From assembly GCA_016935665.1 (NCBI GenBank), contig JAFGQN010000012.1:1-42954 (forward strand): a DNA stretch of 42,954 bases. Reading direction: 5' to 3'. Origin of the DNA: Deltaproteobacteria bacterium (lineage in GTDB: Bacteria; Myxococcota_A; Polyangia; JAAYKL01). The notes below the pieces were generated by a model. The model was not told the DNA's origin and made no database searches. It saw nothing but the letters and a program-made list of their open reading frames with translations. Within the stretch, counting starts at the first letter, position 1; each line of letters begins with the position of its first letter. Of this stretch, positions 1 to 42,954 are shown in pieces. Position numbers and translations under genes: made by a program.

Positions 1-13
1 CAACCGAGAGCAT

Positions 14-221
14 ACGCGGGAATACTTTGGCACATCGTAACCGCGCCCCTCGTGGGCGCGGGAAGAACGGTCAGGGGCAAACGAGAGTCAACGCGGGAAT
101 GCTTTGGCACATCGTAACCGCGCCCCTCGTGGGCGCGGGAAGAACGGTCAGGGGCAAACGAGAGTTAACGCGGGAATGCTTTGGTACATCGTAACCGCGC
201 CCCTCGTGGGCGCGGGAAGAG
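14..221 (+). repeat. 77-bp tandem repeat array with palindromic core (array 1)
   Basis: Nearly three copies of a 77-bp unit begin at 14, 91 and 168; the third is cut after about 54 bp. Copies differ by only a few bases. Each contains a perfect hairpin, CCGCGCCC-CTCGT-GGGCGCGG (8-bp stem, 5-nt loop), at 41-61, 118-138 and 195-215, preceded by CATCGTAA. The window begins inside or just before the array, so it may continue to the left. The same 29-bp core appears in reverse orientation at 339-600. No coding function is evident. A role as a nucleoid-protein or regulator site, or as transcript structure, is possible but only inferred. Confidence 0.9.
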
Positions 222-338
222 CAGGTAGCTCCCTGTTCAGAGCTGCTTGAACCTCCGCCGATGCAGTCTTACTGGCCGTCATGGGTCTTGCGCCACATTG
301 GAAGCGAAAGCGACAGGTCGTTTAGCTGCGGTGTTCCG

Positions 339-600
339 CCGCGCCCACGAGGGGCGCGGTTACGATGAGCGGAGTGTGTGTGTGCTGCGGTGTTCAGCCG
401 CGCCCACGAGGGGCTCGGTCACGATGACAGGGGAGCCGTTGTCCCGCCTGCACTGCCGCGCCCACGAGGGGCGCGGTCATGATGATGCGGAGCGGGTGTA
501 CTGCGGTGTTCCGCCGCGCCCACAAGGGGCGCGGTCACGATGACAGGGGAGCCGTTGTCCCACCTGCACTGCCGCGCCCACGAGGGGCTCGGTCACGATA
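339..600 (-). repeat. Inverted-orientation array of the same 29-bp palindromic element (array 2)
   Basis: Five copies of the reverse complement of the 29-bp core of array 1 lie at 339-367, 398-426, 456-484, 514-542 and 572-600, spaced 58-59 bp apart. The intervening 29-30 bp segments alternate between two kinds: the one at 427-455 recurs with one mismatch at 543-571, and the one at 368-397 resembles 485-513. The array is therefore a roughly 116-bp higher-order tandem repeat. The geometry imitates a CRISPR array, but the repeated inter-repeat segments and absence of cas genes argue against that. A 98-codon open frame at 247-543 crosses the array and is not believed to be a gene. Confidence 0.88.
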
Positions 601-666
601 CTTGCCGACGGTCTGATGGCTGCGTTGAATTGCGTCGCTCACAAGGAGAGTGACAAAACGGTTGAA

Positions 667-1719
667 CTATTCGGTGCAGTATCCCTTTAGATATTGCTTA
701 AAACCGCCAGTTAATGGTTCGCAATGGGTAGGAGGTGCACAATTGCTATCTGAGAGGCACACTGGTGTCAAATAGGTTTCTTCAGCTATAATATCCGGTG
801 ACTCGCATTTCGTGAAACACTGAACATCATGCGGAACAATGAAAAATGCGCAGAGTTCCCCCCCCGTACAATCATTTGATGAATCACAAACCAGCCGTAA
901 TTGGGATTGCTTACTACTTGCCACTGGACAATCCATCGCATCTTCTGCGCATATCCCATCACCGTCTTTGTTTACACAACAGTGATTCCCCGCATCACAA
1001 ACCCCCGCACTTCCACAATCCACCGCTGGGCGAAACTCGCATTCGCCGTTGCCGTCGCATACGTCATTTTCGTTGTCACCGCACTGCGTGCGAGACGCCG
1101 CCGGGGTGAATTTTGCGGTGCAGTCCTCCTGGGTGTTGCACTCGCCAAAAGCTTTACATATTTGAGAGGGTGGGGTGTAGATGGCGCAGGGGGTGTTTTC
1201 TTTGCAGGTGATTGGGGAGCACTCGGTGTCGTTGGCAGGGGTGATACTGCACTCGCCGGTGGTGTCGCATTGTTGACAGGGATCGGCACAGTCGGATTGG
1301 CAGCAGACGCCGTTGGCGCAGTAGGTGGATGCGCAGTCGGTGTGATTGCCGCACGGGGCGCCGAGTTGTTTTGTTCCGGTAGTTGGCGTATTGGTGTCCT
1401 TTGCCGTTTCTGTGTCGGCAGCAGAATTGATGGCAGTTCCCGTGTCCACAGCGGTGGCCGTTTCGGTGTCTGTGGACGTGTCGCTGCCAATGATGGCACT
1501 GCTGTCCGCGGTTGAGCCGGAATCTGTATTGGTGTCTGTATTCCCATCGGTGGCAACAATCGCGTCGGCGCTTGTGCCAATATCTGTGTTGGTATCCGTA
1601 CTGGAATCGGTGTCGGTTTCCAGTTCGCTCTGGGAACCAAAGTGATACTTGTCAAAATCTGTTCCCAGCGCACAGCCGACAATAACGATTGGTAAAAGTA
1701 AAAGATGCATTTTATTCAT
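667..1719 (-). CDS. Cys-rich, Thr/Asp-linker surface lipoprotein of unknown function
   Basis: This 350-residue protein starts at ATG 1719, chosen because an AAAGGG ribosome site precedes it and the signal peptide then begins MNKMHLLLL. A type II (lipoprotein) signal ends in IVGC, so the mature protein should be lipid-anchored. Residues about 30-110 are a low-complexity Thr/Asp/Ser linker (TDTDSSTDTNTD and similar). The C-terminal 240 residues carry many cysteines in short CxxxxxC and CC patterns (for example GVCCQSDC and NHCCVNKDGDG), suggesting disulfide-stabilised modules. Such proteins are common in myxobacteria-like genomes, usually without assigned function. The neighbour at 1888 has the same architecture. 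I recognise no catalytic domain; an exposed adhesin-like or structural role is a guess. Confidence 0.8.
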   Translation of the reverse strand: MNKMHLLLLPIVIVGCALGTDFDKYHFGSQSELETDTDSSTDTNTDIGTSADAIVATDGNTDTNTDSGSTADSSAIIGSDTSTDTETATAVDTGTAINSAADTETAKDTNTPTTGTKQLGAPCGNHTDCASTYCANGVCCQSDCADPCQQCDTTGECSITPANDTECSPITCKENTPCAIYTPPSQICKAFGECNTQEDCTAKFTPAASRTQCGDNENDVCDGNGECEFRPAVDCGSAGVCDAGNHCCVNKDGDGICAEDAMDCPVASSKQSQLRLVCDSSNDCTGGELCAFFIVPHDVQCFTKCESPDIIAEETYLTPVCLSDSNCAPPTHCEPLTGGFKQYLKGYCTE

Positions 1720-1887
1720 GAGAAGCCCTTTGATTGCGGGGCAAACGCCCCACGTCCGCCCTGAGAATTGTCGAAAATTGAACCAATTTGACACGGTTCC
1801 GTTTTAGGAAGAGCAGGTGTTGACGGTATTTAGTCAGCTTGTTTTGAAGAGTATTTAAAACACGTAGCGACTTTTTGAAAGGTGTTT

Positions 1888-3282
1888 TTAGTAATCCAAA
1901 TCAATTTCTGTGATCGAGATGGTAACATCATCGCTACTGAAAGTGGCGTAAGTTCGAATATTCATATAGCGAAACACCACTGGTTCTTCGTCCCATGGCT
2001 GATCTTCGTAGACTCCCCAACAACCTTCCCATGAGCCATTAATGAATCGTTCCAGTTCTCCATAGCTGTAGTGGCTAAGGACATACTGACATCCACTAAC
2101 TCCATTTTCTGTTTCCAGAGTGACGGTTTCAACATCGCCAGTGGCTGTTATATATACATCTCTCGGATCCACTGCTCCGCTAAATACGAACTGAATACTT
2201 CCCAACTGATCATCATCCAACGCCCACTCTGCGTTCACCTGGCTGGCAGTTTGTGAGAAAACCAAATCAAGAGGTTCAGTTGAAACGAGTTCGTCACTGC
2301 TCACTTGTTCGAACGTCAACGGAAATAAAAATTCGCATTGCGCCGTTGCACTCGGGCTCACCACCCCACACCCCGAACAATCTCCCATCACCCATTGGCC
2401 GGCTTCGCATACCTGCAGGTTGCCGGTGGCGCAGGAGCCTTTGTAGCCGTCGGCGGCGGTGCAGACGGCGGGGGTTTGAGAGTCGGAATCCGTGGATTGA
2501 GTGATTCCAGTGGCGGTGTCGGTTACAGATGTGTCCGTGGAAAGGGTGTCGGAGTCAGAAATGTGAGCGGCGGAGTCCGAATCCGGGGGGGAGCATTGGG
2601 TGGTGCAGGCGGTGGAGAGGCAGTCTCCAATGGCGGTTAATGCGGTCAGATCGGCGATGGCCATGTTGGCCGGGATGCAATTGGCGACGCATGTTTCGTC
2701 CTGACAGGTCAGTACGCACGAAGAAGCGGTGGCGCACGGTGCGGATGCCTGACAGGTGGTCAGCTGGGTGGCGCAGTTCGTGGCCATGCAGGTTTGGCAT
2801 GCCACAAGCGGGTTGATTTGCTCGGAGTCGGTGGCAGTGGTGATGCTGGTACCGGAGTCGGTATCGGCAGGTATAATGGGCTGGCTGTCGGTGCCCAGCT
2901 GGACGCACAGATTATTGTAGCAGCTGAGGGTGCCATTGCACGTGTTGTTGCCGTAGCAGGGATACCCGGCGTCGCCCTGGCCAGCACCGGTGTCTGTGGT
3001 GCCGGTAGCCATGCATAAATTGCCCGTGCATTCGAGGCCGGCGTTACAGGTCCCGTTGCCATAACAGGCACCGCCCAACGAGCCCGGCCCAGTGGAGCTT
3101 GCCAGAACACACAAATCGGTTTCGCATTTCAAACCCTGATTGCAGGTGCCGTTGGGATAACACGCGGCGCCCGCGGTACCCTGGGCGGCCGTTTCCGTTT
3201 TTTTGTCGTCGCTGCCGCAGCCCGACAGCAGCATGAATCCGATAAAAAGAGTCAGTGCTGTAAGTAATCCCCGCATATTCAT
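1888..3282 (-). CDS. Cys-rich repeat lipoprotein of unknown function
   Basis: This 464-residue predicted lipoprotein starts at ATG 3282, with AAAGGA just upstream. An earlier in-frame ATG at 3375 would bury the signal peptide. The signal peptide ends in the strong lipobox LSGC. Three near-copies of a short Cys module follow (patterns CYPNGTCNQGLKC, CYGNGTCNAGLEC and CYGNNTCNGTLSC), then a Ser/Thr/Asp linker. Next comes a domain with regularly spaced cysteines (CQTCMATNCATQLTTC onward), a second acidic linker, and a roughly 170-residue C-terminal domain rich in beta-strand-like sequence. It probably sits on the outer membrane or cell surface. It is the same style as the neighbouring lipoprotein at 667, and the two may be paralogous in architecture. 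Function is unknown. Confidence 0.8.
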   Translation of the reverse strand: MNMRGLLTALTLFIGFMLLSGCGSDDKKTETAAQGTAGAACYPNGTCNQGLKCETDLCVLASSTGPGSLGGACYGNGTCNAGLECTGNLCMATGTTDTGAGQGDAGYPCYGNNTCNGTLSCYNNLCVQLGTDSQPIIPADTDSGTSITTATDSEQINPLVACQTCMATNCATQLTTCQASAPCATASSCVLTCQDETCVANCIPANMAIADLTALTAIGDCLSTACTTQCSPPDSDSAAHISDSDTLSTDTSVTDTATGITQSTDSDSQTPAVCTAADGYKGSCATGNLQVCEAGQWVMGDCSGCGVVSPSATAQCEFLFPLTFEQVSSDELVSTEPLDLVFSQTASQVNAEWALDDDQLGSIQFVFSGAVDPRDVYITATGDVETVTLETENGVSGCQYVLSHYSYGELERFINGSWEGCWGVYEDQPWDEEPVVFRYMNIRTYATFSSDDVTISITEIDLDY

Positions 3283-3467
3283 TGGAGTTCCTTTCATTGT
3301 ACGCATCAAACCAGGATGCAGGTGGATATGCATAAAAGCAATACATTGGTATTCGTCAAATCGACGAAGGTCCATTTAAACCGAATTTTTACATCAGAGC
3401 AAGAACTGTTTATGGAATGTGTAGAACCAAGCGAAAATTATCTGCAAATGAGAGAAATGCGTTGGTC

Positions 3468-4373
3468 CTATGGGGCGGGTACGACGCGAACGTAGAATTC
3501 GGCGATGGTGAGGCCCAGGTGCCAGGGCTCGCCGTCGTCGCGAATCAGTAAAAAAACAGGATGAATATTGGGGTCTTTGCGCGCCTGAAGATTTAATGGG
3601 TCTGCCGGGGCGCCGCCGGTATATTCTTTGTATTCGGGGGCAATCCAGGGCTCGATGGCTTCCCGTCGCGATTTGAAATCCCCGGCAGTGGAAATCCATT
3701 GGTAGCGCAGTGTATTGCCTGGCAATGCGGCACTGGACACCGCCTGAAAATGAACTTCTTCGTCCTCGGTTATGGTGAGGGGCGACGCCATGGCGATTTG
3801 TCGCTGCGCTTCGAAATCGGGCGCTGTGCTGACGGCTGCGATGATGTCAACGATGGTGTCGTCCGCGCGATGCAGCGCCAGCCTGGACAGCGTGGGGTTG
3901 TTGGTGCGCGGTGCGTTGGGCGTTCGCGATACCGTTAGCGTACGCATTCCAAAAAGCACGTCATTGCTGTTCAAGATGGCGTCAATATCGTCGATGCCGC
4001 CCAGATTTTCGAGCAGACGGTTGTCTTTGGCCACGGCCACCGAGATCATATATGCCGCCATACCGTGTTCGTTGTACGCGTCGTCGGGAATGGACGGTAC
4101 AACAAATTGAACTGTCTGTCCCAAAAGGGGGATTAGAGAATCAGTGCCGTCCGTCATCCATATTGCCGACAGCGCCGGACGTTTTCCAAGACCGTCGGCC
4201 ACATGAACGGTAGCCGTGACCGTATCACCAGGAGACGCCTCGGGCGGATTGAGCGTAATGCCGATGATTTCAGTTTTCTTTAATACCGCCTGGGTGGGGT
4301 CATCAAACTCTTCGAAGCAGGCGATGACCAGCGGCAGCAGTGCGATAATCAGTGATGTGTTTATCCGTTTCAT
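3468..4373 (-). CDS. Lipoprotein cotranscribed with TonB-dependent receptor
   Basis: This 301-residue protein begins MKRINTSLIIALLPLVIAC, a short lipoprotein signal with the lipid cysteine at about residue 19. A GAGGTG ribosome site lies just before the ATG. The mature part shows a predicted Ig-like stretch near residues 36-130 (PPEASPGDTVTATVHVADG). No enzyme motif was seen. It follows the TonB-dependent receptor by only 14 bp and should share its transcript. By analogy with outer-membrane receptors that carry a lipoprotein partner, it may capture or hand over the ligand, but that is inference from position. The substrate is unknown. Confidence 0.8.
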   Translation of the reverse strand: MKRINTSLIIALLPLVIACFEEFDDPTQAVLKKTEIIGITLNPPEASPGDTVTATVHVADGLGKRPALSAIWMTDGTDSLIPLLGQTVQFVVPSIPDDAYNEHGMAAYMISVAVAKDNRLLENLGGIDDIDAILNSNDVLFGMRTLTVSRTPNAPRTNNPTLSRLALHRADDTIVDIIAAVSTAPDFEAQRQIAMASPLTITEDEEVHFQAVSSAALPGNTLRYQWISTAGDFKSRREAIEPWIAPEYKEYTGGAPADPLNLQARKDPNIHPVFLLIRDDGEPWHLGLTIAEFYVRVVPAP

Positions 4374-4387
4374 TTAAATCACCTCGC

Positions 4388-6844
4388 TTAAAATTCAGCC
4401 GTGACGCCAATGGATGGCAGTATGGGCAAATCGGTGATGGAGACGTTCTCGGTGTAATCGTAATTGTACATGGTATCCACCTGGTTTTTATGGAGATATA
4501 CATTCTGTACATCCAGATACGTGTGCAGTACCCATGTATTGAATACCCACTGTTTATCGAGGCGCAGGTCCAGCCGATGGTACGCGTCCCGTGTGTCCTG
4601 GTTTTTGGAGTCCTCGTTGTAAACGGGCATGTACGTCCCGTTGTCGCCGTTGTAGATGCGGCTGCGAATGCGGGTGTAGGGCTCGCCGCTGGTGTACTGG
4701 AAGCGCAGCCCCAGTCGCCAGTCTTTGGTGAACTGCCAGGAGGCCACCGCAATCAGATTGTGACGCTGATCCATATCAAACGGGCGATAGTCCGTGCCCG
4801 GTCCATCGTTGCGCATGGATTTGGAGACCGAATACGAAATCCAGCCAAAGAAGCGATTGGTCCAGTTGTGACGCAGCATCACCTCTCCACCGTATACATA
4901 TCCTTCGCCACTGTTGTCGTAGTGGCGCATGCCGTTGTCGGTTTCGCGGGCGGCCACCATATTGTCGAGCCATTTGTAGTAGCCCTGAATATCCAGGTCG
5001 ATGGTGTCGGTGATGGCCCATTCGAATCCACCCACCGCATGAATGGCCCGCTCCATTTCCAAACCACCGTTGCCAAAGTGTTCATCGAATTCATCGAAGT
5101 CGGGCACCCGGTGATACACACCACCAGATGCTTTGAGGGTAAACGGTTTCACTATCTGATATCGGGCGCCCAGTCTGGGGCCAAGGCCATAGGTGTTCAG
5201 CTTCGATTCGTGGTCAAACCGAAGACTCGGAACGAGCAGCAGATTTCCGATTTGCATTTCATCCAGCACATATGCACTGGTAATCAGGTCACCCGTTTTT
5301 GAGTTCGTTCTAATGGGATCATTGCCGGTGAATGTGAATGCCACATCGCCTTCCTTGGGTGGTTGAATCATGTTCGCGCTCAGTTTGGCGAGTCGGGGCG
5401 TCAACCCTATGCCTGCCCCCAGCGTGTGGTTTTTCCCCAGTTTGATTTTAAGGTCATCTTTAATGTCAAACAGAGCGTAGTCGCCGTTAAAGTAGTATTT
5501 GCCAAAAATGCTCTCATCTTTCATCAGATACACGCCCGGAGACAGATGATTGGAAATAACGCCGTTGTCGTAACGATGATGTATAAAAAGGTTGTGTCCC
5601 TGATACGAGAAATCGATGGCTCCAGTGAGATTGGGATCGCTATCATCGACCATGTCCAGATTGAGGGCCATACCGTCCTTGTCACCGTAAATGTCCAGAC
5701 CCAGAGAATGCCGTTTGTTGATACGGTAGTTCCATTTGGCCTGGTAGTCCCAGTACATGGGGTATGTGGTAAAGTTGAGGCCATCGATTTTGTCGTTGAG
5801 ATCAATGGCTTTGAGTATCAGATCCGTGGTGGAACGCCGTGCCGCCACCGCCACTTCCATTTTGTCGTTTATGGGGCCTTCCACCAGAAAGCTGGTATCA
5901 ATCAGCGAGGCATCCATGTAGCCGCCCCATCTATCTGAACGCGGCGCCCGTGTTTGTACGTTGACCACACCGCCAGTGGCCAGTCCATGCTGCGCACTGA
6001 ACCCGCCGGTCATCAGCTCAAAGCTGTCAATCAGTTTGGAGTTGTAGGTGGACTTGATGCCGCCAAAATGGAAGATGCTGTATATCTCGTGGCCATCAAT
6101 GTAAAACTTGCTGTCTTCTGCATTGGAGCCGCGTATGACAATATTGCCGTCGCCCATTCCCCTGGCCACACCTGGCATGGATTCAATGGCTTTCAACGCG
6201 TCCCCGCCGGTTCCTGGAACCAGCTCGGCTTCTTCGATGTGAATCACGCTTCTGGACACTTCCTTTTCCACTTTTTTGTCGCGGACCACCACCTCCATGG
6301 CGCTGTGACTGCGCGGCACCAGATAATACGTCACCTCTGTACGCTGACCTTCAACAATTGTATTGCCCGTTTTGTAGGTTTCGTAATTGGTGGTGGGAAC
6401 AACCACTTCATATGTGCCTGCCGCCAGATTGTAAAAAGCAAATCGCCCGTCTGCATCCGTTGTGGCGGAAAGGTCGGTATCTTTGATATACACTTCGGTA
6501 TCGGCAATGGGACGCCGCGACCCTTTTTCGACAAGCACACCGGTGAAGTTGGCTATTTTTCTGGTGGGCGCTGACTTCTCGGGTGCCGTTGCGGTATCGG
6601 CGATGGGGGCGCTCGCCGCCACGTCTTTGGGTGAATCCGTCGGCTGCGTTGTGGTTTCCTTTGGCTTATTGGATGTGTCCACCTGTGGCGTCTCGCCATC
6701 GGGCAATGCGTCATCCGCGTATTCCACGGTTACCTGAATGTCGTTCTCATCGTCGGGGGTTGCGGCCGACTCCGCTTTTGCCATTACAGTGGTTGCGTAC
6801 AGCAACCCCATCGCAAAAATTAGAATTGATGCGTCGCGTTTCAT
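4388..6844 (-). CDS. TonB-dependent outer-membrane receptor
   Basis: This 818-residue outer-membrane receptor is expected to import a ligand using energy delivered by TonB. It has a signal peptide (residues 1-22) and an acidic Thr/Pro-rich extension (about 25-95). A carboxypeptidase-regulatory-like beta-sandwich follows (about 98-178, with TTDADGRFAFYNLAAGTY), then a plug domain (about 195-300, with DALKAIESMPGV and IVIRGSNAEDSKFYIDG), then a beta-barrel to the C-terminal Phe (GVTAEF). The start has an AGGTG ribosome site. It lies 16 bp downstream of tonB and 14 bp upstream of a lipoprotein gene, forming a three-gene operon. The N-terminal domain order resembles receptors of Bacteroidota and Myxococcota. 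Substrate cannot be told from sequence; no siderophore or cobalamin genes are nearby. Confidence 0.92.
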   Translation of the reverse strand: MKRDASILIFAMGLLYATTVMAKAESAATPDDENDIQVTVEYADDALPDGETPQVDTSNKPKETTTQPTDSPKDVAASAPIADTATAPEKSAPTRKIANFTGVLVEKGSRRPIADTEVYIKDTDLSATTDADGRFAFYNLAAGTYEVVVPTTNYETYKTGNTIVEGQRTEVTYYLVPRSHSAMEVVVRDKKVEKEVSRSVIHIEEAELVPGTGGDALKAIESMPGVARGMGDGNIVIRGSNAEDSKFYIDGHEIYSIFHFGGIKSTYNSKLIDSFELMTGGFSAQHGLATGGVVNVQTRAPRSDRWGGYMDASLIDTSFLVEGPINDKMEVAVAARRSTTDLILKAIDLNDKIDGLNFTTYPMYWDYQAKWNYRINKRHSLGLDIYGDKDGMALNLDMVDDSDPNLTGAIDFSYQGHNLFIHHRYDNGVISNHLSPGVYLMKDESIFGKYYFNGDYALFDIKDDLKIKLGKNHTLGAGIGLTPRLAKLSANMIQPPKEGDVAFTFTGNDPIRTNSKTGDLITSAYVLDEMQIGNLLLVPSLRFDHESKLNTYGLGPRLGARYQIVKPFTLKASGGVYHRVPDFDEFDEHFGNGGLEMERAIHAVGGFEWAITDTIDLDIQGYYKWLDNMVAARETDNGMRHYDNSGEGYVYGGEVMLRHNWTNRFFGWISYSVSKSMRNDGPGTDYRPFDMDQRHNLIAVASWQFTKDWRLGLRFQYTSGEPYTRIRSRIYNGDNGTYMPVYNEDSKNQDTRDAYHRLDLRLDKQWVFNTWVLHTYLDVQNVYLHKNQVDTMYNYDYTENVSITDLPILPSIGVTAEF

Positions 6845-6860
6845 TTGTCACCTGCACTTT

Positions 6861-7643
6861 TCATGAATCCAAAATGAATCTGTAGGGAATTTTAATTTTG
6901 ACTGGAACCGGTTTGCCGTTGACCATACCAGGGGCAAATCGGGATTTGGACAGCGCTGCAACAGCTGCCTTTTCGAGACCGGCGCCGGGGGTCTTCAACA
7001 CTTTTACGTGGCGTACGCGCCCTTCGGTGTCGATTAATACTTCGAGCTGGACGACCCCTTCCACCTCTGCCTGCCGCGCCTCGACGGGATACACGGGTTC
7101 GATGCGGGTCTCAAATTTGGGCGCCTGCGAGAGATTGTACACGGGAACCGGTTTAATCTCTTCTTTCACTTTAGGGGCCACTGGCACTGTCGTGTCTTTT
7201 ACGGGGGCCAGAGGCTGCACTTTTTTGGGTGGCGCCTTCTTTTCCATGGTGGTTTCCAGGGTATTGCCCACGCGGATGGCCACACCGCTGTCTCCCTGGC
7301 CAACCGAATCCGCTGTGGCCCCAAAAACGGGTTTTGGGGGCTCCTCTGCCGGTGGCGGCGGTGCTTTTTGAGTATTGGGCTTTGGGGGCCGCCGTTTTGG
7401 AACCGGCTTTTCCTCCGGTGGCGGTGGTGGTGGTTCCTCCCTGGGTTCCGGTTCCGGCTCCGGTGTTGCTTCGGGGGGCGGCGCGGTGAATTCAATGCGG
7501 CTGGCTTCGTAATGGGGTTTGTCTTTATGTTCCGCGTATTCTGTGCCGGCAACAAACAATCCCCCGTGAACAAGGATGGAACCCGCCACTGCCCAGACGA
7601 CCCAACTGGCTCTTTTTTTTGGTTGTGGTGTAATTTTGATCAT
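6861..7643 (-). CDS. tonB: Energy transducer TonB
   Basis: This 260-residue inner-membrane protein links the proton motive force to outer-membrane receptors. One transmembrane helix is visible (residues about 13-33, WVVWAVAGSILVHGGLF). A long Pro/Glu/Lys-rich periplasmic spacer follows (about 54-110), then a linker, then the TonB C-terminal domain (about 178-260) with YPVEARQAEVEGVVQLEVLI and a terminal PYRFIL strand. ATG 7643 was chosen as the start; a TTG at 7691 would add 16 basic residues before the helix and cannot be excluded. It is the first gene of the TonB/receptor/lipoprotein operon and probably serves that receptor specifically. No exbB or exbD lies in this window, so the motor must be encoded elsewhere. 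Confidence 0.92.
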   Translation of the reverse strand: MIKITPQPKKRASWVVWAVAGSILVHGGLFVAGTEYAEHKDKPHYEASRIEFTAPPPEATPEPEPEPREEPPPPPPEEKPVPKRRPPKPNTQKAPPPPAEEPPKPVFGATADSVGQGDSGVAIRVGNTLETTMEKKAPPKKVQPLAPVKDTTVPVAPKVKEEIKPVPVYNLSQAPKFETRIEPVYPVEARQAEVEGVVQLEVLIDTEGRVRHVKVLKTPGAGLEKAAVAALSKSRFAPGMVNGKPVPVKIKIPYRFILDS

Positions 7644-7739
7644 AAGTTTATCCGGTTTGTGTTGTTGTTTCCGTTGTTGCTGGTGAAACAACCGGACAGA
7701 GAAAAAGTGTTACTTAAAAAAAATGGAAATAACCGGCGG

Positions 7740-9215
7740 CTAAAAAAAGATTGAAAACAGCGTTTGAGGACCCGTCGTCAGGTGGAACGGGAATTGACAG
7801 CCGTGACCGACGGCGTGGGCGCCTTCCATCTTGCAGGTAAAAAGAGATTCGTCGCGAAATTCGGTCACAAAATGAGCCGTGCACTCGTCGCCGTCGCAAT
7901 CGTTATCGGTAAAACATATCTGGTTGCAAATATAGTTGGCGTCCTGTTGAACACAGGCCAAGCCATCGGCGCACTGAATTTCGGCGGCTTCGGGGTTGCA
8001 TGGCGCGCCCTGCATCCTGCTTTGCCCCGTTTGGCACGCGGTAAGGGAATAACGCCCCGGGCGACAGGCAGCGCCATCGTCGCAGTCACCGCCGGTGATG
8101 GCGCAGTCCGTGGCATTGAAGCAACCATGAAAACTCTGATGACAATTGTTATAGAGACACGAAAAAAGTTCGTCATCGTCCACGGTGTTGCAGCGGTCGT
8201 TGCTGCATATGAGAAACGATTCAAATGTATCAAGTTCCTCTGTCATCGCCTCGAGATAACAATCACCGATGCAGGCGCCGTTTTTGGTGTTGCATTTGCC
8301 GATACAGTCGTACACATTTTCACAGGTCAACGTCTGGCAGGCAGTGTTGTCACAGGTCCCGTCGGACTGACATGCATCGTCACAAAAGCATGGATCTTCG
8401 TTTTCGCTGCAATTTTTTGGGGCGGGGATGTCATCGCCAACGATGGAATGGATCCATGGCAGGTATTTGTCCACACGGGTGACATTGTAACTGCCGATAC
8501 AGGGGGATGCCGTGTCATGGGAAAGAATGTTGCTGATTACCCCCAGCAGGACGTCGAATGAATCTGTACCCTCCATTACCGCACCACCGGAATCCCCAAA
8601 ACAGGCTGCGGTTTCCAGTTTGTCGGAATATTCGGCGGTGAAGGTGGCAATCCCCACGCTGGATACGGGAATTTTTGCCGAACGTTTGATACCGCTGTTG
8701 TCGAACTCGTCGTATCCGTATCCGGTAAAAAGAGGCGATTCCCCAACAAACGCATCGCCTAACGGCTCGTCATTCAACTGTGGCGTCTGCACGTCGTCGA
8801 TAGGTTGCTTTAATTTCAGCAACGCTATGTCATTTACATATGTAACAGGACGATATGCCGGATGAATGACCAGACGTTCCAGACTGTGCGCTTCCTCTGT
8901 CGGAAATATGGTATCGGGCGATAGTGTAAAGACGATATCTTCCGTGGTCTTGTTTTCCAGACAATGGGCGGCGGTAATGACCCACGATGGCGCAATCAAT
9001 GTTCCAGTGCAAAAGGAGTGATAGGTACGCGCGTTCAGAATAGCACCTGCGGCTGCCGGTACATCGGTGTTTGAGCCATGATATATTCTGGACACAGACC
9101 TCTGAGCGGTGCTGCTGTCAGATACCTCCGTACCACAGGCCCCGGCGTGGATGAGCAGGAATATCAGCAGCAGTTTGCATGTGATACTGGACATCCGGTG
9201 GTGCAATAACAGCAT
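7740..9215 (-). CDS. Trypsin-like (S1) serine protease lipoprotein with Cys-rich C-terminus
   Basis: This is a predicted 491-residue secreted or surface lipoprotein protease. A lipoprotein-like signal ends near HAGAC. The S1 peptidase domain (about residues 40-260) has the full catalytic triad: His in ITAAHC (about 84), Asp in NDIALLKL (about 129) and Ser in CFGDSGGAV (about 209), so activity is expected. The C-terminal 200 residues are Cys-rich (CFCDDACQSDGTC, CADGLACVQQ, CFTDNDCDGDEC), like the lipoproteins at 667 and 1888. Start 9215 was chosen because GAGAG lies a few bases upstream and the signal peptide fits; ATG 9278 or 9194 are alternatives. The protease lies between HDOD and tonB genes with no tight coupling. 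Its target is unknown; processing of surface proteins or predation-related proteolysis are possibilities only. Confidence 0.88.
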   Translation of the reverse strand: MLLLHHRMSSITCKLLLIFLLIHAGACGTEVSDSSTAQRSVSRIYHGSNTDVPAAAGAILNARTYHSFCTGTLIAPSWVITAAHCLENKTTEDIVFTLSPDTIFPTEEAHSLERLVIHPAYRPVTYVNDIALLKLKQPIDDVQTPQLNDEPLGDAFVGESPLFTGYGYDEFDNSGIKRSAKIPVSSVGIATFTAEYSDKLETAACFGDSGGAVMEGTDSFDVLLGVISNILSHDTASPCIGSYNVTRVDKYLPWIHSIVGDDIPAPKNCSENEDPCFCDDACQSDGTCDNTACQTLTCENVYDCIGKCNTKNGACIGDCYLEAMTEELDTFESFLICSNDRCNTVDDDELFSCLYNNCHQSFHGCFNATDCAITGGDCDDGAACRPGRYSLTACQTGQSRMQGAPCNPEAAEIQCADGLACVQQDANYICNQICFTDNDCDGDECTAHFVTEFRDESLFTCKMEGAHAVGHGCQFPFHLTTGPQTLFSIFF

Positions 9216-9310
9216 CTCTCTTTGCAAAGGGGCAGGCGACGGTGACCTGAAAGTCGGAAATATGATGTGATGTTTCATGAACGCATTTTAGCAGGTTCAC
9301 TGTCAAACAC

Positions 9311-9348
9311 AATAGAACGCAATAGAACGCGACCAGGGGAGCCGTTGT
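9311..9348. repeat. Short duplicated motif plus echo of the left repeat array
   Basis: A 10-bp direct repeat, AATAGAACGC, occurs twice in tandem at 9311-9330. It is followed at 9334-9348 by CAGGGGAGCCGTTGT, a 15-base match to the inter-repeat segment found at about 429-443 and 545-559 in array 2. This suggests a dispersed intergenic sequence family in the genome, though 15 bases alone is modest evidence. It sits in the gap between the HDOD gene and the S1 protease gene. Confidence 0.45.
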
Positions 9349-9349
9349 G

Positions 9350-10273
9350 TTATGGAAAAAGAGTGGATGCATTTTTTCTGATGGCAACTACCTCCGGCCA
9401 CATGGTGTGCATTTTTTCACGGGTTAAATTGAGTAGACTGCAGTCCATGCCACGCTCACATTGAATTTCAATGAATATATCCACATCCTCCTCGCCCGCG
9501 GATAAAAATTCATCGGTGGCGTTGGCAAGCTGGAGCAGGCCTATCAGGGCGCGGAGTTCGGGAATCCGGGCAGCCAATCGGGGAAGATGATGATACGCGA
9601 CCAGTTGCACAATGGGGGCGCCTACTTTCCACCGGGCAAGGACCTGGGCCGCAAGAATGGCGTGATCAAATCCCACCTGGGTCAGTTCCGCCTGTCGAAA
9701 CATATCGGGGGCGGCCTGTGCGGTATCCTTTGAGAAGTGATATTGCACCTCGCCCGAATCCATAAACAGCATAATGCCAATATCGTGCATCAGGCCGGCC
9801 AGAAACAGCATTTCCGGCGCCCCCACGCGCAGTTGGCCTGCAAAAAGATGGGCGATGGCCGCAACAGCAGCGCAGTGATCCCGAACCATTCTCGCCAATC
9901 CCCTGGGGTGGGGGAAAAGCTGCATGGTGGCCACCGAAAAGAGGACTTCCCGCACCGTATTTTGACCAAGGCGAATAAATGCCATGTCCATGGAGGTAAT
10001 GGGATTGGTGGCCATGTAAAAAGGCGAATTGACCAGGCGCAGCACACCGGCGGAAAGTGCGGGATCGTGTCTGATGGTATCGGTGATTTCGTCAATTGTG
10101 TAGTCGGACTTGCTTAACAGGGAGATGGCTTTCTGGGCGACCACCGGGAAGGTTTTGAGGCCGGAGAGGGCGCCGATGTGCGCTGCCATGCTGCTATTGA
10201 CATTGTGGACGTTGCCTTCGGTTTCCAATGTCCATTTCATTGCGCTCAATGTCGCATCTGCCAATTGTACCAT
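9350..10273 (-). CDS. HDOD domain signalling protein
   Basis: This 307-residue soluble protein has an HDOD domain (about residues 33-235), a relative of HD phosphohydrolases that usually has a regulatory role. The hallmark run FLAGLMHDIGIMLF carries the HD pair at about 163-164. A typical HDOD opening is present too (LKTFPVVAQKAISLLSKSDY and IRHDPALSAGVLRLVNSPFY). HDOD proteins are linked to motility, biofilm and stress signalling in proteobacteria, but the partner here is unknown. ATG 10273 has GGAG eight bases upstream. No output domain is recognised in the C-terminal 70 residues. It stands alone on the minus strand, with the protease gene 134 bp downstream. Confidence 0.88.
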   Translation of the reverse strand: MVQLADATLSAMKWTLETEGNVHNVNSSMAAHIGALSGLKTFPVVAQKAISLLSKSDYTIDEITDTIRHDPALSAGVLRLVNSPFYMATNPITSMDMAFIRLGQNTVREVLFSVATMQLFPHPRGLARMVRDHCAAVAAIAHLFAGQLRVGAPEMLFLAGLMHDIGIMLFMDSGEVQYHFSKDTAQAAPDMFRQAELTQVGFDHAILAAQVLARWKVGAPIVQLVAYHHLPRLAARIPELRALIGLLQLANATDEFLSAGEEDVDIFIEIQCERGMDCSLLNLTREKMHTMWPEVVAIRKNASTLFP

Positions 10274-10409
10274 GGTGTGCCACTCCGCGGAAATTTCAAT
10301 GAAGCGTATGAATTATCGTTCGAAACGCTACTGCGTATAATTATGTTTGTTATCTGTTATGCTGCAACGAGGGGGGGAAGGAATTCTTAAGCGCAAGACA
10401 GATCAGTGA

Positions 10410-10901
10410 TTATTTTCCGCAGCATTTTTTAAATTTTTTGCCACTGCCACATGGACAGGGGTCATTGCGGCCCACTTTGGGAGCTTCCCGACGATACGTG
10501 TCTCCCTTTACAAAATCACCATCCATGAAATACCACTTGTCTTCATGTTTCTGAAAGAGGGCCAGTTCGTGATGTTCCTGTTTTTTACCGTCCACGGTGT
10601 ACCGGGCTATAAATTCCACGCTGCCGCCTTCGTCGCCTTCCAGTCCGGCTTCGGTTCCAATCAATTCAAAGCCCAGCCAATTGGATTCTTTGGCCCATCT
10701 GGTGGTTTCTGCACGGTCAAATTCATGCTCACTTAGAGGATGACGTGTTTTTTCAATATAATCGATGTCGGCTTTGGTGAATGCGGTGTACCTGGAACGC
10801 ATAAGCGCCAGCGCGGTTGTGGGTGCCTTTTCGCCTGAGATATACGGGCCACAACATTCCTCATAGGGTTTTTCTGAACAGCAGGGACATAACTTTGACA
10901 T
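10410..10901 (-). CDS. ychJ: YchJ/UPF0225-type SEC-C motif protein
   Basis: This 163-residue protein matches the YchJ (UPF0225) layout. It has an N-terminal zinc-binding Cys cluster ([16 protein letters not shown]), a central NTF2-like fold region (about 28-135, with [10 protein letters not shown] and FIARYT) and a C-terminal SEC-C motif ([19 protein letters not shown]). SEC-C motifs bind zinc and are known from SecA tails. The exact role of YchJ is not settled. The ATG at 10901 has GGAG close upstream. It is transcribed away from the plus-strand operon starting at 11109. Confidence 0.92.
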
Positions 10902-11068
10902 AAATATTCTCCATTCATGGTTCCAAATCGATTCACTTTGGCTTCATACCTCAAATCTCAAATTGGAAAAACCATAAATCTTCTTTCATACATGGTTCAG
11001 CGATGTTGACACGGTGGGCATATTTAGTTTCATTGTGTCATTCCGTAATAAAGGATTGAGTATTTTTC

Positions 11069-11098
11069 TTGAGTTTTGTGAATACATTAGACTACAAT
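11069..11098 (+). promoter_or_regulatory. Candidate sigma-70-like promoter for the 11109 operon
   Basis: TTGAGT (11069-11074) and TACAAT (11093-11098) are separated by 18 bp. The -10 ends only 10 bases before the ATG at 11109, and no ribosome-binding site precedes that ATG. If this promoter is used, the mRNA would be leaderless or nearly so. Confidence 0.4.
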
Positions 11099-11108
11099 AT
11101 CTCACATC

Positions 11109-11555
11109 ATGATTCGAACCGTAAAAAAAGCAAATAATCCTCGGATATTTAAAAATATTGAGGGAGTCTCCCTGACCGCCGTTGCCAGCGACGTTCTTGT
11201 TAAACACGCCCGGATTTTGTCTGAAGGTCTGGTGCAACAGAATGTCGGTGGCAAATGTGTGTATTCGGGAAGTACAATGTTAACCATTGACTTGACAAAG
11301 TTTCAGTCCCAGTTTCGCTCCGGGGCAGCCAGACAACAACTTGTGAAACACCTTGGAAATTCGTTGTTTTTCAAGCTGGCTGTGTTGCGACTGGCCCGAA
11401 AAGAAGCCGAAAACAGATGCCGTAATGGATTGCTTTGCGAAGTAAGGACTGAACTCGAGTTCAAGATTGAACAGGATTTGCTTTTAGTGGATATTGACGT
11501 GCTTGGGGATGTACAGGCGAAAACCGCTGAAGATTTCGGCCATGGAGAGGTTTGA
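11109..11555 (+). CDS. Conserved-looking hypothetical protein, first gene of MerR-TPR/aspartokinase operon
   Basis: This 148-residue protein is not recognised. It is rich in charged residues, has no signal peptide or membrane segment, and shows alternating helix/strand-like sequence. The N-terminus is basic (MIRTVKKANNPRIFKN). The C-terminal half contains LVKHLGNSLFFKLAVLRLARK and then an acidic, strand-like ending. Its stop overlaps the start of the next gene by one base (TGATG), so the two are translationally coupled and their products may act together. No clear ribosome site precedes the ATG. Confidence 0.72.
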   Translation: MIRTVKKANNPRIFKNIEGVSLTAVASDVLVKHARILSEGLVQQNVGGKCVYSGSTMLTIDLTKFQSQFRSGAARQQLVKHLGNSLFFKLAVLRLARKEAENRCRNGLLCEVRTELEFKIEQDLLLVDIDVLGDVQAKTAEDFGHGEV

Positions 11556-12655
11556 TGAGTTCATCTGATAAAAAGCGCGTTGTGTTTGTTAAATTTGATG
11601 GTCTGGTGAAGGGACGGGAAGGGGAGCTCATTGTGGATGACGACTCCGTGGAGGAGATGAGTCTGTCCGCCAACAGGGACGATGACCCTGCAGGGAAAGA
11701 AGGCGTCCGCGATGAGATTTACGAAAGCGACTACGAGAGTTCTCCAGGGGCGGCCATGGAGGCGACGTTCTCTCGAAAAGATGTGTGCAGACTGTTTGAA
11801 GTGTCAGAAGGACGTTTAAAATACTGGGACAAAACGGAGTTTATTTCGCCGGGTGGGTATCAGGGGCAGCGTCGGTGCTATACGTTTCAGGATTTGATTA
11901 GCATTCGTTCCGCGGTCACCCTTTTGGACAATGGCGTTAGCCTCCAGCGCACACGTGCAATGATTGCTCAACTGAAAAAGCTGTTGCCACAGACCACCCA
12001 TCCGCTGGGCCGACTGCGCATCGCCGGTGATTCCAACCAGGTGACGGTCACGGAGGAGGGGCGGGAATTCGACGTGGAATCCGGCCAGTTGCTCATTGAT
12101 TTTACGGTAAAAAATCTGGAGGAACAGCTGGTATCCAATCTGCCGGACTACGCATTGAAAAAGAACAGTCGCAGCGCCTACGAATGGTATCTGGAAGGCT
12201 GCGCCCTCGACGAGGATGAAGGGTCTCTGGATGATGCGGAATTCGCATATCATCAGGCATTGATGCTCGATCCAACGCTGGCCACCGCGTATACCAATCT
12301 GGGAAATATCCGATATCGGCAGGGCGCGGTCGATGACTCCCGGGCATTATATGAAAAGGCGCTCGAAGTGGATGACGCTCAGCCGGAGGCCCATTACAAT
12401 CTTGGCTTTCTGGATTACGAAGACGGCTTTCTTGAGAAAGCCAAAGCGCATTTTGATCGGGCAGTGGAGCTGGACGATTCATTTGCGGATGCGTATTTTA
12501 ACCTGGCCATGACCGAATATCGATTGGGGAATCCGCGGGATGCGAGTCGATTGTGGCAGGATTATCTGTCGATGGAACCCAAAGGTGTATGGGCAGATAT
12601 CGCCAGAGCGCGTCTTGAAGAGATGCAGACGGAGAAATGCCATGAGAGTCTTTAA
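11555..12655 (+). CDS. MerR-type HTH fused to TPR repeats
   Basis: This 366-residue protein has an acidic N-terminal tail (1-65), a MerR-like winged helix-turn-helix (about 70-145, with FSRKDVCRLFEVSEGRLKYWD and RCYTFQDLISIRSA), a linker, and at least three tetratricopeptide repeats (about 207-345, with AYTNLGNIRYRQGAVDDSRA and AHYNLGFLDYEDGFLEKAKA). MerR domains bind promoter DNA; TPRs bind proteins. The probable role is a transcription regulator whose activity is set through a protein partner, but effector and target are unknown. GGAGAGG precedes the ATG at 11555. It overlaps the gene before by 1 bp and the aspartate kinase gene after by 14 bp. Confidence 0.85.
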   Translation: MSSSDKKRVVFVKFDGLVKGREGELIVDDDSVEEMSLSANRDDDPAGKEGVRDEIYESDYESSPGAAMEATFSRKDVCRLFEVSEGRLKYWDKTEFISPGGYQGQRRCYTFQDLISIRSAVTLLDNGVSLQRTRAMIAQLKKLLPQTTHPLGRLRIAGDSNQVTVTEEGREFDVESGQLLIDFTVKNLEEQLVSNLPDYALKKNSRSAYEWYLEGCALDEDEGSLDDAEFAYHQALMLDPTLATAYTNLGNIRYRQGAVDDSRALYEKALEVDDAQPEAHYNLGFLDYEDGFLEKAKAHFDRAVELDDSFADAYFNLAMTEYRLGNPRDASRLWQDYLSMEPKGVWADIARARLEEMQTEKCHESL

Positions 12656-14018
12656 ATTTGGCGGGTCATCCCTTTGCGATGCCGAAGCCATTGGACGGGT
12701 CATTGATATTCTCCAGGAAAAGTCCATTGAAGAAAAGCCGCTTTGCGTGGTGGTATCGGCCATGGGCGGTGTCACCGATGAAATTATTCGCACCGCAAAA
12801 GCGGCGTCCCATAGGGAAATTGCCTACAGGGAAACGCTGAAGGCATTGCGGAAAAGACATACCAAAGTACTGAATGCGATTGCCCATGGTGACCGGGAGA
12901 CAACGGAAATAATTCAGGAGCAGTGCGTTGAGTTTTTTGGAATTTGTGATGGTGTGTATGCCCTTGGAGAACTCTCAGGTAAAGTTCTGGACAGGCTGAT
13001 GTCCTTTGGGGAACTGTGCAGCGCACATATGGTTGCAGCAGCCTGCAGACACGCGGGGCTGGACGCGAAATTTGTCGACAGCAGGGATTACATCGTTACG
13101 GATGAGCGGTATGGCGCAGCGAGAGTGGATTTTGAGAAAACCGCTGCGGCACTCCATAAGCTGGATGCTGACGGTGCAACGATTCATGTATTGCCCGGCT
13201 TTGTCGCCCGCTCTGCAAATGGTCGAATCACGACTTTGGGTCGAAATGGGTCTGACTATTCTGCGGCCATCATTGGCGCCGGACTCGGGGCATCGGCCGT
13301 TGAAATCTGGACCGACGTCAACGGCGTGATGACTGCCAATCCCCGTTATGTGTCGGATGCGGAATCCATTGAGCGAATGAGCTATGTGGAAGCCATGGAG
13401 CTGTCACACTTTGGTGCCCATGTTCTGCACGCCCCCACGTTGCAGCCGGTAATGGAAAAGACGATTCCTCTGCTGGTGCGCAACACATTTTCCCCAGACT
13501 TCAAAGGGACAATCGTTGGTAATGAATCTGTTTCGGAGCGGATTATCACGGGTATATCCACCGTGGACAATGTGTCGTTCATTCGCGTGCAGGGCAGCGG
13601 GATGGTAGGTGTGTTTGGTGTGGCGGGTCGTTTGTTTACTTCGCTGGCGAAAGCCGAGGTGAATCTGATTATGATTAGTCAGGGATCATCTGAACACTCC
13701 ATTTGTTTTGCGGTGCAGGATGCAGATAATCAAAAAGCGGTGCAGGCCATTGAGACGGAATTTGAGTTGGAGATGCAGGCGCATATGATGGATACGCCGG
13801 TGGTGGAACGGGAGATGTGTGTGCTGGCGGTTGTGGGCGAAAACATGAGACGTCGCCCTGGCATTGCCGCCAACGTATTCGGTTCATTGGGGGAGAGTGG
13901 CGTAAATGTGGTTGCCATTGCGCAGGGATCGAGCGAGCTGAATATTTCCATGGTCATTCTGCAGCAGGATGCGAGTAAAGCACTCAATGCCATCCACAGC
14001 GCCTTTTTTAAAAAATAG
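12642..14018 (+). CDS. lysC: Aspartate kinase (ThrA-like kinase half, monofunctional)
   Basis: This 458-residue aspartokinase phosphorylates L-aspartate, the first step toward Lys, Thr, Met and diaminopimelate. The amino-acid kinase domain (1-about 285) has KFGGSS at 5-10, VVVSAMGGVTDE and GRNGSDYSAAIIGAGLGA. Two ACT regulatory regions follow (about 305-380 and 385-455, with ISQGSSEHSI and AIAQGSSELNIS), indicating feedback control by an amino acid. ATG 12642 was chosen because GGAG lies nine bases upstream. Motif wording is closest to the kinase half of bifunctional ThrA/MetL, yet the protein stops after the ACT domains, so no homoserine dehydrogenase is attached. It overlaps the MerR-TPR gene by 14 bp. 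The symbol is by function; thrA-type numbering would also be defensible. Confidence 0.93.
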   Translation: MRVFKFGGSSLCDAEAIGRVIDILQEKSIEEKPLCVVVSAMGGVTDEIIRTAKAASHREIAYRETLKALRKRHTKVLNAIAHGDRETTEIIQEQCVEFFGICDGVYALGELSGKVLDRLMSFGELCSAHMVAAACRHAGLDAKFVDSRDYIVTDERYGAARVDFEKTAAALHKLDADGATIHVLPGFVARSANGRITTLGRNGSDYSAAIIGAGLGASAVEIWTDVNGVMTANPRYVSDAESIERMSYVEAMELSHFGAHVLHAPTLQPVMEKTIPLLVRNTFSPDFKGTIVGNESVSERIITGISTVDNVSFIRVQGSGMVGVFGVAGRLFTSLAKAEVNLIMISQGSSEHSICFAVQDADNQKAVQAIETEFELEMQAHMMDTPVVEREMCVLAVVGENMRRRPGIAANVFGSLGESGVNVVAIAQGSSELNISMVILQQDASKALNAIHSAFFKK

Positions 14019-14220
14019 CAGGGAATACCGGTCTGAATTGACTCCCCGTAAAATATCCATCCGGCTAATCTGTTCCTTTTTTTATAGGCTGATTCGTATA
14101 GGTGTAACCCCGTTTTGTTGTGGAATTTTATATGGATATTCATTCGAGTCGGAAGAATTTGAACAGGATGCTGGAAATTGTTTGCATAAGTGATAATGTT
14201 AACCAGCCAAAAGCACTGTA

Positions 14221-15018
14221 ATGGATAAATTTATTTGGGGGGATAGTTTGTCCAGAGAAACAACACATCATTCGGACGATTCCAGGGAGTTTGTAAATTG
14301 TGGAATTTCGCAGGATACCCACACCGATGAACTCACGACGCATCTGGCGCAGTTAATTAAAACAAACGATATATTCGTACACGACATGAACAATCTGTTG
14401 GCGTCTATTGTGGCCGTGTCAGACCTGCTATTGCGGTCGAAAGCAAGTGAACCAGCATTGGCCAACGGTTTGCGAACTATACTTGAGTCCGCGCGCGAGC
14501 TGTCCGGATTGACCGATAAGTGGCAAGTGCTGATGCATTCAGACGCCACTTTGGGTGGTGCGCCAGATGAATATCACGGGGTTCCGGCGCAGCCTCGGTT
14601 GCCAATCAAGGGGGGCAAACGAATGAACAGGCCTGGACACATTCTTTTAATCGACGACGAGGAGGTCGTCTGTGCCGCAACCGAAGAGATGCTTAAACGA
14701 CTTCACTATGAAGTGACCAGCAGACCTGGCGGACCGGAGGGAATTAAATTCTATCGGGAAAACTGGGAACAGATTGGACTGGTGGTGCTCGATATGATGA
14801 TGCCCGAGATGAACGGTTCAGAGGTTTTCGAGGAGCTTCGGCGAATCAATCCCGATGTGGATGTGGTTGTTTCATCCGGATACAGTCATAACGAAACAGC
14901 ACGGCAACTACTGCAGTCGGGCGCCCGCGGGTTCATTCAGAAACCATTTCGACTCAGCGACCTGTTCGAGACGATTTCAGAAATTCTCCCAGCGCCCAAA
15001 CCCACGATTCAGGGATAA
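14221..15018 (+). CDS. DHp-like helix pair fused to response-regulator receiver domain
   Basis: This 265-residue protein has no kinase ATPase domain. Residues about 35-105 resemble the dimerisation/phosphoacceptor helices of hybrid histidine kinases (FVHDMNNLLASIVAVSDLLL, candidate His 54). Residues about 138-258 form a REC domain with acidic pair D145/D146, phosphoacceptor D191 (VVLDMMMPEMNG), and Lys 241 (QKPF). The start at 14221 lacks a good ribosome site. An internal ATG at 14623 (residue 135) has a strong GGGGGG site and would give a stand-alone REC of about 131 residues; a TTG at 14248 is another option. The construct could take phosphate from a kinase and relay it, but partners are not visible. 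It lies downstream of the aspartokinase gene with a 200-bp gap. Confidence 0.8.
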   Translation: MDKFIWGDSLSRETTHHSDDSREFVNCGISQDTHTDELTTHLAQLIKTNDIFVHDMNNLLASIVAVSDLLLRSKASEPALANGLRTILESARELSGLTDKWQVLMHSDATLGGAPDEYHGVPAQPRLPIKGGKRMNRPGHILLIDDEEVVCAATEEMLKRLHYEVTSRPGGPEGIKFYRENWEQIGLVVLDMMMPEMNGSEVFEELRRINPDVDVVVSSGYSHNETARQLLQSGARGFIQKPFRLSDLFETISEILPAPKPTIQG

Positions 15019-15039
15019 CCGGAACTCTTCGGGTTTTTT
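15017..15039 (+). terminator. Candidate rho-independent terminator
   Basis: An imperfect hairpin, AACC-G-GAA / CTC / TTC-G-GGTT with one internal G-G mismatch, is followed by a run of six T (15034-15039, part of it in the stem). It overlaps the stop codon of the DHp-REC gene and lies between two convergent genes. Confidence 0.45.
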
Positions 15040-15062
15040 GGGAAATCTACCCTATTCAGTCG

Positions 15063-16040
15063 TTATTTCCAGGTGCCATCGAGGAAACAGAGTCGTCCAG
15101 AACCGTACCCGGGAATCTGAATATCAAAATCGATTTTGTTGGAGTGATTGGAGATAATGGCGTTGATATTTTCGGGAATGGAACCCCGTTGGGAAAGATG
15201 CATGCTGGCAAAGCGGACATGAGCATTTCCCGCATCGTTTATCAAACTCGATGAAATGTTGCATATCTCCTGGAAGCTTTCCTGAATTTCTTCAGATATG
15301 GTGTTGTTTTTATTGGCACTTTCCGCTTCCGCTTTAGGGAGCATCACCAATGCGGACCCCAGGAAGTTCACCAGCGCAATGTCCGCCGCCATTAAGAGCA
15401 CTGATGCGCCATCGTCGTTCTGGTATTCGCCTATCACTGCGAAACGTTTGGCTTTTAGTGGTTTGGCGTCGCCACTGCGGACCACCACTTCCGCATCCAC
15501 CAGACCGCTGAACAGTTCGGCCACGTCTTCGTCATCGGGCATGGTCATTCCAGGACCTTTTTGAGTGTTGTCGACCGCCGGGGTCTCCTCCGGTTCGGCT
15601 TTCGCAGGTTTTTGCGCCACTGCCTGCGGGCTTGAGACCTCTGTTTGAGTGGTTGACACGGACTCCTGCGCCAGCGGCGTCTCAGGCCTCTTCATTTCCT
15701 GAACAGGTGATTCTGGAATTGCATTGGGGTCCACCTTGTCCATGCCAAATACAAGAACGCCCATTTTGCCGGCGGCGCCATCCATCCAGTCCACCACCCC
15801 TCGGGAACGATAAATGAGCGGCACGCCGGGGAAACTGAGATCTATTTCAACCAGGGCGCCCGCAGAAATATTGGGAGGAGACGGGACCACCAGACCCGCT
15901 GAGGATACTTTCCGTTTATTGCTTGTGATAAGACGTCTGGCAGCTTTGTGCCGGTTGAGTTCCCTCACATGAATGTCGCAACGGGGATCCACCGCCTTGT
16001 AGCTGATTTTGCCTTCTTCAATGTGACCGGACAATTTCAC
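15063..16040 (-). CDS. PilZ-like protein with CheX/CheC-like C-terminal region
   Basis: This 325-residue cytoplasmic protein begins at GTG 16040, preceded by AGAGGTG. Residues about 20-105 look like a PilZ domain: RELNR at 26-30 fits the RxxxR switch and KVSSAG at 44-49 fits the second motif with Lys in place of Asp/Asn, so c-di-GMP binding is plausible but not certain. A Pro/Glu/Thr-rich linker (about 105-165) follows. The C-terminal 150 residues include EEIQESFQEICNISSSLIN, reminiscent of the E-x-x-N helix of CheC/CheX phosphatases. That part is a weak match. Neighbours on both sides encode REC proteins, which suits a receiver-linked or c-di-GMP-linked role. It is transcribed convergently to the DHp-REC gene. 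Confidence 0.7.
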   Translation of the reverse strand: MKLSGHIEEGKISYKAVDPRCDIHVRELNRHKAARRLITSNKRKVSSAGLVVPSPPNISAGALVEIDLSFPGVPLIYRSRGVVDWMDGAAGKMGVLVFGMDKVDPNAIPESPVQEMKRPETPLAQESVSTTQTEVSSPQAVAQKPAKAEPEETPAVDNTQKGPGMTMPDDEDVAELFSGLVDAEVVVRSGDAKPLKAKRFAVIGEYQNDDGASVLLMAADIALVNFLGSALVMLPKAEAESANKNNTISEEIQESFQEICNISSSLINDAGNAHVRFASMHLSQRGSIPENINAIISNHSNKIDFDIQIPGYGSGRLCFLDGTWK

Positions 16041-16239
16041 AGCACACCTCTGCCGGAAAAGGGTTCATCATAGTATATCGGACGAAACGCCGGTTGGGTT
16101 TATATGGCGCACGCCAACCGATGTTGATTTATGTGAAATGACGACATTTTCATGGATTATCCCGTCACTGCACAAATATCATGCTACACAATTAGAGTTG
16201 TCTGAACCACACCGCACACAAAGACAGCAGGCGGAGTCG

Positions 16240-16752
16240 ATGAGTACGGAAATTATGTATCCAAATGGTAAACATATCGGGAAATCGGACAGCTTGAGAC
16301 CTCCAACCATTGCCATCATTGATGACGATGCAGATTTGACCCGAGCGATTTCCAGAGTGTTGCGCGCCAACTACAAGTGCGTGGTCAATGGTTTTAAATC
16401 TGTTGAGGATTTTCTTTTGGCGGTCGATCAGTCTCAAAGGGGTGATTCTGCTGCAGATATTGCCGATCTGATTCTGCTCGATTTTCACCTGCCGGGAAAA
16501 AATGGGCCCGTGCTCATATCTGAGCTGGAACGACGGCGTTCGACGTTGCTGAACCACAGTCGAATCATGGGAATTACCGCCGATAATCAGCCTGTGGTGT
16601 ATGCCGGATTTCGGGATGCGGGGATAGAAGAAGTGTTGCTCAAGCCATTGCAGCAAATTGATTTTGGCCATATCGCCGAGCGCGCATACCGCATCAGTGG
16701 CAACCTCGACAGCACACCTCCCAGACCCTCTATTTTCAAAGGAACGATATAA
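16240..16752 (+). CDS. Single-domain response regulator (REC)
   Basis: This 170-residue protein is a REC domain with short tails. It has the acidic cluster IIDDDAD (about 27-31), phosphoacceptor Asp 81 in LILLDFHLPGKNG, a switch Thr in GITAD (about 113), and Lys 135 in LLKPL. No DNA-binding or enzymatic output follows, so it probably works by binding a partner. ATG 16240 has GGAG seven bases upstream and was preferred to the in-frame ATG at 16138, which would add 34 uncharacteristic residues. It is divergent from the PilZ-like gene; the two could share a control region of about 200 bp. Confidence 0.86.
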   Translation: MSTEIMYPNGKHIGKSDSLRPPTIAIIDDDADLTRAISRVLRANYKCVVNGFKSVEDFLLAVDQSQRGDSAADIADLILLDFHLPGKNGPVLISELERRRSTLLNHSRIMGITADNQPVVYAGFRDAGIEEVLLKPLQQIDFGHIAERAYRISGNLDSTPPRPSIFKGTI

Positions 16753-16878
16753 TTTTCCGATGACATACATGGCCTGCAATCGGGTCATTACCGGCTGGGT
16801 TCCGTTATGGGTAAAAAAAAAGATTCTCGGCCCGTTTTTTCGCTTTCTCTCCCTGTACTTCATCTGTAAACTGCGCGC

Positions 16879-17445
16879 ATGAATTCGGTGACTCAAGTGA
16901 CACAATCTCATCAGCATAAGAATTTTGGTTCAGGACCTGTCCAAAAATCTCCGTTTAAACGCCTTAGTTCGAAAGTATGGGAAATCTTCAAAGAGCAGGA
17001 TCCGCCCCATAAAATCGCACTGGGTCTGGCCCTGGGAATTTTTGTGGGACTATTGCCCATTATGGGAATTCAGATGGCGGTGGTATCCATGTTCGCTCTG
17101 CCATTGCGTGGAAATTTGAAAGCGGCCCTTGCGGGCGTCTGGATTAGCAATCCGGTCACATTTATTCCGCTCTACTGGGCCAACTATTTGTTTGGCACGC
17201 TGTTTTTTCCGGACAGAAAGGTGGGGTGGCACGAATTTGTTGGAGAGATGGCAGCGGCTTCCCAGTGGGATTGGACAGCTGTGAAGTCGAGCCTTTTAAG
17301 TCTTGTGAATATTGGGGCAGATGTGTTGATTCCGCTGTGGGCGGGCTCGGCTATTCTGGCGGTTGTTTTTGGGATACTTACCTATTTTCTGACGTTTCGG
17401 TGGGTTGTATTCTATCGGAAAAAACGAAGCCTGCCGCATCATTGA
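16879..17445 (+). CDS. DUF2062 integral membrane protein
   Basis: This 188-residue inner-membrane protein has the DUF2062 pattern. A first long hydrophobic hairpin carries the family signature GLALGIFVGLLPIMGIQM (about residues 48-65). A second segment holds WISNPVTFIPLYWANYLFG (about 88-108), and a C-terminal transmembrane region spans about 150-178, ending in a basic tail (YRKKRSLPHH). The family's biochemical function is unknown, although members often lie near glycosyltransferases and polysaccharide genes, as here. It ends 33 bp before the convergent galE. No clear ribosome site was seen directly before the ATG. Confidence 0.88.
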   Translation: MNSVTQVTQSHQHKNFGSGPVQKSPFKRLSSKVWEIFKEQDPPHKIALGLALGIFVGLLPIMGIQMAVVSMFALPLRGNLKAALAGVWISNPVTFIPLYWANYLFGTLFFPDRKVGWHEFVGEMAAASQWDWTAVKSSLLSLVNIGADVLIPLWAGSAILAVVFGILTYFLTFRWVVFYRKKRSLPHH

Positions 17446-17478
17446 CGAAACACGTTTATCCCAACTGAAACTTGAATT

Positions 17479-18459
17479 TCAAATATTGTTTTGTTTACAG
17501 TGCCACTTCCAGGCGCTGGCAAGTATTTCATCCAGCGATTTGGTAGGTTTCCAACCCAGTTCCTGCCTGGCCTTTGCTGACGACGCCACCAGAATCGGGG
17601 GATCTCCGGCGCGACGAGAGTGGACATCCCTTTGAATGGCGCGCCCGGTGACGTTCTCAGCTGCCAAAATGATTTCCTGCACCGAATAGCCCGTTCCTGT
17701 TCCCAGATTGTACGCATTTGACGGCGCACCCGCCAGCAGTGACTCCAGCGCCAGTATATGCGCCGAGGCGAGATCCTCCACATGAATGTAGTCTCTCAGG
17801 CATGTGCCGTCGGGCGTGTCGTAGTCGTCGCCAAAGATGAACAGCTTTTCCCTCTGCCCCCCGGCTGCCTGCATCACGATGGGAATGAGATGACTTTCGG
17901 GCGTGTGGGCTTCTCCAATTTCATTTTCAAAATCGGCCCCGCAGGCATTGAAATATCTTAAAAACATATGTCTGATGCCATTGGGTTCATTGCAGTCTGT
18001 GATGATTCTCTCCACCATGAGTTTGGACATGCCGTACGGGTTGATGGGCATTTGCGGGTGGTTTTCCGAAATGAGCCTGGTTTCTGGCACGCCATAAGTG
18101 GCGGCGGTGCTTGAAAACACAATATTCAAACAACCCGTGGTTATCATGCAGCGAACCAGATTCAGTGAGCCCGCCACATTATTGTAATAATAGGCGGACG
18201 GATCCTCAACAGATTCACCCACTTCGATACTGGCCGCAAAGTGCATCACTGCCTTTGGCTGATGTGTCAAAATGGCATCGCACAGCTTCTCGGTATCGTG
18301 CAAATCGCCCGTGATGAGTGGCCCCCACTTTACCGCCCATTCGTGTCCTTTGGAAAGGTTATCGTATGTTACCGGCAAAAATCCCCGATTGGAAAGCGCC
18401 TTGCATATGTGCGATCCAATATAGCCGGCACCTCCAGTAACCAGAATCTTATTGTTCAT
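17479..18459 (-). CDS. galE: UDP-glucose 4-epimerase
   Basis: This 326-residue short-chain dehydrogenase/reductase interconverts UDP-glucose and UDP-galactose with bound NAD. It shows the nucleotide-binding GGAGYIGSH near the N-terminus, the Ser-Thr site in SSTAATYG, and the catalytic YxxxK as YGMSK. Length and order match GalE. AGGGGA precedes the ATG, 12 bp after the kpsS stop, so it is probably the last gene of the kdsA-to-galE run. It would supply UDP-Gal (or UDP-GalNAc if it is bifunctional) for the capsule or O-antigen. Confidence 0.93.
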   Translation of the reverse strand: MNNKILVTGGAGYIGSHICKALSNRGFLPVTYDNLSKGHEWAVKWGPLITGDLHDTEKLCDAILTHQPKAVMHFAASIEVGESVEDPSAYYYNNVAGSLNLVRCMITTGCLNIVFSSTAATYGVPETRLISENHPQMPINPYGMSKLMVERIITDCNEPNGIRHMFLRYFNACGADFENEIGEAHTPESHLIPIVMQAAGGQREKLFIFGDDYDTPDGTCLRDYIHVEDLASAHILALESLLAGAPSNAYNLGTGTGYSVQEIILAAENVTGRAIQRDVHSRRAGDPPILVASSAKARQELGWKPTKSLDEILASAWKWHCKQNNI

Positions 18460-18471
18460 CTCATCCCCTGT

Positions 18472-19671
18472 CTATCGATGCCAGATGACACCTGTTGCAT
18501 TTTGTGTGTTGGTAAGGCGTTTGTAGAAGTTGCCATTGAACTGGTTATTGTGTTCCATCCATCCTCTAAAATGATTGTACAGAATCATATCGGGTTCTCC
18601 GGGATTCGTCCAGAATTCCTTCATCGTTCCCTGGTGCGTTAGCCCGGGAATGTTGTAGATGGAGCTGCCGAGCACTTTGACCGACGTCTGATGGTGGATG
18701 GAGGATATACCCACAGTGCTGTTCATGAGCACCGTTCCTCTGGCATGCTGCAACAGCGTGGGTAAATGCAGATCATGCACATACAGCACCCTGTCCTGCA
18801 TCTGATACCTGGCGGACAGATACCGGATGAGTTTCGTATAATCCCTGTACGGCCGGTCTGCCGGATGGTGCTTTACCACGAGCATGTTGTCCCTTGGGGC
18901 GTCGGTCGAAAATGAATGAAACACCTCTTCGATGCAATCCTCTATTTTTTCATACTTGGCGTGGTGAAACTGATAGTCGTTGTGCACCTGCAGCGGGAAT
19001 AAAAAATAGCGGTGAGACCATTTAGTGGTCAGCTCTTTCATGTATTTTTTTTCGGTGGCCGCAAAGTACAGTTTCCGGAAGTATCCCCTGACCCAGCACA
19101 TGGCGTGATGAAAAACGGAGGTCGTCCGATGGTGTACATAATGGGGATATCGCCATCTGGACAGTGCTGTGGACACATAATAAAGGGTTGTATACAGGGT
19201 ACCAATCCAGAAACTGCGTCCCACAGGTCTGATATCCTGTTTGGCCGTCATATTTTGAGAGATGTAAAACTCGGGATTCTTTGACATAAGCGAGTGTCCA
19301 TTGACACCGTCTTTTTCCAGTGTGACAAAATTGGGGCGCAAATAGCCTTCTTCAAACGAGTAGAATTCGATACCCATATCCGCAGCAACCGATTTGGCAC
19401 GAATATGATAGGGGCGACAATCTCCCAGCAGTGCGATTGTTGTGATTTTCCGTTCCTGAATTATCTTTTTTAAAGAGCAGGGCCAGTTGTACAGTGTGTC
19501 CCGGTACTTAATGACGTTTTTACCTTTAAAAAAAAAGTTATCCCCACCGCAAAAGTTAACTTTGGTGACTGTGGCTCCGTTGCGTTCAAGATCTTTGGCA
19601 AATCGCTTAAAAAATGGCCCAAGGGGGCCCTGCAGCAGTAATACTCTCTTATTCGCGAACCTACTTAACAT
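18472..19671 (-). CDS. kpsS: KpsS-type beta-Kdo transferase
   Basis: This 399-residue protein matches KpsS/LipB capsule-linker enzymes. KpsS adds the first beta-Kdo to lysophosphatidylglycerol on the inner face of the membrane, starting the poly-Kdo linker of group 2 capsules. Recognisable stretches are LLLQGPLGPFFKRFAKDLE, YSFEEGYLRPNFVTLE and LVVKHHPADRP; the last is the nucleotide-side HHP motif. The start overlaps the kpsC end by 11 bp, with AAAGGA upstream, so the two are coupled. Length agrees with the E. coli protein. Confidence 0.92.
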   Translation of the reverse strand: MLSRFANKRVLLLQGPLGPFFKRFAKDLERNGATVTKVNFCGGDNFFFKGKNVIKYRDTLYNWPCSLKKIIQERKITTIALLGDCRPYHIRAKSVAADMGIEFYSFEEGYLRPNFVTLEKDGVNGHSLMSKNPEFYISQNMTAKQDIRPVGRSFWIGTLYTTLYYVSTALSRWRYPHYVHHRTTSVFHHAMCWVRGYFRKLYFAATEKKYMKELTTKWSHRYFLFPLQVHNDYQFHHAKYEKIEDCIEEVFHSFSTDAPRDNMLVVKHHPADRPYRDYTKLIRYLSARYQMQDRVLYVHDLHLPTLLQHARGTVLMNSTVGISSIHHQTSVKVLGSSIYNIPGLTHQGTMKEFWTNPGEPDMILYNHFRGWMEHNNQFNGNFYKRLTNTQNATGVIWHR

Positions 19672-21733
19672 TTAGCATTCCTTTAAACAGATTCCCTACT
19701 CGCTTCAACCGGGCTGCAAGATTCCGCTTTTTTGATGGGGAAACTCTGTTTTGCATCTCTTCGGCGAGTGTCTGTACAATAAATTCCGGGGTAGTAAAAC
19801 ACTTGTTTTTCCAATTTATATATGTCGGATACAGGATTAATGTGGCACAAATCAGCTCCGAAAGCTGAAGTTGTCGTCCGCGACGGGGGTGCGGGTGTCT
19901 GTCCGTTGTCAATCCCCAGCCGGAATAGAACGGTTGTCCATAAGTGACAACGGATTTATTGCGCATGAGTGCTTCAAAGCCCACCAGTGACGTCATGGTG
20001 TGAATTTCATCCGCTTTTCGGATACACGCCGAGATGGATTCATCTTCAACAATAACATCGCAGTTTTGCGGGATGGTGCCGTAGACCGGCTTCCCTTTGC
20101 GATTCTGTGCCACCACATCCGGGTGTGGTTTGTAGGCAATAAATGCGTCCGGATTGGCTTTACGCGCTTCAGCCACCAGCGCTTCGTTGGTGCGAATATC
20201 CTGACAACCGCTGGCGATGGACGCATCGCTTTCCACCTGGCCTGGAACCAGGATGTTGGGCCTGTCTGTGGCAAACTGAATCGCGTCTTTAGTGGAGATG
20301 TTGTACTTGCTTAACCCCTTGTCTAGAATGGCCTGCTGGAGCAGTGTGGCACGCTCACGTTCCTCATCCGTAAACGCATGGGTGGACAGTAACATCTCGA
20401 GATCACTGGGAGGGCCTGGATCAAAATAAATGCCCTGTTTGTCCAGTACGAGGGACGCCGGGGCGGTGAAATCCGAGCCCAGTGAGGTGGACCGCAGAAA
20501 GCCATCTTCTATTCGCCAAACCGGAGTGCTGTCGGTTTTCAACTTTTCAATTTGCCGGCGTCCCCGGGCGCCCCAGCAGACAATAACGCTGTCATTTGAA
20601 AAACCCGCCTTGCGCGCGGCTCTCGCACTTCGGCAGAAGGTCACTCTGTTGGATGTGGAGGAAAGGAACTGTTTAATATGCCCCCGTTTCCATTTGGAAA
20701 ACCCAAAGCAGTAAAGGTCGCCGACCGCTGCCGCAAAATGCCGACGCTGCAACGCCAGATGCTCAATCACATCTTCGATTTCGCCGCTGCACTCATGGTC
20801 GGGATGCAGGTAGCGGGGATAGAGAATATATGCCGCAGCAAAAAGTTGCTGCATTGTGCGGATGCGCGTGCGACGTGGCACAACAACCCGGTCATCGGTC
20901 AAACCCCAGTTTGAATAGAATGGCGCGCCAAAGCAGGTTACCGGTTTTCCCAGCATCAACGCTTCGAACCCCATTTGAGATGTCATGGTGTAGACCCGGT
21001 CCATTTGTGTAAGCAGCGCGATGGGGTTGATATTTTCGGTAAGCACCAGGATGCGCTCGTCATGCATATTGATATTAAAGTTGGCCGCTTTCTTCCCCGC
21101 AACCACGTCCGGATGGATTTTTATAATGATACGGGCGTCTTGGTTTTCACTCAGGGCTGCATCCAGCATTCCCTGAAAACCGAATTCGTGCATCATGCCC
21201 TTTTTGAGCGACATATCATTGGCAGTCTGGTCGATGACCAGCACGTTCCGCGAATATGGGGTTGGCGGCAGAGGCGAGGCGGTTACCGGACTGTTGTTGT
21301 ATTTGGACAACTGATGGCGCCGGATTTTTTCAATACAACGTGCCGCTCGATTCAGCAGAGTGGGATCGTCCAATGCATCCGACGCATCGTTTAAAATGTG
21401 TTCCAGACTGGAGGGCGTCGTCGCATCGTAATAAACCCCCAGCTCATCGGTGATGATGGAGAGTGGGGGACTGCCATTTACTCCCAAATCGACGGAACGC
21501 AGGAAACCATCCTCCAATGCCACAAATGGAATCTGATGCGCTTCGGCATACTTTCTGGCTTTTGCCGTATTGGGTTTTTGGCCCCAGCCAACGATGCACT
21601 GAATATTGGCGGCGTCGGAAGCGGTGGGATGCAGTATAACGTCGTCCACGTTCAGCAATGCCGAAAGGTTGGCGATGGCGTGTATGCCACCGGAGAACGT
21701 CGCGGCGATTAAGGGTTGTCTGGCAGCAGTCAT
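19661..21733 (-). CDS. kpsC: KpsC-type dual beta-Kdo transferase
   Basis: This 690-residue enzyme extends the capsule poly-Kdo linker with alternating beta-2,4 and beta-2,7 bonds. Two homologous halves are visible: EDGFLRS occurs at residues 74-80 and again at 409-415. HPDV occurs at 207 and again as KPHPDV in the second half. Each half also has the TMTS-GFEAL pattern (TMTSQMGFEAL; TMTSLVGFEAL). That tandem layout is diagnostic of KpsC. The start overlaps the kdsB stop by 4 bp. It needs CMP-Kdo, supplied by the kds genes just upstream. Confidence 0.94.
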   Translation of the reverse strand: MTAARQPLIAATFSGGIHAIANLSALLNVDDVILHPTASDAANIQCIVGWGQKPNTAKARKYAEAHQIPFVALEDGFLRSVDLGVNGSPPLSIITDELGVYYDATTPSSLEHILNDASDALDDPTLLNRAARCIEKIRRHQLSKYNNSPVTASPLPPTPYSRNVLVIDQTANDMSLKKGMMHEFGFQGMLDAALSENQDARIIIKIHPDVVAGKKAANFNINMHDERILVLTENINPIALLTQMDRVYTMTSQMGFEALMLGKPVTCFGAPFYSNWGLTDDRVVVPRRTRIRTMQQLFAAAYILYPRYLHPDHECSGEIEDVIEHLALQRRHFAAAVGDLYCFGFSKWKRGHIKQFLSSTSNRVTFCRSARAARKAGFSNDSVIVCWGARGRRQIEKLKTDSTPVWRIEDGFLRSTSLGSDFTAPASLVLDKQGIYFDPGPPSDLEMLLSTHAFTDEERERATLLQQAILDKGLSKYNISTKDAIQFATDRPNILVPGQVESDASIASGCQDIRTNEALVAEARKANPDAFIAYKPHPDVVAQNRKGKPVYGTIPQNCDVIVEDESISACIRKADEIHTMTSLVGFEALMRNKSVVTYGQPFYSGWGLTTDRHPHPRRGRQLQLSELICATLILYPTYINWKNKCFTTPEFIVQTLAEEMQNRVSPSKKRNLAARLKRVGNLFKGMLNVK

Positions 21734-22506
21734 TGGAATTTCGACAGGCTGTTTTCGACCCGTTTCAGATCATCCATCGTATCAACACCGTGGCCTGGCG
21801 CCTCTGCGATGGTTGTGACGTGAATACCAATACCCATACTCATGGCGCGCAACTGCTCCAGCGATTCCAAAAGTTCAATGGAACTGGGCGGCGTGGTTGA
21901 AATCTGTTGAAGCGCACCCACTCTGTACGCGTAAAGTCCAAGGTGACGCAGGTACTGATGCGCAGTGCCGATTTCCTGGTTTACCAGGAGGTTGGAATCA
22001 AAAAGATCTCGGTTCCAGGGAATGGGAGCACGGCTGAAATAAAGCGCCATATTTTTGTTGTTGCAAATCACCTTGACCACGTTGGGGTTGAATAAATCCG
22101 CTGCAGAACCAATAGGGGTCGCCATGGTGGCAATCCCGGCCTCTGGGTGTTCGTGAAGCGCCAACGCCACCTGCTGAATCAACGTGGCGCCGATGCCCGG
22201 CTCGTCCCCCTGCAGGTTCACCACAACGGTATCCGGGGACCAGTTTTGGCGAGTGGCTACTTCGGCGATGCGATCTGTACCGGAGCGGTGTGCCGTAGAG
22301 GTCAGCATGGCGTTGCCGCCAAAACGTTCAATTTCAGCAACAATTCTCTCATCATCCGTGGCGGCGACGACTTCGGCCGCGCCTGCGGTGACGGCATTTT
22401 CATAAACGCGCTGAATCATACTCTTGCCGGCAATTTGCAGAAGCGGCTTCCCGGGCAATCTGCTCGAGCCGTATCTGGATGGAACAACAACTTTAAAAGT
22501 GTTCAT
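21730..22506 (-). CDS. kdsB: CMP-Kdo synthetase (KdsB/KpsU)
   Basis: This 258-residue nucleotidyltransferase joins CTP and Kdo to give CMP-Kdo. The N-terminus carries the family signature VVVPSRYGSSRLPGKPL, followed by VVNLQGDEPGI and a conserved GLYAYR stretch. The start ATG 22506 gives the normal length; an in-frame upstream start would add 26 unrelated residues. It overlaps kpsC by 4 bp and is 19 bp from kdsC. Because it lies inside a kps cluster it could be the capsule-dedicated paralogue usually called kpsU; sequence alone does not separate them. Confidence 0.93.
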   Translation of the reverse strand: MNTFKVVVPSRYGSSRLPGKPLLQIAGKSMIQRVYENAVTAGAAEVVAATDDERIVAEIERFGGNAMLTSTAHRSGTDRIAEVATRQNWSPDTVVVNLQGDEPGIGATLIQQVALALHEHPEAGIATMATPIGSAADLFNPNVVKVICNNKNMALYFSRAPIPWNRDLFDSNLLVNQEIGTAHQYLRHLGLYAYRVGALQQISTTPPSSIELLESLEQLRAMSMGIGIHVTTIAEAPGHGVDTMDDLKRVENSLSKFQ

Positions 22507-22525
22507 TTGATGTGTTTCCTTATCG

Positions 22526-23101
22526 TTAAGCCTTATCCAGACCGGATTTTCCCACGTGATGAGCGAGAAATCGGTTGTATGCATCTGTTACGTCTGTTCG
22601 CGCACCAATCAGTCCATCTGCGACTTCGCGTACGGCGCCCCTGCCTCCCAATTGGGAAACCGTCCATTTGGCTTCGTCCTTCACAGTGAAGTGAGCATCT
22701 CCAACGGCGATGGGGAGCGCGACGCGTCGCATGACCGGAAGGTCGAGAATATCATCTCCCACGTATGCGATGCGACTTTCATCGAACGACACTTTTTCAA
22801 GGAGCATCTCAAAGGCCGCAAGCTTGTTGTCGTACCCGGTATAAAAATGTTCAATGCGCAAATCCTGCATGCGTTTGGCGAGCGGGGGGCTTTGGCGCGC
22901 GGTGATGACGGCCACTTCGATATTGTTGCTCTGCATCAATCGAATGCCCAGTCCGTCTTTGGCGTTAAAATTCTTTACCCGTTCACCACTCTCGGTATAG
23001 GCCAGTGTGCCATCGGTGAGCACACCGTCCACATCGAGAATGACCAGCGAAATGGTCGCTGCGACGGCTTTGATATGATTTGGCATTGCCGCGGGATGCA
23101 T
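22526..23101 (-). CDS. kdsC: Kdo-8-phosphate phosphatase
   Basis: This 191-residue HAD-family phosphatase removes phosphate from Kdo-8-P. It has the nucleophile motif LDVDGVLTDG (D23, D25), the Thr/Ser motif VITARQS, and the metal-binding YVGDDILDLPVM. It has the short tetrameric C0-type HAD length expected for KdsC. The ATG directly abuts the kdsA stop (TAA then ATG), so it is translationally coupled. Confidence 0.93.
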   Translation of the reverse strand: MHPAAMPNHIKAVAATISLVILDVDGVLTDGTLAYTESGERVKNFNAKDGLGIRLMQSNNIEVAVITARQSPPLAKRMQDLRIEHFYTGYDNKLAAFEMLLEKVSFDESRIAYVGDDILDLPVMRRVALPIAVGDAHFTVKDEAKWTVSQLGGRGAVREVADGLIGARTDVTDAYNRFLAHHVGKSGLDKA

Positions 23102-23938
23102 TTAAATCGTCTCTTCCGCAAATGGCGTTGATTTCACCGCGTGGTCAATTTCGCGAAGTACCTTCAACAGTTCGGAAACGTTGTCCAGAGGCCACGAATT
23201 GGGACCGTCGCACAGGGCTTCGTCAGGATTGGGATGGATTTCCATAAAAATCCCGGACACGCCGGCGGCGATGGCGGCTCGGGCAATCACGGGTACCATT
23301 TGCCGTTTTCCTCCGGAGCATGTGCCCTGTCCGCCGGGCTCCTGGACAGAATGCGTCGCGTCAAACACAACGGGACAGCCTGTGTCGCGCATAATTGCCA
23401 GACCGCGCATGTCTGAGATGAGCGTGTTATACCCAAACGATGTGCCGCGATCGCATACCATCAGTTCCGAATTTCCGGCGTGTCGATATTTGGCCACCAC
23501 GTTTTGCATATCCCAGGGCGCCTGAAACTGACCTTTTTTAATGTTCACCGGTTTGCCCGCGCGGGCGACCCGCTCAATGAAACTGGTCTGCCGAACAAGG
23601 AACGCCGGGGTCTGAATGACGTCCACCACCTCTGCCACCTCATCCACGGGCGTGTCCTCGTGGACATCTGTGAGGACGGGCAACTCCAGTTCGGTTTGCA
23701 CTTTTTCCAGAATTTTCAATCCGGCGGCCATTCCCGGTCCGCGGAAAGCATTGGCGCTGGTGCGGTTGGCTTTGTCAAAGCTGGCTTTGAAAATATAAGG
23801 GATTTTCAATTCGATCGTGATTCGCTTTAACGCCTCGGCGGTGTGCATTACCAGCGATTCGCTCTCTATGACGCACGGTCCACCAATTAGAAAAAGTGGG
23901 GTTCGGTTGGTGAACGTGTGTTCTCGAATGGTTACCAT
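23102..23938 (-). CDS. kdsA: Kdo-8-phosphate synthase
   Basis: This 278-residue enzyme condenses phosphoenolpyruvate and arabinose 5-phosphate into Kdo-8-phosphate. Typical sequence is visible: [11 protein letters not shown], the substrate-site run [21 protein letters not shown] and [11 protein letters not shown]. The residue N in DKANR and C in GGPC do not by themselves decide between metal-dependent and metal-independent classes. It opens the kds-kps gene run, 137 bp after rmlD, and may have its own signal in that gap. No arabinose-5-P isomerase (kdsD/kpsF) is present in the window. Confidence 0.94.
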
Positions 23939-24002
23939 CTTCTGAATTAAAATCCTTCCATTGGCTCAAAAGTGCCGGGTCTACATCGTTTCTAAACGAC
24001 AA

Positions 24003-24037
24003 GAGTGAACGGTATACCCGAAAATGCGGTATCACTC
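24003..24037 (-). other. Possible stem-loop between rmlD and kdsA
   Basis: Between the two genes, GAGTG (24003-24007) pairs with CACTC (24033-24037), and inside it ATACC (24013-24017) pairs with GGTAT (24028-24032), with a bulge and a roughly 10-nt loop. It is not followed by a T-run on the minus strand, so it is a weak candidate for an internal processing or attenuation element. Confidence 0.25.
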
Positions 24038-24075
24038 AATCGTTCGTTCTGCACATTTTTCCTAAAAAAAAGGTG

Positions 24076-24948
24076 CTAACGCAGCGCCTGAGCCAATTGA
24101 ACGCGCCAGTCCGGCAAATGGATGCCAAAATCCGCTGTCAGCCGGTTGTTTGACAGGACGGAATACGCGGGCCGTTTCGCTGGCGTGGGGTAGTCGCTGG
24201 TGGGGATGGGCGTGGCTTTTTTGAGCGCAAATTCGGTGCGATTGGCAGAAAGCTCAAAAATCGCTTTGGCGAATTCGTACCACGACGTGACACCCTCGGC
24301 ACTCATGTGATATGTGCCGCTTTTTTCGATGGGGCGTGCAATGTGCTGGGCCAAAATCATCGCAGTGCTCTCCGCGATGGTTCTGCACCAGGTGGGTGCG
24401 CCAAACTGATCGTTCACTATTTTCAACTCTTCGCGCTCTTTGGCCAAACGCTGCATGGTCAGCAGAAAATTGGCGCCTCTGGTGCCATATACCCAGCACA
24501 ACCTGAATATCAAGTGTTTTGCCCCCGATTGTCGAACCGCTTCTTCGCCGGCCAGTTTGCTGCGTCCATATACAGACACCGGGTGTGGGGGGTCTGTTTC
24601 CTCATACGGCGTATCTTTGGTGCCATCAAATACATAGTCCGTCGAAAAATGGACCATCAACGCATTTCTCTTTGCGGCCAGTGTCCCCAGAATGCCAGGC
24701 GCGGTGGCGTTAATGGCAGCCGCTGTTTGTGCGTCGCTTTCAGCCTTATCCACAGCGGTATACGCGGCCGGGTTAACGATGATATCGGGGGATACCTCGG
24801 CCATCAGCCGTTCAATGGCGGCGGCATCGGTTAAATCGCAGTCCCCAATATCCACTGCGGTAACGTCTCCCAGCGGAGAAAGGGTGCGTTCCAGCTCAAA
24901 ACCAACCTGTCCATCTTTTCCGGTAAGCAATATACGAGGCAATGTCAT
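24076..24948 (-). CDS. rmlD: dTDP-4-dehydrorhamnose reductase
   Basis: This 290-residue NADPH-dependent reductase performs the last step to dTDP-L-rhamnose. It contains the Rossmann motif GKDGQVG at the N-terminus, the STDYVFDG signature, and catalytic YGRSK. AAAGGA precedes the ATG, which lies 3 bp beyond the rmlC stop. It ends the rmlBACD set. Also called rfbD. Confidence 0.95.
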   Translation of the reverse strand: MTLPRILLTGKDGQVGFELERTLSPLGDVTAVDIGDCDLTDAAAIERLMAEVSPDIIVNPAAYTAVDKAESDAQTAAAINATAPGILGTLAAKRNALMVHFSTDYVFDGTKDTPYEETDPPHPVSVYGRSKLAGEEAVRQSGAKHLIFRLCWVYGTRGANFLLTMQRLAKEREELKIVNDQFGAPTWCRTIAESTAMILAQHIARPIEKSGTYHMSAEGVTSWYEFAKAIFELSANRTEFALKKATPIPTSDYPTPAKRPAYSVLSNNRLTADFGIHLPDWRVQLAQALR

Positions 24949-24951
24949 TAC

Positions 24952-25515
24952 TTAATCCTTTGCAATATACAATGGAAGTTTGCCCTTTGGCATTTGCTTT
25001 AATGTTGGCGCGTTTGCGTCCTTTTCGGCCAGCAACGGTGCTTTTACCGGCCAATCGATGCCAATTTGGGGATCATCGAAGCGAACGCTGCCTTCAGATT
25101 GGGGAGAATAGTACGCCGTACATTTATAGGCAAACAAAGCCGTATCGCTCGTGACCACAAAGCCATGTGCAAAATCCGGGGGAACATAAAATTGACGCTT
25201 GTTTTCGCCCGAGAGGGTAACGCCCACCCATTGGCCGAATGTTGGCGAGCCCACCCTAATGTCCACCGCCACATCAAACACTTCGCCCTGCAGCACGTGG
25301 ACCAGTTTTCCCTGCGCGCCGGGGTTTTGAAAGTGCAGGCCGCGCAGCACCCCTTTTGCGGAATAAGAAACATTGTCCTGTACAAACTGTTCTGCGATGC
25401 CGGCGTCGGCATAACGTTCGTAACTGTAGGATTCCATGAAGAATCCCCGGTGGTCACCAAATACTTTGGGCTCGATAATCACGACACCGGGTAATTTTGT
25501 GTCGATAACATTCAT
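24952..25515 (-). CDS. rmlC: dTDP-4-dehydrorhamnose 3,5-epimerase
   Basis: This 187-residue cupin-fold epimerase acts on dTDP-4-keto-6-deoxyglucose. Signature runs are [26 protein letters not shown] and [18 protein letters not shown], with the catalytic His in LHFQ. It overlaps rmlA by 4 bp and precedes rmlD by 3 bp. Also called rfbC. Confidence 0.95.
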
Positions 25516-26393
25516 GATTCAGTCTCCCGGGCAATCATTTTGAGATAAGCGCCATAGTCATTCTTCGCAAAATACGCCGCACGCTTCAATAGCTGTTCTC
25601 TGGAAATCCAACCCCTATGATAGGCAATTTCTTCCAGACACGCAATCATCAGTCCCTGCCGGTTTTCAACGGCTTCCACAAATTGGGCAGCCTGCAGCAT
25701 GTTGGCGTGAGACCCGGTATCCAGCCATGCAAAGCCACGTCCCAGAATCTCCACCTGCAACGACGTCTCTTTCAAATAAATCTCGTTGAGTGCAGTAATT
25801 TCCAGTTCGCCTCGCGCAGACGGTGTTAGACGTTTGGCTTTTTCAACTACGGTGTTGTCATAAAAATATAATCCGGTGACCGCAAAATGTGATTTGGGAT
25901 GCGCGGGTTTCTCCTCGAGGGAGATGGCCTGTCCGCTATCATCGAACGCCACCACACCATAATCTTTGGGGTTGTTTACGGGATATGCAAATACGGTGGC
26001 GCCTGTCGTCTGCGCATACGCATTTTTGAGGATGGGAGAAAATCCGTGACCGTAAAAAATGTTGTCTCCCAGCACAAGTGCAGAAGAATCCGTACCCAAA
26101 AACGACTCTCCAATGAGAAACGCCTGCGCCAGACCTTCCGGTTTTTCCTGTACTGCGTACTCCAGCTGAATCCCCCACTGGGATCCGTCGCCCAGCAGGC
26201 GTTTGAAGGCGTCCTGTTCGTGGGGGGTGTTGATGATGAGAATTTCTTTAATATTGGCCATCATCAGCACGCTCAACGGATAATAAATCATTGGCTTATT
26301 GTAAATAGGGACGAGCTGTTTGCTGGTCCCAAGAGTGACGGGGTACAGGCGCGTCCCTGAACCTCCGGCCAATACGATGCCTTTGCGCGCCAT
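25512..26393 (-). CDS. rmlA: Glucose-1-phosphate thymidylyltransferase
   Basis: This 293-residue nucleotidyltransferase makes dTDP-glucose from dTTP and glucose-1-P, the first committed step of rhamnose synthesis and the site of end-product feedback in the family. It shows [32 protein letters not shown] and [12 protein letters not shown]. Its start shares one base with the rmlB stop, and its end overlaps rmlC by 4 bp. Also called rfbA. Confidence 0.95.
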
Positions 26394-27448
26394 TATTTCC
26401 CCCTCTGGCTGTAGTTTTTATCCATCCAGTCTCGATATTTTCCGCTGCGAACGCCGTCAATCCAGGCCGTGTTGTCGAGATACCACTGGACCGTCTTTTT
26501 CATTCCGGTTTCGAAGGTTTCTTTGGGAGACCAGCCCAATTCGGTTTTTACCTTCGTTGCGTCAATGGCGTACCGGAAATCATGACCGGGGCGATCAGTT
26601 ACATAGGTAATCAGATCTCTGGATTCCCCTTTATCGAGGTTGGCCAGTTCCGAAACGATATCGCAAATGGTTTGCACCACTTCGATATTGGCCCGCTCGC
26701 AATTGCCGCCAATGTTGTACGTTTCACCGGATGCACCGTTTTGCACCACGGTCATGATAGCGTCGCAGTGATCGGTGACATACAACCAGTCGCGCACATT
26801 CAGACCTTTTCCGTATACCGGAAGGGGCTTTCGTTCGAGTATATTAATTATCATTATCGGAATCAGTTTTTCGGGAAACTGATACGGGCCGTAATTGTTG
26901 GAGCAGTTGGTGATGGTAACGGGCAATTTATACGTGCGATTCCATGCGCGAACCAGATGGTCGCTGCCCGCTTTCGATGCGGAGTATGGACTGCTGGGAT
27001 CGTACGGTGTGGTTTCCAGAAATTTCCCTTCATCTGTCAGCGAACCGTATACCTCATCTGTGCTGACGTGATGAAATCGCTTGCCTGCAAAATCGGTCCA
27101 GAGAGTGCGACAGGCGTCCAGAAGATTGAGTGTTCCCACCACATTGGTCAGCACAAAATCTCTGGGACCGTGAATACTTCTATCCACGTGGCTTTCTGCC
27201 GCAAAATGAATTACCGTATCCGGCTGATGTTTTTCAAACGTGGCAACAACCAAATCGGAGTCGCATATGTCTACCTGTTCGAAATGGTAGTTTTGCCGGC
27301 TTTCCAGTGATGCAACACTGAGCGGATTTCCGGCATACGTTAATTTGTCAACATTCACAAAGGTGACGTTCGGCATCTTTGGAACGAAATGATTCAGGAA
27401 ATTTGCGCCAATAAACCCACAACCACCTGTAATTAATATTTTTTTCAT
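26393..27448 (-). CDS. rmlB: dTDP-glucose 4,6-dehydratase
   Basis: This 351-residue NAD-dependent extended SDR enzyme converts dTDP-glucose to the 4-keto-6-deoxy form. It has [10 protein letters not shown], the DEVYGSL signature (STDEVYGSL with catalytic Asp-Glu) and [10 protein letters not shown]. The start at 27448 has GGGAC upstream and gives the family N-terminus MKKILITGG; the in-frame ATG at 27472 has its ribosome site too close. This is the first gene of the rml operon and is divergent from the glycosyltransferase at 27794. Also called rfbB. Confidence 0.95.
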
Positions 27449-27793
27449 GTTTTGTCCCGAGTTAAAATTCATCCTGCCAATTTTTTAAAGAAAATCAGAT
27501 GATTAAAAAATATCCATCGTTCATACAAGCAGAATTTTGACTGTTGTCAGATTTTCATAACTTTAAATAATTATCGATTCCTATATTTGCGAGATATAGC
27601 GCGAACGGGAAAAAGACAAGGAGGAAATGGCGTGGGTTATTGCACTCGCGGCAAAACTCCAATGAAAAATGGCGGAAATAATCTTTGACACTGTTGCAAT
27701 GAACGGGCTATGTCTCCCCCTCGAACGATACGAAACGGGCACCAATGGATGTCGAGTGCCGGCAAGTTCAAATGAAGACTGCATAGGTCTAAA
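27449..27793. other. Divergent intergenic region between rmlB and glycosyltransferase
   Basis: This 345-bp region should carry promoters for both directions. On the plus strand a weak candidate pairs TTGTCA (27544-27549) with AATAAT (27566-27571) at 16 bp. The AT-rich part at about 27476-27590 fits a control region. I see no operator palindrome or riboswitch. Open frames in it are antisense shadows. Confidence 0.4.
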
Positions 27794-30004
27794 ATGCATG
27801 CGATTTTATATTTCCTGAAAATTTTTTTTAAAGGTATTGATTTGTCCGGCTGGGCGCCGATAGGGCTGCAGTTGCTGGAAACCAATGCAACCGATGCGTT
27901 GCAGTTTCGCGCTGATTTGGCAGGGAATGCGGATGCCGGCTTTTGTTTGAAACAGACTCTGTCCTCCGGGTGGTACATCATCGAATTTGCCATCGAAAAG
28001 AACGACGCCGACGCAGCAAGACTTTTTTTTAATCTGGGCCATGGATTCAATGAACGAGACTCCATTCTGGTGCCCTATAAAAATGGAATTCAGAGAAAGC
28101 GTTTTTTCCAGATTCCCAGAAAATGCAGCGAAATTCGATTTGCGCCTGTTGAAGAGGGCGGCGAGTTTATTTTGCGGCAATTCAGGTTGAAACGTGTATT
28201 CAGCCTGTTTGCCTGGCACCGAATCAAGCGTAAACTCAAAAATTTCCGGTCAGAACGACTGCCCAAAGACCCGTTGAACGCCTATGAACGCCTTTTCGAT
28301 AAACCGGTGGCGCTGCATTACGATGTGTATCTCAAGGAAATCGAGCCCATGCGCGTGACCCCAAATCTGGCCGCCTGCGATACGGTGATTTCCATTTTGA
28401 TGCCCGTTTACAACCCCGAGCCGGATATGCTTAGGCAAACCATTGAGTCGGTCCTCAAGCAAACCTATCCGCACTTTGAACTTTGTATTGCAGACGATGC
28501 ATCCAGTCTGCCAGGGGTTCATGAGGTATTGAATCAGTTTGTCGACGGGGACGACCGTATAAAAATCACCTTTCGGAGTGAAAACGGACACATCAGTCGC
28601 GCCAGCAATTCCGCGCTCCAGTTGTGCACGGGCAAATATGTGGCACTTATGGATCACGATGACTTGCTGCCCCCCCATGCACTCAATGAGGTGGCGCTCT
28701 TTTTGTGTGATCATCCCGACGCGAATATTGTGTATTCCGATGAGGATAAAATAAACCCTCACGGCAAACGGACAGAGCCGTATTTTAAACCGGATTGGAA
28801 TCCGGATTTGCTGTATTCGCAAAATTACATTTCCCATCTGAGCGTGTATCGACGCGAACTGTTGGAGAGGATAGGTGGCTTTCGGGTGGGATTTGAAGGG
28901 GCGCAGGATCACGATTTGATTCTGCGCTGTGTCCGTGCGTGCAATGAGGATGGGATATTTCATATTCCAAAGATTTTGTATCACTGGCGTGCCGGCAGTG
29001 GATCAACGGCGCTGGCCGCTTCACAGAAGGAATACACTTCGGATGCCGGAATTCGTGCTGTGCAGGAGGCATTGGGAGAAAATGTGGCGTCTGTGACACA
29101 GGGAAAGTATCCAAACACATACCGCGTCCACTGGCCCACGCCTGTGTCACCGCCTTTGGTGAGCCTGATTATGCCCACACATAATGGCAGAGACATTACA
29201 AAACAGGCCATCCATTCCATTTTGTCCAAAACAGACTATCCCGAATACGAAATTATTGTGGTGGACAACCAGTCTGATGATCCCAGGGCGCTGCACTATT
29301 TCGATAAATTAACCCGGCATGACCGGATTTCCGTTATTAAATACCCCAAAAACTTTAACTTTTCTGCCATCAACAACTTTGCTGTTCCGTATGCCAAAGG
29401 AAGCATATTGGGATTTATAAATAATGATATTGAAGTCATAAACGACGGATGGCTAACCGAAATGGTTTCACATGCCATGCGGCCGCAAATCGGGTGTGTG
29501 GGGGCGAAGCTGTATTATCCGGACGGACGGTTGCAGCATGCCGGATGTATTCTTGGTATTGGCGGCGTCGCAGGTCATGGCCACAAGTACTTCAATGGGT
29601 CTTTCCCCGGATATTTTAGCCGCGCTCATTTAACGCAAGACTATTCTGCGGTGACAGCCGCCTGTCTGATAGTGCAGCGGCACATCTTTGAGGCAGTGGA
29701 GGGGTTTGACGAAACCAATCTCGCTGTCGCCTTTAATGATATAGATTTTTGTTTAAAGGTCATTAAAAAAGGGTACCGGAATCTCTGGACGCCATACGCC
29801 GAGTTGTATCATCATGAGTCGTTAAGTCGCGGCACCGAAGATAGTCCTTTAAAATTGAAGCGATTTCAGCGGGAATCTAAATTTATGCAGGCGAAATGGG
29901 GCGAAATTCTGCAAAATGATCCCGCTTACAATGTCAACCTTACGTTGGAGCACGAGGATTTTTCAATCAGCGCCATGAGTGACAAGTATCGGAAGAAGTG
30001 GTGA
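27794..30004 (+). CDS. Tandem GT2 glycosyltransferase
   Basis: This 736-residue protein has an N-terminal domain of unknown type (1-190), a first GT2 domain (about 197-400, with ILMPVYNPE, the metal-binding DHDD at 287-290 and QDHDLILR) and a second GT2 domain (about 454-700, with LIMPTHNGRD, FINNDIEVI and YYPDGRLQHAG). No membrane helix is visible, so it should act at the cytoplasmic face. Tandem GT2 proteins of this sort transfer successive sugars, often rhamnose, in O-antigen and capsule loci. The dTDP-rhamnose genes directly opposite fit that, but donor and linkage are inferred. The ATG has AGG at a suitable distance. Confidence 0.88.
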   Translation: MHAILYFLKIFFKGIDLSGWAPIGLQLLETNATDALQFRADLAGNADAGFCLKQTLSSGWYIIEFAIEKNDADAARLFFNLGHGFNERDSILVPYKNGIQRKRFFQIPRKCSEIRFAPVEEGGEFILRQFRLKRVFSLFAWHRIKRKLKNFRSERLPKDPLNAYERLFDKPVALHYDVYLKEIEPMRVTPNLAACDTVISILMPVYNPEPDMLRQTIESVLKQTYPHFELCIADDASSLPGVHEVLNQFVDGDDRIKITFRSENGHISRASNSALQLCTGKYVALMDHDDLLPPHALNEVALFLCDHPDANIVYSDEDKINPHGKRTEPYFKPDWNPDLLYSQNYISHLSVYRRELLERIGGFRVGFEGAQDHDLILRCVRACNEDGIFHIPKILYHWRAGSGSTALAASQKEYTSDAGIRAVQEALGENVASVTQGKYPNTYRVHWPTPVSPPLVSLIMPTHNGRDITKQAIHSILSKTDYPEYEIIVVDNQSDDPRALHYFDKLTRHDRISVIKYPKNFNFSAINNFAVPYAKGSILGFINNDIEVINDGWLTEMVSHAMRPQIGCVGAKLYYPDGRLQHAGCILGIGGVAGHGHKYFNGSFPGYFSRAHLTQDYSAVTAACLIVQRHIFEAVEGFDETNLAVAFNDIDFCLKVIKKGYRNLWTPYAELYHHESLSRGTEDSPLKLKRFQRESKFMQAKWGEILQNDPAYNVNLTLEHEDFSISAMSDKYRKKW

Positions 30005-30051
30005 GGGGAGGGGATTGAGAATGGAATTTTATAAAAACCCAAAACGCAGGG

Positions 30052-30110
30052 ACCGGGGTTTATCCCCGACTGTGCATCGACCCCGGCGGCAGATAAACTA
30101 CCGCCCTACA
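30052..30110. repeat. Palindromic intergenic repeat-like element
   Basis: Two hairpins stand side by side in the 151-bp gap between glycosyltransferase genes: CGGGG-TTTAT-CCCCG at 30054-30068, and GGCGG...CCGCC at 30085-30105 with AG/CT inside. CCGGGG (30053-30058) can also pair with CCCCGG (30081-30086), and TTTATC recurs as GATAAA. The layout is typical of small extragenic palindromic elements. Only one copy is in the window. Confidence 0.5.
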
Positions 30111-30155
30111 TTCCCACAGCCCGAAGCTCCCATTTTGATAAGGGGATAACATGTA

Positions 30156-31166
30156 ATGAAAACAATACTTTATATCACTTTCAGCAAACGTAGTCCCAGA
30201 GAGTTTCACAGGGATGCCTCGGTGATATACAGGTGTTTTCAGCCGTGCGAATACTGGCGTTCCATCGGGTATCGCAGTTATGTGGTGCATCACGAGGAGG
30301 CGCTGTCGACACCTGTGGATGCAGATGTGGTGGTGTTTCACCGGCCGCGGGCTGTGGGGGATTTTGCCCCCCTTCGCAAACGATATGAAAAATGTCTTTG
30401 CATAGCGGATTACGATGACTGCCTGTTTGATGAGTCAATTCTGGAGTCACACCCCGCATTATTGAGCGGCACCACCAGTCTGCAGGTTTTAAAGAAGCAG
30501 ACCCTGGAATATGGCAGCGCTGTGACCGTATTCGATACGTTTTGCGTGAGCACAGACGGTATCAGGGCGTCTTTGGATCGAATGCTCCCGGGGTGTCAGG
30601 TGGCAATCATGCGAAACGGCATATCCCCGTTTTGGCGAAACCTTGGCGGATTGACGCCGTTGCAGAAGGATAAAAAAATTATCAGCTACTTTTCGGGCAC
30701 TGCCAATCATACCGCGGATTTGGTCGAGCACCTGGATGCCATCGAAAAAGCGGTTGACGACAGAGACGAGTTGGAAATGCACGTTTACGGCCAATTGAAA
30801 CTGAACCGCCCCCTGTCGCACCGATGGAAACGGCTGGAACCGGTGGCATTTCACCACCTGCCACAGCTGATTCAACAATCGTGGATTTGTATCGCGCCCA
30901 TCATGGACAATCCGTTTAATCGATGCAAGTCCGCCATCAAATTTCTGGAATCCGCCACGTTTGGCAGGCCCCTGATTACCCAGCCGCTGCCCGAATTCAC
31001 GCGATTGGCCAATCCCGGATTGAAACTGGTTACCAATGACTGGGAAAGCGCCATATCCGACCTGATGATGCCGTCATCGTGGGATGGCGCATCTGCCGCC
31101 GCAACACAGATTGCCAAAGAGAATCTGGTACAACATCAGATGGGGGAACTGCTGCCATGGATTTGA
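30156..31166 (+). CDS. GT-B-like glycosyltransferase
   Basis: This 336-residue protein resembles short GT-B-type glycosyltransferases found in polysaccharide loci. Recognisable pieces are an N-terminal ILYITFSKRSPREFHRDAS, the stretch CIADYDDCLFDES, ISYFSGTANHTADL (the start of the second Rossmann-like half) and CKSAIKFLESATFGRPLITQPL, which fits the donor-binding helix and the post-E loop. It lies 151 bp after the tandem GT2 gene and overlaps the next gene by 10 bp, so it is in the same unit. Donor and acceptor are not predictable. A minimal ATG-TAA lies at 30151 directly before the chosen ATG. Confidence 0.78.
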   Translation: MKTILYITFSKRSPREFHRDASVIYRCFQPCEYWRSIGYRSYVVHHEEALSTPVDADVVVFHRPRAVGDFAPLRKRYEKCLCIADYDDCLFDESILESHPALLSGTTSLQVLKKQTLEYGSAVTVFDTFCVSTDGIRASLDRMLPGCQVAIMRNGISPFWRNLGGLTPLQKDKKIISYFSGTANHTADLVEHLDAIEKAVDDRDELEMHVYGQLKLNRPLSHRWKRLEPVAFHHLPQLIQQSWICIAPIMDNPFNRCKSAIKFLESATFGRPLITQPLPEFTRLANPGLKLVTNDWESAISDLMMPSSWDGASAAATQIAKENLVQHQMGELLPWI

Positions 31167-31663
31167 CCCCACTGGAACAATGGCAAATGTTGTGCCTGCT
31201 GCAAACCAAAAGGCAGCATCATGAATTGTCAGAATCGGAGTGTTTCGCACTTCATCATTTGCTGTTGTGGCGAATTGGAGACGCGTATCAGCGAATCGCC
31301 TGTGGTGTTCCAACTGAGCCATTGTCGCCATTGTCTATCGAACTGGCTCCCGAAATCATCACCATATCCAGCGAAGATGGCCGCTTGTGTCGGCAGATGA
31401 CCGTTGCTGATGAAAAGGAAGATTTCCCAATTGTGCAGCTGTCGCAATGTACGCTTCTCAGTTGCACAACATCACCAGCGGATTACCGAGATCACTTGCA
31501 CCAAAAAATGCGTCACGCTTTTACCGACTTCACGGGCATTACACCAGAGCCTCTGGCGGCGCCATCAAAAGAACTCAGTTTTCAACGCAAGTGGCGCAAA
31601 TTCCGCCGAGACCCATTGTTGTTTTTTAAGGATTTCCTGATTAAAAATCGTTCCCCAAAGTAA
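31157..31663 (+). CDS. Small capsule-locus protein with RDPLLFFKDF motif, unknown function
   Basis: This 168-residue protein starts at ATG 31157, inside the end of the preceding gene (10-bp overlap), which makes coupling likely. No enzyme domain is recognised. Near the C-terminus is KWRKFRRDPLLFFKDFLIK (about 144-162), a basic-aromatic motif that I associate with tails of several capsule and glycosyltransferase proteins. It may be a membrane-surface or complex-docking segment, which is inference. The rest of the protein, with ITISSEDGRLCRQMTVADEK, looks like a mixed alpha/beta fold. It ends 20 bp before the convergent fcl. Confidence 0.68.
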   Translation: MDLTPLEQWQMLCLLQTKRQHHELSESECFALHHLLLWRIGDAYQRIACGVPTEPLSPLSIELAPEIITISSEDGRLCRQMTVADEKEDFPIVQLSQCTLLSCTTSPADYRDHLHQKMRHAFTDFTGITPEPLAAPSKELSFQRKWRKFRRDPLLFFKDFLIKNRSPK

Positions 31664-31683
31664 CCTGTTTCCTAAACAACAGA

Positions 31684-32721
31684 TTACGACCGTTTCAGAT
31701 ACCAGTCGTACATTTTGCGGATGCCGTCTTCCAGTTCCGTCTGGTATATCCAGCCCTGGGCGTTCAGTTTGGATACGTCCAAAAGTTTTTTTTGGGTACC
31801 GTCTGGTTTGGTGCTGTCGAAATTCAAAGTGCCTTCAAATCCAACCACTTTTTTCACGAGTGCGGCGAGTTCACCAATGGTTGAATCTTTGCCAGTGCCA
31901 ATGTTGATGTGGGTGTTAATTACTTCCTTTTGACCCTGGGTAAGGTCGCTGAAGTCCACATTCCTCAAAATGAACACACATGCGTCGGCCATGTCCTCTG
32001 AGTACAGAAATTCCCTGAACGGTTTGCCGGTGCCCCAGATGTTAACCTCGTCTTTGGAAACGCCGAATTTTTCCACAATGGGTTGCCAGTCTTCTGTTCC
32101 AAGGTCTTTGGCGACCGCCTTTTCATCGCCCTCGGCCATCAGTCTTGCCAAATGCATCTTGCGCAACAGTGCCGGCAACACGTGGGATTTTTCCAAATCG
32201 AAGTTGTCATACGGCCCATACAGGTTGGTGGGCATCACCGAAATGAAATTGGTGCCGTACTGCAGATTGTAGGCCTCGCACATTTTCAAACCGGCGATTT
32301 TGGCAATGGCATAGGGTTCATTGGTATATTCCAGCTCACTGGTGAGCAGGTGGTTTTCTTTCATGGGCTGAGGGCAGTGTTTGGGGTAAATGCACGAACT
32401 GCCAAGGAACAGCAGTTTTTTTACGTTGTGCAGATAGCTGCAGTGCACCACGTTGTTTTGGATTTGCAGGTTGGTGTGAATGAATTCCGCCCGGTATGTG
32501 TTGTTGGCAACAATGCCACCCACTTTAGCGGCGGCTAAAATGACATAGTCCGGTTTTTCCGCATTAAAAAAGGCATTGGTCGCGCCAAAGTCTTCCAGAT
32601 TCAGCTCATTTATGGTGCGGCCAACAATGTTTGTATATCCGTGTTTTTCAAGTGACCGGCGAATGGCACTGCCCACCAATCCCGTATGACCGGCCACATA
32701 TATTTTGCTTGATGTATCCAT
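31684..32721 (-). CDS. fcl: GDP-L-fucose synthase
   Basis: This 345-residue SDR enzyme epimerises and reduces GDP-4-keto-6-deoxymannose to GDP-L-fucose with NADPH. It has GHTGLVGSA, LGSSCIYP (catalytic Ser-Cys region) and YAIAK. TAGGA precedes the ATG. It lies 8 bp downstream of the gmd remnant, in the usual gmd-fcl order. Because gmd is truncated here, the GDP-keto substrate would have to come from another Gmd copy. Also called wcaG. Confidence 0.93.
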   Translation of the reverse strand: MDTSSKIYVAGHTGLVGSAIRRSLEKHGYTNIVGRTINELNLEDFGATNAFFNAEKPDYVILAAAKVGGIVANNTYRAEFIHTNLQIQNNVVHCSYLHNVKKLLFLGSSCIYPKHCPQPMKENHLLTSELEYTNEPYAIAKIAGLKMCEAYNLQYGTNFISVMPTNLYGPYDNFDLEKSHVLPALLRKMHLARLMAEGDEKAVAKDLGTEDWQPIVEKFGVSKDEVNIWGTGKPFREFLYSEDMADACVFILRNVDFSDLTQGQKEVINTHINIGTGKDSTIGELAALVKKVVGFEGTLNFDSTKPDGTQKKLLDVSKLNAQGWIYQTELEDGIRKMYDWYLKRS

Positions 32722-32729
32722 GGGGTATC

Positions 32730-33140
32730 CTACTCAAACCTGTTTAGGATTTTATGGCCACCTTCTTTAAGGTATTTTTCCTTTTTCATTAACGCGATTT
32801 CGCTTTTCATCATATCTTCTACCAGCGCGTCCAAATCGGATTTGGGTGTCCATCCCAGTTTTTCGTGGGCGCGGGTGGCGTCGCCAATGAGCAGCTCCAC
32901 CTCGGTGGGACGAAAATATCGCGGATCAATGACCAGCACTTCGGTGCCTTTTTCTATCTGGAATTCGTCGTTGGTGCACGCGGTCACAATCCCTACTTCG
33001 TCTCTGCCTTCTCCCTTGAATTCAATGGTAATTCCCAGCTCACCAAACGCTTTGTGGACGAAGTTACGAACCGAGGTGGTGACTCCCGTCGCAAGTACAT
33101 AATCGGATGGCGCGTCCTGCTGCAAAATACGCCACATGCC
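32730..33140 (-). pseudogene. gmd: 3' remnant of GDP-mannose 4,6-dehydratase
   Basis: The frame matches only the C-terminal third of Gmd. It begins at MWRILQQDAPSDYVLATG, runs through RYFRPTEVELLIGDATRA and KLGWTPKSDLDAL, and ends normally. The N-terminal Rossmann motif and catalytic Tyr-Lys region are absent. In the same frame the few codons before MWRIL (QRG and upstream) do not resemble Gmd and soon meet a stop, so homology ends at about 33137-33140. The intact enzyme is about 350-370 residues; about 130 remain. A TTG at 33149 could start a short product, but it could not be a dehydratase. The break coincides with a drop in GC content. Confidence 0.85.
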
Positions 33141-33149
33141 TCTTTGCAA

Positions 33150-33570
33150 AAGCTCGATTGCTCAACTGTATAAAAAACGTTTAGTAAAATAATTCATACT
33201 TATTCACAAGTTGTTTGCCCACAGGTTTTTATGAAGTATCTTTTTTACCTAACTGACAAAACGAATAATTGGGTGTTTGAAAAAATGACTTCCCATTTTT
33301 GTTTTTTTGCAATAGCAGAGGTTAGCGAATCATAAACATAAAACGATGGAATGTCGTCATGCAGTATTTTGGAAAAAAAGTACCCCTTTTGAAACAGTAG
33401 GGATACTCATATGGGAAATTGGGGCATATATCGTGACAAAGATTTGTCTGATTGTTAACAAAATTGTTTTTAATGGAAAATTCTAGACAGTGGCTCGTAA
33501 CAAAATATATAATTCACTTTACAACTTGCTTATTTTATTATGATTTATTTTGATAGGAGGCAATAGAGTA
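33150..33570. other. AT-rich junction/intergenic region
   Basis: This 421-bp AT-rich stretch runs from the gmd break to the next gene. No frame of note exists on either strand. It holds a good promoter candidate at 33484-33513. I see no tRNA, integrase site, insertion-sequence end or long inverted repeat that would explain the join. Confidence 0.6.
33484..33513 (+). promoter_or_regulatory. Candidate sigma-70-like promoter for 33571 gene
   Basis: TAGACA (33484-33489) and the consensus TATAAT (33508-33513) are 18 bp apart. Transcription would start about 50 bases before the ATG at 33571, leaving room for its AGGAGG site. Confidence 0.5.
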
Positions 33571-35427
33571 ATGGACGCCCGACTTTGGAAATTTCAGGAA
33601 AATAAAAAATCAAACCTTGTTTCTTCGAAGCGAACAAGCAAAGTCATGAACAAAATAATCATCGTTGGGCATCCCCGTTCGGGTTACAGGGAAATCGAAA
33701 GCCTTCTTATTAATACTGGAATGAGTTCCGCATTGCCCACATTAAGAGAGGGGTTGACCGCTCAGGCGCTTAATAGCCAACTTTGCGAGGCGCACGGCGC
33801 CCCAACGCTTGACGAACTCACCAGCGGCCATGTGGACGACTGGAAGCAACTGAGCATCAGTCCCATTTGGTACAGTCTTGTGCTGGACTTGATTAGAAGC
33901 AATATGAAGCAGAGTCTCTGGGGATGGGCAGATCCCATGGCTCTGTTTTTGCTGGATTTTTGGAAATCCGTATCCCCTGATATAACCTTTCTGCTGGTGT
34001 ATAACCACCCCCGTACGGCGCTTACTTCCGTCGGTGATCAGGCAAACCTCGTAATCGACGAAGCAGGCGTCATATCTCCCGGGCAGGAAATACAAAACTG
34101 GAGGTATTACAATGAAGAGTTGCTTCGGTTTTACCATACAAACAAGGAACAGTGCCTATTGGTCCACGCAAAGCAATTGCAGGAAACTCCTGAAGATCTA
34201 TTGCTGGAGATGAATCCTTTGCAAAACACCCAAATGGATTTAGCGCGGAAAAAATTGTTCGTTGAGGACGTGGAACAGCGGGAAGATGTAATTTTTAACA
34301 AAAAGGATTCTGAAGCACCTGAACCCATTAGCTTAAGTCTTTTTATGCAGGAGAGAGCGCTGGCTCAATCCTGTGAAGATGACTACCATCGCGGCAGTCC
34401 TCTGCAGTCATACCTGGTAAAAGCCTTGCTCAATCATTATCCCGAGGCGTTGAAGCTTTATGACGCATTGCAGAATGAAGCCTCCATTGCATCTCATGTA
34501 AAAGACAATACTGATGTTGGAATAAACATCGCATGGCATGAATTTCAGGAGATTTTGGCGGCGAATGGGCGATTGATAAGTAACAACACATCTATTCAAA
34601 AACAATTGCAACGCAGCCGTGTCGAGTTAGATAAACTCAACAAAACATTCAGTCAAAAACTACTGCAAATTAAGTCATTGGAACAAAATTTGGAACAAAC
34701 CCAGGCATCGGCAGCTTCTCGCAATAAAGAACTATTGGCGGCGCAGAGCTTTACGAATCACCTTTCACGACAAATCGAGAACAAAGAGTTGCAAATTGCC
34801 GGCATGGAAAAAGAAGCACGGAGCAAGCAAAGAAACCTGATGCAGGAAACCGATGTGATATTGAGGCAGTTACATCTTGCTCAAGAGGAGCTGGAAAAGC
34901 TTATTGGGGAAAATAGATATAAAGAGTTACAATTATCTGAAGCAAAAAAACAGTTGAGTGGAATGAAAACACAGCTTCGTGAACAAAAACGACAGCTGCA
35001 GACAAGCTTGAGTCAACATCGAAAAGAAATCGAAAGGCTTGAGGCTTGTCAGAAACCCGTGTTTATGGGAGCCAAGGAGCGTCAGCGAAATGAATTGGTC
35101 TATTTGGTTGGATATACATTGGTCGGATTGAGTCGGTCTTTTGCTAAATGGAAATTGCTTTTTTATCCGATTTTCATTCGTAAATTCTTAGAAGAATATC
35201 TTCTTGATTGTGATACCACAGATAAATGGATGCCTCCTTTGCAGGAATATAGAGACTACGAAGAGGCGATAAAGGCACAAAATCATTTGTCTTATCTGTT
35301 GGGACTTGCCTGGCAAAAAAATCGTAGAAGGTTTGGTGCCTATCTTATAACACCCTTTGCTTTATTCAGCACATATCGCCTGTGGAAAAAACAAAAAGTT
35401 AAGAAAAAGAAGCTGGCTGAAATTTGA
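33571..35427 (+). CDS. Sulfotransferase-like P-loop protein with coiled coil
   Basis: This 618-residue protein has three parts. The N-terminal part (about 25-260) resembles a PAPS-dependent sulfotransferase fold: P-loop IIIVGHPRSGYREIESLL at about 29-46, and LLVYNHPRTALTS at about 142-154 in the place of the 3'-phosphate site. Usual residues are altered (Tyr after SG, Asn for the Arg before HP), so activity is uncertain. A coiled coil follows (about 340-493), then a basic, aromatic C-terminal region (about 500-618) with possible membrane association (LLFYPIFIRKFLEEYLL). ATG 33571 has AGGAGG at a good distance. I recall similar proteins in polysaccharide loci, where they may modify the polymer or control its length; this is inference. 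Confidence 0.72.
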   Translation: MDARLWKFQENKKSNLVSSKRTSKVMNKIIIVGHPRSGYREIESLLINTGMSSALPTLREGLTAQALNSQLCEAHGAPTLDELTSGHVDDWKQLSISPIWYSLVLDLIRSNMKQSLWGWADPMALFLLDFWKSVSPDITFLLVYNHPRTALTSVGDQANLVIDEAGVISPGQEIQNWRYYNEELLRFYHTNKEQCLLVHAKQLQETPEDLLLEMNPLQNTQMDLARKKLFVEDVEQREDVIFNKKDSEAPEPISLSLFMQERALAQSCEDDYHRGSPLQSYLVKALLNHYPEALKLYDALQNEASIASHVKDNTDVGINIAWHEFQEILAANGRLISNNTSIQKQLQRSRVELDKLNKTFSQKLLQIKSLEQNLEQTQASAASRNKELLAAQSFTNHLSRQIENKELQIAGMEKEARSKQRNLMQETDVILRQLHLAQEELEKLIGENRYKELQLSEAKKQLSGMKTQLREQKRQLQTSLSQHRKEIERLEACQKPVFMGAKERQRNELVYLVGYTLVGLSRSFAKWKLLFYPIFIRKFLEEYLLDCDTTDKWMPPLQEYRDYEEAIKAQNHLSYLLGLAWQKNRRRFGAYLITPFALFSTYRLWKKQKVKKKKLAEI

Positions 35428-35546
35428 CATCTCGAATTTTGCTGTTTTTCTGTAGAGAACATGCCATACATTGCGAACAAAATTCACAAATAGTTTTTAA
35501 TTATCATCGAAGCCTGGTAGAGATGAAGAACCTCAAGTCAGTGTAT

Positions 35547-35574
35547 TTGACAAACTGAATGGAACACTTTAAAT
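35547..35574 (+). promoter_or_regulatory. Candidate sigma-70-like promoter for 35682 gene
   Basis: TTGACA (35547-35552) and TTAAAT (35569-35574) are 16 bp apart in the 254-bp gap before the giant glycosyltransferase gene. The predicted leader would be about 100 bases. Confidence 0.35.
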
Positions 35575-35681
35575 GACAGAACTGGCTCTTTTCTTAGGAT
35601 GGATGACGGACGATTTACCGTAATACCTCTACAAGTACGTTAGAGCCAATTTCGCTTGCAACAATAGATAGCGGCAGATAG

Positions 35682-38600
35682 ATGAATAGTACTGTTGGCA
35701 CTTTAAAAAAAGGCAATTTATTATACCAAAATAAAAATTATTCTGGGGCAATCAAAGAGTACCTTAGATTAATTTCTGGAGAACCGAATGCTCTGTCGAA
35801 ACAGGCTCGTTTTAATCTTGGTTTAGTTTCACGACATGCTTCGCGACACGTAAAAATGCTTCCGATAGTGCGGTTGCTTGGCGAGCATCCTGATAATGGT
35901 AGCGCATATACCGATGATAAAGTTGCTGCTTTTGTCGTGCCACGGGAGTCTAGCTTTCAATCTGAAGTTCGAACGATAAACCGACTGGCTCTGTCTTATC
36001 CCGCACAACGAGTCCAGACTCTCAGTTTCAATATTGAGGAATCAATCTTTTGTGGATTGCACAATTTTTATTGGGGCAGTTCTTTTGAAATATTGGACGA
36101 AACTTCCTCTTGTAGGTTTCCGCTTTGGTTGAATGAATCTTTCAGATTGGAGCAGTACGGGAAATTGCTTCATGAATGTATTGCGATTTTAAAGAATGTT
36201 AGCAGGGAAGACCATTTTCTTGATCTTTATGAACAACAAGCTACACCGCTTGATCAAATTGACGAACTTATTCAGAATTACTGCGGAAAAAACCGGTCTG
36301 TGCTGGATGTTGTTTCCGGAAATCAGGACGTTCCAAATGAGATAACAGTGGTAATTCCCAATTTTAATGGTCCTCAGGCTATCTCTAATAGTTTAGCGTC
36401 AATTCTCCGTCATATTAATCATTCTCAAATAAAAGTAGAAGTTATTGTTGTAGAGAGCATGCAGTCGGAAAATTCAGAATTCATTGTGCGGAAGTTTTTA
36501 AAACAACTGGATGTTAAGCAGGTATTTGAATCCGAAAACTGTTCATTTTTTGGCTGCTGCAACAGGGGGGCCAGACAGGCAGCCCACTCCAATCTCATGT
36601 TCGTTGATAGCAATATTGTTTTTTTGTCGGATTCGCTTGCCGAATCGTTGAAACTACTCAATGGAGACAGCGTGGGTGCAGTTGTGCCTAACCTCTCTGG
36701 AGAGGTCATCCGTAACGGTATTGAATTGTTCTGTGGGCCGTTGGGTGAAGAAGTTGAATTGAGCAGGAAAGTTGATTTCTCTTCCACAGCTGGTTTTCAT
36801 CTTGTATGTAGAAAATCGGATTTCTTTTCGTTGGGTGGCTTCAATGAAATCTCGTTCGATGGTTTTAATGATGTAGATTTTTGCCTTCGGATGAAGAGTT
36901 TTCTGCATAAAAAAAGTATTGGCAGCAAAAACGCGGAGTTGCTTGTTCAAGTCGCTAACACGCATTCTTCGGATGGCAGTATTAATAATAGCTCCTTAAG
37001 CTCATTAGGATTCAGGCTGTTTTATTCCAAATGGAGTGAACACCTCATATCCACATCATTGGAAAGCTCTTCATCGACTTTCGTAGATTTTCAACGAACA
37101 CTCATTGAAAAATACGATTATCATGAATTGGTGTCCGGAGAACGAAGCGTTACTGCTGACACCTGGCAAGACATACAAGGTCGTTCAATGGGGGACCTCG
37201 AAGGATTGTCATTTAGAAAAGAACACATTGGAAATGGCATCATAAAATTTTGGGTGGCTCCGTCTATCCATGCAGGATTCGATGGACTTGTAGCTAATCT
37301 CATAGTTGACGGCGCTCTCTTGGACACTTTGTTATTGGAGCGAGGCAGACCAGATGTGGAACGCGCCTTGAAACGTCCCGCCGGTGAGATTTTGTTCACG
37401 TTTCCTCATCAATGTTCTGACGGTGAAATCCACAGTTTGAGAATTATCCTCGAGCAAAATGGTTGTTTTCGCACAATTTTTTCTGAGAGTTATCGTGAAG
37501 ATTGCAAATGGTTAAGAGAGGCGAAAGAGGCAAAGAAACAAAAAAAACCTGTTGTATTTTTTGCGTCTCATAATCTTAAGGTTCAGGGGGCGCAAACGAG
37601 TTTGTTTCAAACAGTCATTGGTTTGAAGCAGTCTTCCGATATTTATCCAGTTGTCTTCTCTCCTGAAGACGGCCCCTTAAGTGAAGCGTACAAAGATAAA
37701 GGCATTGTCGTCATTATTCAATCCTACCCCGGGGTGAGGGGGACAAATGAAGAGCTTTGGCGGGTTGAAATGTCAAGTTTTATAGCTTGCATGAAGAGAT
37801 TGAGTCCCCAGATGATTGTCGCCAATACATTGCAGTCATTTCATACAGCAATTGCTGGGTTAGCGCTGAATATTCCAACTGTTCTTGTTCCTCGTGAAAG
37901 TGAACCTCCACAGTCGTACTTTTCATTCCTTCCCAATTTCATACGTCCCTATGCCGATTCTCTGGTTTCTTGTGTAGATCAGACTGTATTTGTCGCCGAC
38001 GCTACAAGGAAATTATGGCAGGATCAACGAAACAGTAAAAATCACATGGTGATTTACAATGGTCTCGCTACATCTCAATTAGAACAGAAGTTGGCGGGTG
38101 TGACCAGGGATACTGCGCGTTTGTCCCTGGGACTCAAACCTGACGATTCGGTTATTTTAAACGTAGGTACTGTTTGTGAACGAAAAGGGCAGCTTGACCT
38201 GCTTGAAGCAGCGCCACATCTTCTCGAAGGATACAATGGGACGTCGATCAAGATTATAATCGTTGGTATGACGGACAATGACTACTGCAATGCAATGCAG
38301 GAAGCGCTGGAGAGGCTTCCTGAACACATTCAAAACAATGTTATGCTGCTTCCTCATACGAAATCCGAAGGTGACTGTATGGTGCAGCAACTTTATCTTG
38401 CCTCAGATCTTTTCGTGATGAGTTCCCGCTTCGAAAGTTACCCGAGGGTTGTTCTTGAAGCGTTATATTTTGGTTTGCCCGTTATTAGCACTGCCTGTTT
38501 TGGCGTAAAGGAGCAAATCGAGGATGGCAAAAGTGGCTTTTTTTACGAGGCTGGGAATTATTTCGAATTGTCAAAAAAAATAAAACATCTCATCGATGAC

Positions 38601-38714
38601 AAAGTTAGACTGAGACAAGCCTCAAAACATGCTTACGAAAGATATAACGCTCTTACAAGTTACGAGCAAATGGTCGCCGGTTATCGAGATTTGATTAAAA
38701 GATATATGGAGTAG
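35682..38714 (+). CDS. TPR-GT2-GT4 multidomain glycosyltransferase
   Basis: This 1010-residue protein has a short TPR-like start (residues 1-55), an uncharacterised region, a GT2-like domain (about 218-455, EITVVIPNFNGPQAISNSL, GFNDVDFCLRM), a linker with beta-rich sequence (about 490-600), and a GT4-like C-terminal domain (about 622-1010). The last carries ILNVGTVCERKGQLDLLEAA, then MSSRFESYPRVVLEALYFG with the E-x7-E type donor site. In the GT2 part the expected DxD reads DSN (309-311) at MFVDSNIVF, so that module may be inactive or metal-independent. It probably adds one or two sugars to a surface polymer. It lies 10 bp before the next transferase gene and has AT-rich codon use like its neighbours. 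Confidence 0.85.
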   Translation: MNSTVGTLKKGNLLYQNKNYSGAIKEYLRLISGEPNALSKQARFNLGLVSRHASRHVKMLPIVRLLGEHPDNGSAYTDDKVAAFVVPRESSFQSEVRTINRLALSYPAQRVQTLSFNIEESIFCGLHNFYWGSSFEILDETSSCRFPLWLNESFRLEQYGKLLHECIAILKNVSREDHFLDLYEQQATPLDQIDELIQNYCGKNRSVLDVVSGNQDVPNEITVVIPNFNGPQAISNSLASILRHINHSQIKVEVIVVESMQSENSEFIVRKFLKQLDVKQVFESENCSFFGCCNRGARQAAHSNLMFVDSNIVFLSDSLAESLKLLNGDSVGAVVPNLSGEVIRNGIELFCGPLGEEVELSRKVDFSSTAGFHLVCRKSDFFSLGGFNEISFDGFNDVDFCLRMKSFLHKKSIGSKNAELLVQVANTHSSDGSINNSSLSSLGFRLFYSKWSEHLISTSLESSSSTFVDFQRTLIEKYDYHELVSGERSVTADTWQDIQGRSMGDLEGLSFRKEHIGNGIIKFWVAPSIHAGFDGLVANLIVDGALLDTLLLERGRPDVERALKRPAGEILFTFPHQCSDGEIHSLRIILEQNGCFRTIFSESYREDCKWLREAKEAKKQKKPVVFFASHNLKVQGAQTSLFQTVIGLKQSSDIYPVVFSPEDGPLSEAYKDKGIVVIIQSYPGVRGTNEELWRVEMSSFIACMKRLSPQMIVANTLQSFHTAIAGLALNIPTVLVPRESEPPQSYFSFLPNFIRPYADSLVSCVDQTVFVADATRKLWQDQRNSKNHMVIYNGLATSQLEQKLAGVTRDTARLSLGLKPDDSVILNVGTVCERKGQLDLLEAAPHLLEGYNGTSIKIIIVGMTDNDYCNAMQEALERLPEHIQNNVMLLPHTKSEGDCMVQQLYLASDLFVMSSRFESYPRVVLEALYFGLPVISTACFGVKEQIEDGKSGFFYEAGNYFELSKKIKHLIDDKVRLRQASKHAYERYNALTSYEQMVAGYRDLIKRYME

Positions 38715-38724
38715 CTGGCCCCAG

Positions 38725-40287
38725 ATGATTTCTATTTTAACGATTTCGAGAAATGTTGATAACCTAAAATGTTTAGTCGATTCTTTGCCTGCTGCAGCGG
38801 GGGATGTCGAATATGAACTTCTAATATCATGGAATGGTGAACAATCACCGCCGGTAGAGCTATTTGAGTCTTGCGATGTGAAGTTTCATCTGCTTAAACC
38901 TTATAGTTTTTCGAAAAATAATAACAGGTTGGCGCAACTTGCAGCTTATCCAAATTTGCTTTTTATAAATGATGATATAAAGTTCGACAGAAATTGCATC
39001 AAAAACGCCTGGGATGTTTTTTGTTCTGACAATGTGGGTCTGGTTGGAGCCAATCTTCGTTATCCAGATGGCACAATTCAACATGCGGGGATTTTCATAA
39101 ACAATAAGTCATATCCGTTTCATTTCATGAAGCATCAGGGGTCTCATAATGACCCTCGAATCTCTTTTGATATGGACGTGCCTATCGTTACAGGCGCTTT
39201 CATGCTTGTAGATAAAAAGGAATTTCTCCATATTCTTTTTGATGAACGCTGCGAGGTAGCGGCGCAAGATGTTATTTTCTGTTTGAATTATAGGGAAAAA
39301 TTTCAAAAAAAAGTGGTTTACTGCCACAACGCAACAGCTATTCATTATGAAAACAAAACAAGAAAGCTGTTCGATCAGCGATTAACTCCGCCGAACGATG
39401 TCGCGTTAATGAGTGAAGTTATTGACAGGAGCTTTTCATCCAATATGAAACCTTTGAAAAATTACAACAATGTGAGACTTAGAGTGGTTACAGAAAAGCC
39501 CGGGTGGATTATGTATCGAAAAGGCGAAGAGATTGTGAAGCGTCTGGAAAATGCGAAAATTAATGAAGACTATGACGACGCAAATGTTCATTATTACATT
39601 AATTATGGATACTTCAGGAGTCGACCCAAATCGGGACTGGTTGTCGCAAATTTTACTCACTATGATGAGAGCAAACTTGCTGACAAATGGGTGTCTGTCG
39701 CTCATGAGGTGGATCACTGCGTTGCAGTGTCGGAAGAAGCAGCGAGCAATTTGCGCAGATTTGGAATAAAAGATGATAAAATTACTGTTATCAAGGTTGG
39801 TGCAGACAGCTCATTCAAACCCAAAATGGTTTTAGGGGTTGTGGGTAGAGTTTATGAAGGCGGCAGGAAAGGTGAAGGGCTTGTACGGCAGCTTACGAAT
39901 GACACGGAGGTGATGGAAGGACTTAAGATCTTTGCCACGAATGACTCATGGGGCGTGCCGGTGTGGAAATTTAATGATCTCTCTGATTTCTATCTGGCTG
40001 TCGACTATCTTTTGGTTCCTGCGCTCATAGAAGGTGGTCCTGTGCCGTTTATGGAGGCTCTCGCATCCGGGACGCTTGCAATCGCACCACCTATTGGCGT
40101 TATTCCGGAGTTCCCTCACATCGAATATAAAACTGGAGACTACGCGTCTCTCAAAAAAGCGGTTATTCAGACAAGAGATAATTTTTTAAATCATAAAAAC
40201 AGGCTTTCTCAATATATGCAGCATCACAACTGGAGTACATGGGCTAATCAGCATATTGCCTTGTTTGATAGGTTACTTAAGAAATAA
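38725..40287 (+). CDS. GT2-GT4 fusion glycosyltransferase
   Basis: This 520-residue protein begins with a GT2 domain (1-about 240). The nucleotide-binding start is ISILTISRN, the DxD-like site is INDDIKFD (about 81-88), and the shared motif LRYPDGTIQHAG occurs at about 111-122. The C-terminal half (about 250-520) is GT4-like, with a short VVGRVYEGGRKGEGL and VPALIEGGPVPFMEALASGTLAIAPP, where the E residue lies in the donor site. The GT4 part is compact, with a reduced N-terminal half. It starts 10 bp after the giant transferase, so they are one transcript. No good ribosome site is seen, suggesting coupling. Sugar specificity is unknown. Confidence 0.83.
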   Translation: MISILTISRNVDNLKCLVDSLPAAAGDVEYELLISWNGEQSPPVELFESCDVKFHLLKPYSFSKNNNRLAQLAAYPNLLFINDDIKFDRNCIKNAWDVFCSDNVGLVGANLRYPDGTIQHAGIFINNKSYPFHFMKHQGSHNDPRISFDMDVPIVTGAFMLVDKKEFLHILFDERCEVAAQDVIFCLNYREKFQKKVVYCHNATAIHYENKTRKLFDQRLTPPNDVALMSEVIDRSFSSNMKPLKNYNNVRLRVVTEKPGWIMYRKGEEIVKRLENAKINEDYDDANVHYYINYGYFRSRPKSGLVVANFTHYDESKLADKWVSVAHEVDHCVAVSEEAASNLRRFGIKDDKITVIKVGADSSFKPKMVLGVVGRVYEGGRKGEGLVRQLTNDTEVMEGLKIFATNDSWGVPVWKFNDLSDFYLAVDYLLVPALIEGGPVPFMEALASGTLAIAPPIGVIPEFPHIEYKTGDYASLKKAVIQTRDNFLNHKNRLSQYMQHHNWSTWANQHIALFDRLLKK

Positions 40288-40444
40288 AACAGATGTTGCA
40301 ATGGTACGGCTTATACGCTGGCTGTTAGTTATTAAAACAGGACTGGGAACCCATCAGACAGGACTCAGTGATTGCCAGATAGGCAAACAATTCAAACCAG
40401 AGTTTTGAGCATAGAATCTGCTTTGACAGGGGAGAAGGACAATA

Positions 40445-41149
40445 ATGCAATATTTTTTCAGTCATGAGTACAACGTGAAACAAATCGAACAACTGGATGT
40501 GGTATCCCCTTATCAAGTCATTCCCTTTGGGCACAGATGCACATCTGCAATTGTTGCAAATTTCGCGCAGCTTCGAAAATGTTCGCTTCCGTTTGATTGG
40601 ACGATTCCGCTCTTTCCGGGAAAAATCAGAGAGATCTTGCGAAACAATTTTGAAGGGTTTATTCCGGAGAATATTTGTCTTGGTAACGTTGTGAACCAAT
40701 ATGGCGTTAAGCTAACCCATTTCCACGTTCATAATAGTGTTGAGGAAGGCATAGAAACCTATGAGCGAAGAATACGACGCTTTTCAGAAATGATGCAAAG
40801 TAATGTCTACAAATACTTCATATATGTGAATGAGGATTTCTTGTTCGATCCGAAATTTAGAGAGGAAGAATTCAATCGAGCGAAGTTTGACGAGATGTGT
40901 GCTCTGGAAGAATACATTAAAGAAAATTACGCCCATTTTAAGTTCACAATACTATACTTTGATTTTGGGAAACATACTCCGCCAGCCGATTCAAATATAC
41001 TCCCGATTCTATTGAAAAGTACACAATATTGGGAGGTAGACAGACTTTCCCCCTATAATTCGTTTCGAGAGTATGTGGGCAGGATTGCTTCGACGATATT
41101 TAAAAGTGAGCCGTCGGAAAAACTTGAAGGCATCGATTTCCGTACTTGA
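40445..41149 (+). CDS. DUF1796-like putative papain-fold protein
   Basis: This 234-residue protein matches the opening of the DUF1796 (putative papain-like cysteine peptidase) family: VIPFGHRCTSAIVANFAQLR at about 25-44 and SLPFDWTIPLF at about 47-57. Cys 32 would be the family's proposed nucleophile. A later His is seen in THFHVHNS (about 91-98). Members occur in polysaccharide and glycosyltransferase clusters and no substrate is established, so 'peptidase' is only a family name. AAGGA precedes the ATG. It lies 157 bp after the GT2-GT4 gene in the AT-rich cassette. Confidence 0.65.
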   Translation: MQYFFSHEYNVKQIEQLDVVSPYQVIPFGHRCTSAIVANFAQLRKCSLPFDWTIPLFPGKIREILRNNFEGFIPENICLGNVVNQYGVKLTHFHVHNSVEEGIETYERRIRRFSEMMQSNVYKYFIYVNEDFLFDPKFREEEFNRAKFDEMCALEEYIKENYAHFKFTILYFDFGKHTPPADSNILPILLKSTQYWEVDRLSPYNSFREYVGRIASTIFKSEPSEKLEGIDFRT

Positions 41150-41284
41150 TCTTTGTTGGAGCAAGAACCTTGATAGAAGCGACAAAAGTCAAACGAGATT
41201 TAGTGTCCCTTCGTGCTTAACTAGCCTAGATGAAACTACAAACGAATCATGAATGTCTGTAATTGAAGTCCGATTGGAGTGAAA

Positions 41285-42178
41285 ATGAAAAAAACTTTCT
41301 TTGTTTATGCGAATTGTCAAAAAAATCCGCTTATAAAATTGTTTTTAGCGCAACCTGAATTTACGAAATATTTTACAGTTCTCGCGCCGGATTTTCCCCC
41401 CATACATGTTTTACGGCCGAATCATTTGGAGCAACTTCATATAATCCTTCATGATACAGATGTTTTCATATATCAGCCCGTTGTCAATTACGACCAATTC
41501 AATACTGAAACGCTGATGTCTTTCTTAAAAACTGGATGTGAAAAGATAAGCATTCCGTCTATCTGGTTTGACGGTTATACCCCGGAATCGTTTTATTTTA
41601 GGTTAAATGGCACTGCCGCCATTCCACATTTTAGTCCCTATCACGACTACAATATTTTGAAGGCTTTCGTCATGAGAAAAAGCGTGGAATATGCGGTCGC
41701 ACTAATGCAGGGGGATTTTTTCTATACCAAAGAAATGGTAGAACAAACAAGTGCATCTACTATACAGGCATTGAAAAGAAGAGAAGACGATTTGGATATT
41801 CATATTGCCGACTATATAAGTGAATATTGGAAATCAAGACGTTTGTTTAATTCCATAAATCACCCGAAGAATGAAATTTTGCTCCAAGTAGTTGCTCAGG
41901 TTATGGAAAGATTTGGGATTGAGGTTGATGAGAGCAAAAGCCCTGATGACGACCTATTGTGGACCCCTGTAATTCCAATATACAGTTCTCACCCATTTGT
42001 TGAATCCAAACCAACCTATTTCCATCATGGTGAATCAAAGACCAACAAAGAATACGTTATTGCAGCTTATAACAGTTATGAAAGTTATGATCTGGAAGAT
42101 ATTGCCAACCAACTCAGTCACTACGAGAAGAATGTAATTTTAAGCGTTTTAAGAGACAGGCATCTTGAGTTGGGCTAG
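41285..42178 (+). CDS. WcbI-like polysaccharide biosynthesis protein
   Basis: This 297-residue protein starts at ATG 41285, with GGAG six bases upstream (a GTG at 41279 is also in frame). The N-terminus FFVYANCQKNPLIKLFL fits the WcbI family, whose NCQ motif sits in a CoA-binding fold of the SGNH-hydrolase type. A conserved-looking INHPKNEIL occurs at about 201-209. In Burkholderia, WcbI is required for capsule and is thought to acetylate a sugar. The same role is suggested here but unproved. It lies between the DUF1796-like gene and a small TPR-like gene. Confidence 0.68.
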   Translation: MKKTFFVYANCQKNPLIKLFLAQPEFTKYFTVLAPDFPPIHVLRPNHLEQLHIILHDTDVFIYQPVVNYDQFNTETLMSFLKTGCEKISIPSIWFDGYTPESFYFRLNGTAAIPHFSPYHDYNILKAFVMRKSVEYAVALMQGDFFYTKEMVEQTSASTIQALKRREDDLDIHIADYISEYWKSRRLFNSINHPKNEILLQVVAQVMERFGIEVDESKSPDDDLLWTPVIPIYSSHPFVESKPTYFHHGESKTNKEYVIAAYNSYESYDLEDIANQLSHYEKNVILSVLRDRHLELG

Positions 42179-42520
42179 TGAAACTATTTGATAGAATTAA
42201 AACACACACGGTTTCCAAATGTTTAAACTGATGAAAAGTGCAGTGATTAATCATCAAATGAAATAATAGTTACAAAATCGGCAGTTTCGTTAGCCAATCG
42301 AATGCAAGATTTACTACCGGGAATTCAGTGGATTTTATTATCAACTTATAGTTGCCATTTTTGAGAACCTTTCAATTGACAGGGGGCGTCGCACGGAAGG
42401 ATTGTGAAATTTTTGCTATGAAACTGTTGCTGTGGTAGCAAAAAATTGTCTATACAATAAAGAGTAAGGGACAACAGAATCCTTTTAAACTTGACGGATT
42501 CCTTGTTCACGGGAGGAATT
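42179..42520. other. Intergenic region with promoter candidate
   Basis: This 342-bp AT-rich gap follows the WcbI-like gene. The only feature I can support is a promoter candidate at 42427-42456. No gene or hairpin terminator was found. Confidence 0.4.
42427..42456 (+). promoter_or_regulatory. Candidate sigma-70-like promoter for 42521 gene
   Basis: TTGCTG (42427-42432) and TATACA (42451-42456) are separated by 18 bp, about 65 bases before the ATG at 42521. Confidence 0.35.
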
Positions 42521-42916
42521 ATGACCCAAATAGAAGATATTAGAAATCGGTATGATGAGAAATTCCAGCTATCGGAATTCGCCGAAGCATACCAACTTGC
42601 TCTGGAACTCATAAAAACAGATCCTTCAAATTTTGTCAGTTATAATTTAGCTGGCAGAGCGCTATTTCGAAATGGCGACAATTGCAATGCAGAAAGATAC
42701 TTTTTAATCGCCTTAAGTATTTGCGAAAACAACGAAAATTGTTTGTCATTTCTTTCACAAATAAACTTAAATGAAAACAATTTTGAATTGACGATGGTTT
42801 ATTTAGAAAAACTAATCAAAATTAAGAGTAGCTACAAATTAGAAAAAATAAGAGCATTCATTCATTTGTATCCGTCCTGTGAACACGCGCGCGAGAAAAT
42901 TTTTTTGATGGTGTAG
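42521..42916 (+). CDS. Small TPR-like protein
   Basis: This 131-residue soluble protein starts at ATG 42521 with GGGAGGA upstream. Its helical, alternating pattern (AEAYQLALELIKTDPSNFVSYNLAGRALFRNG...) matches tetratricopeptide-type helix pairs; about three units fit. The next gene begins just after it with its own ribosome site, so it may be an adaptor for a downstream enzyme, which is inference from the operon layout. It is AT-rich like the rest of the cassette. Confidence 0.7.
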   Translation: MTQIEDIRNRYDEKFQLSEFAEAYQLALELIKTDPSNFVSYNLAGRALFRNGDNCNAERYFLIALSICENNENCLSFLSQINLNENNFELTMVYLEKLIKIKSSYKLEKIRAFIHLYPSCEHAREKIFLMV

Positions 42917-42943
42917 AGTCATGCCCGAAATGGAGGTGTGACA

Positions 42944-42954
42944 ATGAAAGAATA
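42944..42954 (+). CDS. Start of next gene, cut by the window edge
   Basis: GGAGG at 42932-42936, seven bases before an ATG at 42944, suggests a real gene start. Only three codons (Met-Lys-Glu) are visible, so nothing can be said of its product. Confidence 0.5.

Follow-up and report, generated by a model that had tools for sequence, protein, structure and literature searches.

The window, i.e., the whole stretch of 42,954 nucleotides that was analysed (contig C187 of its genome), carries a left capsule flank followed by two genes of GDP-fucose synthesis, the second of which is broken off:

18472–19671, minus strand: KpsS-like Kdo-linker transferase, 399 aa (Pfam Capsule_synth, 1.3e-76)
19661–21733, minus strand: KpsC-like Kdo-linker transferase, 690 aa (Pfam Capsule_synth, 4.6e-95, in 3 stretches)
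21730–22584, minus strand: KdsB-like, putative CMP-Kdo supply (Pfam CTP_transf_3)
22526–23101, minus strand: KdsC-like HAD protein, putative CMP-Kdo supply (Pfam Hydrolase_3)
23102–23938, minus strand: KdsA-like, putative CMP-Kdo supply (Pfam DAHP_synth_1)
24076–27472, minus strand: rmlD, rmlC, rmlA, rmlB (dTDP-rhamnose; Pfam)
27794–31663, plus strand: two glycosyltransferases and a 194-aa protein
31684–32721, minus strand: fcl, GDP-L-fucose synthase (NCBIfam NF047922, 7e-131)
32730–33149, minus strand: gmd fragment (GDP-mannose 4,6-dehydratase), last ~136 codons; the 5' ~243 codons are gone
33138–33149, no strand: junction, where gmd homology ends and GC changes (33142)

The Kds gene names are our provisional assignments, and the two Capsule_synth proteins were named KpsS and KpsC by their size. 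Of the three genes in 27794–31663, the first matches Pfam GT2, the second is weakly GT4-like (below cut-off) and the third has no Pfam match; they are the last genes syntenic with the sister genome G002, where their counterparts on contig C96 have 43%, 58% and 32% identity. The rml genes are 64–82% identical to those of the same contig and keep their order. The fcl product has 77% identity to its counterpart in the sister genome G001 and scores 436 bits, below the NF047922 cut-off of 500, while gmd is only a 139-aa fragment of 119.5 bits versus a cut-off of 415. Possible gmd remnants in 33150–33550 were considered and rejected, as a profile match reaching 33407 gains about 3 bits and runs through five stops, and the DNA alignment resembles chance by eye.

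The homology to gmd stops at about 33138–33149, within about 10 bases of the best single GC change point of the window (33142; log-likelihood gain 182, whereas in 60 block shuffles the gain never exceeded 36). Beyond it lie the following features:

33550–35427, plus strand: P0001, 625 aa, coiled coil and conserved C-terminal part; N-part maybe sulfotransferase-like
35682–38714, plus strand: P0002, 1010 aa, GT2 + GT4 glycosyltransferase, two clear domains
38725–40287, plus strand: P0003, 520 aa, GT2-like N-half and GT4-like C-half (Pfam Glyco_transf_4, 1e-6)
40445–41149, plus strand: P0004, 234 aa, DUF1796, putative papain-like (Pfam 1.1e-6, residues 25–73)
41279–42178, plus strand: P0005, 299 aa, WcbI-like capsule enzyme (Pfam WcbI, 1.7e-44)
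42491–42867, plus strand: P0006, TPR protein cut by an IS element, its last ~15 codons being IS sequence
42868–42954, plus strand: left end of an IS66-like element, with the terminal repeat GTATCCGTCCTGTGAACACGC and the start of an HTH_Tnp_1-type frame

The initial annotation had described an AT-rich cassette of rightward genes from the gmd break onwards, and both features were confirmed. All six ORFs lie on the plus strand, GC is 0.403 in 33150–42954 versus 0.512 in 1–33149, and the block 33150–42867 falls 5.4 SD under the nine-kb windows of its own genome (352 windows from 40 contig pieces totalling 657,861 bases; average 0.507, SD 0.019, minimum 0.440). In a larger sample of 60 pieces, in which 15 of the 20 added pieces were chosen for an IS match and five for other reasons, three of 447 nine-kb windows were as low as the block (within 0.005), all of them in C82:1–11000, another polysaccharide locus, of the Wzx/Wzy type. 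The 60 pieces also supplied a mechanically chosen reference set of 568 ORFs (150 aa or longer), relative to which the GC3 values of the block ORFs stand at percentiles 9.3, 2.5, 2.6, 3.3, 1.8 and 1.4, five of the six thus lying between 1.4 and 3.3. Codon choice departs from the genome mean at percentiles 79–95, which is unusual but moderate; overall, the composition of the block is unlike that of the genome. The suggestion that the block has its own promoters was not supported: a sigma-70-like consensus scan of 31600–42954 was not above chance (14 matches versus 24.1 ± 4.8 in shuffles), the best match (11/12) being at 33484–33513, upstream of P0001. The Rfam scan of the window returned nothing at the gathering threshold. 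The limits initially given to the cassette, 33150 to the window end, were nearly right; the variable region, however, probably starts with fcl at 31684, the last 87 bases belong to the IS element, and the region continues past the contig end.

The description of the products as large multidomain transferases applies clearly to P0002 and probably to P0003, but not to P0004–P0006, and P0001 is without an assigned transferase domain. The N-half of P0003 resembles the GT2 region of P0002, as well as long frames in the class, and the protein probably has a GT2+GT4 architecture. A donor search of the genome_contigs set (GTDB contigs) with P0002 gave one distant match, to residues 901–996. Its plasmid matches were partial, the top one being a Sinorhizobium record (residues 618–1004, 36% identity, E 1e-61) with no listed feature beneath. 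P0005 scores 152 bits against PF18588 (cut-off 29.2) and has low similarity (E 4e-10) to PDB entry 4bqn, which we take to be WcbI of Burkholderia pseudomallei, its database name being only capsular polysaccharide biosynthesis protein. P0005 thus shares the Pfam family of that protein, and its function is a prediction. WcbI is described as a CoA-binding capsule biosynthesis protein and putative acetyltransferase (PMC4104973). The TPR matches of P0006 are below the Pfam cut-off.

The IS end that closes the block occurs on nine other contigs of the same genome, and the opposite end of the element on five. Other copies have terminal inverted repeats and 8-bp target duplications; three of the five right ends share exact 8-bp flanks with left ends (10 in all), where about 0.0008 such pairs are expected by chance. 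None of the five right ends fits the 8-bp flank of the window's IS end. HTH_Tnp_1 was seen in a diverged copy on C21, and the element, known here from its ends, presumably belongs to IS66, judging by the traits of that family. An IS66-like end on the right side could suggest that the glycan cassette is a self-contained mobile island, a transposon or an integrative element, which we consider very improbable: the element has several copies in the genome and this one inserted into the TPR gene P0006, its end is present in C187 only at 42868, a repeat search of 32900–33700 gave only a 12-base palindrome inside gmd, the window lacks tRNA genes, and none of its ORFs that were scanned encodes an integrase. 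The variant of an island with two IS ends was rejected because the left junction has neither an IS end nor a repeat.

The export flank of the locus lies on another contig of the genome, C180, unjoined to C187 in the assembly. It carries KpsF (83%), KpsM (54%), KpsT (78%), KpsE (52%) and KpsD (74%) relatives of G002 genes, in the same order and collinear through the 20 kb compared. Past KpsD follow GT2/RgpF, Sulfotransfer_2, RfbF, RfbG, RfbH and GT61 genes, with the three Rfb proteins exceeding their NCBIfam cut-offs. This part of the locus has a GC of 0.44–0.50, so AT-richness is no marker of the whole variable region. A search for the C180 end as a clear high-copy repeat gave only one weak match (C114, 77%). 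In G002 the corresponding genes stand on one molecule: on C96, window-type rml and glycosyltransferase genes are followed by other genes at 7655–16984, AT-rich on the left side, and then by KpsD/E/T/M/F-like genes with the domains Poly_export, Wzz (just below cut-off), ABC_tran, ABC2_membrane and SIS+CBS. In G001 the same right flank (C336) stands beside an intact gmd–fcl pair, a WcbI-family gene and three P0001 relatives. The fcl–gmd pair is here at the opposite edge, by the KpsD side, which indicates that the region was rearranged and not simply replaced. In G002 gmd–fcl is near the end of a different contig, and in the stretches around gmd retrieved from nine further family genomes (G003–G010 and G012) no capsule genes of the window's or the G001 kind were found beside it, except for a weak epimerase match in G004; gmd is not a fixed part of this locus. 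The proposal of a serotype-type region was borne out by these data, with a capsule flank in the window, an export flank on C180 and a sister genome in which this pair of flanks encloses other genes, and the comparison across genomes revealed that both sister loci differ from the window between or beside the flanks.

The same loci may be read as evidence that the block is capsule content passed down vertically over a long time, with a GC lowered by relaxed or different selection. G001 has P0001 relatives and a WcbI-family gene, and the AT-rich variable genes of G002 and of the C82 locus indicate that AT-rich sugar loci recur in the lineage. We consider this explanation unlikely, since single-sequence searches with P0004 and P0005 turned up no relatives within the genus, the sister loci do not have the same set of genes, and gmd is broken at a single position. 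Slightly less probable still is an assembly or binning chimera at 33142, in which a capsule locus ending in gmd would have been joined to an AT-rich contig of another strain or species. The genome is a draft of 249 contigs, the composition change is very sharp, and the 5' part of gmd is found nowhere in the assembly, yet gmd exceeds its cut-off in 11 of 12 other family genomes searched. On the other hand, the closest relatives of P0001 lie in a same-genus capsule locus that has gmd, fcl and a WcbI-family gene, and the IS end of the block matches seven contigs of the genome at 98–100% and three more at 90–93%; both sides of the junction thus fit this kind of locus and probably this organism.

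We therefore interpret 33150–42867, with a probability of roughly 0.9, as part of region 2 of an ABC-transporter-dependent, Kdo-linked (kps) capsule locus, probably recombined in. Three features of the group 2/3 type are present: KpsC/KpsS linker transferases, export genes KpsM/T/E/D and a variable region between the flanks. The block was likely acquired horizontally; the transfer suggested by the initial annotation agrees with the composition, the sharp junction and the fact that the genes are rare in related genomes. The search for a donor found none: the nearest relatives of P0001 are in the same genus, and the genomes searched contain no close relatives of P0004 and P0005. Assuming the linkage of C187 to C180 that we infer, the left flank would provide CMP-Kdo, the poly-Kdo lipid linker (KdsA/B/C-, KpsC- and KpsS-like proteins) and dTDP-rhamnose, while the middle genes would set the repeat unit, P0002 and P0003 building a chain that would be decorated by the WcbI-like P0005 and perhaps by P0001. 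The C180 genes would contribute CDP-3,6-dideoxyhexose synthesis and a sulfotransferase, and the KpsF/M/T/E/D-like proteins would export the polymer. Recombination probably brought the block in, replacing neighbouring genes and removing the 5' two thirds of gmd; fcl and the gmd stump would then be remnants and GDP-fucose synthesis at the locus would have stopped. The insertion of the IS66-like element into the TPR gene would be a later step.

Capsule loci with an exchangeable middle are of a kind well known in other bacteria. A published account of the E. coli group 2/3 kps loci describes the same layout, with kpsC/kpsS and kpsD/E/M/T flanking a variable block of glycosyltransferase and sugar-nucleotide genes, a GC of 40–43% being possible (subgroup 3A), and reports recombination inside region 2 as well as an IS-interrupted gene (PMC10433991). 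Unlike these loci, the window belongs to another lineage, has rml beside the linker genes, contains P0001, P0004 and P0005, and has, at the edge, fcl with a truncated gmd. The layout of linker, variable block and exporter, with IS damage and a middle that is exchangeable and often low in GC, holds in this large-genome lineage too. The sharp recombination junction, which falls within gmd and coincides with the change in composition, is mildly new, and together with the two sister loci it offers material for comparison.

P0001, whose true start is probably the ATG at 33646, has its closest relatives found in the three G001 proteins. A search of 72,556 plasmid records that admitted E values up to 0.01 detected a single relative, on the E. 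coli plasmid pAL.H8 (NZ_CP082350.1), with 28% identity over 92% of P0001. It is the first gene past four export-type genes of a kps-type locus that has two capsule biosynthesis genes at its far end, which from the annotation would be kpsD/M/T/E and kpsC/S, respectively; in contrast to the window, this locus is plasmid-borne and the annotated products of most of its other middle genes are different. The E. coli protein is annotated as a sulfotransferase, and the VGHPxSG and WxWxDP stretches bear a likeness to such enzymes. Pfam gave no sulfotransferase match for P0001, PDB searches no sulfotransferase, and hhalign against the C180 sulfotransferase no match. The profile tests for a sulfotransferase fold in P0001 were thus negative; a single-sequence model was of low confidence (mean pLDDT 34). 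Three of four family members have a short likeness (best E 7e-6) to NF058596, the O-methyl phosphoramidate (MeOPN) transferase family, presumably linked to Campylobacter. In P0001 this likeness is C-terminal (residues 562–590, E 0.0015), covers only about 29 residues and is far below the family cut-off. Among the papers listed by a literature search, none dealt with a protein family joining MeOPN, sulfotransferase and coiled coil; one mentions putative methyltransferases with coiled coils that belong to group 3 clusters (PMC13171606). The P0001 family, with a coiled coil, a link to capsule and possibly a sulfotransferase-like character, is mildly new. A more far-reaching conjecture, to which we give little credence, is that these are distinct capsule-modifying enzymes. 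Their core would resemble sulfotransferases but have changed residues at the donor site, their coiled coil would vary in length, and their C-terminal part would be one that MeOPN transferases also have; such enzymes would move from one region 2 block to another among the kps loci of bacteria that are not related, and would attach a group other than sulfate to the capsule. All five family members aligned reside in kps-type loci; the family connects capsule loci of distant bacteria and is open to assay.

The AT-richness of the block (33150-42954) is real: GC content is 0.512 over positions 1-33149 and 0.403 over the block, and a single GC change point fits the window best at 33142, where it gains 182 log units; 60 block-shuffled versions of the window gained at most 36. 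The window makes up the entire contig C187 (42,954 bases) of a draft genome of 8.16 Mb and 249 contigs, and 60 contig pieces from this genome (894,590 bases, GC 0.500) served as the background sample. Since 20 of these pieces had been selected for their location, 15 of them because they match the insertion sequence (IS) end and five for other reasons, the GC test was rerun on the other 40 (657,861 bases, GC 0.505); the block lies 5.4 SD under the nine-kb windows of this sample (n = 352, mean GC 0.507, SD 0.019, minimum 0.440). The comparison set for codon use was 568 ORFs of 150 aa or more, picked mechanically in the 60 pieces; within it the GC3 values of the six block ORFs, P0001 to P0006, fall at percentiles 9.3, 2.5, 2.6, 3.3, 1.8 and 1.4, and the departure of their codon choice ranks between percentiles 79 and 95. 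The compositional claim of the initial annotation is upheld, and the transfer that it proposed is probably right; its suggestion that the block has its own promoters was not borne out by a promoter scan. The genes concerned are the following.

Left part of the window: capsule linker genes, two Capsule_synth proteins, KpsS-like and KpsC-like
Left part of the window: KdsB-, KdsC- and KdsA-like enzymes
Left part of the window: rmlD, rmlC, rmlA and rmlB with two glycosyltransferases
After the left-flank capsule genes: fcl, then a 139-aa piece of gmd
Block, + strand: P0001, coiled coil, no Pfam domain over cut-off
Block, + strand: P0002, GT2 and GT4
Block, + strand: P0003, GT4-like with a GT2-like N-half
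40445-41149, + strand: P0004, DUF1796
Block, + strand: P0005, WcbI, matching PDB 4bqn at E 4e-10
Block, + strand: P0006, TPR protein broken by the IS, its final codons being IS sequence
Last 87 bases of the window: left end of a transposable element

Comparison with the two sister genomes explains the block. In G002 (contig C96) the rml genes, both glycosyltransferases and a 194-aa protein of the window are kept in identical order at 32–82% identity. They are followed by 9.3 kb (7655-16984; ORF GC 0.36–0.45) in which nothing matched the window or the G001 locus at E 1e-5, and then by KpsD-, KpsE-, KpsT-, KpsM- and KpsF-like genes. Four proteins of the 9.3-kb stretch matched no Pfam family, and a fifth, of 1528 aa, resembles a GT2/RgpF protein encoded beside KpsD on contig C180 of our genome (27% over 309 residues, E 1e-28). 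In G001 (contig C336) the same right flank leads to fcl (77% to the window) and an intact gmd (69% to the fragment), in a locus that also holds a WcbI-family gene, large glycosyltransferases and three P0001 relatives. The serotype-type block proposed initially proves right. In E. coli loci of groups 2 and 3 a serotype-specific region 2 lies between conserved regions; a low GC of 40–43% in subgroup 3A has been taken to indicate transfer, and both recombination and the interruption of a gene by an IS are reported within region 2 (PMC10433991). WcbI is described as a CoA-binding putative acetyltransferase (PMC4104973). The block therefore belongs to an already known kind, capsule region 2.

Our main doubt is that the gmd junction may be an assembly product and not biological. 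Similarity between the gmd fragment and the intact gene of the sister stops at about 33138-33149, at the GC change point; the first ~243 gmd codons, which the fragment lacks, turned up nowhere else in the assembly, and a repeat search of 32900-33700 yielded no direct repeat, only a 12-base palindrome inside gmd. Gmd exceeds its cut-off in 11 of 12 other family genomes searched, the exception, G011, being 71% complete. Against an artefact, P0001 has relatives in the G001 locus that also carries gmd-fcl, and the IS at the block edge is common to the rest of the genome. A simple story is opposed by the placing of gmd-fcl, which occupy one edge in the window, the opposite edge in G001 and a site near the end of another contig in G002; around gmd in the stretches fetched from nine other family genomes no capsule neighbour common with the window or G001 was found, save a weak epimerase match in G004.

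The right flank of our own genome lies on C180, where KpsF-, KpsM-, KpsT-, KpsE- and KpsD-like genes (83, 54, 78, 52 and 74% to G002) stand in G002 order, and collinearity continues through the 20 kb fetched. The 11 kb beyond KpsD (GC 0.44–0.50) encode GT2/RgpF, Sulfotransfer_2, ferredoxin-reductase-like, SDR and GT61 proteins, with RfbF, RfbG and RfbH over their cut-offs. From this flank and content, the variable region of our genome most likely starts at C187:31684 and continues across the IS and a gap in the assembly into C180. A CDP-3,6-dideoxyhexose pathway, to which RfbF, RfbG and RfbH belong, is probably part of this capsule locus. RfbF-RfbG-RfbH and the ferredoxin-reductase-like and SDR genes (6972-11891 of fetched piece L046) adjoin the Sulfotransfer_2 gene.

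The left IS end recurs on nine other contigs, and five contigs carry the opposite one; an 86-base stretch is 98–100% identical on seven other contigs and 90–93% on three more. Three left/right end pairs have exact 8-bp flanks in common (~0.0008 expected by chance), so that C249/C234, C248/C179 and C247/C55 are linkable via one IS copy each; no partner for the window's own end was found by its 8-bp flank. The element is presumably IS66-like, given the 8-bp duplication and gene start typical of that family. The first frame of a diverged copy on C21 (7700-8766 of fetched piece L038) matches HTH_Tnp_1 (25.4 bits, cut-off 24.1); it ends beside a secreted-looking protein resembling a ricin-type lectin repeat.

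The distribution of the block genes fits a variable capsule region. Among 317 genomes of the class P0001 has matches in three, of which our own and G001 are real, and that in G192 covers residues 342-459 alone (E 4e-4). P0003 has matches in 24 including our own, the other 23 matching one half only, and P0004 in our own and one more (E 9e-4). For P0005, a search of limited reach, which missed the distant G001 WcbI-family gene, found a match in one of 59 genomes, our own, where C223 carries a second copy. The DUF1796 match of P0004 is confined to residues 25-73, and almost no relatives of it were found in the class.

Among 72,556 plasmid records P0001 has one relative at E <=0.01, which is 28% identical over 92% of P0001 (E 3e-55). 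Annotated "sulfotransferase family protein", it is encoded in a kps-type locus of E. coli plasmid pAL.H8, directly after four export-type genes annotated as polysaccharide export, ABC permease, ABC ATPase and sugar transporter. The motifs VGHPxSG and WxWxDP, common to the five P0001-family proteins compared, presumably resemble PAPS-binding motifs; profile and structure tests gave no confirmation of P0001 as a sulfotransferase. A 29-residue stretch in the C-terminal part of P0001 resembles MeOPN transferases (E 0.0015), a family matched by three of four P0001-family members at E <=0.1 (best 7e-6). All three relatives in the G001 capsule locus are complete, and the C-terminal part of P0001 has a further match there in a 1542-aa transferase frame. 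Plasmid pAL.H8 (NZ_CP082350.1) is mobilizable, and its kps-type capsule locus (2093-39826) both contains and adjoins genes of the IS5 family. Our genome has a second AT-rich polysaccharide locus (C82:1-11000; Wzx-, Wzy- and WecG-like; GC down to 0.38), which likewise ends in a variant copy of the window's IS end.
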